Of a DNA stretch of 64,000 nt, positions 1 to 64,000 are shown piece after piece. Source of the stretch: Tardiphaga sp. 709 (GTDB taxonomy: Bacteria > Pseudomonadota > Alphaproteobacteria > Rhizobiales > Xanthobacteraceae). Location: NCBI RefSeq assembly GCF_032401055.1, contig NZ_CP135529.1, positions 5,144,501-5,208,500 of the forward strand, given 5' to 3'. A program made the position numbers and the translations under genes. The notes under the pieces are model-generated. The model searched no databases. It saw only the letters and a list, made by a program, of their open reading frames with translations, and was not told where the DNA came from. Position 1 is the stretch's first letter; every line of letters starts with the position of its first letter.

Positions 1-505
1 CGAGCATCAGGACGACGCGCAGTCGCTCATTGGCTTGGGTCGGCACACGATGGGCAAACCACAGGGTCAGCCAGAGCATGAGCGTGCAGCCGAGATAGAC
101 GAAGACATAATAATACACGAACACGTAAGCGAGCACGAAGCGGGCAGCCGTTGTCGTCGGGCGGTGATCCATCGCCGGATTCTGCAGCGCCATGTAGAGA
201 TAGGCAGCCGCGAAAGCGATGGCGTAGGGGATCAATGCCGCCATCACGCGCTTGCCGAGTGGAACGCGGCCCGACAGCGCGGTCAGATAGCCGGACGCGA
301 ACAGGAAAATCGGCACACAGGGGCGCAGCGCCGCGTCGAGCATGGTTTTCCACGATGCATCGAGCGGTTGCTGCAGCGAATGGATACCGATCACCATCAG
401 AATGGCGAGGCCGCGCATGCTGTCGATGGCCATATCCCGGCTGGCCGCCCTCGCTTGAGCCAGCGGCCGCGCCGTCCCGGACATTGTCTGCGTTGCATCC
501 ACCAT
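1..505 (-). CDS. acyltransferase family 3 membrane protein (partial, C-terminus off the window)
   Basis: The minus-strand reading frame from an ATG at 505 runs off the left edge. After a short polar start the protein reads IDSMRGLAILMVIGIHS, the typical first helix of acyltransferase-3 (OafA/NodX/ExoZ-like) proteins, which transfer acetyl or other acyl groups to cell-surface or exported sugars from the inner membrane. More hydrophobic helices follow (PIFLFASGYL and a Tyr-rich FVLAYVFVYYYVFVYLGC segment). The start codon lies 4 nt after the stop of the next acyltransferase gene, so the two are probably translationally coupled; an ATG at 484 is an alternative start. Its place at the end of an exopolysaccharide operon suggests decoration of that polymer. 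This last point is inference. Confidence 0.75.
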   Translation of the reverse strand, partial: MVDATQTMSGTARPLAQARAASRDMAIDSMRGLAILMVIGIHSLQQPLDASWKTMLDAALRPCVPIFLFASGYLTALSGRVPLGKRVMAALIPYAIAFAAAYLYMALQNPAMDHRPTTTAARFVLAYVFVYYYVFVYLGCTLMLWLTLWFAHRVPTQANERLRVVLML

Positions 506-509
506 CAGG

Positions 510-1616
510 TCACGTCTGCCTTGGCACTGTCGCCGCGGCAATTCGCGTGCTGAAATGGCGATCATAAGCCTCATTGAGAGCGCGCCGCATCGGCGTCTCG
601 AAATAGCGCAGGGACAGAATGCTGGCAGCGGCAAGAACGGCAATGGCGAGCGGCACCAGCGTCAGCTTGCCGCCGGGAATGACGGGGGCAAGGAAGCGTG
701 CCGCCAGCGTGAGGACGACGGTCGCGACCGGAATATGCAGCATGTAGGAGGAATAGGTCAGCGACGACCAGCGCTCAAAACCAAGGCGCGAGAACAGGGT
801 GGTCTGGCTGGAAAGATCGTGATGGATGGCGAGTACGGCGATGAGATAGATGACTGCCAGCGCTGCCATGATTGGAAGCTGCGCGCCGAAGATCAGGAAC
901 AAGACGAGGGCCGTGGTCAGCAGGCCCGGTAGCGCCGGAAGCCGCGCAATCCGGTCGCGAAACAGCCAACAGGCAATGCCGAGATTGAAGGCAGGCAAAG
1001 CGCGGAAGGCGCCGCCCTTATTGATCCAGTCCGGCCAGGGCTCGGTGCCCATGGCAACGGCATAGATGCTGTTGGCCAGCAGCGGCAGCACGACGAGCGC
1101 CACAATCACCGTCCTGCTCCGCGCGATCGTCAGCACCATCAGCGGAAACAGCACGTAGCAGAAGAACTCCGCCGACAGCGACCAGCTCGGAAAATTGAAG
1201 GTCAGCCGGTCGCCATCGATGGCGTGCAGTAGCAGGAATTGCGCCGGCAGATCGGAGAATGGATAACGTGCCGGGTTGTCGGTCTTGGCGATGCCGGCAT
1301 GAAGCGCTAGTGCGATCATTATGTAGAAAGCCAGCGTTGCCAGATGCAGTGGATAGATCCGCGCGAGGCGCCGCCACAGGAAGCGGCCCACCGCGGTGGG
1401 TGAGCCGACTTTCGCCAGATACTGGCTGGCAATGACGAAGCCGGAGATGACGAAGAACAGATCGACAAACAGATTGAAGTGCCAGGTGTGGTCCACCATG
1501 AAGCGACCAATTGGCAGTTCCTTGATGTAATCCGAATAGTGCAGGATCACGACGGCGCTGGCCGCAAGGATGCGCAGCCCGTCCAGATGTCGTGTGCTGG
1601 TGTCGATATCCTGCAA
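510..1616 (-). CDS. acyltransferase family 3 protein (exopolysaccharide O-acyltransferase candidate)
   Basis: This integral membrane protein of about 368 aa belongs to acyltransferase family 3. The first helix reads RHLDGLRILAASAVVILHYS, with the conserved R and H of the family, and about ten hydrophobic segments follow, including VDLFFVISGFVIASQYL. Family members O-acylate exported polysaccharides. I chose the TTG at 1616 because an AGGGGA Shine-Dalgarno sits 8 nt upstream. An in-frame ATG at 1664 is possible, but the longer frame up to 1841 only overlaps the glycosyltransferase gene and encodes Arg-rich noise. It lies between the glycosyltransferase gene and a second acyltransferase gene, so two acylations of the same polymer are plausible. 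Confidence 0.85.
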   Translation of the reverse strand: MQDIDTSTRHLDGLRILAASAVVILHYSDYIKELPIGRFMVDHTWHFNLFVDLFFVISGFVIASQYLAKVGSPTAVGRFLWRRLARIYPLHLATLAFYIMIALALHAGIAKTDNPARYPFSDLPAQFLLLHAIDGDRLTFNFPSWSLSAEFFCYVLFPLMVLTIARSRTVIVALVVLPLLANSIYAVAMGTEPWPDWINKGGAFRALPAFNLGIACWLFRDRIARLPALPGLLTTALVLFLIFGAQLPIMAALAVIYLIAVLAIHHDLSSQTTLFSRLGFERWSSLTYSSYMLHIPVATVVLTLAARFLAPVIPGGKLTLVPLAIAVLAAASILSLRYFETPMRRALNEAYDRHFSTRIAAATVPRQT

Positions 1617-1681
1617 GAAAAGTGTCCCCTGTTGAACGGACCGAGCGTGGCCCCGATCCGGCATGGACGCCGGCGTCGATC

Positions 1682-2764
1682 CTAATGCGCGACGTTGGGC
1701 TTCGCCGCTGGACGACGGCCGGCCAACTGCCCGCCAGCGAGTTCGGCGATCAGGTCGATGACAACGTCGTGGTCGCTCGCCGCCAGCGCGTTCCAGCGCG
1801 CGAGGTTCTCGGTAGCCGCCGCAACATACTGCCTGCGCCACTGCGAAGCCGCGATGGCTCCGCCAATCTGCGACGCCGCGGTGCCGTGGTCCGACGGATC
1901 GATGAAGATGCCGGATTTGCCCAGTACTTCATGGAAGACGGGCGCATTCGGCGCCACGATCGGCAGGCCGGCATATTGGGCTTCGAGCAGCGGTAGGCCG
2001 AGACCTTCATCATGCGAGGTGCAAAGGAAAATATCGGCCTCATTGAGAATACGCGTCACGTTCTCGGACGACTGGTAGCCATGCAGGGTCACGCACGACA
2101 TACGCTCCAGCGTCTTCCAGTCATCGCCCCAGCCTTTGCGACCGACGATGTCGAGGGTGGCGCCGGGAAAACCGTGCTGGCGCAATTCACGGACGATATT
2201 GGCCGCGGCGATGAAGTTCTTGCGTGGCTCCACGGTGCCGAGGGCAACGACGCGTAGCGGCGACGTCTCGGGCTCGCGCTCGGCGCGCTCGGCGGATTCC
2301 AGTTTGAACACGTTGCGCACCGGTGGGCGATACAGCGTGATCTCAGCATCCGGGCGACAATGTTCGGCCAGCTTGCGCTGGGTGTCGCGCGAATTGGTCA
2401 GGAAGCGCGGATAGTTCTTGAGCGCGATCTTGAAAGGCGTCGCCATATAGAGGCGCGCGCGGGCATTGAGATCGGCCTGTCGTGTCAGCAGGAAGTCGTC
2501 GTGCATATAGGGCAGCACACGTGATGAAAACATCCGCAGCAGCGGGCTTGGCGGAAAGCCGGGGCAGAGCAGGAACGACGAGGGAGACGCCAGGCGCATC
2601 GGCAGACCGAAAGTCTGCGTCGCCACCATCTGGCCGGTGCCGCGCGAGGTGACGGGCACGACATCGAGCGGCGCCAGCGCCTGTTCCGAGAACAGCTCCA
2701 GCGTAATCCGTTCGAGCCCGGTCACATGGCGTCCGAGATGCGTGTGATCGACATAGATGGTCAT
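1682..2764 (-). CDS. glycosyltransferase family 4 protein
   Basis: A 360-aa GT-B glycosyltransferase that would add a sugar from an NDP-sugar to a lipid-linked exopolysaccharide precursor on the cytoplasmic face of the membrane. The C-terminal nucleotide-sugar domain shows the group-1 signature: VALGTVEPRKN near residue 170, then HDEGLGLPLLEAQYAGLPIVA near residues 255-275, which holds the E-x7-E type donor-binding motif. The N-terminal half is less conserved, as expected for the acceptor domain. The start ATG overlaps the stop of the upstream wzy-like gene by 4 nt (ATGA), so translation is coupled. Donor and acceptor cannot be told from sequence; the nearby UDP-glucose dehydrogenase makes UDP-glucuronate one candidate donor. 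Confidence 0.88.
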   Translation of the reverse strand: MTIYVDHTHLGRHVTGLERITLELFSEQALAPLDVVPVTSRGTGQMVATQTFGLPMRLASPSSFLLCPGFPPSPLLRMFSSRVLPYMHDDFLLTRQADLNARARLYMATPFKIALKNYPRFLTNSRDTQRKLAEHCRPDAEITLYRPPVRNVFKLESAERAEREPETSPLRVVALGTVEPRKNFIAAANIVRELRQHGFPGATLDIVGRKGWGDDWKTLERMSCVTLHGYQSSENVTRILNEADIFLCTSHDEGLGLPLLEAQYAGLPIVAPNAPVFHEVLGKSGIFIDPSDHGTAASQIGGAIAASQWRRQYVAAATENLARWNALAASDHDVVIDLIAELAGGQLAGRRPAAKPNVAH

Positions 2765-4182
2765 GCGAACTCCTGATCCCGGGGGACGGCGCGGACATGC
2801 GGGGCGGCCATCGGCGGCCGCTGATGGACGTAGCGGGGTGGCGCCACGGCCGGCGCGCGTTCGCGCGGCAACAGCAGCGCGATGAGAAGAACGAGCTGCG
2901 CGAGCTGGATGTTCTTAGACGAGAAGCTCACCGAGCTTGCTGCAATCATCAGGATCAGCAGCAAGATGGCGAAGGCTGCGCGGTCCGACCGGCGCAGCAG
3001 TTCGATGAAGAAGCAGGTCAGACCCAGCGTGATCAGGATGGTGTGGATCAGGCCGAATTGCACGATGCAGGACACCCAGAAATTCTCGATGCCATAATTC
3101 AAACCGAGCTGCGACTGCAGCGCGTTCACGCGAACCGGATTGGGTCCGAGGATCAGTTCGCTCCACTGGAAATGATTGAGCATGTCGAAGGTCGCAAAGC
3201 GCGCCAGGGCGCTGCCTTTGTCCGACGAGAAGCGCAACAGCATCTTGTCGAAGATGCCGAGATAGAGCGCAGCAAACACGACGCCTGCCGCCGCAAAAAG
3301 AAAGCAGATTGCGCCGACAGCGAACAACAGCGGCACGCGCTTGCCGCGGATCAGCCGGATCGTCTCAAGCAGACCGAGGCAGGCCAACACGAGCAATACC
3401 GTCATCAGCGCGGTACGGCCGCCGAAGGCCATCAGTGAGCCCAGACTGAAGGCGATCAGTGGCACGCGGATCATGATCGGCGGGCAGATGGCCGGTCGCA
3501 GCACCAGCGCCATGATATAGGCGCCGACGATGCCCGAGGCCGTCAGCGGATGGCCGAGGAGCGCAGCCGAGCGCCATTCACCGACCACCAGCACGCTGCC
3601 GAGTGTCAGCGGAATGATGCGATGGCCGGAAAAATATTCGTAATAGCCAATCAGGATGTTGAGCAGCAGCGTCGCATGGATGGCCCAGACCAGCGGCCGC
3701 CGCTGCGCCGGCGTCAGCCGCCAGATCAGCAGGCACAGCAGGACCGGCAGCAGGAACGTGTCGATGATGACCGTGAACGGGCGCTCCAGCACGAACATCT
3801 GGATCAACAGGACAAACCAGCAGAACAGATGCACCAGCAAAAGCTTGGCGTCCGTGAAGGCACGGTTGATCTCGCCGATCGGGTCACCGTCGCGCATCAG
3901 CAGCAGAAGCGTCGCGATGAAAGTCGCATAGGTGCCGGGGTGGAGCTTCTCCAGAAAATTTCCGCCGGGTGTCAGATAGTGAATCTTGAGATTGGTCAGA
4001 ACGCCGCCGGACAGTGTGAAGATTGCGACGATGGCGCCCAGCAGGACGCACATGATCATGAAATTGATGAGCTGGGCCGTATTGACGATCTGACGTCGTT
4101 GCGGAACGCGCGCACGCGGGCCCGCCGCGGCGAGGGCGCCGTTGCGATGCAGCCTGAGCGGTGCGGTCCGGGTCAATGTCAA
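2761..4182 (-). CDS. O-antigen ligase/Wzy-type polymerase-like membrane protein
   Basis: A polytopic membrane protein of 473 aa with about ten to twelve hydrophobic segments and a long periplasmic-type loop around residues 300-370 (SSDKGSALARFATFDMLNHFQWSELILGPNP). That layout matches the Wzy_C/O-antigen ligase superfamily, which polymerises or transfers undecaprenyl-linked repeat units at the outer face of the inner membrane. The basic N-terminus before the first helix (about 35 residues) is unusually long, so translation may start further in. It is locked into the operon by 4-nt overlaps with the kinase gene upstream and the glycosyltransferase gene downstream. Polymerase is favoured over ligase because of the Wza/Wzc context. 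No Wzx flippase is seen in the window. Confidence 0.8.
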   Translation of the reverse strand: MTLTRTAPLRLHRNGALAAAGPRARVPQRRQIVNTAQLINFMIMCVLLGAIVAIFTLSGGVLTNLKIHYLTPGGNFLEKLHPGTYATFIATLLLLMRDGDPIGEINRAFTDAKLLLVHLFCWFVLLIQMFVLERPFTVIIDTFLLPVLLCLLIWRLTPAQRRPLVWAIHATLLLNILIGYYEYFSGHRIIPLTLGSVLVVGEWRSAALLGHPLTASGIVGAYIMALVLRPAICPPIMIRVPLIAFSLGSLMAFGGRTALMTVLLVLACLGLLETIRLIRGKRVPLLFAVGAICFLFAAAGVVFAALYLGIFDKMLLRFSSDKGSALARFATFDMLNHFQWSELILGPNPVRVNALQSQLGLNYGIENFWVSCIVQFGLIHTILITLGLTCFFIELLRRSDRAAFAILLLILMIAASSVSFSSKNIQLAQLVLLIALLLPRERAPAVAPPRYVHQRPPMAAPHVRAVPRDQEFA

Positions 4183-6491
4183 CGCGCGGCCCCCGCACTG
4201 GCGGCGGCGACACCATAGGGCTTCAGATAGGCCGAGCTGCGATAATAGTCGTAGAAGCGGATCTTGCTGAGATCGACCTGGGTCAGCACGGTACCGAGGA
4301 TGCGATCATGCACCGGAGCCAGCAGCTCCATCGTGTGGGCGACGACCTCGCGCGGTGTCTGATTCCAGGCCATGGCCAGCACGATGCGGTCGGCCAGTTC
4401 GGCCAGCGCGCGGCCGTCGACCAGCGGGATCAACGGCGGCGAGTCGATGATGATCAATTCATAATGCGACTTCAGGCGGTCGAGGATTTCGACGATCTGC
4501 TCGGAGAACATCAACTCGGTGATGGCATCGACATCCTTGATCGCGGGGGATGGCAGAATCGAGAGGCCGGTGCTGCGATCGAGCAGGATGGCGCGCTCCA
4601 GCGGCACTTCGCCAGTCGCCACCTGCAGGAGGCCGGCGTCGGCATTGGGGCTGACAGCACGTGTCAGGCCGGGATTGCGCAGATCGCCATCGATCAGCAG
4701 CGTCTTGATGCCCAGCGTGGCGAAGGACAAAGCGAGATTGCCGGCGAAGGTTGTCTTGCCTTCACTTTCGAGGCCCGATGTCACCAGCACGACCTTGACC
4801 GTGTCGATCTTGCGCGCACGCTGGATCGCCAGACGCACGGCACGAATCGCTTCGGCGAAGAATGTGCCGGGCTCCTCGATGGCATAGCGCATCAGTGGTG
4901 GCTGCAATGCAGCCGGCAGCAGCCGCATGGTGCGTGGATCGTAATTGCCGAGTTCGGTGCGGCCGCGTTTGGCGCGCCCGGCGAGTTCGCGGCTGCTGAT
5001 TGACGGCAGGGCTGCGAGGGCGGGGACGCCCGAAATCTCTTCGGCCTGTTCCAGCGTCTTGATCCGTCCGTCGAGATAGTCGGTCAGGAATGCCAGCACC
5101 GTGCCGCCGCCGAGGCCGAGCAGGATAGCAAAGCCGAGAATAAGCATCGTCTTCGGTGCGGAGGGCTTGAGCGGGATGCTGGCAAAGCTGACGATGCGGG
5201 AGTCCGGCATCTCCAGGCTTTCCTGCGCCGTCGTCTCCTTCGAGCGCGCCAGATACGACTCATAGAGTGTGCGGTTGGCTTCGGCCTCGCGCTGCAGCTC
5301 ATGCAACCGGACCACGGCCTGACCGGACGTGCTGGACACGCCCTGCAGCTTGTCGAAACTGTCCTGCAGCGACGCCTCGCGCGATTTCGCAACGTCATAA
5401 TCATGCGTCGTGCCCTGCACGATTCGTCCGATTTCCTCGTTGATCAGCCGCTGCGTGTCCTTGAGCTGCGCCCGCACATTGGCCACCTGCGGATGCCGCG
5501 GACCATATTTGCTGGTCAGGTCCGCTTCGTTCTTGGCGATATCGGCATATTGCGCGCGCAGCTTGCTCACCATCTCCGAGGAGACGGCGGCATTGAGCCC
5601 GCCGGCATCGCCGCCGGTTTTCGCCAATTGCTGCACCTGATCGAACTTGGCACGCGCCTCGGCGGTCTGCACCCGGGCAGCAATCAGCTTGCTGTTGAGA
5701 TCGGTGATCTGCTGGTCATTGACGGTCACGCCCTGCGAGACTGCGAGGTTATTGGCGGAACGATAATCCGCGACGGCCTGTTCGGAGGTGACGACGCGAT
5801 TCTTCAGCGCATCGATCTGGCCGCCGAGCCATTTGGCTGCGATGCGCGTCGCGTCGAATTTGGCGCGGACCTGTTCCTCGAAATAGGCGTCAGCTACCGC
5901 ATTGGCGATGGTCGCGGCTTTCTGCGGCGATTCCGAGCTGACGGCGATATCGACCAGGAATGTCGTGCCTTGTCGTGTCACCTTCATGCGGCGCTGGAGC
6001 AGATATATAGAGTATGCACGCGCGGCGTCTTCGGGGCTCACACCATCGACGGGGCTGTCGCTGCGAAACAGATTGCGGATCGGGTCGAGCAGGCCGGGCT
6101 TTGGCATGAACTCGAGATCCTGCGTCAGCTTCAACTTGTCGACCACGCGCTGCAGGATCGAGAGCGACTGGATCAGCAGCGTCTGGCTCTCGATGGTCGC
6201 ATCGTCCGTGCCGAAATTGGTCAGCACCGATTGATTGGTTTCGACCACATTGGCGCGTCGGGGATCGACCAGCACGGTGGAGTTCGCAGTATAGAGTGTG
6301 GTCGCCGTCGCCACATAGGCGAGGGCGATGCCGCCGAGCACGGCGGCGGGCAGCAGGACCGCGCGCCAGCGCCGGCGCAGGATGCGCGCCATTTCGCGGA
6401 GATCGACGGTCGGCGCCTGCCAACCGGCAACGGCGGTCGGAAGCGGTTCCGGTGCCGCCGGATAAGGCTGGTCAAAATTGCGCTGTAACAT
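4179..6491 (-). CDS. fused Wzz/Wzc-type exopolysaccharide transport protein with BY-kinase domain
   Basis: A 770-aa inner-membrane co-polymerase that sets polysaccharide chain length and works with the outer-membrane export channel. A Wzz domain starts after the first membrane helix (about residues 44-63). A long helical, coiled-coil periplasmic region spans roughly 200-420, and the second membrane helix lies near 450. The cytoplasmic C-terminal half is a bacterial tyrosine kinase with Walker A SGLESEGKTT (about 570), Walker A' LLIDGDLR (about 600) and Walker B LIIIDSPP (about 680). The C-terminus carries a tyrosine cluster, YDYYRSSAYLKPY, the usual autophosphorylation site. The gene overlaps the outer-membrane protein gene by 20 nt and the wzy-like gene by 4 nt. 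Fusion of both domains in one chain is typical of rhizobial ExoP-like proteins. Confidence 0.93.
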   Translation of the reverse strand: MLQRNFDQPYPAAPEPLPTAVAGWQAPTVDLREMARILRRRWRAVLLPAAVLGGIALAYVATATTLYTANSTVLVDPRRANVVETNQSVLTNFGTDDATIESQTLLIQSLSILQRVVDKLKLTQDLEFMPKPGLLDPIRNLFRSDSPVDGVSPEDAARAYSIYLLQRRMKVTRQGTTFLVDIAVSSESPQKAATIANAVADAYFEEQVRAKFDATRIAAKWLGGQIDALKNRVVTSEQAVADYRSANNLAVSQGVTVNDQQITDLNSKLIAARVQTAEARAKFDQVQQLAKTGGDAGGLNAAVSSEMVSKLRAQYADIAKNEADLTSKYGPRHPQVANVRAQLKDTQRLINEEIGRIVQGTTHDYDVAKSREASLQDSFDKLQGVSSTSGQAVVRLHELQREAEANRTLYESYLARSKETTAQESLEMPDSRIVSFASIPLKPSAPKTMLILGFAILLGLGGGTVLAFLTDYLDGRIKTLEQAEEISGVPALAALPSISSRELAGRAKRGRTELGNYDPRTMRLLPAALQPPLMRYAIEEPGTFFAEAIRAVRLAIQRARKIDTVKVVLVTSGLESEGKTTFAGNLALSFATLGIKTLLIDGDLRNPGLTRAVSPNADAGLLQVATGEVPLERAILLDRSTGLSILPSPAIKDVDAITELMFSEQIVEILDRLKSHYELIIIDSPPLIPLVDGRALAELADRIVLAMAWNQTPREVVAHTMELLAPVHDRILGTVLTQVDLSKIRFYDYYRSSAYLKPYGVAAASAGAAR

Positions 6492-7899
6492 TGAGCCCTA
6501 CCTGATGTTTGTCGTAACTGAAGGTGGGTATATCGCTGTCGCGCGATGTGTAGCGGTGATAGGCCGAGATCGCGCCGAAGCGGTTCATCAAATACTTCAC
6601 GCTGGCATTGGTCGTGGTCACGCGGTCCTTGCGGGCCTGGCCGAAGAAGCGATCGATCTCATAGGCGCCCGCCAGCGACAGGATGACGTTGCGACGCAGT
6701 TCGTAGTCGACGCCGACCTGCACGGCATTGGCCAGCACGCCGGTCGAGCTGGTATCGGATGTCTGCGTGACCAGTTGTTCGGCCTTGACGTGGATGTCCA
6801 TCAATCGCGTCGGGCTCCATGTGAGCTTGGCGCGATAGGACGGTCCGTCGACGGTGCCGATCAGAGGATTGTCGAAGCGCTGCTCGACATAGCCGCCGCC
6901 GAATTCGCCGCGGAGCAGATTGCCGAAACCGACGGTCAAGCCGGACAACGCGCGATAGCCGGTGGAGTCCAGCGTCTGGCCGGGCACGCCGCGGATATTG
7001 CGCTGGTTGCCTTCGACGCCGCCGAACCAGCCGAGCACAGGCGAGAACGCATAATCGACGCGACCATGAAGTGCATAGATCTGGCCATCGCGGCTGCTCT
7101 GGTCAATCAGACTGCCATCCTGCGCGCGCGCTGTGCCGTAATCGTAGGAGTCGACGCGCGCGCCGATCGAGGTCGCCAGCCGGTTGAATTCCTTGCGGAC
7201 GGTCAGGTCGCCGGACATCAGATTATAAGGCGTCGGTGTCACGGCATTGGAGGGCGAGCTCAGCGAACCCACGCCCTCATTGAGATGCGCGATCTGGAAA
7301 CTGCCCAGCACGACCATGTCGTTGGCGATATCGATCCAGCCGGCGCCCTTCAGGCTCACATCGGTCTGGTCGAGACTCGAATTTTCATTATAGGCCGTGG
7401 TTCGTGAATTGAGCTTGATGTCGATGCCATGTCGCTCCCACAGCGTGTGCGCACGCAGGCTGGGTTCGATCACTGCCGCGACGTCGCCACGCTTCTGGGT
7501 GTTCGAGGCAAACACATTGCTGTCATAGAGCGCGCCCGTCATCAGCGACGGGTTGAACATCCAGGATCCCTGGCGGATGCCGACGGGTTCATAACCAGGC
7601 TGCTGTCGTTTTTTTACTGGCATGTCCTCTGGCGCTACTGCTTCGCGGTTATCCCGGTCGACCAGATCGGGCAGCGCGGACGGTTCGAAAATCCGTTGCG
7701 CATTCCAGGGCGGCGCGAGTTCGTCGCTAGTTGCCGGGATCGCCTGGGCATTGGCGGGTGATGCAATACCGAGCAGAATCGCCGTGACCGGCCATGGCGC
7801 GATACGGAGAGCGCGGCGCGTGACGGGAATCGGCCGCAGCCCCTCCGGTCCTTCGCCGATCGCATCCGATCCTGCTGATACAAACGTACATTTCATCAC
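6472..7899 (-). CDS. outer-membrane beta-barrel protein of the exopolysaccharide locus
   Basis: A 475-aa protein with an N-terminal signal region ending in ASPANAQA. The rest is rich in alternating aromatic and polar strands (for example LLRGEFGGGYVEQRF and LSLAGAYEIDRFF). The last residue is Phe in VGLNVTAQF, a classic outer-membrane assembly signal. This matches the BBP2/outer-membrane beta-barrel families often encoded beside wza/wzc in rhizobia, where they are thought to help polymer export. It is the first gene of the minus-strand operon that continues into the Wzc-like gene with a 20-nt overlap. The signal peptide h-region is preceded by about 33 residues, so the true start may be internal. 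The exact role in secretion is inferred from context. Confidence 0.82.
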   Translation of the reverse strand: MMKCTFVSAGSDAIGEGPEGLRPIPVTRRALRIAPWPVTAILLGIASPANAQAIPATSDELAPPWNAQRIFEPSALPDLVDRDNREAVAPEDMPVKKRQQPGYEPVGIRQGSWMFNPSLMTGALYDSNVFASNTQKRGDVAAVIEPSLRAHTLWERHGIDIKLNSRTTAYNENSSLDQTDVSLKGAGWIDIANDMVVLGSFQIAHLNEGVGSLSSPSNAVTPTPYNLMSGDLTVRKEFNRLATSIGARVDSYDYGTARAQDGSLIDQSSRDGQIYALHGRVDYAFSPVLGWFGGVEGNQRNIRGVPGQTLDSTGYRALSGLTVGFGNLLRGEFGGGYVEQRFDNPLIGTVDGPSYRAKLTWSPTRLMDIHVKAEQLVTQTSDTSSTGVLANAVQVGVDYELRRNVILSLAGAYEIDRFFGQARKDRVTTTNASVKYLMNRFGAISAYHRYTSRDSDIPTFSYDKHQVGLNVTAQF

Positions 7900-8205
7900 T
7901 CATCCCTTGCGAAGGACATGCATTCCTCCGCTATCGAATTGTCGTCGAGACTTGATTGCCGCTTAGAAATTCATCCCGTCGCTTACAAACTCAGCAAGCC
8001 CGTGATGAATGTCGCGCCCCCACTAGCGCACTCAACACTCGTCTGATGAAACGCCCTTCTCTTTGCTGCCCACAATGCGAAGTACGAAGTAAAGTTCGTC
8101 GCACTGCACAAGAATACGCACCGCAAAAAGTCGAGACTATGGCGACGCGCGACATGAAGGCGCGCATCGGTCACTACACATCAGACAAAATAAAAAATGA
8201 TGAGT
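7900..8205 (-). promoter_or_regulatory. 306-bp intergenic region upstream of the exopolysaccharide operon
   Basis: No convincing gene was found. The stretch is poorer in GC than its neighbours and presumably holds the promoter of the minus-strand operon starting at 7899. An 11-mer, GATTGCCGCTT, at 7954-7964 recurs at 10067-10077 upstream of another gene of the locus. I could not place a sigma-factor promoter with confidence. Confidence 0.35.
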
Positions 8206-8787
8206 TCAGAAGTATCGTTCTGGGACACGCACATTGTCGCCGGGAAATACCAAGACTGGCGAATCGAGCGCATAGATCTCTTCGACGGTTGAGCCCGACC
8301 GCCGCAAATACACTTTGTTCTCATTGGCACGGTAGGTGAACCCGCCTGCGGTCGCGACGGCATCCATCACGGTCAGGCCCATGCGATAAGGATACTCGCC
8401 ACTCTTCTTCACTTCGCCGAGGATATAGAAGGGTCGATACAGCGCGATTTCCACATTCACGCGTGGGTCTCGCACGATTCCCTTGGCCAACGCGGAGGAG
8501 ATGCCCTTCTCTAATTGCCGTGTGGTCAGTCCAGCGGCCTTCACGTGGCCCGCAAGGGGAATCGATACAAATCCGTTGCTGTCGACTTCATATTCACCGG
8601 TGATATCAGCTTCGCCATAGACCTTCAGACGAATCCTGTCAGTTGGTCCAAGAAGATAGGTGCCTGACGGCGAAGCCGCAGAAACCCGCTGGTCCTGTGC
8701 GAGCGCGATCGACGGAGCGACGCCAGCAAGGAAAAATGAAAGCACCGGTACTATCAAAATGCCGGCGCATCGGTTCGTTCGCAACAT
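8206..8787 (-). CDS. Wza/ExoF-like polysaccharide biosynthesis/export protein
   Basis: A 193-aa secreted protein of the Poly_export family. After a signal peptide (hydrophobic run ending SIALAQ) comes the export domain with GPTDRIRLKVYGE and VDSNGFVSIPLAG, then one SLBB-type segment starting FYILGEVKKSGEYPYRMG. Such proteins form or cap the outer-membrane pore for capsule or exopolysaccharide. It is much shorter than E. coli Wza, lacks a lipobox cysteine, and resembles the short rhizobial form. I prefer the ATG at 8787 over one at 8877 because a GGGGG motif lies 6 nt upstream and the signal peptide follows directly. A perfect 12-bp inverted repeat lies 33-63 nt upstream. It is separated from the Wzc operon by 306 bp, so it may be expressed separately. 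Confidence 0.88.
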   Translation of the reverse strand: MLRTNRCAGILIVPVLSFFLAGVAPSIALAQDQRVSAASPSGTYLLGPTDRIRLKVYGEADITGEYEVDSNGFVSIPLAGHVKAAGLTTRQLEKGISSALAKGIVRDPRVNVEIALYRPFYILGEVKKSGEYPYRMGLTVMDAVATAGGFTYRANENKVYLRRSGSTVEEIYALDSPVLVFPGDNVRVPERYF

Positions 8788-8819
8788 GGTAGACCCCCAA
8801 CACAACATCAATGTGATCA

Positions 8820-8850
8820 TCTGCATCAATTCGATGACAATTGATGCAGA
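8820..8850. promoter_or_regulatory. perfect 12-bp inverted repeat upstream of the wza-like gene
   Basis: TCTGCATCAATT (8820-8831) and AATTGATGCAGA (8839-8850) are perfect reverse complements separated by 7 nt. They lie in the 5' region of the wza-like gene whose start is at 8787. The symmetry fits either a repressor operator or a leader hairpin; I do not recognise the regulator. Confidence 0.55.
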
Positions 8851-8936
8851 CGACAATTGCGCGAGAGTGTCCGGCAAAAAACGGCGAAAGAATGTGGCGT
8901 ACTCAGAGAGTGCGCAGATTGCGTACTAATGTCTTC

Positions 8937-9665
8937 TTAGAGAACCAGAATTTCTGTGCCTTCGATGGCAATGCACGTGAGGATGCCGCTGCGCCACGCA
9001 CCTGTGTCAATATTCACACGGTTATCTCTAATATCTGCATGGGGAACCGGCGTGTGTCCGTGCACCACATAGACGCCATGATCGCGCTTTGAATCCAGAA
9101 ACTCGTCCCTGATCCACATCAGATCATGCGGATCTTGAGACGAGAGCGGTACATTGGGACGAATGCCCGCGTGAACGAACAAGAAGTCGCCGCATCTGAT
9201 ATTGTTCCGCAGGCAACGCAGGAAAGCGTCATGCGCCGGAGGGAATGCGGCGTGAAAGGCTTTCTGCACGTCGCGGGCCGTTGCCGTGCGCGATGGAGAA
9301 ACGCCATAGGACGCGAGTGTCTGAAGTCCGCCCAGTTGGCGCCAGTGCTCAAGCACGCTGGCATCCTCCAGGAAGTCTTCCATGATGGCTTCGTGATTGC
9401 CGCGTAGGCAGATTGCATGGTTGTGCACCATGCGGACTGCCAGCAAATCGATCACACCTTTCGAATCTGCGCCACGATCGATGTAATCGCCGATATAGAC
9501 TTCCGCCGCATATGTGATCGGGCGACGTCGGATGTCCTCATCGATGCGCGCGATGGTTTCCTGCAGCAGGTCGGCGCGTCCGTGAATATCACCGATGGCA
9601 TAGATACGCGTATCGGGCGGCAGTGCCGCCTTGTTCGAATCTGACCTGGAGAGGGAGCGCGGCAT
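8937..9665 (-). CDS. PPP-family metallophosphatase (serine/threonine-type protein phosphatase)
   Basis: A 242-aa cytoplasmic phosphoesterase with all PPP signature motifs in order: YAIGDIHGR, YIGDYIDRGADS, CLRGNHE, a later HAGI and YVVHGHTP. These provide the Asp, His and Asn ligands for two metal ions. Bacterial members of this size dephosphorylate proteins (PrpA/PrpB type) or dinucleotides. The ATG at 9665 is used; an upstream TTG at 9674 is also in frame. It lies between the wza-like gene and the plus-strand exopolysaccharide genes. No low-molecular-weight Wzb-type tyrosine phosphatase is visible in the window, so a role opposing the Wzc-like kinase is possible but is inference only. Confidence 0.85.
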   Translation of the reverse strand: MPRSLSRSDSNKAALPPDTRIYAIGDIHGRADLLQETIARIDEDIRRRPITYAAEVYIGDYIDRGADSKGVIDLLAVRMVHNHAICLRGNHEAIMEDFLEDASVLEHWRQLGGLQTLASYGVSPSRTATARDVQKAFHAAFPPAHDAFLRCLRNNIRCGDFLFVHAGIRPNVPLSSQDPHDLMWIRDEFLDSKRDHGVYVVHGHTPVPHADIRDNRVNIDTGAWRSGILTCIAIEGTEILVL

Positions 9666-9759
9666 TTCGCGCAAGCTACGATCAGGGAACCGTCGCGGTC
9701 AAATTCAATCGGCCGCGCAACGCCTTGGGACTCATAAAGCTTTGGGGATAGCGATGAGC

Positions 9760-10023
9760 TCAGAAGAAAATGATGCGAACCGCGACGATCACAACGACCC
9801 AGACGGCCGCGTTGATAAGAAGAAGTCTGTTTCGCAGTTTGCGGCCAGATGCGTTACGCACATCGCTGGCAGAACTATCCACAGGGCTCGAGATCGCCGC
9901 CTTATCCACGGCGATCGCGCGCGGGGGAAATGAAATGTCCCCTGTAGTCATCTGAGGTGTTCGTCGAGCGACCATGGCGATGCCGAAATATCTGGCGGAG
10001 TGAGCAGTCTCAGTGCGCAACAT
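9760..10023 (-). CDS. hypothetical protein with C-terminal membrane helix
   Basis: An 87-aa frame whose C-terminus is a clear membrane anchor, RNRLLLINAAVWVVVIVAVRIIFF, preceded by a polar region rich in Ser, Ala and Arg. I do not recognise a family. A basic stretch directly before one long hydrophobic segment at the very end suggests a tail-anchored or single-pass protein. Starts at 10023 and 9975 are both possible, and neither has a strong ribosome binding site. It shares strand and neighbourhood with the PPP-type phosphatase gene and could be co-transcribed with it. Coding status is moderately supported by the membrane segment only. Confidence 0.45.
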   Translation of the reverse strand: MLRTETAHSARYFGIAMVARRTPQMTTGDISFPPRAIAVDKAAISSPVDSSASDVRNASGRKLRNRLLLINAAVWVVVIVAVRIIFF

Positions 10024-10358
10024 AATGGGCGCGCTTTAGTATCGAGTGAAAAATCAAGCTCGAATCGATTGCCGCTTGGTGGCGATTTGTTAATTGCGAA
10101 GATCATGCACCCGATCTCGCAGCGACGCGATGCAATTCATCGATCTGCGTCGTGTAATTATTTTGCATGGCTGCTGTGAGCGTGATGCAGCGCAACAGAC
10201 GGACAAAACGATCTAAGCGCTTCCGTGCACAACGAATTTTGCGCGCCGCACAATTATATCAATATTGCGACTGCGTAATGTTACACGCCAATACCGTTTT
10301 GCCGCCCTAATTCGTTCGCACAGTTAAGAAATCTTCAGTGATGAAGGTTCTTGCTGAT
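10024..10358 (+). other. AT-rich intergenic region upstream of the sugar transferase gene
   Basis: No gene is seen. The stretch is locally AT-rich (for example around 10140-10300), as expected of a promoter region between divergent genes. It carries the 11-mer GATTGCCGCTT (10067-10077) also found upstream of the outer-membrane protein gene. I could not assign a promoter with confidence. Confidence 0.3.
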
Positions 10359-10394
10359 CGACGAAGATGGTTTCGCAATTGCGAATGTTCGTCG
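10359..10394 (+). promoter_or_regulatory. nested inverted repeats in the sugar transferase leader
   Basis: Outer arms CGACGAA (10359-10365) and TTCGTCG (10388-10394) enclose the perfect 14-bp palindrome TTCGCAATTGCGAA (10372-10385). The element lies about 90 nt upstream of the start codon at 10484. It may be an operator or, if transcribed, a leader structure. Confidence 0.45.
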
Positions 10395-10415
10395 AAGGGA
10401 AGGGTTCTGAATTCG

Positions 10416-10436
10416 CATGCCTGCCACATAGGCATG
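10416..10436 (+). promoter_or_regulatory. leader hairpin upstream of the sugar transferase gene
   Basis: CATGCCT (10416-10422) pairs perfectly with AGGCATG (10430-10436) around a 7-nt loop. It lies between the nested palindrome and the ribosome binding site at 10471-10476, so it would be in the 5' untranslated region of most possible transcripts. Confidence 0.4.
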
Positions 10437-10483
10437 TTTCTGTTCGATTATCGCGCACCAAAGTTCCAGCAGGGAGCGAGAGC

Positions 10484-11251
10484 ATGGCCTCTACAGTTTC
10501 AGTTGGTTTTGATCGCAACAAGGTGACACCGCTCTGGAAGGAGCGGCAGTTCATTTCTGTGCGGCCGGTCGAGTTTGCCGGCCACGGGTCCTATCGCAAC
10601 AGCGCCTATCGCAGCCGCCGGACGAACCAGGTTGCCCGGTGCGAGCCGTCGGAGTCGATTGCCAAGCGATTGTTCGACATTGTGGCCGCGGGCTCGGCCT
10701 TGCTGTTTCTTGCGCCGCTGCTGATCACGATTGCAATCATCATCAAGGCGACCTCGCCGGGACCGGTGTTCTTTACCCAGTATCGCTACGGCTACCGCAA
10801 CCGCTTCTTCAAGATCTACAAGTTCCGCTCGATGCGCACCGATGCCGGCGATAAGCGCGGCATTCAGCAGACGGTCGAAGGCGACGCCCGGGTGACGCGG
10901 ATCGGCAAGCTGCTGCGCAAGACTAGCCTCGACGAAATTCCGCAGCTTATCAACGTGCTCAAGGGCGATATGTCTCTGGTTGGGCCGCGGCCCCATGTGC
11001 CGGGCATGCTGGCCGCCAACGTGCTCTATGAAGATCTCGTGCCGTATTACTTTACGCGTCATAGCGCACGGCCCGGCATCACCGGCCTGGCCCAGGTGAG
11101 CGGCTGCCGCGGCAGCACTGTCGAGGCGCCCCGGGCGATCTCGCGCATCGATTACGACCTCGAATATATCGAGAAATGGTCGATGCGTATGGACATCATG
11201 ATCATCGTGCAGACTGTTCGGCGCGAATTCCTCTCCGGTAATGCCTTCTGA
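10484..11251 (+). CDS. ExoY-like undecaprenyl-phosphate sugar transferase (priming enzyme)
   Basis: A 255-aa bacterial sugar transferase (PF02397 type) that would start repeat-unit synthesis by moving a sugar-1-phosphate from an NDP-sugar to undecaprenyl phosphate at the inner membrane. After a basic N-terminus comes one membrane segment, [22 protein letters not shown], then the catalytic signatures [41 protein letters not shown] and [12 protein letters not shown]. It lacks the N-terminal multi-helix domain of WbaP/PssY types and so is ExoY-like in length. The ATG at 10484 has AGGGAG 7 nt upstream; the longer frame from 10367 has no such support. It probably heads a plus-strand set with the FkbM methyltransferase and ugd. 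Confidence 0.92.
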
Positions 11252-11377
11252 CGCCCACGACCGATTGAGCGGCGGCATCGATCACACCACACATCGCAGG
11301 CATTGCGCTGGCGGACCCCCGTCCGGCGCCCGGAATTGTTTTGCCTTGAAACCAGCCTCGAACGAAGGGTGACAGCC

Positions 11378-12169
11378 ATGACGGCGACGCAACGGACCAA
11401 GCAACTCCTGAAAGACGCTTTCCCGTCGATGTATCTGCGCTGGCGCTTCATGAAGCGTCCCAAATCGGCGGAGCGTGAACTGGCCTATCTCGACAAGATC
11501 GTGCCGCAGGGTGCTGTCACGGTGGATGTCGGCGCCAATTGCGGTCTCTATACCCAGCAACTGGCGCGGCTGTCCGGTCAGGTCCATGCGTTCGAGCCGT
11601 CGCACGAGATGGCCGATCTGCTCCGGCGCACCTCCGCGTCCAATGTCCGCATTCATGAAGTGGCTCTCTCGGATCATGAAGGCGATGCCGAGCTCTATAC
11701 GCCGCAAGGCGAGGATGGCCTTGTTTACGGGCGGGCATCGCTTGAACAGCAATATGAGCCGTCCGTGAAGCAACTGATCACCACGCATGTTCCATTGGCG
11801 CGTCTCGATGGCGTTGTGCGCGAGGACGTGTCCTTCGTGAAGGTGGACGTCGAGGGGCACGAGTTGAGCGTCTTGCATGGTGCCGTCGGCCTGATCGACC
11901 GGTGCCAGCCGGTCTTCCTTGTCGAGGCAGAGGATCGTCACCGTGCCGAGGCGACGCGCTCGGTGTTCGATTTCTTTCGCGACAAGTCCTATCGGGGCTT
12001 CTTCCTCCAGGACGACGAGGTGATCTCCATCGATCATTTCAACGCCGGGGAAATGCAGGACGCCGATGCGCTGTTGCCCAATGGTGGCCGTAAACCCGGG
12101 CAAGCTTACGTCAACAACTTCTTTTTCTTTCCGCAGCATCTCGACGGCGAGTTGATCCTCAACAGCTGA
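11378..12169 (+). CDS. FkbM family methyltransferase
   Basis: A 263-aa SAM-dependent methyltransferase. The SAM-binding fold is seen in VTVDVGANCGLYTQQLARL (motif I), VHAFEPS (motif II, acidic residue) and VSFVKVDVEGHELSVLHGA, the FkbM signature. FkbM-type enzymes in polysaccharide loci O-methylate sugars. The ATG at 11378 follows a GAAGGGTGA ribosome binding site; the upstream in-frame start at 11303 lacks one. It sits between the priming sugar transferase and UDP-glucose dehydrogenase genes, which suggests methylation of a sugar in the same exopolysaccharide, perhaps glucuronate. The acceptor is not known from sequence. Confidence 0.9.
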   Translation: MTATQRTKQLLKDAFPSMYLRWRFMKRPKSAERELAYLDKIVPQGAVTVDVGANCGLYTQQLARLSGQVHAFEPSHEMADLLRRTSASNVRIHEVALSDHEGDAELYTPQGEDGLVYGRASLEQQYEPSVKQLITTHVPLARLDGVVREDVSFVKVDVEGHELSVLHGAVGLIDRCQPVFLVEAEDRHRAEATRSVFDFFRDKSYRGFFLQDDEVISIDHFNAGEMQDADALLPNGGRKPGQAYVNNFFFFPQHLDGELILNS

Positions 12170-12240
12170 GGCGCATGCGGAATTCTCGGGGGATGTCCGG
12201 GTCGTTCTGACCGCGGACTGTTTACAAGACAGGACATGCA

Positions 12241-13560
12241 ATGCGAATTGCCATGATTGGCGCTGGCTATGTGGGGCTCGTGTCGGGGGCGTGCTTTTCG
12301 GACTTCGGCCATCACGTCACCTGTGTCGATACGGATCAGGGAAAGATTGATGCGCTGAACAACGGTGAGATTCCGATCCATGAGCCTGGTCTCGATGCAC
12401 TGGTCGCGAGCAATGCCAAGCAGGGACGGCTGAAATTCGTTACCGATGTCACATCTGCTGTCGGTGCGGCCGAGGTGGTGTTCATCGCCGTCGGCACGCC
12501 GTCGCGGCGCGGTGACGGTCATGCGGACCTGTCCTATGTCTATGCAGCGGCGCGCGAGATTGCGAAGGCCATCAAGAAGTTCACCGTGGTGGTCAACAAG
12601 TCGACGGTGCCGGTCGGTTCCGGCGACGAGGTCGAGCGCATCATTCGCGAGGAGAACCCGGAGGCCGAATTCGCCGTGGTCTCGAATCCGGAGTTCCTGC
12701 GCGAAGGCGCGGCAATCAGAGACTTCAAACATCCCGACCGTATCGTCATCGGTTCCAGCGACCAGCGCGCCAAGGATGTCATGGCGGAAGTCTACCGGCC
12801 GCTGCATCTCAATTCGTCGCCGATCATGTATACGGATCGCCGCACGGCCGAACTGACCAAATACGCCGCCAATTCATTCCTGGCCACGAAAGTCGCCTTC
12901 ATCAACGAGATCGCCGATCTCGCCGAGAAGGTTGGTGCCAATGTGCAGGAAGTCGCGCGGGGCATCGGCCTCGACAACCGAATCGGCCTGAAATTCCTGC
13001 ACGCCGGACCGGGCTATGGCGGCTCGTGTTTTCCGAAGGACACGCTGGCACTGATCAAGACGGGCCAGGATTACGAAGCGCCGCTGCGCATCGTCGAGAC
13101 CGTGGTTGCCGTCAACGACCAGCGCAAACGCGCGATGGCGCGCAAGGTCGCGCATGCCTTCGGCGGCAATCTGCGCGGCAAGTCCATCGCCATTCTCGGC
13201 GTGACCTTCAAGCCGAACACGGACGACATGCGCGATGCGCCGTCGATCCCGTTGATCACTGCGCTGCAGGATATGGGGGCTGAGGTGCGGGTCTATGATC
13301 CCGTGGGCATGGAGCAGGCGAAGAAGGTGTTTGAAAACGTCACCTTTTGCGAAGGCCCATATGAATGTGCCCGCGGGTGTCACGCCATGGTCATCGTCAC
13401 CGAGTGGGAGCAGTTCCGCGCGCTCGATCTCAAGGAGATGGCGGCGATCATGGCCTGTCCGGTGATCATCGATCTCCGCAACATCTATTCGCCGGATGAA
13501 GTGACGCGGAACGGATTTCTTTACAGCGGCATCGGGCGGCCGCAAGCAGTGGCTTACTAG
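12241..13560 (+). CDS. ugd: UDP-glucose 6-dehydrogenase
   Basis: A 439-aa enzyme that oxidises UDP-glucose to UDP-glucuronate with two NAD+, supplying acidic sugar for the exopolysaccharide. The N-terminal Rossmann motif is MRIAMIGAGYVGLVSG. The central part has VNKSTVPVGSG and SNPEFLREG, and the catalytic cysteine lies in GGSCFPKDT (Cys263). The C-terminal UDP-binding domain carries ILGVTFKPNTDDMRDAPS. Length is standard for the family. An AGGAC ribosome binding site precedes the ATG. It is the last plus-strand gene of the exopolysaccharide group. Confidence 0.96.
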   Translation: MRIAMIGAGYVGLVSGACFSDFGHHVTCVDTDQGKIDALNNGEIPIHEPGLDALVASNAKQGRLKFVTDVTSAVGAAEVVFIAVGTPSRRGDGHADLSYVYAAAREIAKAIKKFTVVVNKSTVPVGSGDEVERIIREENPEAEFAVVSNPEFLREGAAIRDFKHPDRIVIGSSDQRAKDVMAEVYRPLHLNSSPIMYTDRRTAELTKYAANSFLATKVAFINEIADLAEKVGANVQEVARGIGLDNRIGLKFLHAGPGYGGSCFPKDTLALIKTGQDYEAPLRIVETVVAVNDQRKRAMARKVAHAFGGNLRGKSIAILGVTFKPNTDDMRDAPSIPLITALQDMGAEVRVYDPVGMEQAKKVFENVTFCEGPYECARGCHAMVIVTEWEQFRALDLKEMAAIMACPVIIDLRNIYSPDEVTRNGFLYSGIGRPQAVAY

Positions 13561-13600
13561 CTCGCGCATCTGCGCAGATACGGGGAGGCGCGCAGTGTTC

Positions 13601-14062
13601 TTACTGCGTCGCTTCCTCCGTCGTGCCGGGCGCAGTCGCATGTTCGCTTCGCGGCGTCGGGGAGGCGTCGTTATAGCTTTCAGTCTGGTAGATCGATTCC
13701 AGGTCGCTGCCGCCGAGATACCAGCTTCCAAGGAAATATGTGGCGCCGATAATGGCTGCGGCCATCACGAGGCCGCGGCCGACCGAGAAGACGATATCGG
13801 CCTTCGTGACTTTATGCGGAGCGATCTTGTCCATGAAGGCGTCCCTATGGGGCATGCCGCTATCCTGCAACGGCGTGGTCCAGTTGGTGCTCAGGAATTC
13901 GAGCGCAAGCAACAGCGCAATCAATCCCGGACAGTGTAGCGTTATCGACCTGACATGTCTGCTGAAAATGCCGAGATCGTCGCGTAGCAGAGAACCGATT
14001 GAATATGCGAATAATGCGGCGCTCAGACCGCAGATCGCCAGAATCACAATCAGTTTCGGCAT
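13601..14062 (-). CDS. hypothetical inner-membrane protein
   Basis: A protein of about 153 aa that I do not recognise. It has hydrophobic segments at the N-terminus (LIVILAICGLSAALFAYSIG), in the middle (LIALLLALEFLST) and near residue 110 (GLVMAAAIIGATYFLGSWYL). The C-terminal tail is polar and Thr/Ser/Glu-rich. The start at 14062 is preferred because the hydrophobic segment begins at once; 14071 is three codons upstream. It is convergent with ugd and may share a weak bidirectional hairpin in the 40-bp gap. Membrane topology is seen in the sequence; function is unknown. Confidence 0.6.
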   Translation of the reverse strand: MPKLIVILAICGLSAALFAYSIGSLLRDDLGIFSRHVRSITLHCPGLIALLLALEFLSTNWTTPLQDSGMPHRDAFMDKIAPHKVTKADIVFSVGRGLVMAAAIIGATYFLGSWYLGGSDLESIYQTESYNDASPTPRSEHATAPGTTEEATQ

Positions 14063-14244
14063 CCGCCCCATTTGCGAACATCGCCAATGCGGCTCATTCG
14101 TTCAACCGTCACAATTGCAACAATTCAACCCAGAATGTCGGAATACCGAACACAGGCGCGTGAGCACGAGCTTTCTCCCGTGGAACCTGAGGATGACGCG
14201 AGAGTGACGATGCGTTGCTGGAGTACCGAGGTTATGATCGCACT

Positions 14245-14580
14245 ATGAGACAAACTACATTTATACTGGCACTTGCCACCGTGATCGCCTCGCCGATCTA
14301 TGCGAACGAAATCGATCAGATGGCGAACAATCTGGAAACAAGCTGTTCGAACCACTTTCGCAAGCGGCCGAACAAACCTTCGAGCGATTCCAAAAAGTTC
14401 TGCAGCTGTTTTGCCGGAACCTTCACATCGACCATCTCGCTGCGGGAACTCGATGCCGCAAATGGGGTGGTAACATCGGAAATTCAGGAACAATTCGAGC
14501 GCGCTGCGGAGTTTTGCGGCCGCGACGTGGCGCCGTCCGTCGCGCAGGCGGGTAGGGCATGGATCATGGAATCCAACTGA
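14245..14580 (+). CDS. hypothetical periplasmic protein with four cysteines
   Basis: An exported protein of 111 aa. The signal peptide MRQTTFILALATVIASPIYA ends in a typical Ala-x-Ala-like site. The mature part carries a Cys in LETSCSNHF, two in FCSCF and one in FCGRD, a spacing that suggests two disulfides. The ATG at 14245 is chosen because it begins the signal peptide; an in-frame start 30 nt upstream would add residues ahead of it. No family is recognised. It is followed by two more small genes on the same strand that encode a membrane peptide and another secreted protein. Confidence 0.65.
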   Translation: MRQTTFILALATVIASPIYANEIDQMANNLETSCSNHFRKRPNKPSSDSKKFCSCFAGTFTSTISLRELDAANGVVTSEIQEQFERAAEFCGRDVAPSVAQAGRAWIMESN

Positions 14581-14702
14581 CCCGCGAATCCCGGCGATCA
14601 TTGTCGGCTGTTACCCTGACTCACTGTCGCCTCATTTGACCGCAAGTCTTTACTTGCTGGCAAAGTGGGACAAATCTTGCGCCGGCATTTGGGGACTGCT
14701 CA

Positions 14703-14882
14703 TTGACTGACTCTCGTTTCAAGGCGCAAGTGGCGTCTCGCATGCCTATGCTCCGATTCAAGGAGTCGAAGCTCAGGCAGAAGGTCGGTTCCGCCATCGA
14801 GGCGGTTTCGATTGCATGCGCCCATATTCTTGCGATCGCGGCCCTGGTGATAATCGGCGGTCTCGTCATCTATGTGAGATAA
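14703..14882 (+). CDS. small single-pass membrane protein (tentative)
   Basis: A 59-codon frame from a TTG at 14703 with GGGGA 7 nt upstream. The product is basic in its first half (RFKESKLRQKVG) and ends in one hydrophobic helix, IACAHILAIAALVIIGGLVIYV, then Arg. It ends 5 nt before the GTG of the next small secreted protein, which supports co-translation. It is too short for a family call. Support comes from the membrane segment, the ribosome binding site and the tight spacing. Confidence 0.4.
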   Translation: MTDSRFKAQVASRMPMLRFKESKLRQKVGSAIEAVSIACAHILAIAALVIIGGLVIYVR

Positions 14883-14887
14883 TCGTC

Positions 14888-15124
14888 GTGCGTACTATTC
14901 TACTTGGACTGTTCCTGACGGCCGTCGCCCAGCCGTGTTTCGCGCAAAAATTTCTCTCCTTCGAACCTCTGATGATGGATCCGTATGCGACCGTGTTCGT
15001 CGACAACGGTTCGTGTTCGGCGGGCAAGGTGCTGAAGGTACAAGGTGCGCCGAACAACCAGCGTCGCAAGAAGAGCTGTGTGCCAATCAGCGATGTGCGG
15101 CCTGGTGCCGTCAGGGGCAAATAG
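14888..15124 (+). CDS. small secreted protein (DUF6719-like)
   Basis: A 78-aa exported protein starting from GTG at 14888, with signal peptide RTILLGLFLTAVAQPCFAQ. The mature part contains YATVFVDNGSCSAGKVLKVQGA and a second Cys in KKSCVPI, so one disulfide is possible. The pattern of a VDNG/C-x-x-GK motif followed by V-x-G recalls short rhizobial secreted proteins of the DUF6719 type; that name is from memory and should be treated as tentative. A longer frame from 14816 overlaps the preceding small gene and has no signal peptide at its start. Function is unknown. Confidence 0.6.
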   Translation: MRTILLGLFLTAVAQPCFAQKFLSFEPLMMDPYATVFVDNGSCSAGKVLKVQGAPNNQRRKKSCVPISDVRPGAVRGK

Positions 15125-15390
15125 CCAAGGCCGCCCCCAACGGCGCTTACGCCGTTGTCCGCTGTATCACCGGCCAGCCAGCGCCATAGGCGTTGATCGA
15201 TGCGGCGTGTATGCCAAGTGGCTCCTGTGGAATCCGTGCCCAAATGGGCAGCAAAGGCAGAAAATACGGGCTTAATTCGTCGAAAATGCCCACATCCGCG
15301 CGGACGCCCTGACAAGCGGGAACAGCGTTGCTATGGTCGCGCGTACCGGCCGCGACGTGCCGGGTTCCGAATCGAGATGGATAAGTTCAG
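15125..15390. other. 266-bp intergenic region
   Basis: No gene is seen. A short hairpin CGGCG-CTTA-CGCCG near 15141-15154 follows the small secreted protein gene and could end its transcript. The rest shows nothing I can name and presumably holds the promoter of the kinase/phospho-lyase operon. Confidence 0.3.
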
Positions 15391-16455
15391 GTGACATTTG
15401 AGCCTTCCGCGCGTCCGGGTGCAATGCAGGGCGGACTCGCGGCATCGTATATAAATATGACGGATGCTGAGGCCGTCGATCTCGCCCGCGAGCGGTTTGG
15501 CATCGAAGGCCGGCCGACACGCTTTGCCACCGAGAAGGACGATACGTTCAGGATCGCGCCTGTGAGTGGGCCGCGCTTTATCCTGAAGGTTGCGAACCCC
15601 ATCGAGGATATTCCCGAGATTGATCTGCAGGTGCAGGTTCTCGATCACGTCGCGGCACGCGCGCCCGATCTGCCGGTGCCGCGTGTCATTCCCAACGACA
15701 AGGGCGAGCGGCATTTCAATTATCTGGATCGCGCCGGTCAGAACCGGCAGGTGCGGATGATGTCCTATCTCGAAGGCCAGCCTTTGAGTGAGGTGCCGTC
15801 CACTGCGTCGGGCAGGGCCGAGATCGGCAAATTGCTGGCGCGGCTCCGCCTCGCACTGGCGGATTTCAGCCATCCGTCGGATTCCCGGGTTGTCGCATGG
15901 GACGTGAAGAACCTGCTGACGCTGCGCGATCTGCTCGCGGAAATCACTGAGGTGGGCCAGCGTCGCAAGGTCGAGGCTGCGCTGGAGCGTTTCGCCGCCA
16001 TCGAAACCCGACTTAAAAAATGCCGCACGCAGGTGCTGCATAACGATTTCACCCGCTCCAATGTCGTCGTCGATGCGTCGCTGCCGGGTTTCGTCAGTGG
16101 CATCATCGATTTCGGCGATACGGTCCGCACCGCCATCGCCATCGATGCGTCGACGGCGATGCTCAATCAGTTGCCTGTCGCAATGGACGGCGATGTCTTT
16201 GCGGACGGCCGCGATCTCCTCAAAGGCTATCTCTCCGTCGCCGATCTGACCGCGGAAGAACTCAGCCTCATTCCGCATCTGATCTTCTCCCGACTGGCGA
16301 CGCGCTTGCTGCTGTCAAACGCAATGGCCAACCGGGTGCCATCCGTCGCCGCCTATGTCCTGCGCAACAATGAGCAGACCTGGGTGCAGATGGACTGGTT
16401 CATCGCCCGCTCGATGGACGAGCTCTCCGATCAGTTGATGGATTTCGCCAGATAA
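15391..16455 (+). CDS. APH-fold phosphotransferase (hydroxylysine kinase-like)
   Basis: A 354-aa kinase of the aminoglycoside phosphotransferase fold. The nucleotide loop region reads TFRIAPVSGPRFILKVANP, with the ATP-binding Lys. The catalytic loop is VLHNDFTRSNVVVD and the metal-binding segment is GIIDFGDTVRT. Animal hydroxylysine kinase (AGPHD1/HYKK) and bacterial homologues are of this kind. The neighbour 41 bp downstream is a class III PLP enzyme of the phospho-lyase type, so the pair would phosphorylate an amino alcohol and then eliminate phosphate and ammonia. The start is uncertain: GTG at 15391, or ATG at 15424 or 15457. The substrate is not known; hydroxylysine or a related amino alcohol is the best guess. 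Confidence 0.78.
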   Translation: MTFEPSARPGAMQGGLAASYINMTDAEAVDLARERFGIEGRPTRFATEKDDTFRIAPVSGPRFILKVANPIEDIPEIDLQVQVLDHVAARAPDLPVPRVIPNDKGERHFNYLDRAGQNRQVRMMSYLEGQPLSEVPSTASGRAEIGKLLARLRLALADFSHPSDSRVVAWDVKNLLTLRDLLAEITEVGQRRKVEAALERFAAIETRLKKCRTQVLHNDFTRSNVVVDASLPGFVSGIIDFGDTVRTAIAIDASTAMLNQLPVAMDGDVFADGRDLLKGYLSVADLTAEELSLIPHLIFSRLATRLLLSNAMANRVPSVAAYVLRNNEQTWVQMDWFIARSMDELSDQLMDFAR

Positions 16456-16496
16456 TCTCCGCCACATCCGACCCTGCTTCCAGAGGAAACAACAAC

Positions 16497-17840
16497 ATGA
16501 CCGCAGTCACCAGTGCCCAGCGCGGCAAGATGGTCAACGGCTTCGACCCCGCCACGGCAACCGGCCTCACCGAGGAGAGCCGCAAGCTCGTCACGCGCCG
16601 CACTGAGTTACTTGGCCCGGCCTACCGGCTGTTCTACAGCAACCCCGTCGAGGTCGCGCGCGCCAAGGGCGTGCTGCTGTATGACTCAGAAGGCAACGAA
16701 TATCTCGACGCCTATAACAATGTGGTGTCGGTCGGCCATTGCCATCCGCGCGTGGTCGATGCGATCACCCAGCAGGCACAGACCATCTGCACCCATACGC
16801 GCTACATCCAGAAGGGCATTCTCGATTACGCCGAAGACCTGCTCGGCACGTTCGAGGGGCCGAAGCGCCATGCGATGTTCACCTGTACCGGCTCGGAAGC
16901 CAATGATCTCGCCGTCCGCATGGCCAAGCATCATACCGGCAATCAGGGCATCATCATCACCGAGGAGGCCTATCACGGCAATTCGGAGCTGACGGCCGGC
17001 TTCTCGCCGTCGCTCGGGCCGTATTCGCCGCTCGGCACCTTCGTGCGCCGCGTCCCCGCGCCGGACTCCTATCGCATCGCGCCGGAGAAGATCGGTGCCT
17101 GGATGGCCGAGAAGGTGTCCGAGCAGATCGTCGACCTGCAGCGCCGCGGTGCCGGTGTTGCCGCCTTCATCGCGGATTCGATGTTCTCGTCCGATGGCAT
17201 CTTCTCGCATCCGACCGACGTGCTGAAGCCGGTGCTTGATGTCGTGCACAAGGCCGGCGGCGTCTTCATCGCCGATGAAGTTCAGTCGGGCTTCGGCCGC
17301 AGCGGTGAAAAGCTCTGGGGCTATCAGCGCCACGGCATCACGCCGGATATCATCACCATGGGCAAGCCGATGGGCAACGGCTATCCCGTTGCTGCTGCTG
17401 TGATGCTGCCGGAGATCGTCGAGAAATTCGGCCGCGACAATCGCTACTTCAACACGTTCGGTGGCAACACCGTCGCGATGGCGGCCGCACAGGCCGTGCT
17501 GAATGTCATTCGCGACGAGAAGCTCGTCGAGAATTCGCTCCGCGTCGGCAAGATCCTGCGCGACGGCTTCCATGCGCTGGCGAAGAAATATGAGCAGATC
17601 GGCGATGTCCGCGGCTCCGGCCTCTATGTGGGCGTTGAACTCGTGAAGGATCGCAGCACCAAGGAGCCGGATGCCGCCGCCGCATCGGCCGTGGTCAATG
17701 GTTTGCGCGCGCGCCGCGTGCTGATCTCGGCCACCGGCCCTCATGCCAATGTGCTGAAGGTCCGCCCGCCGCTGGTGTTCACCGAAGCGAACGCCGATCG
17801 CCTGCTGACCGAGGCCGAAGCCGTGATGGCGTCGCTCTGA
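16497..17840 (+). CDS. class III PLP enzyme, phospho-lyase-like (AGXT2L type) or aminotransferase
   Basis: A 447-aa class III aminotransferase-fold protein. The start of the core reads LLYDSEGNEYLDAYNNVVSVGHCHPRVVDA, where the N-N-V-x-x-V-G-H-C-H-P pattern matches ethanolamine-phosphate and phosphohydroxylysine phospho-lyases. The cofactor Asp lies in FIADEVQSGFGR and the PLP lysine is Lys290 in TMGKPMGNGYP. A GAGGAA ribosome binding site precedes the ATG. Upstream is an APH-fold kinase, and the M20 hydrolase gene starts 1 nt after the stop. By family knowledge the enzyme would convert a phosphorylated amino alcohol to an aldehyde, ammonia and phosphate. Plain transamination remains possible. 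Confidence 0.85.
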   Translation: MTAVTSAQRGKMVNGFDPATATGLTEESRKLVTRRTELLGPAYRLFYSNPVEVARAKGVLLYDSEGNEYLDAYNNVVSVGHCHPRVVDAITQQAQTICTHTRYIQKGILDYAEDLLGTFEGPKRHAMFTCTGSEANDLAVRMAKHHTGNQGIIITEEAYHGNSELTAGFSPSLGPYSPLGTFVRRVPAPDSYRIAPEKIGAWMAEKVSEQIVDLQRRGAGVAAFIADSMFSSDGIFSHPTDVLKPVLDVVHKAGGVFIADEVQSGFGRSGEKLWGYQRHGITPDIITMGKPMGNGYPVAAAVMLPEIVEKFGRDNRYFNTFGGNTVAMAAAQAVLNVIRDEKLVENSLRVGKILRDGFHALAKKYEQIGDVRGSGLYVGVELVKDRSTKEPDAAAASAVVNGLRARRVLISATGPHANVLKVRPPLVFTEANADRLLTEAEAVMASL

Positions 17841-17841
17841 G

Positions 17842-19221
17842 ATGACACGGATTGATGCCATCGCGCGGGTCAACGCGCAGCTCACATCAGGTGATTTCCT
17901 CGCCACGCTCGATCGCATGGTGGGCTACAAGACCGAGAGCCAGAGCGATAAGCGCGCCGATGAGCTGCGCGCGTATCTCGAGCAGGAACTGACGCCGACT
18001 TTCACGGCGCTCGGCTTTACGACTGACATCATCCCGTCGCCATCCGGGCGCGGACCCCATCTGCTCGCGACCTATTACGAGAGCGACGATCTGCCGACCG
18101 TGCTGATGTATGGCCATGGCGATGTGGTCCCCGGTATGGAAGGCGAGTGGCGCGACGGGCTCGACCCGTGGCGCTGCACGACGGTTGGCGAGCGCGTCTA
18201 TGGCCGCGGCACCGCTGACAATAAAGGCCAGCATGCGATCAACATCGCGGCACTTCGCGCCGTGCATGAAGCGCGCGGCGGCAAACTCGGCTTCAATGCC
18301 AAGTTCATCATCGAGATGGGTGAGGAGATCGGCTCACCCGATCTGCCGAAAGTCTGCGAGAGCAATCGCGACGCGCTGAAGGCCGATCTGTTTCTCGCCT
18401 CCGACGGCCCACGTTTGTCAGCGGAGCGTCCGACGATCTTTCTCGGCTGCCGTGGCGGCCGCCGCATTCATCTCGATATCGAACTGCGTGACGGCGCGCA
18501 TCATTCCGGCAACTGGGGCGGGCTACTCGCGAATCCAGCAACGATCCTCGCGTCGGCGATCGCGACGTTGGTCGACAAGAACGGTCGTATTCTGCTCGAT
18601 GCATTGAAGCCGCCGCGCATTTCCAATCAGGTCCGTGCGGCTCTGGCTGACGTGATCGTCGCGCCGTCGGCCGATGAACCGGCTCTGTCGGAGAATTGGG
18701 GCGAAGACGGCTTGTCGCCGGCGGAAAGGCTCTATGCCTGGAATACGCTGGAAGTGCTGGCGATCAATGCCGGCAATATCAACAATCCCGCCAATGCCAT
18801 TCCCGGCAAGGCCGGCGCGGTGCTGCAGCTGCGCTTCGTCGTTGGCACGGATATCGAGAATGTCGTGCCGGCGATTCAGAAGCATCTCGCTGAAAACGGC
18901 TTCGCTGATATCAAGGTGAGCCAGTCGCAATATTTTTCGGCGTCACGTACCGATATCGACAATCCCTGGGTCGGCTGGGCCGTCGAGTCCGTCCGTAAGA
19001 CCACGGGTAGCGCGCCGGCGTTGCTGCCGAATTTCGGCGGCTCGCTGCCGAATGACGTATTCACGGATATTCTCGGCCTGCCCACCGTGTGGGTGCCGCA
19101 TTCCTATCCCGGCTGCTCGCAGCACGCGCCGGATGAACACATTCTCCTGCCGGTGACGGAACAGGCGCTGAACATCATGGCCGGGTTGTTCTGGGATTTG
19201 GGTGAGAAGGGGAAGGCGTAG
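17842..19221 (+). CDS. M20 family metallopeptidase/amidohydrolase
   Basis: A 459-aa zinc-dependent hydrolase of the M20 family. Metal ligands are seen in VLMYGHGDVVPG (His), GRGTADNKGQ (bridging Asp), IIEMGEEIGS (catalytic Glu and ligand Glu) and, near the C-terminus, VWVPHSYPGCSQHAPDEH. A dimerisation domain lies between about 195 and 310. Such enzymes cleave dipeptides, N-acyl or N-carbamoyl amino acids. The ATG comes 1 nt after the stop of the phospho-lyase gene, so both are co-translated. In this operon it could release the amino-alcohol substrate from a conjugate or peptide; that is inference. Confidence 0.88.
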   Translation: MTRIDAIARVNAQLTSGDFLATLDRMVGYKTESQSDKRADELRAYLEQELTPTFTALGFTTDIIPSPSGRGPHLLATYYESDDLPTVLMYGHGDVVPGMEGEWRDGLDPWRCTTVGERVYGRGTADNKGQHAINIAALRAVHEARGGKLGFNAKFIIEMGEEIGSPDLPKVCESNRDALKADLFLASDGPRLSAERPTIFLGCRGGRRIHLDIELRDGAHHSGNWGGLLANPATILASAIATLVDKNGRILLDALKPPRISNQVRAALADVIVAPSADEPALSENWGEDGLSPAERLYAWNTLEVLAINAGNINNPANAIPGKAGAVLQLRFVVGTDIENVVPAIQKHLAENGFADIKVSQSQYFSASRTDIDNPWVGWAVESVRKTTGSAPALLPNFGGSLPNDVFTDILGLPTVWVPHSYPGCSQHAPDEHILLPVTEQALNIMAGLFWDLGEKGKA

Positions 19222-19236
19222 TAGCCACCCTCACTG

Positions 19237-19365
19237 TCATTCCGGGGCGCGTTCGACCTTCCGAACGCGAACCCGGAATCCCAGTATGGCTTGGTGCTAT
19301 AGGTGACTTAACACTACGAGACTCCGGGTTCGCGATCGCCAAGTGGCGTTCGCGCCCCGGAATGA
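19237..19365. repeat. nested intergenic palindrome, family A copy 1
   Basis: Perfect 15-bp outer arms, TCATTCCGGGGCGCG (19237-19251) and its complement (19351-19365), enclose inner arms built on CGAACCCGGAAT and CTCCGGGTTCG. Two more copies of this family lie at 34518-34667 and 47741-47884. It lies between convergent genes and could act as a bidirectional terminator. No transposase is near. Confidence 0.85.
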
Positions 19366-19375
19366 GGAGTTGATA

Positions 19376-20233
19376 TCAATCCTTCACAAACGCCAGCAGC
19401 ACGCCATTGCCCTTGCTCGGCGGCACGACGACGCCGACATCGCTGCGGCTGCCGGCTGAACCCACAGCCTTCTCCGCCGCTGCAATATCCGCCACGCCGA
19501 ACACCAGCGAAATGCCGCCGCGGTCCGGAATGCCGGCCAGCGACGTGCCGGGGAAGTGTTTCGCGAGCACGTCCTTGGTGACGAATACAAAGTCCGCGCG
19601 GTCGCCGCCCGACGGCACTGTCACAGCGCCATCGGCTTCGGTCTTGACCGCGCCGTCGATCAGCTTCGCCATATGCTGTGCGTCTGTCTCCGGCTCGGGC
19701 GTGACGATGAACACCTTCTTCAGGCGCTTCGCCGTATTGGCATGCACCTGCAGCTCGGGAATCCAGACGGTTTCGCGGGTCTTGTGCTGGCAGGCGAAGA
19801 TGCGGAGGCCGCCGGGGGCTTCCTCATAGGGCCACTGATAGGTGGCGAATTTTGCTGCGCTCAGGCTTCCGTCCGGCATCGTCACCGGACGTTCGAAATC
19901 GGTCGGGCCGATCGGTGTGTAGCCGCGTGCGCGGATTTCCTCGGCGCCGACGGTCGCGTCGGTGGTGGTGAAGGCGATGCGCTCGATGCCGTCGCCGCGC
20001 TTGGCGAGAAACGCCCGCGTCGGCGCATTGTGCTCGGTCTCGTTCAGAACGCCGAGCAGCTCCACATAGTCCGGGCCGAGCATCATGGTGTAATTGCCGG
20101 AGCCCATCTTGGCGCTGTGGGTGCCGCGCGGCGACACCGTAAAGCCGAGGCTCTTCCAGTTCGCGGCGGCGGCGTCGAGGTCTTTCACGACGACCACGGC
20201 GTGGTCGATTCCAACGATGTTTTTCAGCGTCAC
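19376..20233 (-). CDS. VOC family (glyoxalase-like) protein
   Basis: A protein of about 285 aa starting GIDHAVVVVKDLDAAAANWKSLGF, the first beta-alpha module of a vicinal-oxygen-chelate fold. A second module is visible after about residue 150 (RLKKVFIVTPEPETDAQHMAKL). It belongs with the long glyoxalase-like domain proteins of uncertain substrate. I chose the GTG at 20233, which has AAGG 10 nt upstream; the TTG at 20251 has none. It is divergent from the FAD oxidoreductase gene and convergent with the M20 gene. A role in the same amine or amino-acid pathway is possible but unproven. Confidence 0.82.
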   Translation of the reverse strand: MTLKNIVGIDHAVVVVKDLDAAAANWKSLGFTVSPRGTHSAKMGSGNYTMMLGPDYVELLGVLNETEHNAPTRAFLAKRGDGIERIAFTTTDATVGAEEIRARGYTPIGPTDFERPVTMPDGSLSAAKFATYQWPYEEAPGGLRIFACQHKTRETVWIPELQVHANTAKRLKKVFIVTPEPETDAQHMAKLIDGAVKTEADGAVTVPSGGDRADFVFVTKDVLAKHFPGTSLAGIPDRGGISLVFGVADIAAAEKAVGSAGSRSDVGVVVPPSKGNGVLLAFVKD

Positions 20234-20356
20234 GTGCTCATTACCTTGCAATGGATCAGGCGCGTAAACTATGCAGAATGCAGGGGTGCCGCAAGAGAAC
20301 GGTTATGTTCGGTTGCGCGGCGCAATGCATGATTGATGCTGCAGAAAGGCGTGACG

Positions 20357-21661
20357 ATGGATACCGCAAACGTGCCTTGGCCGAAGTCGCTCTGGGCCGG
20401 CGTCACGCCTCCGGGGCCGGACTTGCCCGAGCTGAAGAGCTCTGTCGAAGCCGATGTGGTCGTCATCGGTGGCGGTTTCACGGGGCTCTCGACGGCGCTG
20501 CATCTGCGCGAAGCCGGTATCGATGTTGCGGTTGTCGAGGCCATGGAGCCGGGCTGGGGCGCTTCGGGGCGCAATAACGGCCAGGTGATTCCGACGCTGT
20601 CGCGGCCAGATCCCGAAGACATCATCAAGCGCTATGGCGCGGCCGGCGAACGTCTCGTCGGTCTGATCCGCGACAGCGCCTCGATCCTGTTCGATCTCAC
20701 GCGCCGTTATCAGATCCAGGCCGAGGCCGAACAGAACGGTTGGATCCAGCCGGTGCATTCGCCGGGGCGTATCAAGATCGCCGAGCGCCGCGTGCGGCAG
20801 TGGTCCAAACACGGCGCACCGGTGGAGTTGCTGTCACGCGAGCAGATGCGCACGCTGCTCGGCTCAGACGCATGGTTCGGCGGCTTCTGGAACAAGACCG
20901 GCGGCCATATCAATCCGCTGGCGCTGGCACGCGGCCTTGCGCGCGTGGTGCTGGAGCAGGGCGGCCGCATCTATGCGCGCTCGCCGGTGGAGACTTATGA
21001 GCGCAAGGGCGATCGCTGGATCGTCAAGACGAAGAACGGCGAGGTCCGCGCGCGCAGCCTGATCGTCGCCACCAATGCCTATACCGGCGAGTTCTCCAAA
21101 CAGCTTTCGCCAGACATCGCCAGCGAGGTGATGCCGGTGCTGTCATGGCAGATGGCGACACAGCCGCTGTCCGACGAGGCACGCAAGACCATCATCCCCG
21201 GTCGGCAGTCGATGTCCGATACCCATGGCGAACTGTATTTCGCGCGCTACGACGCGCGCAATCGTCTGGTCACCGGCGGCAATGTGGTCGGGCTCGGCGA
21301 CAAGACGGAGCGGCTGAAAGTCATGGTGGCCGAACGGTTGAAACGGCTATGGCCACAGATCGGCGATGTCCAGTTCGATTATGTCTGGAACGGTTATGTC
21401 GGCATGACCACGGACTTCCTGCCGCGCATGCACAGACTCGGGCCCAATGCCTATGGCTGGACCGGCTGCAATGGCCGCGGTGTCGCGCTGTCGGTGGCGC
21501 TCGGCGATGAATTCTCGAAGGTGGTGCGCGGTGTGCCGGAAAGCGAATTGGCGCTGCCATTCTCCGAGCCGGTGCCGATCGCAGCGCACGGCCTGATGCG
21601 GTTGCTCGCGCCCTTCATGCTGCTGGTCTATCGCCGCAGGGACGCGAAGGAGATGGCGTAG
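20357..21661 (+). CDS. FAD-dependent oxidoreductase (DadA/PuuB-like amine or amino-acid oxidase)
   Basis: A 434-aa DAO-family flavoprotein. The dinucleotide motif ADVVVIGGGFTGLSTALHLREAG appears near residue 35, followed by GWGASGRNNGQVIP, the FAD contact typical of gamma-glutamylputrescine oxidase-like enzymes. The C-terminal GWTGCNGRGVALSVALGDEF completes the FAD site. The ATG at 20357 has AAAGG 7 nt upstream, and the TTG at 20333 is disregarded. By family it oxidises a primary or secondary amine or a D-amino acid to an imine with release of hydrogen peroxide or quinone reduction. It is convergent with a peptide-type ABC importer operon, a plausible partner in catabolism. Confidence 0.87.
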   Translation: MDTANVPWPKSLWAGVTPPGPDLPELKSSVEADVVVIGGGFTGLSTALHLREAGIDVAVVEAMEPGWGASGRNNGQVIPTLSRPDPEDIIKRYGAAGERLVGLIRDSASILFDLTRRYQIQAEAEQNGWIQPVHSPGRIKIAERRVRQWSKHGAPVELLSREQMRTLLGSDAWFGGFWNKTGGHINPLALARGLARVVLEQGGRIYARSPVETYERKGDRWIVKTKNGEVRARSLIVATNAYTGEFSKQLSPDIASEVMPVLSWQMATQPLSDEARKTIIPGRQSMSDTHGELYFARYDARNRLVTGGNVVGLGDKTERLKVMVAERLKRLWPQIGDVQFDYVWNGYVGMTTDFLPRMHRLGPNAYGWTGCNGRGVALSVALGDEFSKVVRGVPESELALPFSEPVPIAAHGLMRLLAPFMLLVYRRRDAKEMA

Positions 21662-21680
21662 CGTACGCCACACACTCAGC

Positions 21681-21790
21681 CCTCATCCTGAGGAGCCGCG
21701 CAGCGGCGTCTCGAAGGATGGCCGCGAGCTCCGGAACCTAGCCATCTCATGGTTCGAGACGCGCGCAAGTGCGCACTCCTCACCATGAGG
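21681..21790. repeat. intergenic palindromic repeat, family C
   Basis: The outer parts CCTCATcctGAGGAG and CTCCTCaccATGAGG mirror each other, and inner GGCGTCTCGAA and TTCGAGACGCG form a second pair, giving one long imperfect palindrome between convergent genes. The motif is a familiar intergenic repeat in Bradyrhizobium and Rhodopseudomonas (from memory). Only one copy is in this window. Confidence 0.7.
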
Positions 21791-21797
21791 AATGGAG

Positions 21798-23432
21798 CTA
21801 CACCGTCACTGGCTTCCGGCTGCGCGCAAAATCGCCGCCGGGGATCGAGGCCAGCAGAGCCTGCGTATAGGCGTGCTGCGGATTGCCGAATACCTCGCCG
21901 GCCAGGCCGTGCTCGACGACTTCGCCGTCTTTCATCACGGCGACGAGATCACAGATCTGCGCGGCAACGCGCAGGTCGTGCGTGATGAAGACGATCGAGA
22001 GCCCGAGCCGCTCGCGCAGCTCGTGCAGCATCTTCAGCACCTGCGCCTGCACGGAGACGTCGAGCGCCGAGACCGCCTCGTCGGCCACCAGCACGTCGGG
22101 CTTCAGCGCGAGCGCGCGCGCAAGGCCGATACGCTGGCGTTGCCCGCCGGAGAATTCGTGCGGGAAGCGATCGATGGCCGAGGGATCGAGGCCGACCAGC
22201 CGAAACAGCTCCTTCGCCTGTGCCACCGCCTGCGCACGCGGCGTACCGTGCACGATCGGACCTTGCGCCACGAGATCGCCGGCCTTGCGGCGCGGGTTCA
22301 GCGAGGCGAACGGGTCCTGAAACACCATCTGAATGTGTTTGGTCTCGCGGCGCACCTCGTCGCGCGTGAGCTTCGCCCAGTCCTTGCCTTCCAGCACGAT
22401 TGATCCCCCATCGGGATCGATCAGCCTGATAATGCAGCGGGCGAGCGTCGATTTGCCCGAACCGGATTCGCCGACAATGCCCAGCGTCGCGCCACGCGGC
22501 AGTTTCAGAGAGACGGACTTCACCGCATGGGTCACGCGCACGCCGCGTCCGAGAAAGCCGCCATTGCGATAGGTCTTCGACACGTTGTCGAGCGTCAGGA
22601 TGATGTCGTCGGACAGTGCGCGCGGCGGCGGCGCCGTCAGCGGTGGCACCGCGGCGATCAGCTGCTGCGTATAGGGATGCTGCGGATTGGTCAGCACATC
22701 CTTCACCGTGCCCTGTTCGACCACGTTGCCATGCTGCATCACCACCACGCGGTCGGCGATTTCGGCGACCACGCCGAAATCGTGGGTGATGAACAGCACC
22801 GCGGTGTTGCGGCGGCTCTGCAGTTCCTTGATCAGTTTCAGGATCTGCGCCTGTGTGGTGACGTCGAGCGCGGTGGTCGGCTCGTCGGCGATCAGGAGAC
22901 GCGGATCGAGCGCGAGCGCCATGGCGATCATGGCGCGCTGGCGCTGTCCGCCAGAGAGTTCGTGCGGATAGGCACGCGCGGCCTGCGCAGGATCGGGAAT
23001 GTGCACGTCCTGCAGCAACGCCAGCACGCGCGCCTTGATGTCGACCTTCGAGAGTTCGGTATGGATCTCGAACATCTCACCGATCTGGTCGCCGATGGTG
23101 CGCAGCGGATTGAGCGCCGTCATCGGCTCCTGGAAGATCATCGCGATCCCGGCGCCGCGCACCTTGCGCATCTCGGCATTGCTGGCGCTGGCGAGGTCCT
23201 TGCCCTCGAACAGCACACGGCCGCCATCGATGGCGACTTCGCCGGGCAATAGCCGCATGATGGCATTGGCCATGACAGACTTGCCGGAACCGGACTCGCC
23301 AACCACGCAGACGATCTCATTGGCGGCAATCGCCATCGAGACGCCGCCCAGCGCATGCGAGCGGTCGGCGCCTTTCGGCAGCTTCACGCTGAGGCCGTCG
23401 ATGGTGAGGATCGGATTGTCCACGGCGCTCAT
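21798..23432 (-). CDS. peptide-type ABC transporter, double ATP-binding protein
   Basis: A 544-aa protein that joins DppD- and DppF-like ATPases in one chain. The first domain has Walker A GESGSGKS, signature LSGGQRQRAMIAMAL and Walker B LLIADEPTTALD. The second, after residue 270, has GIVGESGSGKSTLARC, FSGGQRQRIGLARAL and VLVADEAVSALD. It energises uptake of oligopeptides or similar solutes with the two permeases encoded upstream. Its start overlaps the stop of the DppC-like permease gene by 4 nt. It is the last gene of a four-gene minus-strand operon (binding protein, two permeases, ATPase). Confidence 0.95.
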   Translation of the reverse strand: MSAVDNPILTIDGLSVKLPKGADRSHALGGVSMAIAANEIVCVVGESGSGKSVMANAIMRLLPGEVAIDGGRVLFEGKDLASASNAEMRKVRGAGIAMIFQEPMTALNPLRTIGDQIGEMFEIHTELSKVDIKARVLALLQDVHIPDPAQAARAYPHELSGGQRQRAMIAMALALDPRLLIADEPTTALDVTTQAQILKLIKELQSRRNTAVLFITHDFGVVAEIADRVVVMQHGNVVEQGTVKDVLTNPQHPYTQQLIAAVPPLTAPPPRALSDDIILTLDNVSKTYRNGGFLGRGVRVTHAVKSVSLKLPRGATLGIVGESGSGKSTLARCIIRLIDPDGGSIVLEGKDWAKLTRDEVRRETKHIQMVFQDPFASLNPRRKAGDLVAQGPIVHGTPRAQAVAQAKELFRLVGLDPSAIDRFPHEFSGGQRQRIGLARALALKPDVLVADEAVSALDVSVQAQVLKMLHELRERLGLSIVFITHDLRVAAQICDLVAVMKDGEVVEHGLAGEVFGNPQHAYTQALLASIPGGDFARSRKPVTV

Positions 23433-24262
23433 CGGCTCTTCAGCCTCGGATTGAGCGCATCATTGAGGCCCTGGCCAACCAGCGACACCGCGAGCACGGT
23501 GAGCAGAATGGCGATGCCGGGGATTGCCGAGACATACCACTGCACGCGCAGCACGTCGCGGCCGAGACCAATGAGATTGCCCCATGACGCCACATTGGGA
23601 TCGGACAGGCGCAGGAAGGCGAGTGCGCTTTCCAAGAGGATCGATAGCGCCATCACCACGCTGGCATAGACGATGACGGGCGGCAGCGCATTGGGCAGGA
23701 TTTCACCCAGGATGAGCTGGATGTCTTTCATGCCCAGCGTGCGTCCGGCCTGCACGAATTCACGGCTGCGCAGCGACATGAATTCCGCGCGCGTCAATCG
23801 CGCCGGTGCCGGCCATGAGACGATGCCGACGGCGATGGTGACGGTGGTGATGGTCGAGCCGAACACGGCGACCAGCACCAGCAGCAGCACGAAGTTCGGC
23901 AGCGTCTGGAACGCTTCGGTGATGCGCATCAGCACCGTATCGACCCAGCCGCCATAATAGCCGGCAAAGGCGCCGATCAGCACGCCGATGACCACGGCGA
24001 TGACAGTCGCCACGCCGCCGATCAGCAGCGAGATGCGCGCGCCGTAGAAGATCTGCGCGGCGATATCGCGGCCGGAATTGTCGGTACCCAGCAGGAAGCG
24101 CGGATTGGAGAACGGCCAGATCAGCGGCCGCCCTGCGAGCGCCAGCGGATCGCGCGGATAGATCCAGCTTGCGGTGATGGCCATCACGATGACCACCAGC
24201 AGGAGCAACAAGCCCACGACGGCGGCCGGGCTGCGGAAATAGCGCTTGATCGCGTCCATCAT
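23429..24262 (-). CDS. peptide-type ABC transporter permease (DppC-like)
   Basis: A 277-aa inner-membrane permease. It starts MMDAIKRYFRSPAAVVGLLLLLVVIVMAI and has about six helices. The BPD_transp_1 coupling segment includes EFVQAGRTLGMKDIQLILGEILPNALPP, the EAA-type loop that contacts the ATPase. The ATG at 24262 lies 1 nt after the upstream permease stop. The longer frame to 24460 is a Ser/Arg-rich shadow of the other gene. It pairs with the DppB-like permease. Confidence 0.93.
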   Translation of the reverse strand: MMDAIKRYFRSPAAVVGLLLLLVVIVMAITASWIYPRDPLALAGRPLIWPFSNPRFLLGTDNSGRDIAAQIFYGARISLLIGGVATVIAVVIGVLIGAFAGYYGGWVDTVLMRITEAFQTLPNFVLLLVLVAVFGSTITTVTIAVGIVSWPAPARLTRAEFMSLRSREFVQAGRTLGMKDIQLILGEILPNALPPVIVYASVVMALSILLESALAFLRLSDPNVASWGNLIGLGRDVLRVQWYVSAIPGIAILLTVLAVSLVGQGLNDALNPRLKSR

Positions 24263-24263
24263 C

Positions 24264-25241
24264 TCACGTCTCCGCCTGGATGCGCGGATCGAGCCGCGCA
24301 TAGAGAAGGTCGACGAGGAAGTTGACGAGGATGACGAGAAGCGCCGAGACGAAGACGATGCCGAGCAGCGTGTTGAGATCGCGTTGCACGACGGATTCGT
24401 AGGCAAGACGTCCAAGGCCCGGCAGGGAGAACACACTCTCCACGACAACCGAGCCGCCAAGCATGGTGCCGGCCTGCAGACCGATCAGCGTCACCATCGG
24501 CAGCAATGCATTGCGCAGCACATGCTTCGCCACCACGCGGGTCTCGTCGAGTCCCTTGGCGCGCGCGGTGCGCACGAAATCGAGATTGAGCACTTCCAGC
24601 ATCGAGGCGCGCATGATGCGCAGATAGATCGCGAGGAAGATTAGCCCCAGCGTCAGCGTCGGCAGGATCAGATGCAGCGCGATATCGACGGTGCGGCCAA
24701 ATCCGGTTTGTACAGCGCCGATATCCTCGAAACCGCCGGCCGGCAGCCATTGCAGATAGATCGAGAACACCACGATGGCCATCAGGCCGAACCAGAACGA
24801 CGGAGTGGCGTAGAAGACGAGGCCGAGCGTGGAGATCAGCGTGTCCGGCCATTTGTTGACGCCGCGTGCGGCGACGACGCCAAGTAGCAGACCGAAGAAA
24901 AACGCAAAGGACAGCGACGCGGTCATCAAGAGGATTGTCGGCGGCAGGCGTTCGAGGATCACGGTCGCCACCGGCTTGCCATAGATCGAGGAGAAGCCGA
25001 GATCGAGCCGGATCAGCCGCCACAGATAGTTGCCGAGCTGCATCGGGATCGAAAGGTCGAGCCCGTAGAATTTGCGGAGCTCGCGTGCGGTTGCGGCATC
25101 GCCGCCGCCCATCTGTGCCATCATGGCATCGACGGTGTCTCCCGGTGCGAATTGCAGCAGCAGGAACACGCCGATCAGGATCAGGAATAGTGTGGGTATC
25201 GAGGCGGCGAGCCGCCGCCCCGCAAGGCTCAGGATGCGCAT
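24264..25241 (-). CDS. peptide-type ABC transporter permease (DppB-like)
   Basis: A 325-aa permease with the DppB N-terminal domain (LASIPTLFLILIGVFLLLQFAPGD) and about six helices. The EAA loop DFVRTARAKGLDETRVVAKHVLRNALLPM is followed by GGSVVVESVFSLPGLGRLAYESV, both characteristic of nickel/peptide importers. It lies between the binding-protein gene (24-bp gap) and the second permease (1-nt gap). Confidence 0.94.
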   Translation of the reverse strand: MRILSLAGRRLAASIPTLFLILIGVFLLLQFAPGDTVDAMMAQMGGGDAATARELRKFYGLDLSIPMQLGNYLWRLIRLDLGFSSIYGKPVATVILERLPPTILLMTASLSFAFFFGLLLGVVAARGVNKWPDTLISTLGLVFYATPSFWFGLMAIVVFSIYLQWLPAGGFEDIGAVQTGFGRTVDIALHLILPTLTLGLIFLAIYLRIMRASMLEVLNLDFVRTARAKGLDETRVVAKHVLRNALLPMVTLIGLQAGTMLGGSVVVESVFSLPGLGRLAYESVVQRDLNTLLGIVFVSALLVILVNFLVDLLYARLDPRIQAET

Positions 25242-25265
25242 CTGGCTATTGTGGCGAAGTTTGGC

Positions 25266-26879
25266 TCAGGCGGAAAGCCAAAGATCGTGCCAGCTCGACG
25301 ATCCCCAGCGCGGCGTGTTGGAATGGTTACGCGCCTTTGCGGTGATCACCGTGACGAATATCTGTTCGATCGGCATCCACACCGGCAGTTCGGTGTTGGC
25401 TTCCTTAACGAAGGTCGCGTAGAGCGCCTTGCGCTTGACGGGATCGATTTCGGTGGCCGCGTCGTCGATCACCTTGTCGATGGCGTCGTTCTTCCAGTCC
25501 CACTGGTTGGTCCAGGGCGCGCCCTTCGGCTGGCCGGAGCGGTACCAGACCGTGGTCGAGACCGCGGGATCGTTGCGATACTGGTGCCAGCCGGTTGAGA
25601 GGTCGAAGGCGTGATCGTCATAGACCTGCTTCAGGAAGCCGCCGCCATCGTTGCGGACAATTTCCACGGGAATGCCGACTTCGCCCAGCGACTGCTGGAT
25701 GAAGGTCGCCCAGAGCGAGATGTCCTCGCCCCATGGCGCGGGCAGCAGGCGCAGCGAGAAGCGGGTGCCGCCGGCCCCCGGCTTGAAGCCGGCCTCGTCG
25801 AGCAGCGCGATCGCCTTCTTCTTGTCATAGGCATATTGCGGCGTATCCGGACCCGGATAGAAGTCGGTGGAGACCGAGGGGATCGGGCCGGTGCCGAGCT
25901 TGGCGAAGTCGCCGAGGAAGTTCTCGATGAAGAACGGCACATTGATCGCATGCGCGATGGCGCGGCGGACGCGGATATCCGCAAGCTCCTTGCGGCGGAA
26001 ATTGAACTCGATGGTGTTGGTGCGCGCGTTGCCTTCATTGCCCTTGGTGGAGACGATGAAGCGCTTGTCCTTGCTGAGCCGTGCCGTGTCGGAAATCGTG
26101 AGGCCCGTGAACGGGCTGTACTGGATGTCGCCGGCTTCCATCTGGGCGGCGGCCGCGGCGCGATCGGTCACGACCTTCCAGACGATGCGATCGAGATAGG
26201 GGGCGTTCGGGCGCCAGTAGTTCTCGTTACGCTCGGCGATGATGTATTGGCCGCGCTCGTACTTGACGAACTTGAAGGGGCCGGTGCCGACGGGGGCGAG
26301 GTTGGTGGGGTTCTGGCGGATGTCGCTGCTGCCCTCATAGAGATGCTTGGCGGAGATATAGCCGAGGTCCGGCAGCGCACGCAGCAGCAGGCCGAGCGGC
26401 ATCGGGCGCTCATATTTGAAGATCGCGGTCTGCGCGTCCGGCGTTTCGACAGCGGTGAGGAACAGCTGCAGGGTCGATCCGTAATTGAGGATCTTCTTCC
26501 ACATGTTCATGGCGGTGAATTGGACGTCGGCCGAGGTGAACGGCTTGCCGTCGTGCCAGGTCACGCCCTTGCGCAACTTGAAGGTGATGGTCTTGCCGTC
26601 CGGTGTGGATTCCCAGCTCTCCGCGAGCACGCCGACCGGCTGGCCATTGGCGTCGAGATCGACCAGTGCTTCCTGGATCTTGCCACCGATGATGTAGACG
26701 CCGGTGGAGGCCTGAATGCTGGGGTTGAGCTGACGCTGTTCTGCACCGTAATGGACATTGAACACGCCGCCCTTGCGGGGCGTTTCCTGCGCGAAGGCGC
26801 GCAGCGGGTTCGCGACATTGGCGGCAATGGCGGCGGAGGTCAGCAGCGCCGTGCGGCGGGTCATTTCCAGGCGGGTCAT
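25266..26879 (-). CDS. extracellular solute-binding protein family 5 (peptide-type ABC importer)
   Basis: A periplasmic binding protein of about 537 aa. The signal region TRRTALLTSAAIAANVANPLRAFAQ carries twin arginines and an Ala-rich stretch, so Tat export is possible. The SBP_bac_5 core shows ESTPDGKTITFKLRKGVTWHDGKPFTSADV and GTGPFKFVKYERGQYI. The C-terminus includes ELPVWMPIEQ. I chose the ATG at 26879, with AGGAG 11 nt upstream; 26864 is an alternative. It is the first gene of the importer operon. The ligand cannot be read from sequence; an amine, amino acid derivative or short peptide fits the neighbours. Confidence 0.93.
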   Translation of the reverse strand: MTRLEMTRRTALLTSAAIAANVANPLRAFAQETPRKGGVFNVHYGAEQRQLNPSIQASTGVYIIGGKIQEALVDLDANGQPVGVLAESWESTPDGKTITFKLRKGVTWHDGKPFTSADVQFTAMNMWKKILNYGSTLQLFLTAVETPDAQTAIFKYERPMPLGLLLRALPDLGYISAKHLYEGSSDIRQNPTNLAPVGTGPFKFVKYERGQYIIAERNENYWRPNAPYLDRIVWKVVTDRAAAAAQMEAGDIQYSPFTGLTISDTARLSKDKRFIVSTKGNEGNARTNTIEFNFRRKELADIRVRRAIAHAINVPFFIENFLGDFAKLGTGPIPSVSTDFYPGPDTPQYAYDKKKAIALLDEAGFKPGAGGTRFSLRLLPAPWGEDISLWATFIQQSLGEVGIPVEIVRNDGGGFLKQVYDDHAFDLSTGWHQYRNDPAVSTTVWYRSGQPKGAPWTNQWDWKNDAIDKVIDDAATEIDPVKRKALYATFVKEANTELPVWMPIEQIFVTVITAKARNHSNTPRWGSSSWHDLWLSA

Positions 26880-27008
26880 GGTGTCGAAGTCTCCTGCGTC
26901 GTGCCTGCGCAGATGGAACCAGCGCATAGCCCGCGCAACCTAGGGCATAACCGGCGGCCAAGTCATTCCCTAATGCTACGGCGCCTCAGAGAATTCTTGC
27001 AAGACATG

Positions 27009-27040
27009 GCAATGGCGCAGCATAAATGCCGCGCCATTGC
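27009..27040 (-). terminator. strong hairpin downstream of the catalase gene
   Basis: GCAATGGCGC (27009-27018) pairs perfectly with GCGCCATTGC (27031-27040), and the loop itself holds GCAT-AA-ATGC. It lies 65 bp beyond the end of the catalase gene and 130 bp before the importer start. No T-run follows, so it may also serve as an RNA 3' end protector. Confidence 0.5.
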
Positions 27041-27104
27041 TTCGACCTGAAAGCTTTGCTCAAAAGTTATGCCAGCCCGCACACGGCGCGGGCAACCGCA
27101 CGCT

Positions 27105-29033
27105 TCAGCGCATCTTGACGCTCGGTTCGCGGCTCCAGAGCCGCAGCTTGGCCAGCTTGTCCATGAAGCCCGGCACGTCGTCGGCGCTGCCCAGCGCAAC
27201 CACGCCTTCATCGAGGTCGTCCGAGATTCCCACCCTCGCGAACAACCGCTCGGCTGCCTCGGAATGTCCGATAAACTTGCAGTGGGCAAAGGCGTCGGTG
27301 ACGAAGTCGCGGGCCGTCGACTCCTGCAGGAGGTCGTCGATGCCGGCCTCCGCCGGGAGCAAGGCGACTGCGTCATAAAGAACAGAAGGGCCACCATCGA
27401 TCATCTGGTCGGCGGCGACCAGGCTACCATCGCTGGCTTCAACCCCGTTCACCTTTGGCGCAATGATCTCGTATGTTGCGCCGGCCTGCGTCACCGCGCC
27501 TTGCAGGGCGGCGAGGAGCTTGGCATCGACCCCGTCGGTGACGAGGATGCCGAGCTTGCGGCCTTCGAAACGCTGCGGGCCTTTCAGGACGATGCTGAGT
27601 GACGGCGACTCCGCCAGATCCTGCCGCGTTGGCATCGCTGCATCGGCGGGCTTCGGCATTGTCGGAAGACCCAGCATGGTGCCGACCTTGTTGGCCAGGC
27701 CTTCGTCGATGTTCAGGAGATGCGAGACCATGCGCTCGCGGATCACCGGCGTCTTCACTTTGCTCAATTCGAAAGTCAGCGCTGCGGCAATATGGTGTTG
27801 CTCTCCCCTGGTCTGGCTGATGAAGAACTGCCGTGCCTGGCTGTAGTGATCCGCAAAGCTTTCTGCGCGCAGCCGGCGCTTCGCGCCATGCTCTATGTCC
27901 GCGAACGTCTTGAAACCTTTGGCGGTGGACTCGCGTGGGCCTACGCCGAACGAATTTGGCTGGTAGTTGACGCGACCGACAGGGTTGTGCATCGCCATGT
28001 GCCCGTCCTGCTGGAAATGTCCGAACGGACATTTCGGAGCATTGATCGGGATATGGGTGAAGTTCGGGCTTCCCAGCCGCTTCAGCTGTGTATCCAGATA
28101 GGAGAAATTGCGGCCTTGCAGCAGCGGGTCATTGGTGAAGTCGATGCCGGGCGGAACATTCTGCGTCATGAACGCGACCTGTTCGGTTTCGGCAAAGAAA
28201 TTATCCGGCATACGGTCCAGCACAAGACGGCCGATGGCAATCGGTGGCACGAGTTCTTCCGGAATAAGCTTGGTCGGATCGAGAATATCGAAATCGAACT
28301 GGTCGGCGAATTCGCTGTTGAACAGCTGCACCTGCAACTCCCATTCCGGGTAATTTCCGGACTGGATCGCGCTCCACAGGTCGCGTCGATGAAAATCCGG
28401 ATCGGCACCGTTGATCTTGACGGCCTCGTTCCACAGCACCGATTGCAGACCCAGTTTCGGCTTCCAGTGGAATTTGACGAAGGTCGATTCGTCCTTGGCG
28501 TTAACGAAGCGGAATGTATGGACGCCGAACCCCTCCATGAAACGGAAAGAGCGGGGAATGGTGCGGTCCGACATCTGCCACATGACCATGTGCATGCTTT
28601 CGGGCGTCAGCGAAATGAAATCCCAGAAGTTATCATGCGCCGACTGCGCCTGCGGGAAGGCACTGTCGGGCTCTTCCTTCACGGCATGGACCAGATCGGG
28701 AAACTTGATGGCATCCTGGATGAAGAACACCGGGATGTTGTTGCCGACCAGGTCCCAGTTGCCCTCTTGGGTATAGATTTTAACGGCAAAGCCGCGCACG
28801 TCGCGTGCGAGGTCGAACGACCCTTTGCTGCCCGCGACCGTCGAGAACCGAACGAAGGCCGGGGTTCGCTCGCCTGGGCGCTGAAACAGATCGGCGCGCG
28901 TATGCTTGGCCAGTGAACCGTAATTTTCGAAGAAGCCATGCGCGGCATAGCCGCGTGCATGGACCACGCGTTCGGGAATCCGTTCATGATCGAAATGGAA
29001 GATTTTTTCACGAAAGTGAAAATCCTCGAGCAA
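27105..29033 (-). CDS. katE: clade-2 (KatE/HPII-type) catalase, open frame lacking its 5' end
   Basis: The frame encodes 642 aa of a large-subunit haem catalase that splits hydrogen peroxide. The active-site His is in [12 protein letters not shown], the Asn in [18 protein letters not shown], and the haem-ligand Tyr in [12 protein letters not shown]. After about residue 470 comes the extra flavodoxin/DJ-1-like domain ([20 protein letters not shown]) that marks clade-2 enzymes. The first listed codon is a TTG inside the conserved leader; the missing N-terminal residues are encoded upstream in another frame (29090-29221), and one C is lacking near 29088-29091. Either the gene is frameshifted or the sequence has an error. 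It lies 80 bp downstream of a DUF4142 gene on the same strand. Confidence 0.88.
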
Positions 29034-29089
29034 TGTCGGTCCGCGCGACCCGGCCTTGAGCGAGTTCTGATCGTCGAAGACCGGGCCGC

Positions 29090-29221
29090 CTGGGCCGTGG
29101 TCAGCAACGCGTCGTCCGGTCCGCCGATCTGATGGAGTTCGCCGCCCTCACCGCGAACAAGTGTCTGATCGTGAATCGTTGCATTGGTGGTGTCGCTCTT
29201 GGGCGTCGATGATTTGGCCAT
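29090..29221 (-). pseudogene. katE: out-of-frame 5' end of the catalase gene
   Basis: From ATG 29221 the reading frame gives MAKSSTPKSDTT and later [20 protein letters not shown], the N-terminal arm of clade-2 catalases. It then turns into Arg-rich noise. Adding one base in the run at 29088-29091 joins it to [24 protein letters not shown] in the main frame, the expected continuation. So the full gene would span 27105-29221 and encode about 705 aa, the usual size of the family. Confidence 0.75.
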
Positions 29222-29252
29222 GGGATGTCTCGCAGAAGTTACCGGGGAGAAG

Positions 29253-29276
29253 GGCCCGCGATTGCGTTCGCGGGCC
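29253..29276 (-). terminator. intercistronic hairpin between DUF4142 and catalase genes
   Basis: GGCCCGCGA (29253-29261) and TCGCGGGCC (29268-29276) form a 9-bp stem with a 6-nt loop in the 80-bp gap after the DUF4142 gene. There is no T-run. It may partly terminate transcription before the catalase gene or shield the DUF4142 message. Confidence 0.4.
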
Positions 29277-29301
29277 TCAGGGAGTTCGGCGTTGGCAGGC
29301 G

Positions 29302-29844
29302 TTACTTGCCGAGGTTCTGCGCCATTTCGAGGTGATGCTTCAGCGCCGGCAGGGTCTTTCCGGCCCAGTCCTTCAATTCGGCGTTGTCGCCGCTTTTGGC
29401 GTAGCGCTCGAACAGATCGACCGCGTCCTTGTGGGCGTCGACCTGTACCGAATTGAAGTTCTTGCTGAAGTCAGCGCCGCTTTGTTCCTTCAACTTGTCG
29501 AGCTTGCTCTGATGCGCGCTGTCGAGCGCTGCCGGAAGTTCGGCCTTGACCTTGCCGCTGCCGACCATCGCCTTCAGCTCGGTGCTGGTCTTGGTGTGAT
29601 CTTTCACCATCATGGCTGCAAAGGATTTCTCGGCGGCATTTCCCTTGCTTTCTGCCAGTGTGTTGGACTGGATCTCGAACATGTCGCTGATCGCGACCTG
29701 CTTGACGAAATCAGGGGTGCTCGGGCTGACACCGAGAACGGAATTGACTCCCGTCTTTTCGCCGACGGACTGCGCGTAAACGGCTGGGGCGAGGGCGGAG
29801 GACACGAGCAACAGGCTCGCGGCAATAAGGGTGCTGCGTTTCAT
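29302..29844 (-). CDS. DUF4142 domain-containing periplasmic protein
   Basis: A 180-aa exported protein with signal peptide MKRSTLIAASLLLVSSALAP ending in VYAQS. The mature part is all-helical, ferritin-like in pattern: TPDFVKQVAISDMFEIQSNTLA, then KSFAAMMVKDHTKTSTELK and later HKDAVDLFERYAKSGDN and ALKHHLEMAQNL. These match the DUF4142 (ferritin-like) family found in stress-related and rhizobial proteins; function is not established. A GGAAGAA ribosome binding site precedes the ATG. It is upstream of the catalase gene on the same strand, which hints at shared oxidative-stress control. Confidence 0.9.
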   Translation of the reverse strand: MKRSTLIAASLLLVSSALAPAVYAQSVGEKTGVNSVLGVSPSTPDFVKQVAISDMFEIQSNTLAESKGNAAEKSFAAMMVKDHTKTSTELKAMVGSGKVKAELPAALDSAHQSKLDKLKEQSGADFSKNFNSVQVDAHKDAVDLFERYAKSGDNAELKDWAGKTLPALKHHLEMAQNLGK

Positions 29845-30056
29845 GATTCTTCCAATGTTTGGACGAGGGCATCAGGTGTCAGCACAACCGGATCAATCGT
29901 GTTGTGTTCCGGACCAAATGAGTCATGGGTGCGAAGGCCCGGATCAGGCCTGTCTGGACCGCCCCGGTCCCATCCCTGCGGAAGGGCCTCGTGTTGGCTC
30001 GATCATTGCTTTCGGTTCTGTTACAAACCGCACGCAACCCGAACCCGGATAATTTT

Positions 30057-30986
30057 ATGCGTAAGCTCACCGTCGCCGCCGCCCAATTGGGCCCGATCCA
30101 GAAAGCCGAAAGCCGCGAGGCCGTGGTCAAGCGCATGCTGGTGCTGCTGGACGAAGCCAAGGGGAAGGGCGCCGACCTCGTCGTCTATCCCGAGTTGGCG
30201 CTGACGACATTTTTTCCGCGCTGGTACATGACCGACCAGAAGGAGGTCGATACCTGGTTCGAGTCCGAAATGCCGAACGCTGCGACCCAGCCGCTGTTCG
30301 ATGCCGCCGCCAAGGCTGGTATCGCGCTGTCCATCGGTTACGCCGAGCTGACTGATGACGGCCACCACTTCAACACCCAGATCCTCACCGACAAGACCGG
30401 CAAGATCGTCGGTAAATATCGCAAGGTGCATCTGCCCGGCCATGTGGAATTCGATACCGAGCGTGCCTTCCAGCATCTGGAGAAGCGTTATTTCGAACCG
30501 GGCGATCTCGGCTTTCCCGTGTTCCGCGCTTTGGGCGGCATCTTCGGCATGATGGTGTGCAACGATCGACGCTGGCCGGAATCCTACCGCGTGATGGGCC
30601 TGCAGGGCGTCGAGATGATTGTGCTCGGCTACAACACGCCGTCGGTGAATTCGCAGAAGTCGGTCGAGGGGCCGGAGCAGCGCCTGTTCCACAATCGCCT
30701 GTCGGTGCAGGCCGGCGCCTATCAGAACTCGACCTTCGTTGTCGCTGTCGCCAAGGCCGGCGACGAAGACGGTCATCCCCTGATCGGCGGTTCGCTGATC
30801 GTCGATCCCAATGGCGTGATTCTCGCCGAAGCCAAGACCGAAGGCGATGAGCTGCTGGTTTGCACCGTCGATCTCGACGACACCAAGTTCGGCAAGGACA
30901 CCATCTTCGACTTCAAGCGCCATCGACGCATCGAGCATTATGGCCGGATCACCAGCCAGACGGGTGTGGTTCTGCCGCCGGAGTAA
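30057..30986 (+). CDS. N-carbamoyl-D-amino-acid hydrolase
   Basis: A 309-aa nitrilase-superfamily amidohydrolase that removes the carbamoyl group from N-carbamoyl-D-amino acids, giving a D-amino acid, CO2 and ammonia. The catalytic triad is seen as Glu46 (VVYPELAL), Lys123 (YRKVHLPG) and Cys168 (MMVCNDRRWPES). Spacing and length match the Agrobacterium enzyme closely, and the C-terminal FDFKRHRRIEHYG is also typical. The start at 30057 gives the family N-terminus MRKLTVAAAQLGPI; the longer frame from 29925 does not. A hydantoinase gene and a hydantoin racemase-like gene lie within 1 kb, so it would be the last step of D-hydantoin breakdown. Confidence 0.92.
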   Translation: MRKLTVAAAQLGPIQKAESREAVVKRMLVLLDEAKGKGADLVVYPELALTTFFPRWYMTDQKEVDTWFESEMPNAATQPLFDAAAKAGIALSIGYAELTDDGHHFNTQILTDKTGKIVGKYRKVHLPGHVEFDTERAFQHLEKRYFEPGDLGFPVFRALGGIFGMMVCNDRRWPESYRVMGLQGVEMIVLGYNTPSVNSQKSVEGPEQRLFHNRLSVQAGAYQNSTFVVAVAKAGDEDGHPLIGGSLIVDPNGVILAEAKTEGDELLVCTVDLDDTKFGKDTIFDFKRHRRIEHYGRITSQTGVVLPPE

Positions 30987-31035
30987 GTGACTTACGCGCT
31001 TGCTTACCCACTCCTTGCAGCTGCTCGTCTAAACT

Positions 31036-31119
31036 CCGTCATGCCCGGCGTATGCCGGGTATCCACGTCTTGGCTCCAAGCGAAGACGTGGATGGCCGGG
31101 ACAAGCCCGGCCATGACGG
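31036..31119. repeat. cloverleaf-like intergenic repeat, family B
   Basis: Closing arms CCGTCATG (31036-31043) and CATGACGG (31112-31119) enclose three hairpins: CCCGGC-gtat-GCCGGG, ATCCACGTCTT (31061-31071) with AAGACGTGGAT (31083-31093), and GGCCGGG with CCCGGCC. The shape is a four-way junction in single-stranded form. It lies between convergent genes. Related 'CATGCCCGG' repeats are common in this bacterial family (from memory). Confidence 0.75.
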
Positions 31120-31156
31120 CTGAGAGGGCTTTGCGCGCGGTCGGGACGCGCAAATT

Positions 31157-31816
31157 CTACTGAAACATCACCGTGCCGATCGCCATACTCACGGCGGCCT
31201 GAGTCGGATCGATCACGGGAATGCCCAGCGCATCCTCGAGCGCGCTGCGATGACGCGACATGCCGGCGCAGCCCATGACGACGGCATTGGCGCCGTCCTC
31301 GTCCTTCAACTGGCGGCCGACCTTGATCATGCGCGCCAGCGTGTCGTCGCCGGAAGCCGCTTCCGCCACGGTCATGTTGAGCGGTCGTTCGCCGGCGAAG
31401 CGATCCATCAGGCACATCTGGCGGAGATAACGCATGTGCCGGCCGATCGAGCCCTGCGCCACCGCGATGACGCCAAAGCGGTCGCCGCGTGACAGCGCAG
31501 TCAGCACGCCGGATTCGGCGATGCCGAAGACCGGCCGCTCCGTCGCCTCACGGCACACATGCAGGCCGGGATCTGAATAGCAGGCAATGACGAAGGCATC
31601 GGCGGAATTGTCGGCGGCCACCAGCCGGCTCAGCGGTATCGTGACGCTTTCGAGATCGGCCTGCGTCTGCACGCCCAATGGTCCTTCCGCCAGCGTGATG
31701 CATTCAATCTCGGGCCCGGCCTCGAACATCACCGGTTGCAGTGCTTCGGCGAGGTTGCGCGTCACCTGCGGATTGCTGTTCGGATTGACCACCAGAATCT
31801 TCTTGCGGCGCTGCAT
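31157..31816 (-). CDS. Asp/Glu/hydantoin racemase family protein
   Basis: A 219-aa cofactor-independent racemase. The two catalytic cysteines are visible in FVIACYSDPGL and VVMGCAGMSRH, and the N-terminal ILVVNPNSNPQVT is typical of the hydantoin racemase branch. It would interconvert the enantiomers of 5-substituted hydantoins so that the D-specific hydantoinase can use both. AAGGAG stands 6 nt upstream of the ATG. It is divergent from the hydantoinase gene across a 98-bp gap that must hold both promoters. Allantoin or Asp racemase activity cannot be excluded. Confidence 0.86.
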   Translation of the reverse strand: MQRRKKILVVNPNSNPQVTRNLAEALQPVMFEAGPEIECITLAEGPLGVQTQADLESVTIPLSRLVAADNSADAFVIACYSDPGLHVCREATERPVFGIAESGVLTALSRGDRFGVIAVAQGSIGRHMRYLRQMCLMDRFAGERPLNMTVAEAASGDDTLARMIKVGRQLKDEDGANAVVMGCAGMSRHRSALEDALGIPVIDPTQAAVSMAIGTVMFQ

Positions 31817-31914
31817 ATTCGGCTCCTTGTCAGGACAGCAGTATTACCGGAAAGTGCCGACCGTCAAAGCCTGTAAAATGTTCGCATAGCCGATCTAATC
31901 TTGGAGTTCTGCCC

Positions 31915-33381
31915 TTGTCCGATCCCGTCTACGACCTCGTAATCCGCGGTGGCACCGTCGCCACATCGAGCGATGTGTTTGCCGCCGATGTCGGTATTAC
32001 CGGTGAGACCATTGTGGCGCTGGGCAGCGGACTTGCAGCGGGCCGTAAAGAGATCGATGCAACAGGCAGGCTGGTGCTGCCCGGTGGGGTCGATGCCCAC
32101 GCCCATATCGAACAGCTCTCCGCTGCCGGCATCATGAATGCCGACACCTTCGAGAGCGCGACGCGGTCCGCGGCCTTCGGTGGCACCACCAGCGTGATCT
32201 CCTTTGCCGCCCAGCATGTCGGCATGGATGTGCAGGAGGTCGTCAGCGATTATACGGCGCTCGCAAAGAAGGGCGCGATGATCGACTATGCCTTTCACAT
32301 CATCGTCTCTGACGTCACCGACAAGGTCATCGCCGACGATATTCCGGCACTGGTGAGTCAAGGCCATTCCTCGATCAAGATTTTCATGACCTATGACCGG
32401 CTCAAGGTCGACGACGAGAAGCTGCTGGATATCCTCGCCGCCGCGCGCGAGGCGAAGGCGCTGGTCTGCGTCCATGCAGAGAACCACGGTGTCATCGCCT
32501 GGATGGTGAAGCGGCTGATCGACAAGGGCTACACCGCGCCGAAATATCACGCTGTCAGCCATGCGCGTGTGTCGGAATCCGAAGCCTTCACGCGGCTGAT
32601 CGCCTTCAGTGAATTGCTCGATCAGCCCGTGATGATCTTCCACGTCTCGACGCGCGAAGGCGCCGCGGTGATCCGCGAGGCGCGCGGCCGCGGCGTCAAG
32701 ATTTTCGCAGAGACCTGTCCGCAATATCTGTTCCTCACCGCCGACGATCTCGACAAGCCCGGTGCCGAAGGCGCCAAGTGGATGTGCAGCCCACCGGCGC
32801 GCACCACGGACGATCAGGAGGCGTTGTGGCAGGCATTGTCGCTCGGCGATCTGCAACTGATCTCGTCGGACCACGCGCCCTATCGCTATGACGAGACCGG
32901 CAAGCTGCGCGCCGGGCCGAACCCGACATTCAAGCAGGTCGCCAACGGTCTGCCCGGCCTCGAAGTGCGCCTGCCACTGCTGTTCGACGCCATGGTGTCG
33001 AAAGGTCGTCTCGGCCTGTCGAAATTCGTCGAGCTCACATCCACCGCCCCGGCGCAGATCTACAATCTGCCGAAGAAGGGCTCGATCGCCATCGGCAACG
33101 ATGCCGACATCGCGATCTGGGACCCGGCGCGCAAGGTGACGCTCTCAGATGAGATGATGCACGATCTCACCGGCTTCTCGCCGTTCTCTGGCCGCACCGT
33201 CACCGGCTGGCCCGAGAAGGTGTTGTTGCGCGGTCGTGTCCTCGTCGACGGCGATACGTTCACCAGCAAGCCGGGCGAGGGGCGCCTGATGCTGCGCGAG
33301 GGCGGCAGGGCCGCCACGCCGTCAGGCAGGCTCGCCGCCGAAATGGACCCGGCGAAGAACTTCGGCGCGAAGCTGCTGTGA
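31915..33381 (+). CDS. D-hydantoinase/dihydropyrimidinase family amidohydrolase
   Basis: A 488-aa metal-dependent amidohydrolase that opens the hydantoin or dihydropyrimidine ring to an N-carbamoyl amino acid. The metal-binding HxH is in GGVDAHAHIEQ, the carboxylated lysine candidate in HSSIKIFMTY, further His ligands in VCVHAENH and MIFHVSTREGA, and the Asp in ISSDHAPY. Length is standard. Translation starts at TTG 31915 with GGAG 8 nt upstream. Its stop overlaps the start of the PLP enzyme gene (TGATG). With the carbamoylase and racemase it completes a hydantoin-to-D-amino-acid route; the natural substrate is not known. Confidence 0.93.
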   Translation: MSDPVYDLVIRGGTVATSSDVFAADVGITGETIVALGSGLAAGRKEIDATGRLVLPGGVDAHAHIEQLSAAGIMNADTFESATRSAAFGGTTSVISFAAQHVGMDVQEVVSDYTALAKKGAMIDYAFHIIVSDVTDKVIADDIPALVSQGHSSIKIFMTYDRLKVDDEKLLDILAAAREAKALVCVHAENHGVIAWMVKRLIDKGYTAPKYHAVSHARVSESEAFTRLIAFSELLDQPVMIFHVSTREGAAVIREARGRGVKIFAETCPQYLFLTADDLDKPGAEGAKWMCSPPARTTDDQEALWQALSLGDLQLISSDHAPYRYDETGKLRAGPNPTFKQVANGLPGLEVRLPLLFDAMVSKGRLGLSKFVELTSTAPAQIYNLPKKGSIAIGNDADIAIWDPARKVTLSDEMMHDLTGFSPFSGRTVTGWPEKVLLRGRVLVDGDTFTSKPGEGRLMLREGGRAATPSGRLAAEMDPAKNFGAKLL

Positions 33382-34496
33382 TGACAAACATGCTCGATCC
33401 CAATCTGCCGGGTTTCGCGGATATCCAGACGCCTGCGCTGGTGCTGGATGCGTCTGCGCTTCAGCGCAACATCCAGGGGATGGCCGAGTTCGCCAAAGCG
33501 AACGGCGTTGCGCTTCGCCCGCATGCCAAGACTCATAAGTCGACGCGTATCGCGCAATTGCAGATCGAGGCCGGCGCCGTCGGGATTTCCTGCGCGACGG
33601 TTGCCGAGATCGAGGCTTTCGCGCAGGCCGGTATCACGGGTCTGCTGCTGACGACACCTGTCGCCGATCGGCCGAAGCTCGCGCGTCTGGCCGCTGTCGC
33701 CGACCAATCCGATATTAATATCGTCGTCGACCATGCCGACCAGATTCACGTGCTGCACGAATTGCTCGATGCCGGCAGCCGTCCGCTGCAGGTGCTGATC
33801 GATATCGATGTCGGCCAGCGCCGCACCGGTGTTGTTGACACAGCATCGACACTCGCGCTTGCGCAACTGATCGAAGCGACGCCGGGCATGACATTCGGTG
33901 GCATCCAGGGTTTCGCGGGTCATGTGCAGCACATGATCGATGCCCAGGAGCGCAGGGCAGGCGCTGCGCGCGTGCGCGCCATGCTCGACGACCATCTGCA
34001 TGTGCTGACGGAAGCCGGCATCAAGGCGGAGATCGTCACCGGCAGCGGCACGGGCGCCTGCGCTTATGATGTCACGGGCACCTTTACGGAGTTGCAGGTC
34101 GGCTCCTATGTCTTCATGGATTCCGACTACGGCAAGCTGGAGCACGAGGGTGCTGCGCTGCCTTACGATCCAAGTTTGTTTATTCTCGCGACGGTCACGT
34201 CGGTGAATCGTGCCGGCGAGTTCACGGTGGATGCCGGCGTGAAGGCAATGGCCTTCAACGGCCCGGTGCCGTCGCTGATGTTGGGTGTGCCGGAAGGTTC
34301 GACCTATCGCTTCGGCGGCGACGAACACGGCATGATCACGCTGCCGGAGGGGGCCGAAGCGCCGAAGCTCGGCAGCCGCGTGCTGCTGCTGACGACCCAT
34401 TGTGATCCCACGGTGAACCTGCATGGGAGCTATCAGGTGGTCGGGCACAATGGCAGCGTCGAGGCGTGGCCGGTGCTGGCGCGGTATGGGGCGTAG
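33381..34496 (+). CDS. DSD1 family PLP-dependent enzyme (D-threonine aldolase/D-serine dehydratase-like)
   Basis: A 371-aa protein with the alanine-racemase-type TIM barrel. It begins DIQTPALVLDASALQRNIQGM, and the PLP lysine is Lys50 in RPHAKTHKS. The C-terminal metal and active-site part includes DEHGMITLP and LLTTHCDPTVNLHG, the His/Cys zinc site of this family. Members cleave or dehydrate D-3-hydroxy amino acids. The ATG at 33381 overlaps the hydantoinase stop by one base. It may process the D-amino acid released by the carbamoylase, which would suit a hydroxylated side chain; this is inference. Confidence 0.88.
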   Translation: MTNMLDPNLPGFADIQTPALVLDASALQRNIQGMAEFAKANGVALRPHAKTHKSTRIAQLQIEAGAVGISCATVAEIEAFAQAGITGLLLTTPVADRPKLARLAAVADQSDINIVVDHADQIHVLHELLDAGSRPLQVLIDIDVGQRRTGVVDTASTLALAQLIEATPGMTFGGIQGFAGHVQHMIDAQERRAGAARVRAMLDDHLHVLTEAGIKAEIVTGSGTGACAYDVTGTFTELQVGSYVFMDSDYGKLEHEGAALPYDPSLFILATVTSVNRAGEFTVDAGVKAMAFNGPVPSLMLGVPEGSTYRFGGDEHGMITLPEGAEAPKLGSRVLLLTTHCDPTVNLHGSYQVVGHNGSVEAWPVLARYGA

Positions 34497-34517
34497 CGCC
34501 CCAGACGCGTCATCACC

Positions 34518-34667
34518 CCACACTCGTCATTCCGGGGCGGCTCGGCGCCGCAGGCGACGTGCCGAACCCGGAATCCCGGAGTGTTTGGCTCTTCGGAGTT
34601 TCACCGATCTCAAGATTCCGGGTTCGTGTCCGGCAAGGCCGGTCACGCCCCGGAATGACGAGTGTGG
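34518..34667. repeat. nested intergenic palindrome, family A copy 2
   Basis: This copy has perfect 22-bp outer arms (34518-34539 and 34646-34667) with CATTCCGGGGCG at their core. Inner arms are CCGAACCCGGAATC and GATTCCGGGTTCG. It lies between convergent genes and may serve as terminator for both. Confidence 0.88.
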
Positions 34668-34676
34668 CGCAGGGAT

Positions 34677-35384
34677 CTAATGCGTCCCGCCCAGAAACGC
34701 CTCCGACAATGTCGGATCGTTGATCAGCGCTTCCGCCGAACCTGACGTCACCACGCGTCCGGTCTCCAGCAGATAGGCCCGGTCCACGATCTTCAGCGTC
34801 TGCCGGGCCTTCTGCTCCACCAGCAATACCGTCAGGCCTTCATCGCGGAATTGCGCGATCATGCTGAACAGGCTCGCCGTCATCAGCGGGGCCAGGCCGA
34901 GCGACGGCTCGTCGAGCAGCAGCAGCTTCGGCTTCGACAGCAGCGCACGCCCGATGGCCAGCATCTGCTGTTCGCCGCCGGAGAGCAGACTGGCGAGACC
35001 GTCGCGGCGCTTGCCGAGAATCGGGAAGCGCTCCAGCATCTTGTCCACATCGGCCATCGCGGCAGACTTGTCGCTGCGGGTGTAGATGCCCATCAGCAGA
35101 TTCTCATGCACCGTCATGCGCGCGAGAATGCCGCGGCCTTCCGGCACCAGCGCGATGCCGCGGCGCAGATTCTTTTCGGCCGCATTCGGCACGAGCTTCT
35201 CACCCTGATAGGTGATGTCGCCCTGGAATGGCAGCAGTCCTGCAATGGACCGCGCAATCGTGCTCTTGCCGGCGCCATTGGCGCCGAGCAGCGCGACGAT
35301 CTCGCCTTTCTTGATCTCCAAATCGACGCCGCGCACTGCCGTGATGGCGCCGTAGCGGACCTGCAAGCCTCGGATCGTGAGCAT
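34677..35384 (-). CDS. Liv-type ABC transporter ATP-binding protein (LivF-like)
   Basis: A 235-aa ATPase of the branched-chain/amide uptake family. Motifs are Walker A LLGANGAGKST, signature LLSGGEQQMLAIGRAL and Walker B LLLLDEPSLGLAP. The N-terminal RYGAITAVRGVDLEIKKGEIVALLGANGAGK and the lack of the LivG insert identify the LivF type. The start overlaps the LivG-like stop (TGATG). It is the last gene of a five-gene importer operon that starts at 39163. Confidence 0.95.
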   Translation of the reverse strand: MLTIRGLQVRYGAITAVRGVDLEIKKGEIVALLGANGAGKSTIARSIAGLLPFQGDITYQGEKLVPNAAEKNLRRGIALVPEGRGILARMTVHENLLMGIYTRSDKSAAMADVDKMLERFPILGKRRDGLASLLSGGEQQMLAIGRALLSKPKLLLLDEPSLGLAPLMTASLFSMIAQFRDEGLTVLLVEQKARQTLKIVDRAYLLETGRVVTSGSAEALINDPTLSEAFLGGTH

Positions 35385-36136
35385 CAGTCGTCCTTTCCGA
35401 GATAGGCGTCGAGGACGACCGGGTTGGCGCGCACGTCCTCGGGCCTGCCTTCGGCGATCAGCACGCCGAAATCGAGGACATAGAGATAGTCGCAGAGCCG
35501 CATCACGAAATTCATGTCATGTTCGATCAGGAGAATGGTGAGGCCGGTGTCGCGCAAGCGGATCATCAGCGCGCGGATCTCCTCGGCCTCGTCGTGGTTC
35601 ATGCCGGCCACGGGTTCATCCAGCAGCAGCAGCTTCGGCTTCGCGGTGACGGCGCGCGCCATCTCCACCTTGCGCTGGATGCCGTAGGGCAGCGACTTGG
35701 CCGGGCGGTCGCGCAGTTCGGTGAGGCCGAAGAACTCCATCACTTCCTCGGCGCGCTCCTGCGCCGCCGGATTGGCCCAGGAGATCGGCAGCAGACGTCG
35801 CCACGCGCTCTCGCTGTGCGGCTGCGCCACCAGTAGATGTTCCCAGACCGTCATGCTGCCGAACAGCCGGATGTTCTGGAAGGTGCGGGCAATGCCCTCG
35901 CGCACGATACGATAGGACGGCCACTGCGTGACGTCGACGCCCTTGAGTTTGACTTCGCCGGCATCGGCGCGATAGGCGCCGGTAATGGTGTTGAACAAAG
36001 TCGTCTTGCCGGCGCCGTTCGGGCCGATCACGCCGACGATCTTGCCTTCCGGCACTTCGCAGACCATTCCGGACAGCGCGTGGATGCCGCCGAACGTCTT
36101 GGTGACGTCGGTGAGTTGAAGCAGCGCGTTGCTCAT
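35384..36136 (-). CDS. Liv-type ABC transporter ATP-binding protein (LivG-like)
   Basis: A 250-aa ATPase with Walker A VIGPNGAGKTTLFN and the LivG-type insert (GIARTFQNIRLFGSMTVWEHLLVAQ). The signature motif reads LPYGIQRKVEMARAV, not LSGGQ; this degenerate form is normal for LivG. Walker B is LLLLDEPVAGMNHDE. The ATG overlaps the LivM-like stop by 4 nt. It forms a heterodimer with LivF under the LivH/LivM permeases. Confidence 0.95.
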   Translation of the reverse strand: MSNALLQLTDVTKTFGGIHALSGMVCEVPEGKIVGVIGPNGAGKTTLFNTITGAYRADAGEVKLKGVDVTQWPSYRIVREGIARTFQNIRLFGSMTVWEHLLVAQPHSESAWRRLLPISWANPAAQERAEEVMEFFGLTELRDRPAKSLPYGIQRKVEMARAVTAKPKLLLLDEPVAGMNHDEAEEIRALMIRLRDTGLTILLIEHDMNFVMRLCDYLYVLDFGVLIAEGRPEDVRANPVVLDAYLGKDD

Positions 36137-36969
36137 GCCGCGGCCCTCCGGAAGGTCAGCGTTCGGATCAGTGAACGATCGAGAATGCCTTGACGCCGTA
36201 CGAGCAGCACGACGATCAGCAGCGTGCCGAAGGCGGCGAGGCGCCAGTCGGCGATGGGGCGCAGGAATTCAGGCAGGAACACCAGAAGGAGAGAACCGAC
36301 CAGCGAGCCCGGTCCGACGGTGGAGCCACCGAGGATCACGGCCAGCACGAATTCGATCGAGCGATCGAAGCCGAAATTCGCCGGCTCGATATAGACGTTG
36401 TGATGCGCGAACAATCCGCCGGAGATCGCGGCCACCGCGGCGCCGACACCGAAGGCGCCGATCTTGGTCACCGTTGTGTTGAGGCCGATCAGGCCCGCGG
36501 CGGTTTCGTCATCATGCACCGCCTGCATTTCCAGCCAGACGCGCGAACGCTCCAGCAGCATCACAGCGATCAGGATGCCGCCGGCCCACAGCCAGACATA
36601 ACCAACCGAGATGTGCTGCATGCCGCGATAGCCGCCAGAGCCGCCCATCGCGTCGAAATTGAGAAAGAAGCTGCGCACCATTTCGCCGAAGCCGACGGTG
36701 GCCATGGCGAGATAGATGCCCTTCAGCCGCAGCGCGGGGAAGGCAACGATGGCGCCGATGATGCCGGCGGCGATCGCCGAGATCAGCAGGGCCAGCGTCA
36801 GCGGCACGTTCAGCGCGACGGTGAGCCAGGACGACAGATACGCGCCGATTCCCATGAAGGCGCCGTTGCCAAGCGAGAGCTGGCCGGTGGCGAGGATGAT
36901 ATAGACGCTGAGTGCGCCGAGCAGGAGAATGCCGGACTCGGCGAGCAGGCTTGCATAATAGGTCGACAT
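36133..36969 (-). CDS. Liv-type ABC transporter permease (LivM-like)
   Basis: A 278-aa inner-membrane permease with about eight to nine helices (for example ILLLGALSVYIILATGQLSLGNGAFMGIGAYLSSWL). The LivM motif GSGGYRGM and the C-terminal EFVLAVILGGSTVGPGSLVGSLLLV are visible. It starts at an ATG that shares one base with the LivH stop and overlaps livG by 4 nt. It makes the channel with LivH. Confidence 0.93.
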   Translation of the reverse strand: MSTYYASLLAESGILLLGALSVYIILATGQLSLGNGAFMGIGAYLSSWLTVALNVPLTLALLISAIAAGIIGAIVAFPALRLKGIYLAMATVGFGEMVRSFFLNFDAMGGSGGYRGMQHISVGYVWLWAGGILIAVMLLERSRVWLEMQAVHDDETAAGLIGLNTTVTKIGAFGVGAAVAAISGGLFAHHNVYIEPANFGFDRSIEFVLAVILGGSTVGPGSLVGSLLLVFLPEFLRPIADWRLAAFGTLLIVVLLVRRQGILDRSLIRTLTFRRAAA

Positions 36970-37847
36970 CAGACGCGCTGCCCCTGATCGGATCGCGCGC
37001 CGCCAAGCAGGCCCTGCGGACGCAGCAACAAAATCAAAATCATGAAGCCGTAGACGACGAAGTCGCGGACCTGAGAGCCGCCATAAGCGACGGTCAGCAC
37101 TTCGGCGATGCCGATCAAGGGACCCGCGACCAGCGCGCCCCAGATCTGGCGGGTGCCGCCGATCACCATCACGGCGATGGCCTTGAGGCCGATCTCGACG
37201 CCGAGATAGGGCGTGATGGTGCCGTAATGCAGCGCGATCAACACGCCGGCGACGCCGGCGAGCGAGCCCGACAGGATGAAGGCCAGCATGGTCAGGCGGT
37301 CGGCGGAGACGCCCAGGATTCGTGCGACTTCGCGATTCTCGGCGACGGCGCGCAGCGCGCGGCCCATCGGGGTCTTCTGCACGATATAGGCAACCAGCGC
37401 GACCAGAACGACGGTGGCAACGAGCACGATCAGCTGCATCTCGCCGATATTGACCGGGCCGAGCGAATATTGCTTGCCGAAATATTCGTCGGGGAGCTGG
37501 GCAGGATCCGAGCCCCAGATGTTGGTGGCGACATTCTGCAGGATGATCGAGAAACCCAGCGTTGATAGCATCGGCGTCACCAGCGGCGCGTCGCGCAGCG
37601 GCTGGTAGCCGATCTTCTCGATGGCGATGGCGATCACGGCTGCGCCGAGCATGCCGCCGAGTACGGCGACCGGAAGCGGGAAGCCTGCGGTAATCAGCGT
37701 GAAGCCGAGATAGCCGCCGATCATGAAGAGTTCGGCAATCGCGAGATTGAGAATGCCGAGAATGCCCATCACGAGCGAGAACGACAGCGCCAGCAGCGTA
37801 TAGACCGCTCCGAGCGTCAGGCCGTTGACGAGTTGCTGTATCAGCAT
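36969..37847 (-). CDS. Liv-type ABC transporter permease (LivH-like)
   Basis: A 292-aa permease. It starts LIQQLVNGLTLGAVYTLLALSFSLVMGILGILNLAIAELFMIGGYLGF, the standard LivH opening. The later MGRALRAVAENREVARILGVSADRL is the conserved cytoplasmic loop that touches the ATPases. It is separated from the binding-protein gene by 89 bp that contain a strong hairpin, so permease levels are probably lower than binding-protein levels. Confidence 0.95.
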   Translation of the reverse strand: MLIQQLVNGLTLGAVYTLLALSFSLVMGILGILNLAIAELFMIGGYLGFTLITAGFPLPVAVLGGMLGAAVIAIAIEKIGYQPLRDAPLVTPMLSTLGFSIILQNVATNIWGSDPAQLPDEYFGKQYSLGPVNIGEMQLIVLVATVVLVALVAYIVQKTPMGRALRAVAENREVARILGVSADRLTMLAFILSGSLAGVAGVLIALHYGTITPYLGVEIGLKAIAVMVIGGTRQIWGALVAGPLIGIAEVLTVAYGGSQVRDFVVYGFMILILLLRPQGLLGGARSDQGQRV

Positions 37848-37886
37848 GGGAATCGCAATCGTTAAATCAGGTGGTCGTCATCATGA

Positions 37887-37915
37887 CTGCGGCCGGGAGG
37901 ACTTCCCGGCCGCAG
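37887..37915 (-). terminator. intercistronic hairpin between the Liv-type binding protein and permease genes
   Basis: CTGCGGCCGGGA (37887-37898) and TCCCGGCCGCAG (37904-37915) form a perfect 12-bp stem with a 5-nt loop. Lack of a T-run and the internal position suggest partial termination or 3' protection that raises the amount of binding-protein mRNA. Confidence 0.6.
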
Positions 37916-37936
37916 CGGCGTGGATAATGTGAGAGA

Positions 37937-39163
37937 TCAGCAGGCCGGGTGGCCGGGCGCCGAGCTGCAACCCTTGACCTTGGTATCCCAGGCGCCGTTC
38001 TGACCCTGCAGCACGTAGAAGGCCTTGATCGCGTCGCCGTCGTCATTGAAGCCGATCGGGCCGCCGAGACCGGCAAAGCCTTCGAGCTTGGCAAGGTGAT
38101 CGCGGATCTTGGTGCGGTCGGCTTCGAGATCGGCCGGCTTGCCGGTGACGCCAGTCTTCTTGATCGCGTCGATATACATCGAGACGATCTCGTAGATGTT
38201 GGCGTCATACATCGAGGGCTCGATGTCCTTCGGCAGGCCGGATTCCTTGCGCAGCAGCGGCGTCAGGGTTGCCGTGAACTTCTCCGGTGCCGGGCCTGTC
38301 ATGGTGGCGTAGAAGGTTGCCGGCGCGATCACCGGGATTTCCGGCGCAGCCTTGAGAATAGCCGAAGAGATCAACTGGGTGGCGCCGACGACCGGCTTGA
38401 TCAGACCCTGGCGCTTCATTTCGCGCAGCACGGTGATGGCCTGGCTGTAATCGGCGCTGACAACGACGCCGTCGGGATTCAGGGCCTTCAGCTTGGTGAC
38501 CTGTGCGGACACGTCGAGGTCGCCGGTGTTGAACGACAGCAGATCGTTCTCGTTGGCAACGATGATGTCATTGGCCTTCAGCACGGCCGGCATGATCACC
38601 TTGCCGACGGTGGACGCCGTGGCGTCCTTGGCGTCGAAGATCACGGCGACGGTCTTGATGTTGAAGGCCTTCTTGTAGAAGGGCACGGTGGTCTTGGCGA
38701 GAACGCCTTCGTCGATGGTGTTACGGAACGCCCACGGACGGTTGAGCTTCGCCACGCCCGGCTTCGAGGAGGCCTGCGAGGTGGAGACCACTTTCATCTC
38801 ATTGGCCACCGGGAAGGTCACTTCGGCGGCGCTCGAGGTCAGCGGACCGGCCACGGCGAGAACCTTTTCGTCGCCGGCCAGCTTGCGCAGCGAGCTTGCG
38901 GCCTGGGCCGGCTTGGCGGCGTCGTCGAGAATGGTGATCTTCAGCTTGGCGCCATTGATGCCGCCGGCATCGTTGGTCTGCTGTTCCAGCATCTTCAGCG
39001 TCACGGTGTTGCTGCGGCCCCACTCGGCGAACGGACCGGAGCTTGGCACCACCGCACCGATGGCGATTTCCTGCGCCCATGCCTGACCGCCAACCATGGC
39101 GGAGAGCGTGACGGCGGCAACTGTGCCCAATACGCGCGGCAAATTCGATTTGATCCGTGACAT
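37937..39163 (-). CDS. Liv-type ABC transporter substrate-binding protein
   Basis: A 408-aa periplasmic binding protein of the Peripla_BP_6 family. The signal peptide runs SNLPRVLGTVAAVTLSAMVGGQAWAQ. The mature start EIAIGAVVPSSGPFAEWGRSN and DDAAKPAQAASSLRKLAGDEKVLAVAG are typical of branched-chain amino acid, amide or aromatic-acid binders. I chose the ATG at 39163 with AGAGGA 6 nt upstream; the longer frame to 39295 puts 44 residues before the signal peptide. It is the first gene of the importer operon. A 23-bp palindrome shared with the monooxygenase and PF06684 promoters lies 177 bp upstream, linking this importer to that catabolic set. Confidence 0.94.
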   Translation of the reverse strand: MSRIKSNLPRVLGTVAAVTLSAMVGGQAWAQEIAIGAVVPSSGPFAEWGRSNTVTLKMLEQQTNDAGGINGAKLKITILDDAAKPAQAASSLRKLAGDEKVLAVAGPLTSSAAEVTFPVANEMKVVSTSQASSKPGVAKLNRPWAFRNTIDEGVLAKTTVPFYKKAFNIKTVAVIFDAKDATASTVGKVIMPAVLKANDIIVANENDLLSFNTGDLDVSAQVTKLKALNPDGVVVSADYSQAITVLREMKRQGLIKPVVGATQLISSAILKAAPEIPVIAPATFYATMTGPAPEKFTATLTPLLRKESGLPKDIEPSMYDANIYEIVSMYIDAIKKTGVTGKPADLEADRTKIRDHLAKLEGFAGLGGPIGFNDDGDAIKAFYVLQGQNGAWDTKVKGCSSAPGHPAC

Positions 39164-39339
39164 CGACGATCGTCCTCTTCTGCTGATGCTTTTGCTGCGG
39201 TGATCCGCAGCATAATCCAGATAAAGATTTCTATGCACGCCATGTGCCATCGCCAGCTGTGACAGCGGAATGACAGCGTTGGTCGGATCGTCCAATAAAT
39301 TTCAGGCTTTGACAATCGTCATTCTGAGTATCTTTATAA

Positions 39340-39362
39340 AATAGTTCTCTTAAGAAGCTAAT
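39340..39362. promoter_or_regulatory. putative MarR-type operator, site 1 (Liv importer promoter)
   Basis: AATAGTTCT-CTTAA-GAAGCTAAT matches the palindrome AATAGCTTC-N5-GAAGCTATT at 14 of 18 arm positions and has the same 9+5+9 geometry as sites at 40414 and 44057. It lies upstream of the importer binding-protein gene. Regulator assignment to one of the two nearby MarR proteins is inference. Confidence 0.6.
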
Positions 39363-39611
39363 TTATGCGGCAGTGCGGCCCGGAAATGCAGCAATCCGCG
39401 GCGGGCGGGAATGCGCGCAACTGCCTGTTTCACGGGTGTTTGAATGTTGCGGGCGCGTCGGGGCTGATTCCCGTGTCGCCGGTGGGCGGGCAGGGGCTGC
39501 ACGCACGGACGCCGTTTTGTCGCAGCAATGGCGACCCGGGCTGTGGCTATCCCGGGGCCTTGGCCGGGCGCAACAGCCGGTCCTGGCGCGTGTACAGATT
39601 CTAGCCCGGAT
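39363..39611. other. intergenic region between the importer and the first MarR gene
   Basis: GC-rich stretch with small open frames on the plus strand whose products (Cys/Gly/Arg-rich) show no family, signal or membrane features. I see no RNA gene or clear terminator here. Confidence 0.3.
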
Positions 39612-40298
39612 TCAGCCCTTGCGCGGCTTGCCGCGCTTGGCGACGGCGATTGAATGCGCCTCGGGCGAGAGCTGCTTCACATTGGTGTCGGCCAGATAAC
39701 GCTGCAGCGCAATGGCGCGGTCGCTGGAATCGACGAGCCGCTGCACCATGTCCAGCAACTGGTGGAATTCCCGGGTGCCGAGGCAACCGAACTGGACATC
39801 GTTGACCTGGGCCTGGGTGGGGGCGAGGCGTTCCAGCAATTCGGCGCCATGCGGTGTCACCACGAGGCTGATACGGCGGCGGTCGCCGGTGTGCGAGGTC
39901 TTGGTGATCAGCCCTTTGGTTTCGAGCTTGTTGGTCACGGTGGTGACGAAGGCTCCACTCAGATGCAGGTGATCGGCGACGGCGCGCACGTGGACGTCGC
40001 CTTGCGCCGACAGGTGCCGGATCGAAATCAGGGTCGTGTATTCAATGCCGGCGAGGCCGATGACGGCGGCATGGCCTTCACGCAATGTCTGGTGGCGGAC
40101 CAGGAAGCCGAACAGGCTGTGAACGAGGCGGCGGAACTGGGCATCCGAACCGTCCACCAGTAGCTCCGGACGGGACACCGTGAGTGCAGCGCGGGAGGCC
40201 GGCCGGCCCGTGGCAGGCTTCTTGCTGATCTCCTTGCCAACGGACTTGCCGATCACTGATTTGCCGATCGAAGTGGAGCGCGCTGCGGATTTGGCCAC
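39612..40298 (-). CDS. MarR family transcriptional regulator (paralogue 1)
   Basis: A regulator of about 228 aa. A basic N-terminal tail precedes the winged-helix core: ELLVDGSDAQFRRLVHSLFGFLVRH, then IGLAGIEYTTLISIRHL, the recognition region VADHLHLSGAFVTTVTNKLETKGLI and the wing GDRRRISLVVTPHGAELL. GTG 40298 is preferred, with GGGAT upstream and a length close to its paralogue at 44146-44826; a start at 40361 is possible. It is divergent from the HpaB-like gene, with operator site 2 between them. MarR proteins usually repress catabolic genes until an aromatic or other ligand binds. Confidence 0.9.
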   Translation of the reverse strand: MAKSAARSTSIGKSVIGKSVGKEISKKPATGRPASRAALTVSRPELLVDGSDAQFRRLVHSLFGFLVRHQTLREGHAAVIGLAGIEYTTLISIRHLSAQGDVHVRAVADHLHLSGAFVTTVTNKLETKGLITKTSHTGDRRRISLVVTPHGAELLERLAPTQAQVNDVQFGCLGTREFHQLLDMVQRLVDSSDRAIALQRYLADTNVKQLSPEAHSIAVAKRGKPRKG

Positions 40299-40397
40299 GT
40301 GATGATCCCATGTATCAAAACTTGCCCGAGCTTGGCGGCTTCGTGAGCTAATTGCAATCACGACGAGCGATGCAAGGTGCGAATGCCACAGGTCCGC

Positions 40398-40436
40398 TTG
40401 ACAACGGATTTAAAATAGCTTCGGATGATAGCTATT
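40398..40436 (+). promoter_or_regulatory. putative promoter and MarR-type operator, site 2 (HpaB-like gene)
   Basis: A perfect -35-like TTGACA (40398-40403) is followed at 40414-40436 by AATAGCTTC-GGATG-ATAGCTATT, which matches the shared palindrome at 16 of 18 arm positions. The operator would cover the spacer and -10 region of the monooxygenase promoter. The exact -10 hexamer is unclear. Confidence 0.65.
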
Positions 40437-40484
40437 AATGAAGATGACCGGCGCGCCGCCGGCAGCAGGTGACGGAGAAAAGTG

Positions 40485-41993
40485 ATGAACAAGGCATTTG
40501 GATCCGGGGCGGCAGTGGCCGGCGTCAAGAATGGCGCCGAGCATGTCGCCGCTGTGCGCGACGGTCGTGCGGTCTATCTCGACGGCAAGAAGGTCGACGA
40601 CGTCTCGACCCATCCGGCCTATCGCCATGCGGTCGCCTCGGCCGGCGCGCTGTATGACTATCAAGCCGACCCCGCCAATATCGAACGCATGACCTTCGAT
40701 ATCGGCGGCGGCCGCCGCGTCAATCGCGCCTGGCAATTGCCGACGAGCTACGCGGAACTGGTCGAGCGCCGCAAGGCGCTGGTGGAATGGGCTGAGCTGT
40801 CCGGCGGTTTCCTCGGCCGCTCGCCCGATCACGTGGCGTCATCCATGTCCGGCATGATGATGGGCATCGAGGTGTTCGACAACTACGATCCGAAACGCGC
40901 GCAGGCGTTCCGCGACTGGTACGACTACGCCCGCAAGAGCGACCTGTTCCTGACCTATGTGATCAACAACGTGCAGGGCGACCGCTCCAAGGCGTTCGGC
41001 GATCAGGGCAAGAATGCCCAGGACATGGTCGCGCACATCGTCGACGAGGATGCATCGGGCATCACCATCCGCGGCGCCAAACTGTTCGCCACGTCAGCCA
41101 TCATGGCCAACGAGATCTTCGTCGGTTCCGGCCAGCCGCTGCGGCCGGGCGAGGAGCATCTGGCGTTCTCCTGCGCGCTGCCGATGGGGATCAAGGGCCT
41201 CAAGATGCTGTCGCGCAAGAGCTTCGAGGCCCATGCGCCGAACGAGTACGACAATCCGCTGGCCTATCGCTATGACGAGAACGACGCGCTGGTGTTCTTC
41301 GACGACGTGAAGGTGCCATGGGAGCGCGTGTTCCTGCTCCGCAACACCGATATGTGCCGCGCCCAGCTCCATGATACGCCAGCCCATGTCTATCAGAACT
41401 ATCAGGCGCAGATCCGTCTGTCGGTGAAGCTGCGTTTCCTGGTCGGCCTTGCGCGCGGCATCGCCAAGACCATTGGCACGATCAATTTCCCGCCCGTGGT
41501 CGATACGCTCGGCAAGCTGGCCTCGCAGGCAGCGCTGATCGAGGGCATGGTGCTGGGCATGGAAGCCGGAGGCGCGATGCGCGGCGAGTATTTCCTGCCG
41601 AACAAGCATCTGCTCTATGCGGCGCAGGTGCAATCGCAGGAGATGTATCCGCAGATCATCTCGACCATCCGCGAACTCGCTGGCGGCGCGCTCTTGATGC
41701 TGCCGTCCTCGGTAGATGATTTCAGCAATCCGGAAATCGCCGACATTATCGGGCTGACCCAGATCTCGCCGGCGATGTCGGGCCAGGACCGCGTCAAGCT
41801 GCTGAAGCTGACCTGGGACGCCGTCGGCTCCGAATTCGCCTCGCGCCATCTGCAATACGAGATGTTCTATGCCGGCGCCCAGTTCGTCACCCGCGGCCAC
41901 AGCTATCGCACCTATGACTGGGAGCGGGCGGGCGGCATGGCCGAGAAGATGACGGGGAAGTATGATTTGCCGGAGTTCGGTGGGGCGAAGTAA
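40485..41993 (+). CDS. HpaB-type flavin-dependent monooxygenase (4-hydroxyphenylacetate 3-hydroxylase family)
   Basis: A 502-aa oxygenase component of a two-component flavin monooxygenase. It has the acyl-CoA-dehydrogenase-like fold of the HpaB family: N-terminal YRHAVASAGALYDYQ, central DEDASGITIRGAKLFATSAIMANEIFVG, VKVPWERVFLLRN, and a C-terminal helical part including REFAGG-like RELAGGALLMLPSS. Family members hydroxylate phenols, and some act on pyrrole-2-carboxylate; they need FADH2 from a separate reductase. No HpaC-like reductase is in the window. Site 2 of the MarR-type operator lies just upstream. ATG 40485 is used; GTG 40482 is in frame. The true substrate is unknown. Confidence 0.88.
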   Translation: MNKAFGSGAAVAGVKNGAEHVAAVRDGRAVYLDGKKVDDVSTHPAYRHAVASAGALYDYQADPANIERMTFDIGGGRRVNRAWQLPTSYAELVERRKALVEWAELSGGFLGRSPDHVASSMSGMMMGIEVFDNYDPKRAQAFRDWYDYARKSDLFLTYVINNVQGDRSKAFGDQGKNAQDMVAHIVDEDASGITIRGAKLFATSAIMANEIFVGSGQPLRPGEEHLAFSCALPMGIKGLKMLSRKSFEAHAPNEYDNPLAYRYDENDALVFFDDVKVPWERVFLLRNTDMCRAQLHDTPAHVYQNYQAQIRLSVKLRFLVGLARGIAKTIGTINFPPVVDTLGKLASQAALIEGMVLGMEAGGAMRGEYFLPNKHLLYAAQVQSQEMYPQIISTIRELAGGALLMLPSSVDDFSNPEIADIIGLTQISPAMSGQDRVKLLKLTWDAVGSEFASRHLQYEMFYAGAQFVTRGHSYRTYDWERAGGMAEKMTGKYDLPEFGGAK

Positions 41994-42010
41994 GGCGAAA
42001 GCCCCTCAGC

Positions 42011-42156
42011 TGTCATCCCCGCGAAGGCGGGGATCCATACACGCTGAAATACTGGTTGAAGCGTCGTAGGTGTGGCTGTGCCAGAGCTTTAATTTCGACG
42101 ATGGTGGCTATGGGTCCCCGCCCCGCGCGCGCCTTCGGCGCGCTAGGCGGGGACGA
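42011..42156. repeat. intergenic palindromic repeat, family D
   Basis: GTCATCCCCGCGAAGGCGGGGATCC near 42012-42035 and GGGTCCCCGCC with GGCGGGGACGAC near 42112-42156 form mirrored ends, and GCGCGCCTTCGGCGCGC forms an inner hairpin. The element separates the convergent monooxygenase and enamidase genes and could terminate both. Similar repeats are common in this bacterial family (from memory). Confidence 0.65.
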
Positions 42157-42171
42157 CGCCTGCGAGTGTCT

Positions 42172-43371
42172 CTAGTGCGCCGCCGCGCCCGAGAAATCCC
42201 GCGGCAATCTCGTTTCCGCCACGCGAGCATTCCGCATCCCCGCTGGCGTATTCCGGCTGCGGCCGACAAAGCGCGGCACGCCGTCGGTGATCACGGCGCT
42301 CACCGCCGGCACGTCGCCATTGCGGAGCGCCGAGAGTGCATCGTCCTGCGAGCCGCCGGCGCAGGCGTCGATCAGCACCACGTCGGCATCCTTGCCGGTC
42401 TTCAGAAATCCGTTGTTGAGCCGATAGACCGTTGCATTGTTGCCCGTCGCCGCCGCGATCGCCTGTTCCGGCGGCATGCCGCCCAGGCTGGCGAGATGGC
42501 TGATGGTGTAGAACATGCCGAGCGGCATGATCCCGCTGCCGGTCGGCGTGTCCGTCGCGATCAGCAGGCGCTCCGGCTGTTTGGCCTCGTCGAGCAGCTT
42601 CGCCGTCAGCAGCGCGGTGCGCAGATTGCCGGCGGTGCAGAGCTGCAGCGCGATGTCGCTCTCGTTCACGAGCCGCGCAAAGCCGGCTTCCGGCATCGCC
42701 ACCGGTCCGCCATTGACGTGAAACGACACGCTCGGATTGGACTTCAGCACATGTTCGGCCCAGATACCCGATGATCCGGGGATCGATGAGCCGCCGGTAT
42801 GCATGGTGGTGACCATGCCGAGCTTGCGTGCGGCGAGCATCAACGGCGCATAGTCGAATGGCGTCTCGAACGCGCCGAAGCCGGCCTTGGCGAGCCACAG
42901 GCCCGCTTTGACCAGTTCTTCCAGATCGGCCTCTGTGAGTCCCGGCTCGAGGATGATCGAGCCGGCATGCACGCGCATGCCGCCGGGGCGATAGTCGAGA
43001 AAACAGGCGCGCGCCGCCAGTGCCAGCGCCTTCACGCCCGCGGGATCCTTGGGGCGTCCGGGCACATGCACTTCGGACGCGGTGATCGACGTCGTGGTGC
43101 CGCCATGCACGTAGCTTTCGAGATAACCGACGACGCGCTGCCGCGGCGTGTAATCGCCGAAGGTGATGTGCACATGGCTGTCGATCAGGCCGGGAATCGC
43201 TGTGGTGCCGGCAGCATCGATCACCACATCGGCCGATGACACCTGGTCCGATGACAACGTGCCGATCGCGCTGATGCGCCCGTCCTGCATCAGGATGCCA
43301 TCGCCGTCGGCGAACGGCGTCTTGAGATCGCCGGTGACGATGGTGCCGATATTGACGATGGCCGTTTTCAT
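42172..43371 (-). CDS. enamidase-like amidohydrolase
   Basis: A 399-aa metal-dependent amidohydrolase. It begins MKTAIVNIGTIVTGDLKTPF, with the HxH metal motif in GLIDSHVHITFGDYTPRQ, then HVPGRPKDPAGVKALAL, TTMHTGGSSIPGSS, FHVNGGPVAMPE and ATDTPTGSGIMPLGMF. This pattern strongly recalls enamidase from Eubacterium barkeri, which hydrolyses the cyclic enamide 1,4,5,6-tetrahydro-6-oxonicotinate in nicotinate breakdown (match from memory, not searched). GGAG lies 6 nt before the ATG at 43371. It follows the PF06684 gene by 49 bp on the same strand. In this aerobic context the natural substrate may be another lactam or enamide. Confidence 0.85.
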   Translation of the reverse strand: MKTAIVNIGTIVTGDLKTPFADGDGILMQDGRISAIGTLSSDQVSSADVVIDAAGTTAIPGLIDSHVHITFGDYTPRQRVVGYLESYVHGGTTTSITASEVHVPGRPKDPAGVKALALAARACFLDYRPGGMRVHAGSIILEPGLTEADLEELVKAGLWLAKAGFGAFETPFDYAPLMLAARKLGMVTTMHTGGSSIPGSSGIWAEHVLKSNPSVSFHVNGGPVAMPEAGFARLVNESDIALQLCTAGNLRTALLTAKLLDEAKQPERLLIATDTPTGSGIMPLGMFYTISHLASLGGMPPEQAIAAATGNNATVYRLNNGFLKTGKDADVVLIDACAGGSQDDALSALRNGDVPAVSAVITDGVPRFVGRSRNTPAGMRNARVAETRLPRDFSGAAAH

Positions 43372-43420
43372 ACCCGTCTCCGCAATCTCAAGGCCGTCCA
43401 AGGCCGCACGAAGCTGCAGC

Positions 43421-44002
43421 CTAGCGCAAGCCGTCCTTGCCGCCGATATCCCTCGCATTCAATCCGCCGACCCGCGCATTGAGCCGCCCGCGATTGGCGA
43501 GACAGACGATCAGCGCAACTTCATCGGCGGTCGGCGCGTCGGGTGGCAGTGTCACCGAGACGCCGTCGTAATGCGAGCGGACATAGAGCGCGTCCTTATG
43601 CGCCAGGGGAACATCGATCAGGCAGCCGGGGGCCGCGAGCTTGGTGAAAGAGGGGATCCAGGCTTCGGCGCCGCCCACGGCCTCGCGCAGCGGCGTCGCG
43701 AAAGTCGTGGTCAGCATCGCATTGGCGTGTTCGAGTTCGCCGCCGAGGCCGACAACGCCGCCTTTGCCGTAGCTCTCGACCTTGTATGACCCCATCGCCT
43801 CGACGGCGAGCTTCGCCAGCACGGCGCCGACCTCGACGCTGGCAGCGATCGCTTCGGAGAGGTCCTCGACATAGCGCCCGGCATAGGGATTGGCGACGAT
43901 GGCCACGGCGGTGACGCGGCGCAGCGGCTGCTCGTGCCGGTGGCCGGCCTCGACCTCCTTGTGGTCGGTGAAGCAGAGCAGGCGCCTGATATCGAGTTTC
44001 AT
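43421..44002 (-). CDS. PF06684 (AA_synth/BB2672-type) family protein
   Basis: A 193-aa protein with MKLDIRRLLCFTDHKEVEAGH, AIVANPYAGRYVEDLSEAI, MGSYKVESYGKGGVVGLGGELEHANAML and AHKDALYVRSHYDG, the pattern of the 'amino acid synthesis' family PF06684. The name is historical; structures of this family show a chorismate-mutase-like fold and the reaction is not established, as far as I know. The ATG has GGAGA 6 nt upstream. It heads the operon with the enamidase-like gene and is divergent from the second MarR gene, with operator site 3 in the gap. Context suggests it acts on the same ring compound. Confidence 0.83.
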   Translation of the reverse strand: MKLDIRRLLCFTDHKEVEAGHRHEQPLRRVTAVAIVANPYAGRYVEDLSEAIAASVEVGAVLAKLAVEAMGSYKVESYGKGGVVGLGGELEHANAMLTTTFATPLREAVGGAEAWIPSFTKLAAPGCLIDVPLAHKDALYVRSHYDGVSVTLPPDAPTADEVALIVCLANRGRLNARVGGLNARDIGGKDGLR

Positions 44003-44056
44003 GATGTTCTCCCGTCAGATTTGGCGCCGATCCTGACGCAGTAAATGCGTTTGATC

Positions 44057-44079
44057 AATAGCTTCGTTTAGAAGGTATG
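44057..44079. promoter_or_regulatory. putative MarR-type operator, site 3 (PF06684/MarR divergent promoter)
   Basis: AATAGCTTC-GTTTA-GAAGGTATG matches the shared palindrome at 16 of 18 arm positions with the same geometry. It covers an ATG at 44077, which is another reason to place the MarR start downstream at 44146. It would control both divergent transcripts, with autoregulation of the MarR gene. Confidence 0.62.
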
Positions 44080-44145
44080 CGGAATCGCTTGACGAAGCAG
44101 GGGGCGCCAGCCAATCCTGTAGCGGATCGTTCACTGGGAAGCGGT

Positions 44146-44826
44146 ATGTCTCGTTCCAAGGTTGCGCCGCTCTCCAAGACGCCGGCACTGCGTAAATCCG
44201 AAAAGCCTGAGGTGAAGACGGGAGCCAAAACTGCGCTCAAGGCGAAACTTCCGGCACCGGCGCTGACCACGTCGCGCAAGGCGCTGCTGGTCGATGGCTC
44301 CGATCATGCATTCCGGCAACTCGTGCACACATTGCTGGCGTTCCTGGCGCGACACGAGACCGTGCGCGAGGGGCATGCCGCCGCGATCGGCTTGGCCGGG
44401 ATCGAATACACCGTGCTGATCTCGGTCAAATATCTGGCCGCCGAAGGCGATGTCAGCGTGCGCGAACTCGCAGCGCATCTGCATCTCAGCGGCGCTTTCG
44501 TCACCACAGTGTCCAACAAGCTGCAGCAGATGGGCCTGCTCGACAAGCTCGTGGATCCCGCCGATCGCAGGCGCCTGCGTCTCATGGTGACGCAGGCTGG
44601 CGATGCGTTGCTCGCAAGCCTCAATCCGACGCAGCGTCAGGTCAATGACGTGCAATTCGATTGTCTCAACGCGGACGAATTTCATCAATTGCTGGGGAGC
44701 GTCGAACGCCTCGTCGAATCCAGCGAGCGCGCCATTGCGCTGCAACGCTATCTGCAGCCGCGTGGTCCGGATACTCCGGCACCATCGCGTGGCGACGACA
44801 GGCCCGCACGCCGCAAAAAGATATAA
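44146..44826 (+). CDS. MarR family transcriptional regulator (paralogue 2)
   Basis: A 226-aa regulator with the same architecture as the MarR protein at 39612-40298: basic tail, ALLVDGSDHAFRQLVHTLLAFLARH, IGLAGIEYTVLISVKYL, recognition region LAAHLHLSGAFVTTVSNKLQQMGLL, then a wing with DRRRLRLMVT. The shared segment LHLSGAFVTTV is identical in both, and the C-terminal halves also align (QVNDVQF, EFHQLL, SSERAIALQRYL). The start at 44146 is chosen because the ATG at 44077 lies inside the putative operator; GGGAAG stands just upstream. The two paralogues flank the monooxygenase, enamidase-like and PF06684 genes and may bind the same site type. Confidence 0.9.
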   Translation: MSRSKVAPLSKTPALRKSEKPEVKTGAKTALKAKLPAPALTTSRKALLVDGSDHAFRQLVHTLLAFLARHETVREGHAAAIGLAGIEYTVLISVKYLAAEGDVSVRELAAHLHLSGAFVTTVSNKLQQMGLLDKLVDPADRRRLRLMVTQAGDALLASLNPTQRQVNDVQFDCLNADEFHQLLGSVERLVESSERAIALQRYLQPRGPDTPAPSRGDDRPARRKKI

Positions 44827-44952
44827 ACCTGCGGTCTTTGGTATGAATCGAACCCGAATGCTGCGGCACCGGTATGGATTGCCGATATCGGGCGATTGAA
44901 TCGGGTGCGACGACATGAGACATAATGTCACTCAGGTCGCTGCGAGGAAGAC

Positions 44953-46134
44953 ATGTCCCAGCTTGATGCATCCCCAACGCCGCAACCGGCGCCGTCACAA
45001 CCTGTTGCGCCGCCACCGGTGCAACCGGCTACGCAACCGCCCGCGCAGCCTGCTGCGCTGACGCCCGCGCAGCTAGCGTGGCGTCGTCTTGCGATTCCGC
45101 TGCTGGCCGTTGCTGCTGCGCTTGTCTTCATCGTTCTGGCCACCACACGCTGGGACATCTGGATGGGCAACCGCGCGGTGCAGACCACCAACGATGCCTA
45201 TATCCGCGCGCAGACGACGCGGCTGTCGAGCCGCGTGGCCGGTGCCGTGAAAGCCGTGCCGGTGAACGACTTCCAGCACGTCAAAGCCGGTGATCTGCTG
45301 ATCCAGATTGATCCCGCGGATTACGAGGCGCAGGTGGCGCAGGCCGAGGCGGGAGTCGCCGGCGCACAGGCGGCGCTGGACAATCTCGCCAACCAGGTCG
45401 AGCTGCAATACGCCACCATCGCGCAGGCCGAGGCGCAGCGCGTGTCTGCGCAAGCGCTCGAAGTGCAGGCGCAGCAGGAGAAGGAACGCCAGGCCTCGCT
45501 GACGCAGACCGAGGCCGGCACGCGGCAGCGCTTCGAACAGGCGACCGCCGCCTATGCCAAGGCGCAGGCCGATGTGAAAGCAAGTGGCGCAGTGATCGCC
45601 GCCCAGAAGCATCAGCTCGAAGTGCTCGCCGGCACGCGCAAGCAGCGCGCCGCCGATCTGCTCGGCGCCAAGGCGACGCTGGACGCCGCCAAGCTGCGCC
45701 TCGGTTATACGAAGATCGTGGCGCCCTTTGATGGCGTGGTCAGCGAGCGTCAGGTGCAGCCGGGCGATTACGTCAATATCGGATCGAGCCTGATCAGCAT
45801 CGTGCCGCTGCCCGAGGTCTATGTGATCGCCAATTTCAAGGAAACGCAGCTCACGCGCGTCAAGCCCGGCCAGCCCGTCGATATCGTCGTCGATACGTTT
45901 TCGGCGGAGACCTTGCGCGGCCGCGTGGAGCGGGTCTCGCCGGCGTCGGGGTCACAATTCGCCTTGCTGCCACCGGACAACGCCACCGGCAATTTCACCA
46001 AGGTCGTGCAGCGCGTGCCGGTCCGCATCACGCTCGACAAGGGGCAGCCGCTGCTCGACCGGTTGCTGCCGGGCATGTCGGTGACCGCCAGCATCAACAC
46101 CGACGCGCCGGCGGCCGGCAATGGCGGAAAGTAA
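44953..46134 (+). CDS. HlyD/EmrA family membrane-fusion protein
   Basis: A 393-aa periplasmic adaptor of a tripartite efflux pump. The N-terminus is an unusual Pro/Gln-rich stretch (about residues 5-40), then one membrane helix (LAIPLLAVAAALVFIVLATT). The lipoyl-like half-domain has QTTRLSSRVAGAVKAVPVNDFQHVKAGDLL. A long coiled-coil hairpin rich in Gln/Ala (about 120-240) follows, and the second half-motif reads LGYTKIVAPFDGVVSERQVQPGDYV. It overlaps the MFS gene by 14 nt. EmrA-type proteins export aromatic and hydrophobic compounds. Confidence 0.93.
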   Translation: MSQLDASPTPQPAPSQPVAPPPVQPATQPPAQPAALTPAQLAWRRLAIPLLAVAAALVFIVLATTRWDIWMGNRAVQTTNDAYIRAQTTRLSSRVAGAVKAVPVNDFQHVKAGDLLIQIDPADYEAQVAQAEAGVAGAQAALDNLANQVELQYATIAQAEAQRVSAQALEVQAQQEKERQASLTQTEAGTRQRFEQATAAYAKAQADVKASGAVIAAQKHQLEVLAGTRKQRAADLLGAKATLDAAKLRLGYTKIVAPFDGVVSERQVQPGDYVNIGSSLISIVPLPEVYVIANFKETQLTRVKPGQPVDIVVDTFSAETLRGRVERVSPASGSQFALLPPDNATGNFTKVVQRVPVRITLDKGQPLLDRLLPGMSVTASINTDAPAAGNGGK

Positions 46135-47707
46135 GGTCATCGAAAGCGGCCCGGTCTCGACCGGGGGCGTTTCGCACCATCCGATCTTTGCGGTCGGCGC
46201 GGTGCTGCTTGGCGCGTTCCTCGCCAATTTCGATACACGTATCTTCTCCATCGGCCTCGCCGATCTGCGCGGGGCGCTGGGGCTGAGTTTCGATGAAGGC
46301 GCGTGGCTGTCCACGGCGGGCACCGCGTCGCAGATCTTCATCGCGCCGGCGGTGGCCTGGATGGCTACCGTATTCGGGCTGCGCCGCGTGCTTGGCGTTC
46401 CCGCTCTGGTCTATGCGGCGATCTCGCTGGTGATCCCGCTGGTGCGCGACTACAATCTGCTGCTGGTGCTGAACATCGTGCACGGCATGCTGCTCGGCAC
46501 CTTTGTGCCGGCAACGCTGCTGATCATCTTTCGCAATCTGCCGATGCAATGGTGGCTGCCGGCCATTGCGATCTATGCCATCCGCGTCGGCTTCTCGCTC
46601 AATTCCGGCACCGCGCTGGTCGGCTTCTATGTCGATCACCTCGGCTGGCAGTGGATGTTCTGGCAGGACGTCATCATCGCGCCGCTGCTCGCGCTGTTCG
46701 TCTGGCTCGGCACACCGCGCGAGCCGGTCAACCGGTTCGTTCTATGCGAGGCCGATTGGGGCGGCATGCTCTTGCTCGGCACTGGCATGGCGATGATCTA
46801 TGCCGGGCTGGATCAGGGCAATCGGCTGGACTGGCTCGGCTCGGGCACCGTGGTGGCGCTGCTGTCAGGCGGGACGGTCCTGACCGTCGGCTTCTTCATT
46901 AATGAGTCGCTGGTCAAGCGGCCATGGGCCCATGCCGAAGTGCTGCTGTCGCGCAATATCGGCCTCGCGCTGTTGACGATCATTCTCTACACCTTGACCA
47001 GCCTGTCCAATTCGTCGCTGGCGCCGAATTTCTTGACCAACATCGCGCAACTCCGGCCTGAACAGTCCGGCATGTTGTTTCTGCTCTACGCCGTCGTGCC
47101 GATGATCGTGCTGGTGCCGCTCTCGATCTGGCTCATTCGCTACTACGATGTAAAATTGACGCTGATCATCGGGCTCGCTGCATTCGCCGGCGCGGCCTTG
47201 CTGGGCACGCAACTCACCCATGAATGGGCGCTTGGCGATTTCATCCCGATGGTGTTGCTGCAATCGCTCGGGCAGAGCTTCACGCTGCTCCCCATCATCA
47301 TTATCGCATTGTCGAATTCCGATCCCTCGCGTGCCACGGCCTTTGCAGCCTATATCCAGGTGATGCGGCTCGGCGGCGCCGAGATCGGCATTGCGCTGAT
47401 GGGCACCTGGCTGCGCGTGCGCGAGCAGATCCATTCGAATCTGCTTGGCCAGCATGTCGCCAGCGGCGATGCCGATGTCGTTGGCATTCTTGCCAAACTC
47501 ACCGGGCGTTTCGCCAGCCATGGTGAGGGTCTCGCACAAGCGCGCGGCATTGGCACGCTCGCAAGCCTCGTGCAGCGCGAAGCCAATACGCTGGCCTATA
47601 TCGACGGCTTCTGGCTCACCTTCTGGTTCGCGATGGCGGCGCTGATCGTCGTGTCGTTGATCGGCAATGCGCCGAAGGGACCGTTCACGCCGAAGCCGCG
47701 GGGGTGA
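46121..47707 (+). CDS. DHA2 family MFS drug efflux transporter (EmrB-like)
   Basis: A 528-aa inner-membrane exporter with about fourteen helices, the DHA2 pattern. Early sequence VLLGAFLANFDTRIFSIGLADLRGALGLSFDEGAWLSTAGTASQIF corresponds to helices 1-2 of EmrB homologues. A cytoplasmic-side GTPREP follows helix 6. It starts inside the adaptor gene (14-nt overlap), so the two are translated together. Its relation to the preceding MarR gene is positional only; I saw no copy of the 23-bp operator between them. Substrates are unknown. Confidence 0.93.
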   Translation: MAESKVIESGPVSTGGVSHHPIFAVGAVLLGAFLANFDTRIFSIGLADLRGALGLSFDEGAWLSTAGTASQIFIAPAVAWMATVFGLRRVLGVPALVYAAISLVIPLVRDYNLLLVLNIVHGMLLGTFVPATLLIIFRNLPMQWWLPAIAIYAIRVGFSLNSGTALVGFYVDHLGWQWMFWQDVIIAPLLALFVWLGTPREPVNRFVLCEADWGGMLLLGTGMAMIYAGLDQGNRLDWLGSGTVVALLSGGTVLTVGFFINESLVKRPWAHAEVLLSRNIGLALLTIILYTLTSLSNSSLAPNFLTNIAQLRPEQSGMLFLLYAVVPMIVLVPLSIWLIRYYDVKLTLIIGLAAFAGAALLGTQLTHEWALGDFIPMVLLQSLGQSFTLLPIIIIALSNSDPSRATAFAAYIQVMRLGGAEIGIALMGTWLRVREQIHSNLLGQHVASGDADVVGILAKLTGRFASHGEGLAQARGIGTLASLVQREANTLAYIDGFWLTFWFAMAALIVVSLIGNAPKGPFTPKPRG

Positions 47708-47709
47708 GG

Positions 47710-47884
<175 letters not shown>

Positions 47885-47929
47885 GGTATGGGGCGGCAGG
47901 ACAGTGCTTAAACATTTTTTCCTACCTCC

Positions 47930-48580
47930 CGTTGACAGCATCTCCATCAGGTTTATATTCCCCTTTGTCCTGCCCCACCGAGAGGGGCGATCGCGATCGT
48001 CACGTTCGCGGGGTGGGATGCGGTGGACGCCGGAGATGCGGCGTTACGCGGTTCATGGGGTGACGTCTGTCTTCGGGCAGGACGGATCTGCGCCAGCACT
48101 GCCACTGGCAAGGAGACGGCCGGCCTTGAGATGGAAAGACCCCTGGACAGTGTGACGGACGACCAAATCGAAACGCGTCCGGCTTACTCGCTTGAGGCTC
48201 CCTGTCCCTCCGCCGTGGGACCATCATTTTGGTGATCGGACCGTTCGCCAAGGCAAAGTGCAAGCAGGCTGAAAAAACACCGTATGCGGAACGTCGGGCA
48301 CTTGCTCGGCGCCTCCGAAAGTCCTGATGCACGCTCAATTGCGGAAGACCGCATTCGCATCAGGCCCAAGGGTGCAACGGGCACCTGGCGTTCCGCACGC
48401 CCTCTCACAGGAGGGTGGGAATGCAAGACACGACGGCGCCCCCGCGCCGCAAACAACAGGGGTGATGACGCATGTCTGAAGCGCAGTGGCTGTTTGACAG
48501 TTGAATCTGCGATGGCGCGCAGGCGTTTGTGGAATTCCTCCCCGCCTAGCGAAGCTTCGCTTCGCGCGGGGGAGGGATAA
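47930..48580. repeat. 650-bp hairpin-rich intergenic element, possibly encoding a structured RNA
   Basis: No convincing protein gene is present; the small frames here have no signals, membrane segments or families. Within 48285-48449 the plus strand can fold into TGCGGAACG (48285-48293) with CGTTCCGCA (48389-48397), enclosing CCTGATGC (48323-48330) with GCATCAGG (48357-48364), a GCGG-AAGA-CCGC hairpin (48341-48352) and GGTGC-aacgg-GCACC (48371-48385). Then come CCCTC-tcacag-GAGGG (48400-48415) and CGGCGC-cccc-GCGCCG (48434-48449). A 12-bp palindrome CGATCGCGATCG lies near 47987-47998. The text resembles a repeated intergenic element of Bradyrhizobium-like genomes that databases often carry as short hypothetical proteins; this is from memory. 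Confidence 0.5.
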
Positions 48581-48591
48581 GAGAAGCGCCG

Positions 48592-49410
48592 CTAATCCTG
48601 CAGCTCGTTCACCTTGCTTACCCAGATCCGCACATCGGTGAGCACCTGCGGCAGCACGTCCTTGACCTCCTGCACGGTCATGCCGGCCTTGATGCGGGGG
48701 TCGTAGAGGATGTTGAGGATGTACTGATCGTAGACGTCGAAGAAGCCCATCTGGACGTTGTCGTTGAACATCGTCCACGGCACCGAATTAGTATCGTTGA
48801 TCGGGCCCAGTGACTGCAGCAATTCCTCATAGGCGCAATCGAGAAAGACGAAGTCGCCATTGTCGACAGTGAGGATCACGTCGGAGCGCTCGATCTCGAA
48901 GGCCTCGTTCTTGCGGAAGCCGGACAGGCATTGCGGGTCCAGCGAGTCGCGGATCTCGTTGGCCCGGTCGGTGCCGTAGAAGGTCGAGATGGTGCGATAG
49001 AGATCGCGGTCGCGCACCAGCTTCACCAGCACATTGGCGTCGTCGCGATTGTCCGCCATGGCGATGTTGAGATGCTGCACCCGGCGCGCGATGTCGGTCA
49101 CGACCTTGGCGATTTGAGCCTTGCGGTCGGCACGGCCCTCGGCGAAGACCCGCACCGGAAGCTCATATTTTCGGATGCGGTCGACGCGGCCGGCGAGGTG
49201 ATATTCGGCGCCAAAGGCGGTCTTGAAAAAACCGTCGATGATCTCGCTGTCGGTAAAGATCTTCTTCTCGGTGCGCTGGCGCGCCGTAACGGCGGGCGGT
49301 TCATTCGCACCGGCATAAGACGGCTGTGGCACGAAGGTCGTCAAAGACGCTAGCGCCAGCAGCGCGGCAATCGTCCGGACGATGAATCGATCTGGTGTCG
49401 GGGCGGGCAT
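48592..49410 (-). CDS. DUF2927 domain-containing secreted protein
   Basis: A 272-aa exported protein. The N-terminus is a signal peptide (IVRTIAALLALASLTTFVPQPSYAGA). The mature part matches DUF2927 in pattern: SEIIDGFFKTAFGAEYHLAGRVDRIRKYELPVRVF, later CLSGFRKNEAFEIERSDVILTVDN and FLDCAYEELLQSLGPINDTNSVPWTMFNDNVQMGFFDVYDQ. The family may be related to metal-dependent peptidase folds, but no function is established to my knowledge. A hairpin built on CTCCCCGC and GCGGGGGAG just beyond the stop (48539-48576) probably ends the transcript. It is not obviously linked to its neighbours. Confidence 0.85.
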   Translation of the reverse strand: MPAPTPDRFIVRTIAALLALASLTTFVPQPSYAGANEPPAVTARQRTEKKIFTDSEIIDGFFKTAFGAEYHLAGRVDRIRKYELPVRVFAEGRADRKAQIAKVVTDIARRVQHLNIAMADNRDDANVLVKLVRDRDLYRTISTFYGTDRANEIRDSLDPQCLSGFRKNEAFEIERSDVILTVDNGDFVFLDCAYEELLQSLGPINDTNSVPWTMFNDNVQMGFFDVYDQYILNILYDPRIKAGMTVQEVKDVLPQVLTDVRIWVSKVNELQD

Positions 49411-49475
49411 TATTACTCAAGTTCTCGCAATGCGCGTATTTGCGCAAGCGTTCAGTGCCGCCCCCGCGGACAATT

Positions 49476-49501
49476 CGAAGGCTTCCCGCAGGAAGCCTTC
49501 G
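49476..49501 (-). terminator. hairpin downstream of the L,D-transpeptidase gene
   Basis: CGAAGGCTTCC (49476-49486) and GGAAGCCTTCG (49491-49501) form an 11-bp stem with a CGCA-type tetraloop, 15 bp beyond the stop codon. No long T-run follows. Confidence 0.65.
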
Positions 49502-49515
49502 TTCTCAGGTCAAGC

Positions 49516-50133
49516 TCAGTTCTTGACGATGACCGTCGCGCCGACCGAGACGCGGTTATAGAGGTCGGTCACATCGTCATTGGTCATGCGGAAGCAGCCC
49601 GAGGACACGGCCTGGCCGATGGTCTCCGGCTCGTTGGAGCCGTGGATGCGATACAGCGTCGAGCCGAGATACATGGCGCGGGCGCCGAGCGGGTTGTCGA
49701 TGCCGCCGGGCATGTGGCGGGGGAGGTCGGGCCGGCGGGCGAGCATCTGGGCCGGCGGGGTCCAGCTCGGCCATTCCTTCTTGGCGGTGACGCGGTGGAC
49801 GCCGCCCCAGCGGAAGCCGTCGCGGCCGACGCCGATGCCGTAGCGCAGCGCCTGGCCGCCCGGCTGCACCAGATAGAGCCGGCGCTCGGCGGTGTTCACG
49901 ACGATGGTCCCCGGGGCGTAATTGCTGTGGAAGCCCACGGTCTGGCGCTGGATCGGGCCGGAGCTGTTGCCGCCGCCATTGCCGAAATTGGAGAAGAAGT
50001 TGGAGAGCGACGGGCCGTCGTCGACCTCGAAGTCCTGTGCCGGCGGCTGGTTGCGGACGCGTGCATCGGCAGGAAACGCAATTGTGGTGAACGCGGCTGC
50101 GGCAAAAAAGAGAGCAAAAAGGCGCTTCATCAT
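49516..50133 (-). CDS. L,D-transpeptidase (YkuD domain)
   Basis: A secreted enzyme of about 205 aa that cross-links peptidoglycan 3-3 or attaches proteins to it. The signal peptide is KRLFALFFAAAAFTTIAFPADA. The YkuD domain starts around PGTIVVNTAERRLYLVQPGGQALRYGIGVGRDGF and ends in the catalytic motif YRIHGSNEPETIGQAVSSGCFRMTNDDV, with the Cys nucleophile and upstream His. The double ATG at 50133/50130 follows an AGGA motif; the longer frame to 50262 precedes the signal peptide and is ignored. Short Gly/Asn linkers (NFGNGGGNSSG) separate signal and domain. Confidence 0.92.
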   Translation of the reverse strand: MMKRLFALFFAAAAFTTIAFPADARVRNQPPAQDFEVDDGPSLSNFFSNFGNGGGNSSGPIQRQTVGFHSNYAPGTIVVNTAERRLYLVQPGGQALRYGIGVGRDGFRWGGVHRVTAKKEWPSWTPPAQMLARRPDLPRHMPGGIDNPLGARAMYLGSTLYRIHGSNEPETIGQAVSSGCFRMTNDDVTDLYNRVSVGATVIVKN

Positions 50134-50369
50134 GATCCTCGCCAGAAAAAATTGAGGCCCAAGACAGGCCATAAATCGCCCCGATCCGCAAGCCACGGTC
50201 GTGTGAGGGCAGCCCGGATGGAGCGATAATAACTGGCGTTCAGCCCGCCCCGCGGCGTTCACAACGAAGCCTTGCGTTCGGACCCTTTGACGGGCCCTCC
50301 GAACAATGGTTCATCAGCCCCCGAGATCAAGAAACCGAGATACGACCCTGAATCAAACGGAGTGAGACG

Positions 50370-51911
50370 ATGAACGGTGCGGAAAGCCTGGTGCGGACAT
50401 TGGTGGCGGGCAATGTGGATGTCTGCTTTGCCAATCCGGGAACGTCGGAAATGCATTTCGTCGCGGCGCTCGACCGCGTCGAAGGCATGCGCTGCGTGCT
50501 CGGCCTGTTCGAAGGCGTCGTTACCGGCGCGGCGGACGGCTACTTCCGCATGAAGGGCACCCCGGCCTCGACGCTGCTGCATCTCGGCCCCGGCCTCGCC
50601 AATGGCCTTGCCAACCTGCACAACGCCAAGAAGGCCAATTCGGGCATCGTCAACATCGTCGGCCAGCACGCCGTCTATCACATCGAATACAACGCGCCGC
50701 TGACCTCGGACATCGAGGGCCTCGCCCGTCCGATGTCGCAGTGGGTGCACACCTCGCCGGATTCCAAGTCGGTGGCCAAGGACGGCGCCGCAGCGATTGC
50801 CGCCGCCAAGGATCGCCAGATTGCCACGCTGATCCTGCCCGCTGACACTGCATGGGGCGCGGCCGACGGCGTGGCCCCGGTGCCGGCCGAGAAGCAGAGC
50901 GCCGGCTATTCGGCACAGGCCGTCGAGACCGCCGCCAGGATCATGAAAGACGGTGGCGCCTCGACGCTGCTGCTGATGACCGGCCAGGGGCTGACCGAAA
51001 AGGGCCTGGCGCTGGCCGAGCAGATCGCCGGCAAGACCGGCTGCAAGGTGATGGGCCAGACCTACAATCCGCGCATGGCGCGCGGCCGCGGCCGCTTCTC
51101 CATCGATCGCATTCCCTATGTGATCGAAGCCGCACTTCCGCTGCTGAAGGACTTCAAGAACATCGTGCTGGTGGAAGCCAACGATCCCGTGGCCTTCTTC
51201 GCCTATCCGAACAAGCCGAGCATGCTGAAGCCGGAAGGCTGCGAAGTGCATCGCATAACCGCAGGCGGCGAGAACTCGATCGCTGCGCTCGAAGCGCTGG
51301 CCGGCGCGCTCGGCGCCAAGCCATCGGACGTGAAGCCGCAGAAGCTCGCCGAACTGGTGAAGCCGACCGGCGCGCTGAACCACACAACGATTGCGCAGGC
51401 GATTGCCTATGCGATTCCGGAAAACGCCATCATGGTCGACGAGTCGCTGACCACCGGCCGCGGCTTCTTCCCGCCGACCGCTGCTGCGGCGCCGCATGAC
51501 TGGCTGCAGAACATGGGCGGCTCGATCGGCTTCTCGACCCCGGTCGCCACCGGCGCCGCCGTGGCCTGCCCGGACCGCAAGGTGATCTGCATGGTCGGTG
51601 ACGGCAGCGCGATGTACACGCTGCAGTCGCTTTGGACTCAGGCCCGCGAAGAGCTCGACATCACCACCATCGTGTTCGCCAATCGCAAGTATCAAATCCT
51701 GCTTGGCGAATTCGCCGGCGTCGACGCTGGCGAACCCGGCCAACGCGCCCTCGACATGCTCAACCTCGACCGCCCGGCGCTCGACTGGGTGTCGCTCGCC
51801 AAGGGCATGGGCGTCCCCGGCGTTTCGGTGTCCAATGTCGACGACTTCAACAAGGCGCTCGCCAACGCGATCGCTGCGAAGGGGCCGAAGCTGATCGAAG
51901 TGGTGATGTAA
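50370..51911 (+). CDS. acetolactate synthase-like thiamine-diphosphate enzyme
   Basis: A 513-aa ThDP-dependent enzyme with the three-domain layout of acetolactate synthase and benzoylformate decarboxylase. The N-terminal PYR domain shows VCFANPGTSEMHFVAALDRV and the catalytic Glu in GLFEGVVTGAADGYFRMKG. The middle domain covers roughly 190-330. The C-terminal PP domain has the ThDP motif MVGDGSAMYTLQSLWTQAREELDITTIVFAN. It lacks a regulatory subunit gene next door and is shorter than typical IlvB, so a decarboxylase or carboligase of another pathway is likely. A clean bidirectional terminator follows at 51971-52000. Confidence 0.87.
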   Translation: MNGAESLVRTLVAGNVDVCFANPGTSEMHFVAALDRVEGMRCVLGLFEGVVTGAADGYFRMKGTPASTLLHLGPGLANGLANLHNAKKANSGIVNIVGQHAVYHIEYNAPLTSDIEGLARPMSQWVHTSPDSKSVAKDGAAAIAAAKDRQIATLILPADTAWGAADGVAPVPAEKQSAGYSAQAVETAARIMKDGGASTLLLMTGQGLTEKGLALAEQIAGKTGCKVMGQTYNPRMARGRGRFSIDRIPYVIEAALPLLKDFKNIVLVEANDPVAFFAYPNKPSMLKPEGCEVHRITAGGENSIAALEALAGALGAKPSDVKPQKLAELVKPTGALNHTTIAQAIAYAIPENAIMVDESLTTGRGFFPPTAAAAPHDWLQNMGGSIGFSTPVATGAAVACPDRKVICMVGDGSAMYTLQSLWTQAREELDITTIVFANRKYQILLGEFAGVDAGEPGQRALDMLNLDRPALDWVSLAKGMGVPGVSVSNVDDFNKALANAIAAKGPKLIEVVM

Positions 51912-51970
51912 GCAGCGGGTATCACCGCAGCTGACAAATACCTTGCTACCGAATAGGTAGCCGCCAGACA

Positions 51971-52000
51971 AAAAGGCTCCGGAGTACTCCGGAGCCTTTT
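51971..52000. terminator. bidirectional rho-independent terminator
   Basis: A 22-bp perfect palindrome (GGCTCCGGAGT and its complement, 51975-51996) is flanked by AAAA and TTTT. It lies 60 bp past the ThDP enzyme stop and would terminate transcription in either direction. Confidence 0.9.
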
Positions 52001-52155
52001 CATCAGGGACTGACGAGCAACCCTTAAGAGTCAGACTTGGTTTCCGCCGCCGTCACCCGAGGTGAGGCCTGTGTCGGGAACAAAATTTGTGAGCTTGCGT
52101 TGCTAAGGTCAGCGACTGTGCAGACAAATTATTGTAGCGACACTCATAAGACGAC

Positions 52156-52374
52156 ATGGCGAAAAATCGTTGGGACGACGAACAAATTGAAATTCTGAAA
52201 GGGCTTATCGCTCGTAAAATATCGCTGGCGAGAGCTGCGGTGATTATGAAACGACCGCAGAGTTCCGTACAGATCCAGGCGCGCCGACTGGGAGCACCGT
52301 TCCCCGGTGTTCGAGCGACTAAAGCGCGGTTGAAGGCCCAGTTCGATGAAGCCGAGAAGAAAGCGTCGCAGTGA
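52156..52374 (+). CDS. small putative DNA-binding protein (GcrA/SANT-like helix-turn-helix)
   Basis: A 72-aa basic protein. The pattern W-x-D-E-Q-x-E-x-L-K-x-L near the N-terminus, then SLARAAVIM and SSVQIQARRLG, matches a tri-helical DNA-binding unit like the N-terminus of GcrA or SANT/Myb domains: tryptophan, acidic cap, then turn and recognition helix ending RRLG. The tail is Lys/Ala-rich. Its stop overlaps the GTG start of the next small gene by 4 nt (GTGA). Family membership is a visual match only. Function is unknown. Confidence 0.6.
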   Translation: MAKNRWDDEQIEILKGLIARKISLARAAVIMKRPQSSVQIQARRLGAPFPGVRATKARLKAQFDEAEKKASQ

Positions 52375-52601
52375 AAAGCGCGATTGAGCTGGTCGTTGCC
52401 GGCTATGTCGACACAAACCAGTTGAGTGCGTTGCAAGATCTCAAGGTGCACCGCGAAACGCTGGCAGCATCGGTCCGCAACAGAATCGACTTCAATTTCG
52501 GCGTGCTGCTCGGGCAACTCGACGACGACATCCGCGAGATCGAAGCCGGCATTCGCCGATTGCGCGCTACGATGGAAGCGCGGCCAGCGGTCGAATCCTG
52601 A
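52371..52601 (+). CDS. small helical protein, partner of the preceding gene
   Basis: A 76-aa acidic-to-neutral protein starting at GTG 52371. It reads as two or three amphipathic helices (LSALQDLKVHRETLAASVRNRI, LLGQLDDDIREIEAGIRRLRATMEA) and lacks signal or membrane segments. The second helix has coiled-coil-like heptads, so it may dimerise or bind its neighbour. The 4-nt overlap with the small DNA-binding gene shows they are translated together. No family is recognised. Confidence 0.55.
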   Translation: MKSAIELVVAGYVDTNQLSALQDLKVHRETLAASVRNRIDFNFGVLLGQLDDDIREIEAGIRRLRATMEARPAVES

Positions 52602-52616
52602 GGTGGTGCGCGTCGG

Positions 52617-53495
52617 TTACGTTGCCAAGTCCGCCGTCTGTTCGCTCCAGCGCAGATAGTCGCGCGGTGAAATCCCCATGGAGCGGCGGAACATGGCGCT
52701 GAAGGCACTCGGACTATCATAGCCGAGATCGAGCGCGACATTGGTCACCGGCTCACGCATGGTCAGACGCGACAGCGCTTCCATCAATCGCACCTGCTGG
52801 CGCCATTCGGCGAAGCTCATGCCGGTCTCGCGGCGAAACAGCCGTGTCAGCGTCCGTCGGCCGAGGCCGCCGATCTGCGACCAGGATTCCAGATCCTGAT
52901 TGTTGCCGGGCTCGCGCAGGATCGCTTCACAGATTCGCGCGAGGCGGCGGTCCTGCGGCATCGGCGCGCGCAGCGGCACCGCGGGCATGCGGCCAATTTC
53001 CGCGAGCATCAAATTCATGATCTGCCCTTCGCGGCCCGCCATGTCGTATTCGGTCGGGAAGGTGACGGCCTCGTTGAGCAATGCGCGCACCAGCGAGGAG
53101 ACTTCCATCAACTGACACGAGGTCGGCAGGCCGTTGGCTGCTTCGGGTTCGACATAGAGGGTGCGGAGCTGCACGGTGCCCCAGCAGCGGCTTTGATGGA
53201 CGACGCCGGGCGGGATCCACAGCGCATGCTGCGGCGATACGGTCCAGCTGCCGGTCTCGGTAATCACGGTCATGACCCCTGTGAGACCATGTAGAAACTG
53301 CGCACGGCGGTGGCTGTGCCGGACTCCAACACCGCCCGAGGAGAATTCGGCGGCCATCGCAACCACCGGGCGCTGTGCGGCCTGGAGTGCGTCGGCGCGG
53401 CGGCCGCTGGCCTCGAAACCGGAAAAACTCACCATGGCCGGCGGCGCGACGCGCTGGCGCGGCGTGTTGCATGAAATTGAAGAGATATGGCCCAT
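52617..53495 (-). CDS. AraC family transcriptional regulator
   Basis: A 292-aa regulator. The N-terminal cupin-type ligand domain includes HSHRRAQFLHGLTGVMTVITETGSWTVSPQHALWIPPGVVHQ. The C-terminal HTH_18 part has SQIGGLGRRTLTRLFRRETGMSFAEWRQQVRLMEAL (first helix-turn-helix) and VALDLGYDSPSAFSAMFRRSMGISPRDYLR (second). The ATG at 53495 has AGGAT upstream; TTG 53504 is an alternative. It is divergent from the 2-hydroxyacid dehydrogenase gene and the binding-protein/ABC operon, which it may control. Confidence 0.93.
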   Translation of the reverse strand: MGHISSISCNTPRQRVAPPAMVSFSGFEASGRRADALQAAQRPVVAMAAEFSSGGVGVRHSHRRAQFLHGLTGVMTVITETGSWTVSPQHALWIPPGVVHQSRCWGTVQLRTLYVEPEAANGLPTSCQLMEVSSLVRALLNEAVTFPTEYDMAGREGQIMNLMLAEIGRMPAVPLRAPMPQDRRLARICEAILREPGNNQDLESWSQIGGLGRRTLTRLFRRETGMSFAEWRQQVRLMEALSRLTMREPVTNVALDLGYDSPSAFSAMFRRSMGISPRDYLRWSEQTADLAT

Positions 53496-53638
53496 ACGCG
53501 ACAAATCCTGACCCTGTGAAGACGGAGATGATGCGCTGACATCGTACCCTAGGATAGAGGTTTTGAGCGCATCGTTCCCAACGTTGCCATTCTCAAAGCA
53601 GGCTTCATGCCAATGGCAGAAACAAACGCAGGAATTCG

Positions 53639-54568
53639 ATGACGCGGATTACTCTCATGACAACCCTGTCCAACACCATGGGCTTTCTGGAAGACCACTT
53701 GAAACGGTCGGTTCGCGGCGCTGTCGTGACCACTTGGCCGGAAGAGGGCGCGCTGGACGGGGAGGTTGTGGTCTGCTGGAAACCACCCGCGGGTGTGATG
53801 GCGACCATGCCGAATTTGCGGCTGATCCATTCCATCGCCGCCGGTGTGGACAATGTGTTGTCCGACACCGCGCTGCCGGACCGGCCGCTTTGCCGGATCG
53901 TCGATCCGCTGCTGGGCAAGGCGATGGCCGAATATGTGCTGTGGGGTACGCTGTATTTTCATCGCGAATTTGATCGCGTCTCCACCAATGCCCGCAATGG
54001 GCACTGGCATCGCTACGATCAGGTCGCTGCTGCCGACAAGCGCGTCGGCATTCTCGGTCTCGGCACCCTCGGAATCCAGGCTGCCACGCTGCTGAAATCG
54101 GTCGGCTACAGGGTCTCCGGCTGGTCGCGCTCCGCAAAACAGGTCGAGGGTGTGGAGGTCTTCGTCGGCGATGCCGCGCTCGGCGATTTCCTGGCGCAGA
54201 CCGACATTCTGGTCTGTCTGCTGCCGCTAACGCCGAGCACGGTAGGAATCCTGAATGCTGATCGCTTCGCCCGCCTGCCGAAAGGGGCGGCGCTTATTCT
54301 CTGCAGCCGGGGCGAGCATCTGAACGTGCCGGATCTGGTTGCATCATTGCGTTCGGGCCATCTGCGCGGCGCAGTTCTTGATGTGTTCGGCAAGGAGCCG
54401 CTGCAGCCGGACAATCCGCTGTGGACAGAGCCGGGTATTCTGGTGACGCCCCACATGGCCGGATTGGCCAAGCCGCGCGTCATCGCCGACCAGATTGCCG
54501 AGAATATCCGCCGTCTCGAGGCTGGAGAGGTTCTACTCAACCGCGTCGATCCGGCACTGGGATACTGA
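53639..54568 (+). CDS. D-2-hydroxyacid dehydrogenase (glyoxylate/hydroxypyruvate reductase A-like)
   Basis: A 309-aa NAD(P)H-dependent dehydrogenase. The nucleotide-binding motif is RVGILGLGTLGIQAA, and later landmarks are LVCLLPLTPSTVGILN, the catalytic Arg in LILCSRGEHLN, and NPLWTEPGILVTPHMAGLAKP with the catalytic His. It is closest to GhrA in length and motifs, reducing glyoxylate, hydroxypyruvate or another 2-oxo acid. AGGAA lies 5 nt before the ATG. It sits first in a plus-strand series with three binding proteins and an ABC importer, so its substrate may derive from the imported solute. Confidence 0.9.
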   Translation: MTRITLMTTLSNTMGFLEDHLKRSVRGAVVTTWPEEGALDGEVVVCWKPPAGVMATMPNLRLIHSIAAGVDNVLSDTALPDRPLCRIVDPLLGKAMAEYVLWGTLYFHREFDRVSTNARNGHWHRYDQVAAADKRVGILGLGTLGIQAATLLKSVGYRVSGWSRSAKQVEGVEVFVGDAALGDFLAQTDILVCLLPLTPSTVGILNADRFARLPKGAALILCSRGEHLNVPDLVASLRSGHLRGAVLDVFGKEPLQPDNPLWTEPGILVTPHMAGLAKPRVIADQIAENIRRLEAGEVLLNRVDPALGY

Positions 54569-54727
54569 ATGCCTGCTCATTCACGGAACAAGCTCGGTTC
54601 TCAGGCAAGGCCGGCCCGATCGCGATGATGATCGGCCCGGCGACGGCGGCGGCTTGAATTTTGCAAGCTCATCCTTGCGCGTCAGTGCAACCCTGACGTT
54701 CAACCCTCTGTGCATCGGGAGAGCTGA

Positions 54728-56314
54728 ATGAATCGACGTGAGTTTGCGAAATTGCTTGGTCTGAGCGCTACGGCACTGTCGGGCATCCCGCTCGGCATCA
54801 CCCGCGCCACGGGGCAGACCAGAGGCGGTACGCTCAATACGATCATCCAGCCCGAACCGCCGATCCTGGTCACGGCGATCAATCAGCAACAGCCGACCCT
54901 CACCGTTGGCGGCAAACTCTATGAGAGTCTGCTGCGTTACGATTTCGATCTCAAACCGATTCCCGGCCTCGCCAAATCCTGGGAGGTTTCGCCGGACGGG
55001 CTGACCTACACTTTCAAGCTGTTCCCGAACATCACGTTTCACGACGGCAAGCCGCTGACGTCGGAGGACGTGATCTTCACCATGACCAAGGTGCTGATGG
55101 AAACCCATGCGCGCGGTCGCGTGACATTTGCGCGCATCGCGAAGGCCGAAGCGCCCGATCCGCTGACGGTGATCTTCACGCTGAAGTCGCCCTTCGCGCC
55201 GTTCCTGACGTCGCTGGATTGCACAACGGCGCCGATCCTGCCGAAGCACATCTATGAGGGGACCGACTATCGCAAGAATCCCGCCAACGCGCAGGCAATC
55301 GGCTGCGGTCCGTTCAAGCTCAAGGAATGGGTCAAGGGATCGCACATTCATTTTGTCCGGCACGAAGGTTATCATCGGCCCGGCGAACCCTATCTCGACG
55401 AGATCATCTACCGCGCGATCCCCGATGGTGCGTCGCGTACCGTGGCGGTCGAGCAGGGCAAGGTGCAGCTGACGCAGTGGGGCGATATCGAATTCTTCGA
55501 GGTGCCGCGGCTGTCGAAACTGCCGAATTACGAGGTGTCCACCAAGGGCTACGAATTCTTCGCACCGCATCAATGGATCGAACTTAATAATCGCATCAAG
55601 CCGATGGACGACAAGCGTTTTCGTCAGGCCGTGATGCATGCGATCGACCGCAAGGCGATGCTGCAGCGAATCTATTTCGGGCTCGGCAAGCTGGCGACCG
55701 GCCCGATCTCGTCGAAGACACGGTTCTACGACAAGAACGTCAAGAGCTATGACTACTCCGTTGACAAGGCGAAGGCGCTGCTCGACGAGATGGGGCTGAA
55801 GCCGGGTCCGGATGGCAAGCGCGTCACGTTGCGCTTTCTGATTTCGCCGGTCAGCGAGGCCAATACGCGGGCCGCCGAATTCCTGCGTCAGTCGCTCGGA
55901 CGCGTCGGTATCGATCTGCAATTGCAGACCACCGATATCGCCGGCTGGGCGCAAAAGTTCGCCGATTGGGATTACGATATGACCGCCAACCTGGTCTACC
56001 AGTTCGGCGATCCCGCGCTCGGTGTGGCGCGCACCTACATCACGTCGAATATCAAGAAGGGCATCCTGTTCTCGAACACCGCCGGCTATTCCAATCCGGA
56101 AGTTGATCGCCTGTTCGAAGAAGCAGCCGTGGCGACATCCGATGACAAGCGGCAGGAGCTTTATAGTCAGGTCCAGAGAATTCTCGTTGAGGACGTTCCA
56201 GTGGTCTGGACGTTCGAGCAGGACTATCCGAACTTCATCGACAAGCGGCTGAAGAACGTGCTGTCGACGGCGATCGGGGTGCACGAGACGTTCGGGGCGG
56301 TGAGCTTCGGATGA
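54728..56314 (+). CDS. extracellular solute-binding protein family 5, tandem copy 1
   Basis: A 528-aa periplasmic binding protein for a peptide/nickel-type ABC importer. The N-terminus MNRREFAKLLGLSATALSG has a twin-arginine-like signal, and the mature region starts near TGQTRGGTLN. The SBP_bac_5 core has DGLTYTFKLFPNITFHDGKPLTSEDV and GCGPFKLKEW. It is the first of three tandem paralogues of equal length; in the first 92 residues I count 11 differences from copy 2. Ligand is unknown; the copies may bind related solutes for a shared permease. Confidence 0.92.
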   Translation: MNRREFAKLLGLSATALSGIPLGITRATGQTRGGTLNTIIQPEPPILVTAINQQQPTLTVGGKLYESLLRYDFDLKPIPGLAKSWEVSPDGLTYTFKLFPNITFHDGKPLTSEDVIFTMTKVLMETHARGRVTFARIAKAEAPDPLTVIFTLKSPFAPFLTSLDCTTAPILPKHIYEGTDYRKNPANAQAIGCGPFKLKEWVKGSHIHFVRHEGYHRPGEPYLDEIIYRAIPDGASRTVAVEQGKVQLTQWGDIEFFEVPRLSKLPNYEVSTKGYEFFAPHQWIELNNRIKPMDDKRFRQAVMHAIDRKAMLQRIYFGLGKLATGPISSKTRFYDKNVKSYDYSVDKAKALLDEMGLKPGPDGKRVTLRFLISPVSEANTRAAEFLRQSLGRVGIDLQLQTTDIAGWAQKFADWDYDMTANLVYQFGDPALGVARTYITSNIKKGILFSNTAGYSNPEVDRLFEEAAVATSDDKRQELYSQVQRILVEDVPVVWTFEQDYPNFIDKRLKNVLSTAIGVHETFGAVSFG

Positions 56315-56354
56315 CGTTGAACGCTTCAAATATCTTTGCTACAAAGGAATTAAG

Positions 56355-57941
56355 ATGAACAGACGTGAATTCGCGAAGCTATTGGGTTTGAGTGCGACGG
56401 CGCTTTCGGGAATTCCCCTCGGCGTCACCCGCGCCGTCGGTCAGACCAAGGGCGGCACGCTCAACACGATCATCCAGCCTGAGCCGCCGATCCTGGTGAC
56501 GGCGCTCAACCAGCAGCAGCCGACGCTGACGCTTGGTGGCAAGATCTACGAGAGCCTGCTCCGCTATGGCTCCGATCTCAAGCCGCTGCCTGGTCTCGCT
56601 GAATCGTGGACCGTTTCGCCCGACGGCCTCGTCTATACGTTCAAGCTGTTTCCGGGCATCACCTTCCATGACGGCAAGCCGTTGACGTCGGAAGACGTGG
56701 TGTTCTCGGTCACCAAGGTCCTCGTCGAAACCCACGCGCGTGCGCGCGGCACCTTCCTGCGCATCGACAAGGCCGAAGCGCCCGATCCACTCACGGTGGT
56801 GTTCACGCTGAAGGCGCCGTTCGCGCCGTTCCTCAATTCATTCGATTGCACCACCGCGCCGATCGTGCCGAAACACGTCTATGACGGCACCGATTTTCGC
56901 AAGAACCCTGCCAACGCGCAGGCGATCGGCTCAGGTCCGTTCAAGCTCAAAGAATGGGTCAAGGGCTCGCACGTTCATCTCGTCAAGCACGAGGGCTATT
57001 ACCGCAAGGGCGAGCCGCACCTCGACGAGATTATTTACCGCGTCATTCCGGACGGCGCATCGCGCGCCGTCGCGCTCGAACAGGGCAAGGTCCAATTGAC
57101 GCAGTGGACTGACGTCGAACTGTTCGATGTCGCGCGTCTCTCAAAGCTGCCCAATGTCGAAATGACCACCAAGGGCTACGAGTTCTTCGCGCCGCATTTC
57201 TGGCTGGAGTTCAATCTTCGCGTCAAGCCGATGGACGACAAGCGCTTCCGTCAGGCTGTCATGTTCGCGGTCGATCGCAAGGCGCTGCTGCAGCGCGTGT
57301 TCTTCAATCTCGGCAAGGTGGCGACAGGACCGGTTTCATCGAAGACGCGTTTCTACGAAAAGGATGTCAAGCAGTACGATTACTCGCTGGACAAGGCGAA
57401 AGCCCTGCTCGACGAGATGGGCTTGAAGCCTGGCGCCGACGGCAAGCGTGTCAGCATCAAATTCCTGGTTCCGCCTTACGGCGAAATCTGGCAGCGCTCG
57501 GCTGAATATTTCAAGCAGTCGCTCGGCCGTGTCGGCATCGATCTGCAACTGGAAAATCTCGATCTTGCCGGCTGGGCCGAGCGCACCAGCAACTGGAATT
57601 ACGAGATGACCTGTAATCTGCTTTACCAGTTCGGCGATCCGGCGCTGGGCGTGTCGCGCAGTTACATCACGGCGAATATCCGCAAGGGTATCCTGTTCTC
57701 AAATATCGCGGGCTATTCCAATCCGGAAGTAGACCGGCTATTCGAGGAAGCCGCCGTGGCGACATCTGACGCAAAACGTCAGGAACTCTACACGGCCGTG
57801 CAGAAAATCGTCGTAGAAGAAGTCCCGATCGCATGGATGGTCGAGCAAGACTTCCCCAACTTCATCGACAAGCGGTTGAAGAACGTCATCACCACCGGCA
57901 TCGGTGTGCACGAGACTTTTGGAGCCGTGACGCTCGGTTGA
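56355..57941 (+). CDS. extracellular solute-binding protein family 5, tandem copy 2
   Basis: The second 528-aa paralogue, with the same Tat-like start NRREFAKLLGLSATALSG. It differs from copy 1 at scattered sites, for example in the region after GPFKLKEWVKGSH and in the C-terminal third (GEIWQRSAEYFKQSLG). In the middle, copy 2 has FWLEFNLRVKPMDD where the others have QWxELNNRIKPMDD, a change close to where peptide-type binders contact ligand, which hints at altered specificity. AAGGA precedes the ATG. A strong hairpin follows at 57973-58010. Confidence 0.92.
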   Translation: MNRREFAKLLGLSATALSGIPLGVTRAVGQTKGGTLNTIIQPEPPILVTALNQQQPTLTLGGKIYESLLRYGSDLKPLPGLAESWTVSPDGLVYTFKLFPGITFHDGKPLTSEDVVFSVTKVLVETHARARGTFLRIDKAEAPDPLTVVFTLKAPFAPFLNSFDCTTAPIVPKHVYDGTDFRKNPANAQAIGSGPFKLKEWVKGSHVHLVKHEGYYRKGEPHLDEIIYRVIPDGASRAVALEQGKVQLTQWTDVELFDVARLSKLPNVEMTTKGYEFFAPHFWLEFNLRVKPMDDKRFRQAVMFAVDRKALLQRVFFNLGKVATGPVSSKTRFYEKDVKQYDYSLDKAKALLDEMGLKPGADGKRVSIKFLVPPYGEIWQRSAEYFKQSLGRVGIDLQLENLDLAGWAERTSNWNYEMTCNLLYQFGDPALGVSRSYITANIRKGILFSNIAGYSNPEVDRLFEEAAVATSDAKRQELYTAVQKIVVEEVPIAWMVEQDFPNFIDKRLKNVITTGIGVHETFGAVTLG

Positions 57942-57972
57942 AGTCGAAGTTACTGAAAGTCACTTGATGGCT

Positions 57973-58010
57973 TGGCGGTAGCCGGACGTGCAAGCGTCCG
58001 GCTACCGCCA
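57973..58010 (+). terminator. 16-bp perfect hairpin between binding-protein copies 2 and 3
   Basis: TGGCGGTAGCCGGACG (57973-57988) and its exact complement (57995-58010) surround a 6-nt loop, and only a short CTTTC follows. It could partly terminate transcription after copy 2 or stabilise the upstream message, so copy 3 and the permeases may be expressed at another level. Confidence 0.65.
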
Positions 58011-58041
58011 CTTTCAGGTGTCAATGTTAAAGGAAGAGGCT

Positions 58042-59628
58042 ATGAATAGACGTGAATTCGCGAAGCTGATGGGCGTGAGCGCGGTTGCGCTCTCGGGTAT
58101 CCCCCTCGGCATCACCCGTGCCGCTGGCCAAACCAAGGGCGGCACGCTGAACACGATCATTCAGCCTGAACCTCCGATTCTCGTCACGGCGCTGAACCAG
58201 CAGCAGCCGACGCTGACACTGGGCGGCAAGATTTATGAGAGCCTGCTGCGCTACAGCCCTGACCTCAAGCCGATGCCGGGCCTCGCACAGTCGTGGGAAG
58301 TCTCGCAGGACGGCCTGACCTATACGTTCAAATTGTTCCCCGGCATTACCTTTCATGACGGCAAGCCGCTGACGGCTGACGACGTCATCTTCTCGATGAC
58401 CAAGCTGCTGCCGGAGACCCATGCGCGTGCGCGCGGGATCTACTCGCGTATCGAAAAAGCAGACGCGCCGGATCCGCTCACCGTGGTATTCAAGCTGAAG
58501 TCGACCTTTGCCCCGTTCCTGACGGCGCTCGACTGCACCACCGGTCCAATCGTGCCCAAGCATATCTATGACGGCACCGAATATCGCAAGAACCCGGCGA
58601 ATGCGCAGGCGATCGGCTCAGGCCCGTTCAAGCTCAAGGAATGGGTGAAGGGCTCGCATGTTCATCTCGTCAAACACGAAGGCTACTACCGCAAGGATCA
58701 GCCGTATCTCGACGAAATCATCTACCGCATCATTCCCGACTCGGCATCGCGCGCCGTCGCGCTGGAGCAGGGCAAGATCCAGCTGACGCAGTGGAACGAC
58801 ATCGAAATGTTCGATGTGGCACGGCTGTCGAAGCTGCCGAATTTCGAGATGACCACCAAGGGCTACGAATATTTCGCACCGCATCAGTGGCTCGAGCTCA
58901 ACAACCGCATCAAGCCGATGGACGACAAGCGTTTCCGTCAGGCCATTGCCTATGCGCTCGATTTGAAATCGATGGCACAGCGCGTTTACTTCGGTCTGCC
59001 CAAGGTTGCGACCGGTCCGGTGTCATCGGCGACCAGGTTCTACGAGAAGGACGTCAAGCGTTACGACTACTCGCTCGATAAGGCGAAGGCGCTGCTCGAC
59101 GAGATGGGTCTGAAGCCGGGTGCCGGCGGCAAGCGGGTGACGATCAAGTATTTGACCCCGCCATACGGCGAAATCTATCAGCGCGCTGCCGAATTCATTC
59201 GTCAGTCGCTCGGCCGCGTCGGCATCGATGTGCAGATCGAGAATACCGATGTCGGTGGCTGGGCCGAGAAGTTCAGCAACTGGGACTACGAGATGACCGG
59301 CAACCTGGTCTATCAGTTCGGCGATCCCGCGCTCGGCGTATCGCGCACCTATATTTCGTCGAACATCAAGAAGGGCATCCTGTTCTCGAACACCGCAGGC
59401 TATTCCAATCCGGAAGTCGACCGTCTGTTCGAGGAAGCCGCAACCTCTACATCCGAGGCCAAGCGTCAGGAACTCTACAGCCAGGTGCAGAAGATCCTGG
59501 TCGAGGACGTGCCGGTGGTCTGGATGTTCGAGCAGGCCTATCCCACCTTCATCGACAAGCGCCTCAAGAACGTGACTGCAACAGCGATCGGCGTGCATGA
59601 ATCGTTCAGCGACGTGAGCTTCGGATGA
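58042..59628 (+). CDS. extracellular solute-binding protein family 5, tandem copy 3
   Basis: The third 528-aa paralogue. The ATG at 58042 follows AAAGGAAGAGG and gives the same N-terminus as copies 1 and 2 (NRREFAKLMGVSAVALSG); the frame from 57988 would start inside the hairpin and is rejected. The core and C-terminus align without gaps to the other copies. The stop overlaps the start of the DppB-like permease gene (ATGA), so this copy is directly coupled to the transporter. Confidence 0.93.
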   Translation: MNRREFAKLMGVSAVALSGIPLGITRAAGQTKGGTLNTIIQPEPPILVTALNQQQPTLTLGGKIYESLLRYSPDLKPMPGLAQSWEVSQDGLTYTFKLFPGITFHDGKPLTADDVIFSMTKLLPETHARARGIYSRIEKADAPDPLTVVFKLKSTFAPFLTALDCTTGPIVPKHIYDGTEYRKNPANAQAIGSGPFKLKEWVKGSHVHLVKHEGYYRKDQPYLDEIIYRIIPDSASRAVALEQGKIQLTQWNDIEMFDVARLSKLPNFEMTTKGYEYFAPHQWLELNNRIKPMDDKRFRQAIAYALDLKSMAQRVYFGLPKVATGPVSSATRFYEKDVKRYDYSLDKAKALLDEMGLKPGAGGKRVTIKYLTPPYGEIYQRAAEFIRQSLGRVGIDVQIENTDVGGWAEKFSNWDYEMTGNLVYQFGDPALGVSRTYISSNIKKGILFSNTAGYSNPEVDRLFEEAATSTSEAKRQELYSQVQKILVEDVPVVWMFEQAYPTFIDKRLKNVTATAIGVHESFSDVSFG

Positions 59629-60647
59629 CGGCGGTATCGGTCGATGCAAAAGGCGGTCGCGTTTTCGCGGTCGCCCTCGCGCTCGCGGGATGGGTTGTCA
59701 AATTCGTTGCGGTCGTTCTGGTCATTGCGACCTTCAACTTCATTCTGGTGCACGCCGCACCCGGCGATCCCGCGCAGGTCATCGCCGGCCAGAGCGGCGC
59801 ATCCGACGAAAAGCTTCTGGCGCAGCTGCGCGCTGAATACGGGCTCGACAAGCCCTATCCGATTCAGCTCGCCACCTATCTGAAGCGCGTCGTGACGCTG
59901 GACCTAGGCTATTCCTATCGCCAGCAGCGGACCGTGGCGTCGCTCATTCTCGAGCGCTTGCCAGCGACGCTGCTGCTGACGGCGACGGCTTTCAGCCTCG
60001 CGCTTCTGTCAGGCATCATTCTCGGCACGCTGGCCGGTGTCCGCGCCGGCAAGTGGTCCGACACGGTGCTGACTGTCGTGTCGTTGCTGCTTTATGCAAC
60101 GCCGGTGTTCTGGCTTGGCCTGATGCTGGTTTTGCTGTTTTCGGTGCAACTCGATTGGCTGCCGGCGTTTGGTTACGTGACCATCGGTGTGCCGATGACC
60201 GCACTGCAGCGCATGGTCGACATCGGTTGGCATTTGATCCTGCCGGCGGTGTCACTCGCGGCCGTCTATCTCGCGATCTACACCCGCCTGATGCGCTCGT
60301 CGGTGCTGGACGTAACCCATCAGGATTTCATCAAGACCGCCAAGGCCAAGGGCCTGAAGCAGGGCCGCATCATCATTCGACATATCCTGCGCAATGCGAT
60401 GCTGCCCATCGTAACCGTTGCCGGCATGCAGGCTGGTGCGCTGGTGGGTGGTGCGGTGGTGATCGAGACCGTGTTCGCCTGGCCGGGTCTCGGCCGTCTC
60501 ATCTATGACGCGCTGTTGCAGCGCGATTATCCGGTGTTGCTGGGTGTGTTCCTGGTGATGTCGGTGATCGTGATTGCGCTCAATCTTCTCACTGATGCGA
60601 TCTACCGGGTGATCGATCCGCGCGTCTCCGTGCGTGCAGCATCGTGA
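59625..60647 (+). CDS. peptide-type ABC transporter permease (DppB-like)
   Basis: A 340-aa inner-membrane permease with about six helices. The N-terminal part contains IATFNFILVHAAPGDPAQV, a DppB hallmark. The cytoplasmic loop DFIKTAKAKGLKQGRIIIRHILRNAMLPI and GGAVVIETVFAWPGLGRLIYDALLQRDYPVLLG follow. Its ATG overlaps the stop of binding-protein copy 3 by 4 nt. A 14-residue extension before the first helix is present. Confidence 0.94.
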   Translation: MTAVSVDAKGGRVFAVALALAGWVVKFVAVVLVIATFNFILVHAAPGDPAQVIAGQSGASDEKLLAQLRAEYGLDKPYPIQLATYLKRVVTLDLGYSYRQQRTVASLILERLPATLLLTATAFSLALLSGIILGTLAGVRAGKWSDTVLTVVSLLLYATPVFWLGLMLVLLFSVQLDWLPAFGYVTIGVPMTALQRMVDIGWHLILPAVSLAAVYLAIYTRLMRSSVLDVTHQDFIKTAKAKGLKQGRIIIRHILRNAMLPIVTVAGMQAGALVGGAVVIETVFAWPGLGRLIYDALLQRDYPVLLGVFLVMSVIVIALNLLTDAIYRVIDPRVSVRAAS

Positions 60648-60657
60648 ACGGGATTAT

Positions 60658-61491
60658 ATGATGTCTACGCTCAAATCGTTTCTCCGCCATCCCACCGGGA
60701 TGATTGGTCTGTTCGTCCTCCTCGCGGTGGTCCTCCTCGCGGTATCGGCGCCGTGGCTGTTTCCTGACGACCCCTGGGACATGGTCGGCGCGCCGTTCCA
60801 GCCGCCGTTCAGCGAAGGGCTCTGGCTCGGCTCCGACATGCTCGGCCGTGACGTGGCCGCCGGCATCGCGCATGGCGCGCGGATTTCGCTGATCATCGGC
60901 GTCATCTCGACGCTAACCTCCCTGGTCATCGGCGTCACTATCGGCGCAACCGCCGGCTATTTCGGCGGCAAGGTCGATGAGGTGATGATGCGTATCACCG
61001 AGCTGTTCCAGACCATCCCGGGCTTCATTCTCGCCATCTTGCTGGTCGCGACCATCGGGCCGAAGATCTCCAACATCATCTTCGCTATCGGCATTGTCAG
61101 CTGGCCGCCGCTGGCACGCTTGACGCGTGCGGAGTTCATGCGGCTGCGCGGGCGCGAATTCGTTCAAGCTGCGGTCTGCCAGGGCCAGCGTCCGCTGACC
61201 GTAGTGCTGCGCCGTATCCTGCCCAATGCGATCTCTCCGATCATCGTCACCGGATCGCTTGCGGTCGCCAGCGCCATCCTGATCGAGAGCGCATTGAGCT
61301 TCATGGGTCTCGGCGATCCCAATCTGATGTCGTGGGGCTTCATGATCGGTGCTGCGCGCACCGTGATCCGTCAGGCCTGGTGGATGAGCGTGTTTCCTGG
61401 TCTCGCCATCCTGCTCACCGTGCTCGCCATCAATCTGGTGGGCGAAGGTCTCAATGACACGTTAAACCCCCGTATCTCACGCAAGCGATAG
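60658..61491 (+). CDS. peptide-type ABC transporter permease (DppC-like)
   Basis: A 277-aa permease starting MMSTLKSFLRHPTGMIGLFVLLAVVLLAVSAPWLFP. The coupling loop is EFVQAAVCQGQRPLTVVLRRILPNAISP and the C-terminus GLAILLTVLAINLVGEGLNDTLNPR is standard. ATG 60658 (or 60661) is used; the frame upstream to 60634 overlaps the DppB stop. It pairs with the DppB-like protein. Confidence 0.93.
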   Translation: MMSTLKSFLRHPTGMIGLFVLLAVVLLAVSAPWLFPDDPWDMVGAPFQPPFSEGLWLGSDMLGRDVAAGIAHGARISLIIGVISTLTSLVIGVTIGATAGYFGGKVDEVMMRITELFQTIPGFILAILLVATIGPKISNIIFAIGIVSWPPLARLTRAEFMRLRGREFVQAAVCQGQRPLTVVLRRILPNAISPIIVTGSLAVASAILIESALSFMGLGDPNLMSWGFMIGAARTVIRQAWWMSVFPGLAILLTVLAINLVGEGLNDTLNPRISRKR

Positions 61492-61496
61492 TATTC

Positions 61497-63152
61497 ATGA
61501 CCGACAAAACACTGCTTGCCATTGAGAACGTCTCCATCAGCTTGCCGCCGGGCGCTGATCGTCCTTTCGCAATCGAAGACGTGTCGCTCACCGTCAACCG
61601 CAACGAGATCGTGTGTCTGGTCGGTGAGTCCGGCTCCGGCAAGTCGATGACTGCGCATGCGATCCTGCGACTGCTGCCCGACCGAACTGGCGTTGCGCAG
61701 GGCAGCATCAGCTTCAATGGCAATGACATCGCCAAGGCGGACGAGCCCACGATGCGCAAGCTGCGTGGCGGCGCCATCTCGATGATTTTCCAGGAGCCAC
61801 TCAGCGCGCTCAATCCGCTGGCCCGTGTCGGCCAGCAGATTGCGGAATCGATCATCACGCACACCAAGCCGATGCCGTCCAAAGAGGCGGTGGATGCACG
61901 CGTGCAGGAGCTGATCCGGGACGTTGGCCTGCCGGATCCGGTGGCGCTCGCGCGCAGCTTCCCGTTCCAGCTCTCCGGTGGGCAGCGCCAGCGCATCATG
62001 ATCGCTATGGCGATGGCCAACAATCCAGCGCTGCTCCTGGCTGACGAGCCGACCACGGCGCTCGACGTGACCACGCAGAAGCAGATTCTGGCGCTGGTGA
62101 AGAAGCTGCAGTCGGAACGCGGCATGGGTGTGCTGCTGATCACCCACGATTTTGGCGTCGTTGCTGACGTCGCCGATCGCGTCGTGGTGATGCGCAATGG
62201 CCGCGTGGTTGAGCAGGGCACCGTCGATGAGGTGCTGCGCAATCCGAAGGACGACTACACCAAGAGCCTCATCGCCGCCGTTCCTGGCGCCCGCTCGCTG
62301 ACCAAAGCTGATCGCAAGATCACGGGCGAGCCATTGCTGGATGCGGTCGGCCTGAACAAGACCTTCATCACCAAGCAGGGCATGTTCCTGCCGCCGCGCC
62401 GGACCGATGCAGTGCAGAACATCTCGCTTGGTCTGAAGGCGCGCGAGACCGTGGCCATCGTCGGCGAGTCCGGGTCGGGCAAGTCCACGCTGGGTCGGTT
62501 GATCATGCGGCTGATCGAGCCTGACACGGGCTCGGTGCATTTCGATGGCAAGGATCTGCTGTCACAGCGCGGCGAGCGGCTCCGCCAGATGCGCCGCAAG
62601 ATTCAGATCGTGTTCCAGGATCCCTTCGCGGCGCTCGATCCGCGGCAGAAGGTCGGCGACGCGATTGCCGGCGGCCCGATTGCCTATGGCACGCCCTCCA
62701 AGGAAGCCATGGCCGATGCGAAGCGTCTGCTGGCCCGCGTCGGCCTTCAGGAGAGCGCCGCCAACCGCTATCCGCACGAATTCTCCGGCGGTCAGCGGCA
62801 GCGCATCTGTATTGCACGCGCGCTGGCCCTGAAGCCCTCGGTGCTGGTGGCGGACGAGGCGGTCTCGGCGCTCGACGTGTCGGTGCAGGCGCAGGTGTTG
62901 CAGCTCCTCGCCGAACTGCGCGAGGAGATGAACCTGGCCATGATCTTCATCACTCATGACTTGCGCGTCGCCGCTGAAATCGCTGATCGCATCGTGGTGA
63001 TGCGGCGCGGCGAGATCGTCGAGCAGGGCGAGACGCAGAATATCTTCCAGAATCCCACCGACGCCTATACGCGCGCGCTGCTGGATGCGATCCCCGGCCG
63101 CGCGATGTTCGCCGGTCCGGGCGCCAGGCAGGCGGAAGTCGCTTCAGTATAA
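61497..63152 (+). CDS. peptide-type ABC transporter, double ATP-binding protein
   Basis: A 551-aa fused DppD-DppF ATPase, similar in layout to the one at 21798-23432. Domain 1 has LVGESGSGKSMTAHAIL, LSGGQRQRIMIAMAMANNP and LLADEPTTALD. Domain 2 has IVGESGSGKSTLGRLIMRLI, FSGGQRQRICIARAL and VLVADEAVSALD. It starts 5 nt after the DppC-like stop and closes the operon. One ATPase and one permease pair serve three binding proteins. Confidence 0.95.
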   Translation: MTDKTLLAIENVSISLPPGADRPFAIEDVSLTVNRNEIVCLVGESGSGKSMTAHAILRLLPDRTGVAQGSISFNGNDIAKADEPTMRKLRGGAISMIFQEPLSALNPLARVGQQIAESIITHTKPMPSKEAVDARVQELIRDVGLPDPVALARSFPFQLSGGQRQRIMIAMAMANNPALLLADEPTTALDVTTQKQILALVKKLQSERGMGVLLITHDFGVVADVADRVVVMRNGRVVEQGTVDEVLRNPKDDYTKSLIAAVPGARSLTKADRKITGEPLLDAVGLNKTFITKQGMFLPPRRTDAVQNISLGLKARETVAIVGESGSGKSTLGRLIMRLIEPDTGSVHFDGKDLLSQRGERLRQMRRKIQIVFQDPFAALDPRQKVGDAIAGGPIAYGTPSKEAMADAKRLLARVGLQESAANRYPHEFSGGQRQRICIARALALKPSVLVADEAVSALDVSVQAQVLQLLAELREEMNLAMIFITHDLRVAAEIADRIVVMRRGEIVEQGETQNIFQNPTDAYTRALLDAIPGRAMFAGPGARQAEVASV

Positions 63153-63157
63153 AATCA

Positions 63158-63186
63158 GGCCCGCCAGACTCTGCGTCTGGCAGGCC
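63158..63186. terminator. hairpin between convergent ABC ATPase and Bug-family genes
   Basis: GCCAGAC (63163-63169) pairs with GTCTGGC (63175-63181), and flanking GGCC blocks extend the stem across one mismatch. It lies in the 50-bp gap between convergent genes and probably stops both transcripts. No T-run. Confidence 0.65.
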
Positions 63187-63202
63187 TCGTAATTCTGCCA
63201 GA

Positions 63203-64000
63203 TCAATCTAGCTTGACGTTGGCCTCGGTCACGACCTTGCGCCAGCGCGCCACCTCGGCCGACACCATCTTGCCGAAGTCAGCGCCGGCGACATCCGGCA
63301 CATCGGAGCCGTTGCGCTCCCAGGCTTCCTTGATCGCAGGGACTTGCAGCGCAGCCTTCAGCTCCTTGGCCATGCGCTCGACCACGTCGGGCGGCGTGCC
63401 CTTGGGGGCGAACAGCCCGTACCAGGTGGCGACTTCATAATTCGGCAAACCGGCTTCCGCCGCGGTCGGCAGATCGGGGAAGGCTGCCACGCGCTTCGGA
63501 GCGGCAATCGCCAGCGCGCGCAGTTGTCCGGCGCGGATTGGCGCAGCCGACGAGCCGAGACCGTCGAACACCACCGGCACGTGGCCGGCGATGAGGTCCT
63601 GCATCGCCGGGCCCGCACCACGATAGGGCACGTGCTGGATCTTGGTCTGGGTCAGGATCTTGAACAGCTCGCCGGCCAGATGATGCGTCGTGCCGGCGCC
63701 GGCCGAACCATAGGAGAGCTTGTCCGGATTGGCCTTCGCATAGGCGATGAATTCACCGAGCGTCTTGGCGGAGACCTTGTCGGGATTGACCACGATGACC
63801 TGTGGCGGCCGTGCGATCAGCGCGACCGGGATGAAGTCTTTCTCGATGTCGTAATCGAGGGTGGGATAGAGCGACGGCGCAATCGCGTGATGCGCGGCGC
63901 CCATGAAGAAGGTGTAGCCGTCCGGTGCGGCCTTGGCGGCCGCCGAGGCGCCGACCGTGCCGCCGGCGCCGGCCCGGTTCTCGATGATCACGCGCTTGCC
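63203..64000 (-). CDS. Bug family tripartite-tricarboxylate-transporter-type binding protein (partial)
   Basis: The C-terminal 266 or so residues of a TctC-like periplasmic binding protein; the N-terminus with its signal peptide lies beyond the window. Landmarks are IIENRAGAGGTVGASAAAKAAPDGYTF, the ligand-loop region YGSAGAGTTHHLAGELFK, VPYRGAGPAMQDLIAGHVPVVFDGL and the C-terminal FGKMVSAEVARWRKVV. Bug proteins bind carboxylates or amides and are often orphans without membrane partners. It is convergent with the triplicated importer operon. Confidence 0.93.
   Translation of the reverse strand, partial: GKRVIIENRAGAGGTVGASAAAKAAPDGYTFFMGAAHHAIAPSLYPTLDYDIEKDFIPVALIARPPQVIVVNPDKVSAKTLGEFIAYAKANPDKLSYGSAGAGTTHHLAGELFKILTQTKIQHVPYRGAGPAMQDLIAGHVPVVFDGLGSSAAPIRAGQLRALAIAAPKRVAAFPDLPTAAEAGLPNYEVATWYGLFAPKGTPPDVVERMAKELKAALQVPAIKEAWERNGSDVPDVAGADFGKMVSAEVARWRKVVTEANVKLD

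Follow-up and report, generated by a model that had tools for sequence, protein, structure and literature searches.

Whether genes for uptake, oxygenation and hydrolysis answer to a common operator is the question raised by a catabolic gene cluster of Tardiphaga sp. 709, analysed here within a stretch of 64,000 nucleotides (the window). The original prediction had described three 23-bp sites with 14, 16 and 16 of 18 arm positions matching, and both positions and scores were reproduced for the dyads at 39340 (AATAGTTCTCTTAAGAAGCTAAT), 40414 (AATAGCTTCGGATGATAGCTATT) and 44057 (AATAGCTTCGTTTAGAAGGTATG) (Table 1). With three or fewer mismatches allowed, the dyads at 40414 and 44057 were the sole matches in the window and none was found in 100 dinucleotide shuffles. 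At this threshold the 9+5+9 pattern occurred at four places in the whole genome (6.36 Mb), two of them in the window, as compared to two places for a reversed control pattern. A 14/18 match alone is weak and the site at 39340 is by itself not significant. It is unlikely, however, that only 40414 and 44057 are functional and that 39340 is a chance or decayed dyad with the importer outside the circuit. The left arm of 39340 is degenerate and the window scan gave another 14/18 match within an open frame (33355), but livK is preceded in both Tardiphaga and Bradyrhizobium by a dyad whose arm is degenerate in the same way, and we credit the site because of this recurrence.

Table 1. Coordinates of the genes and sequence elements discussed, numbered from the first base of the window
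Feature	Coordinates	Strand	Basis
LivF-type ATPase	34677..35384	-	PF00005; best NCBIfam model LivF, below its cut-off
LivG-type ATPase	35384..36136	-	PF00005 + PF12399
LivM-type permease	36133..36969	-	PF02653
LivH-type permease	36969..37847	-	PF02653
LivK-type substrate-binding protein (start chosen)	37937..39163	-	PF13458
Operator-like dyad, before Liv-type importer	39340..39362		14/18; recurs before livK in relatives
MarR1	39612..40361	-	PF12802 + PF01047
TTGACA, possible -35 of hpaB	40398..40403	+	Sequence; CTTGAC kept in 10/12 aligned sequences
Operator-like dyad, between divergent MarR1 and hpaB	40414..40436		16/18; conserved in alignment of 12
HpaB1, oxygenase component of two-component flavin monooxygenase	40485..41993	+	PF11794 + PF03241; PDB relatives
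Enamidase-like amidohydrolase (start chosen; frame open to 43458)	42172..43371	-	PF01979; PDB 2vun E 8.3e-102
PF06684 (DUF1185) protein	43421..44002	-	PF06684; 2qtp + 3byq
Operator-like dyad, between divergent PF06684 gene and MarR2	44057..44079		16/18; recurs in 4 genomes
MarR2	44146..44826	+	PF12802 + PF01047; start from frame comparison
EmrA-type adaptor	44953..46134	+	TIGR00998 E 5e-76, below cut-off; above general adaptor TIGR01730 cut-off
MFS transporter, overlaps end of EmrA-type gene	46121..47707	+	PF07690
Candidate fourth site, before family 5 solute-binding protein gene	56329..56351		Weak; score 21.9

The site at 40414 is 52 bp from the listed MarR1 start (40361) and 48 bp from the hpaB ATG (40485), and the site at 44057 is 54 bp from the PF06684 start (44002) and 66 bp from the MarR2 ATG (44146, chosen start), while 176 bp separate 39340 from the livK ATG (39163, chosen start). 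A further ATG in the MarR2 frame, at 44077, falls inside the dyad; the start at 44146 is likelier because an ATG of the 44077 type is out of the MarR2 frame in two relatives (L015, L016). At the usual spacing from the TTGACA element the -10 of hpaB would fall inside the operator at 40414; a scan for sigma-70-like promoters gave none above threshold. As inverted repeats in intergenic DNA the dyads could in principle be RNA elements or terminators, and a terminator-like hairpin (40447-40463, - strand) lies 10 bp from the site at 40414. This hairpin overlaps no site, however, and is a single one against 2.8 expected from shuffles, and the arms are A+T-rich, stand in divergent promoter regions and are conserved in sequence, making this explanation extremely unlikely.

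Sites were scored with a weight matrix built from 34 training sites that were hand-picked from relatives with near-duplicates dropped and the own genome left out. The training set includes copies of two window sites (L017), the site of a third MarR gene, MarR3 (L018), and sites of L149-L151 (genomes G001, G015, G002) and L048, and the scores of these loci are not independent because they supplied training sites. When 24 whole-genome matches of a looser 14-base pattern were ranked by this score as a check for random scatter, the window sites took ranks 2, 3 and 6 and the MarR3 site, 1.5 Mb from the window, was the best, a ranking that is partly by construction because the training relatives include copies of three of these four sites. 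On this check the motif is not randomly placed. Three further high-scoring sites (1071358, 1376552, 115724) stand at genes not obviously of the pathway and another hit, 4729554, scored low (10.1). The site before a TonB receptor (G000:C1:1376552) was treated as chance because it is lost in G017, G003 and G008; it is kept in G004. The site at 115724, near a pyruvate-dehydrogenase-like gene, is kept in the own genome and in G003, G004, G008 and G017 and absent in the remaining three loci compared (G016, G001, G005). A distant porin gene has a conserved TAGCTA-type dyad. Within the window, the candidate fourth site scored 21.9, where 20 block shuffles gave at most 16.6, and is kept in L155-L158; it overlaps a Shine-Dalgarno-like AAAGGA of the solute-binding protein gene. 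The interval from MarR2 to the EmrA-type gene gave no site in the window scan, nor did 31780-31960 (AmH2/AGrac).

Conservation upstream of orthologous genes was the second check, and the dyads recur in Tardiphaga, Bradyrhizobium and several Acetobacteraceae. The hpaB site has 16 of 23 positions invariant and three more nearly so in an alignment of 12 sequences whose mean identity is 50%. The upstream DNA of 79 HpaB loci held 51 sites with at least 14/18 matches, where 60 permuted arms averaged 0.37. On the importer side the dyad stands some 150-240 bp upstream of the livK match in Tardiphaga-type loci (L014-L017), Bradyrhizobium (L018-L021, L032) and a second Tardiphaga clade (L149-L151), and a counterpart of the site at 44057 is present in G003, G004, G008 and G017. 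In some loci (L041, L043, L045) the MarR gene is not divergent and the dyad is found before hpaB instead. Pseudolabrys-type and some Bradyrhizobium loci (L038, L047, L051, L052, L056, L060, L061, L066) are without a site scoring 20 within 450 bp and still contain Liv, HpaB, amidohydrolase and PF06684 genes. A common operator before functionally linked operons is kept in relatives, not universally. Genes for UbiD and a D-threonine-aldolase-like protein are probably further members of the circuit in relatives.

The dyads are placed divergently at MarR1, MarR2 and MarR3, and the assignment of MarR proteins as regulators gained comparative support, since this branch and the motif also occur together outside the host's family, in further families of its order, which points to the branch as the probable reader of the sites. 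Among 18 loci of MarR1 relatives that are 36-49% identical, 13 had a site scoring at least 20 within 450 bp upstream and 15 had such a score anywhere in the locus. These loci are independent of training except for L176, a copy of L048; two others also duplicate loci already in the comparison (L184 = L085, L192 = L059), and the upstream count becomes 12/17 without L176 and 11/15 without all three. Six unrelated MarR loci used as a control scored at most 10.3 and seven other reductase or HpaB loci of the own genome (two overlapping) at most 4.3. Of 112 MarR rows, many of them redundant, 45 fell below 20 within 450 bp, which counts against the assignment. In the loci examined the motif accompanies the MarR branch and not HpaB or reductase genes generally. 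That an unrelated regulator owns the sites, with the MarR genes mere neighbours, is very unlikely: the remote porin dyad would suit such a regulator, but the motif tracks the MarR branch and the third HpaB-family gene of the genome and its reductase (L196, L203) have no site.

MarR1 and MarR2, both above the Pfam cut-offs of PF12802 and PF01047, are 67% identical over 165 residues and their recognition helices (GAFVTTVTNKL and GAFVTTVSNKL) differ by one Thr/Ser, and therefore both should read the same sites. It is rather unlikely that only one MarR acts on all three sites and the other is specialised, for example for the efflux pump, with weak or no binding. Bradyrhizobium loci L018-L021 and L032 keep the hpaB and livK sites with no MarR2 or pump seen, the MarR2 branch of the tree comprises five rows of Tardiphaga type only, and the second MarR of the Variovorax iad locus is termed non-IAA-binding in the available text of PMC9613470. 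The nearly identical helices argue against this, however, as does the second Tardiphaga clade, where five of six genomes have MarR1 and MarR2 divergent with a site in between. Across the branch, beside Glu-type helices 40 of 50 arms had T as the ninth base, as compared to 12 of 30 beside Val-type helices, for 40 distinct hand-picked sites scoring at least 20 with lower-scoring rows and repeats dropped (Fisher p = 5.5e-4, which overstates the case because the sites were hand-picked and are related by descent).

Behind the MarR3 site lie the gene of a flavin reductase and a second HpaB gene with a frameshift (HpaB2), and MarR3 relatives in the genus scored 28-34 (L120-L123, L137) with one at only 10.5 (L124). 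No flavin reductase was recognised beside HpaB1. The genome has seven genes of the PF01613 flavin reductase family, none in the window and one in the MarR3 operon behind the matching site, and the reductase for HpaB1 may come from this operon with its related operator. One circuit for uptake, oxygenation and hydrolysis, as originally proposed, is supported by the recurring sites; its extent was probably drawn too narrowly, as the regulon looks wider than three sites and would include MarR3 with the flavin reductase and HpaB2 and the efflux pump behind MarR2.

Gene content bears on what this circuit might handle. HpaB1 is above the cut-offs of PF11794 and PF03241 (HpaB_N and HpaB domains) and below those for 4-hydroxyphenylacetate 3-monooxygenase (TIGR02310, 270.8 vs 885.2; TIGR02309, 263.3 vs 480.2). 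The PF06684 gene and the amidohydrolase likely form one operon. The hydrolase resembles enamidase and therefore suggests an N-heterocyclic substrate. The EmrA-type gene is probably co-transcribed with MarR2, neither terminator nor promoter being found in the interval, and the MFS transporter would be EmrB-like by its place. Directly behind the MarR2 gene come genes for an EmrA-type adaptor and an MFS transporter, as in the EmrR/MprA system with EmrAB; in contrast, MarR2 scored 31.6 against the MprA cut-off of 157 and its operator type is common to catabolic genes.

Among known systems, the available text of PMC7180172 describes HpaR of E. coli W and Yersinia pseudotuberculosis as a MarR repressor of the hpa-meta operon, adjoining 4-hydroxyphenylacetate genes, with sites at hpaG1 of which one overlaps the -10. 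The likeness ends at the operator reported there, TTAA-N4-TTAA, and at a gene content that differs from the window cluster; MarR1 and MarR2 are not HpaR orthologues by TIGR02337 (37.7 and 25.4 bits against a cut-off of 121.2). The iad auxin locus of Variovorax, a plant-associated bacterium, is likewise a catabolic locus with two MarR regulators, according to the accessible part of PMC9613470. Auxin degradation of this kind, suggested by the two MarR genes, the Liv importer and the Bradyrhizobium relatives, was set aside because IadDE is a Rieske dioxygenase and the window enzyme is HpaB-type; compared by annotation, no Rieske oxygenase is among the window genes. None of the Iac gene set is among the annotated window genes. 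GbsR, OpcR and YvaV of B. subtilis are related MarR-type repressors with overlapping uptake and synthesis gene sets, and resemble our case in a duplicated regulator beside a duplicated transporter; as far as the accessible text of PMC7396694 goes, the operators of GbsR and OpcR are unlike in both sequence and spacer, whereas the window sites keep one geometry. Enamidase (PDB 2vun) belongs to nicotinate catabolism in the portion available of PMC7356986. The hydrolase in the operon of site 44057 is its close homologue but is paired with an oxygenase, and enamide hydrolysis is assigned here by homology only. The 4-hydroxypyridine (kpi) pathway was rejected as a loose parallel only, via an amidohydrolase 28% identical to enamidase in the available description. 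A literature search, conducted mostly outside subscription journals, gave no description that we recognised of the dyad motif.

Together, these comparisons make an ordinary MarR de-repression regulon the probable explanation, with the dyads as putative operators of the adjoining MarR branch (MarR1, MarR2 and the remote MarR3). Without inducer, MarR dimers would occupy the dyads and keep transcription of livKHMGF, hpaB, PF06684-enamidase and the MarR genes themselves blocked at the promoters. The substrate, an aromatic and probably N-heterocyclic compound, or one of its early metabolites would free MarR from the dyads, and release would jointly induce uptake, oxygenation and ring-amide hydrolysis, probably with EmrAB-type export. 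More tentatively, WTAGCTTY-N5-RAAGCTAW could serve as the operator code for a separate group of MarR proteins, one that goes together with two-component flavin monooxygenases in several families within the host's order, inferred to be Hyphomicrobiales, and in some Acetobacteraceae. In Tardiphaga this code would be common to three paralogues and join dispersed operons (for the importer, HpaB1, the enamidase, the exporter, the remote flavin reductase and possibly an outer-membrane porin) in one circuit. Two oxygenases may there draw on a single reductase operon, and the Val/Glu difference between recognition helices may tune the inner base of each arm.

This kind of switch is familiar. Crystallographers placed the PF06684 family only broadly in amino-acid metabolism, in the available text of PMC2954203, and the operator helps narrow the substrate of the PF06684/enamidase/HpaB cluster. 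It can also be used to find missing pathway parts such as the distant flavin reductase. For an uncharacterised oxygenase cluster that many Alphaproteobacteria possess, the finding proposes a pair of regulator and operator; it also offers a natural series of repressor duplicates that seem to have kept a single operator.

The original prediction had placed three operators of identical geometry upstream of the Liv-type importer, the HpaB-like monooxygenase and the divergent PF06684/MarR pair, and all three 23-bp dyads (9-bp arm, N5, 9-bp arm) were confirmed in the sequence. With up to three mismatches to the arms allowed, exactly two sites were found in the 64 kb and none in 100 dinucleotide shuffles. 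The weaker livK site could not be counted by itself because another 14/18 match lies at window position 33355, inside an open frame. An HpaB search of genome contigs was then used to collect loci, with the best 80 of 238 relatives giving 79 loci. All three sites recurred upstream of the orthologous genes in Tardiphaga-type loci L014-L017, and the livK and hpaB sites were again present in Bradyrhizobium loci L018-L021 and L032 together with a related site before PF06684; the motif is conserved upstream of orthologous genes in both groups. Upstream DNA of the 79 loci, 52 kb in all, contained 51 sites with 14/18 matches or more; these are spread over 20 loci and do not represent 51 independent events, as many loci are closely related. 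A further 11 such sites lay outside upstream DNA. Control searches with 60 permuted arms gave a mean of 0.37 sites in upstream DNA, the highest counts being 10, from arms nearly identical to the motif, and 7. Mean column identity in an alignment of 12 hpaB upstream regions was 50%; 16 of the 23 site positions were invariant and 3 more nearly so, and CTTGAC preceded the dyad by 11 bp in 10/12 regions. The TTGACA upstream of the window hpaB would place a -10 element within the dyad, fitting steric repression; a promoter scan returned nothing above threshold.

Coordinates of dyads and associated genes
Feature	Location	Remark
Dyad upstream of livK	window 39340	14/18 arm positions
Dyad upstream of hpaB/MarR1	window 40414	16/18 arm positions
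Dyad upstream of PF06684/MarR2	window 44057	16/18 arm positions
TTGACA, hpaB upstream region	window 40398-40403	
D-threonine-aldolase-like gene	window 33378-34496	
Site before D-threonine-aldolase-like gene	L149:18292	from G001
Site before D-threonine-aldolase-like gene	L150:3596	from G015
Site before D-threonine-aldolase-like gene	L151:18309	from G002
MarR3	G000:C1:3705946-3706467	44% identity to MarR1
Flavin reductase-like gene, downstream of the MarR3 site		PF01613
HpaB relative (HpaB2), downstream of the MarR3 site	L108:7258-8755	split over two frames in G000
Cupin-like gene, downstream of the MarR3 site		below Pfam cut-off
Dyad before porin gene (PF07396)	G000:C1:1071358	L100, L204-L211
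Dyad beside FMN reductase gene (PF03358)	G000:C1:115724	L094, L212-L216
Dyad before family 5 solute-binding protein gene	window 56329-56351	fourth-best matrix match in window
Family 5 solute-binding protein gene cluster	window 54728-59628	

MarR1 and MarR2 share 67% identity over 165 residues, and their recognition helices show a single Thr/Ser difference. Motif and arrangement were searched in 18 genomes of the genus. The window-type arrangement was found in five (the window's own genome G000, G003, G004, G008 and G017), all five carried the 40414- and 44057-type sites, and 2-mismatch matches were confined to them. MarR1 and MarR2 relatives are adjoining and divergent in G001, G002, G005, G006, G010 and G015. 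Using a weight matrix trained on 34 hand-picked sites from relatives, a site scoring at least 20 was located between these genes in 5/6 genomes (G006 reached only 9.7), of which only G005 and G010 are independent as G001, G002 and G015 gave training sites. The three loci fetched at length, L149-L151, had one site before livK and another before a D-threonine-aldolase-like gene. The gene has a window counterpart that belongs to a gene pair, and no site was seen ahead of that pair, at window 31780-31960.

A sample of 199 genomes from the order included 17 (own genome counted) with a MarR1 relative at E 1e-25 or better. The remaining 16 genomes provided 18 loci for examination, with MarR proteins 36-49% identical to MarR1. 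A 23-mer scoring at least 20 was present within 450 bp upstream of MarR in 13/18 loci, or 12/17 without L176 (training locus L048) and 11/15 without L176, L184 and L192, which duplicate other loci of the analysis. The best upstream scores of L182 and L192 were 18.4 and 16.9, L180 and L193 had a site scoring at least 20 only ~800 bp from MarR, and the MarR of L189 had no upstream DNA in the locus. Every locus except L185 contained an HpaB-type gene. The control, six own-genome loci with unrelated MarR genes, reached a maximum of 10.3. Over all scored loci 67/112 MarR rows reached 20, many rows being redundant. Among the 45 rows under 20 are loci of the Pseudolabrys type and some from Bradyrhizobium that have the same catabolic genes; in these the operator is changed, moved or absent.

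The top score among 24 whole-genome matches was TATAGCTTTGTTATAAAGCTAAT in the divergent promoter of MarR3. Site scores at MarR3 relatives in five other genus genomes (L120-L123, L137) were 28-34, and a sixth (L124) scored only 10.5. HpaB2 is covered end to end by one frame in G001 and G017. The MarR3-type block of Bradyrhizobium adjoins PF06684 and extends into a UbiX-like flavoprotein gene and then, behind another site, UbiD; UbiX and UbiD are present in G017 and were not found in the stretch fetched at the own-genome locus (L108). Two-component flavin monooxygenases require a reductase. The genome has seven flavin reductase family genes, none within the window, and the MarR3-linked reductase is a plausible partner for the window HpaB, not the sole candidate. 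The third HpaB-family gene of the genome is accompanied by its own reductase and lacks a site.

Further high-scoring dyads were located elsewhere. The porin dyad (TAGCTA-N7-TAGCTA type) was present in all 8 of the loci retrieved, with 15 genomes matched; these loci cover both Tardiphaga clades and include the own genome. Its scores were 17.9-31.8 and its centre varied; it may be a further regulon member or another regulator's site. A TonB receptor site was kept in 1/4 relatives compared. The dyad AGCTTTG-N3-CAAAGCT, between the FMN reductase gene and a gene named by eye as pyruvate-dehydrogenase-like, was kept in 5/8 loci fetched, all five from genomes of one clade. Separately, AATATCTTTGCTACAAAGGAATT immediately precedes a gene for a family 5 solute-binding protein, overlaps its Shine-Dalgarno-like AAAGGA and is retained in four related genomes; in G001, G005 and G015 a related gene is preceded at ~300 bp by a site-like dyad. 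The window cluster at 54728-59628 consists of three tandem solute-binding protein genes of this family followed by a dipeptide-type permease gene and an ATPase gene.

Pfam assigned the window genes to a Liv-type importer, MarR1, an HpaB-type oxygenase, an amidohydrolase, a PF06684 protein, MarR2, an EmrA-type adaptor and an MFS transporter. The HpaB protein fell below the cut-offs of the 4-hydroxyphenylacetate models, and MarR1 and MarR2 below that of the HpaR model. The amidohydrolase shows strong similarity to enamidase (PDB 2vun, E 8.3e-102), an enzyme that hydrolyzes a cyclic enamide in nicotinate catabolism (PMC7356986). The pairing of an enamidase-like hydrolase with an oxygenase suggests an N-heterocyclic substrate, judging from homology. 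The original prediction named the two MarR paralogues as candidate regulators of a small catabolic regulon, and the simplest reading is that a putative ligand would relieve their predicted repression at the dyads, as for other catabolic MarR proteins. HpaR has the same role but different sites (PMC7180172), and Bacillus (PMC7396694) and Variovorax (PMC9613470) provide precedents for linked genes under several related MarR-type repressors. Because of these parallels a MarR regulon here is of a kind already known; its interest lies in the breadth of conservation and in one predicted operator common to the MarR paralogues.
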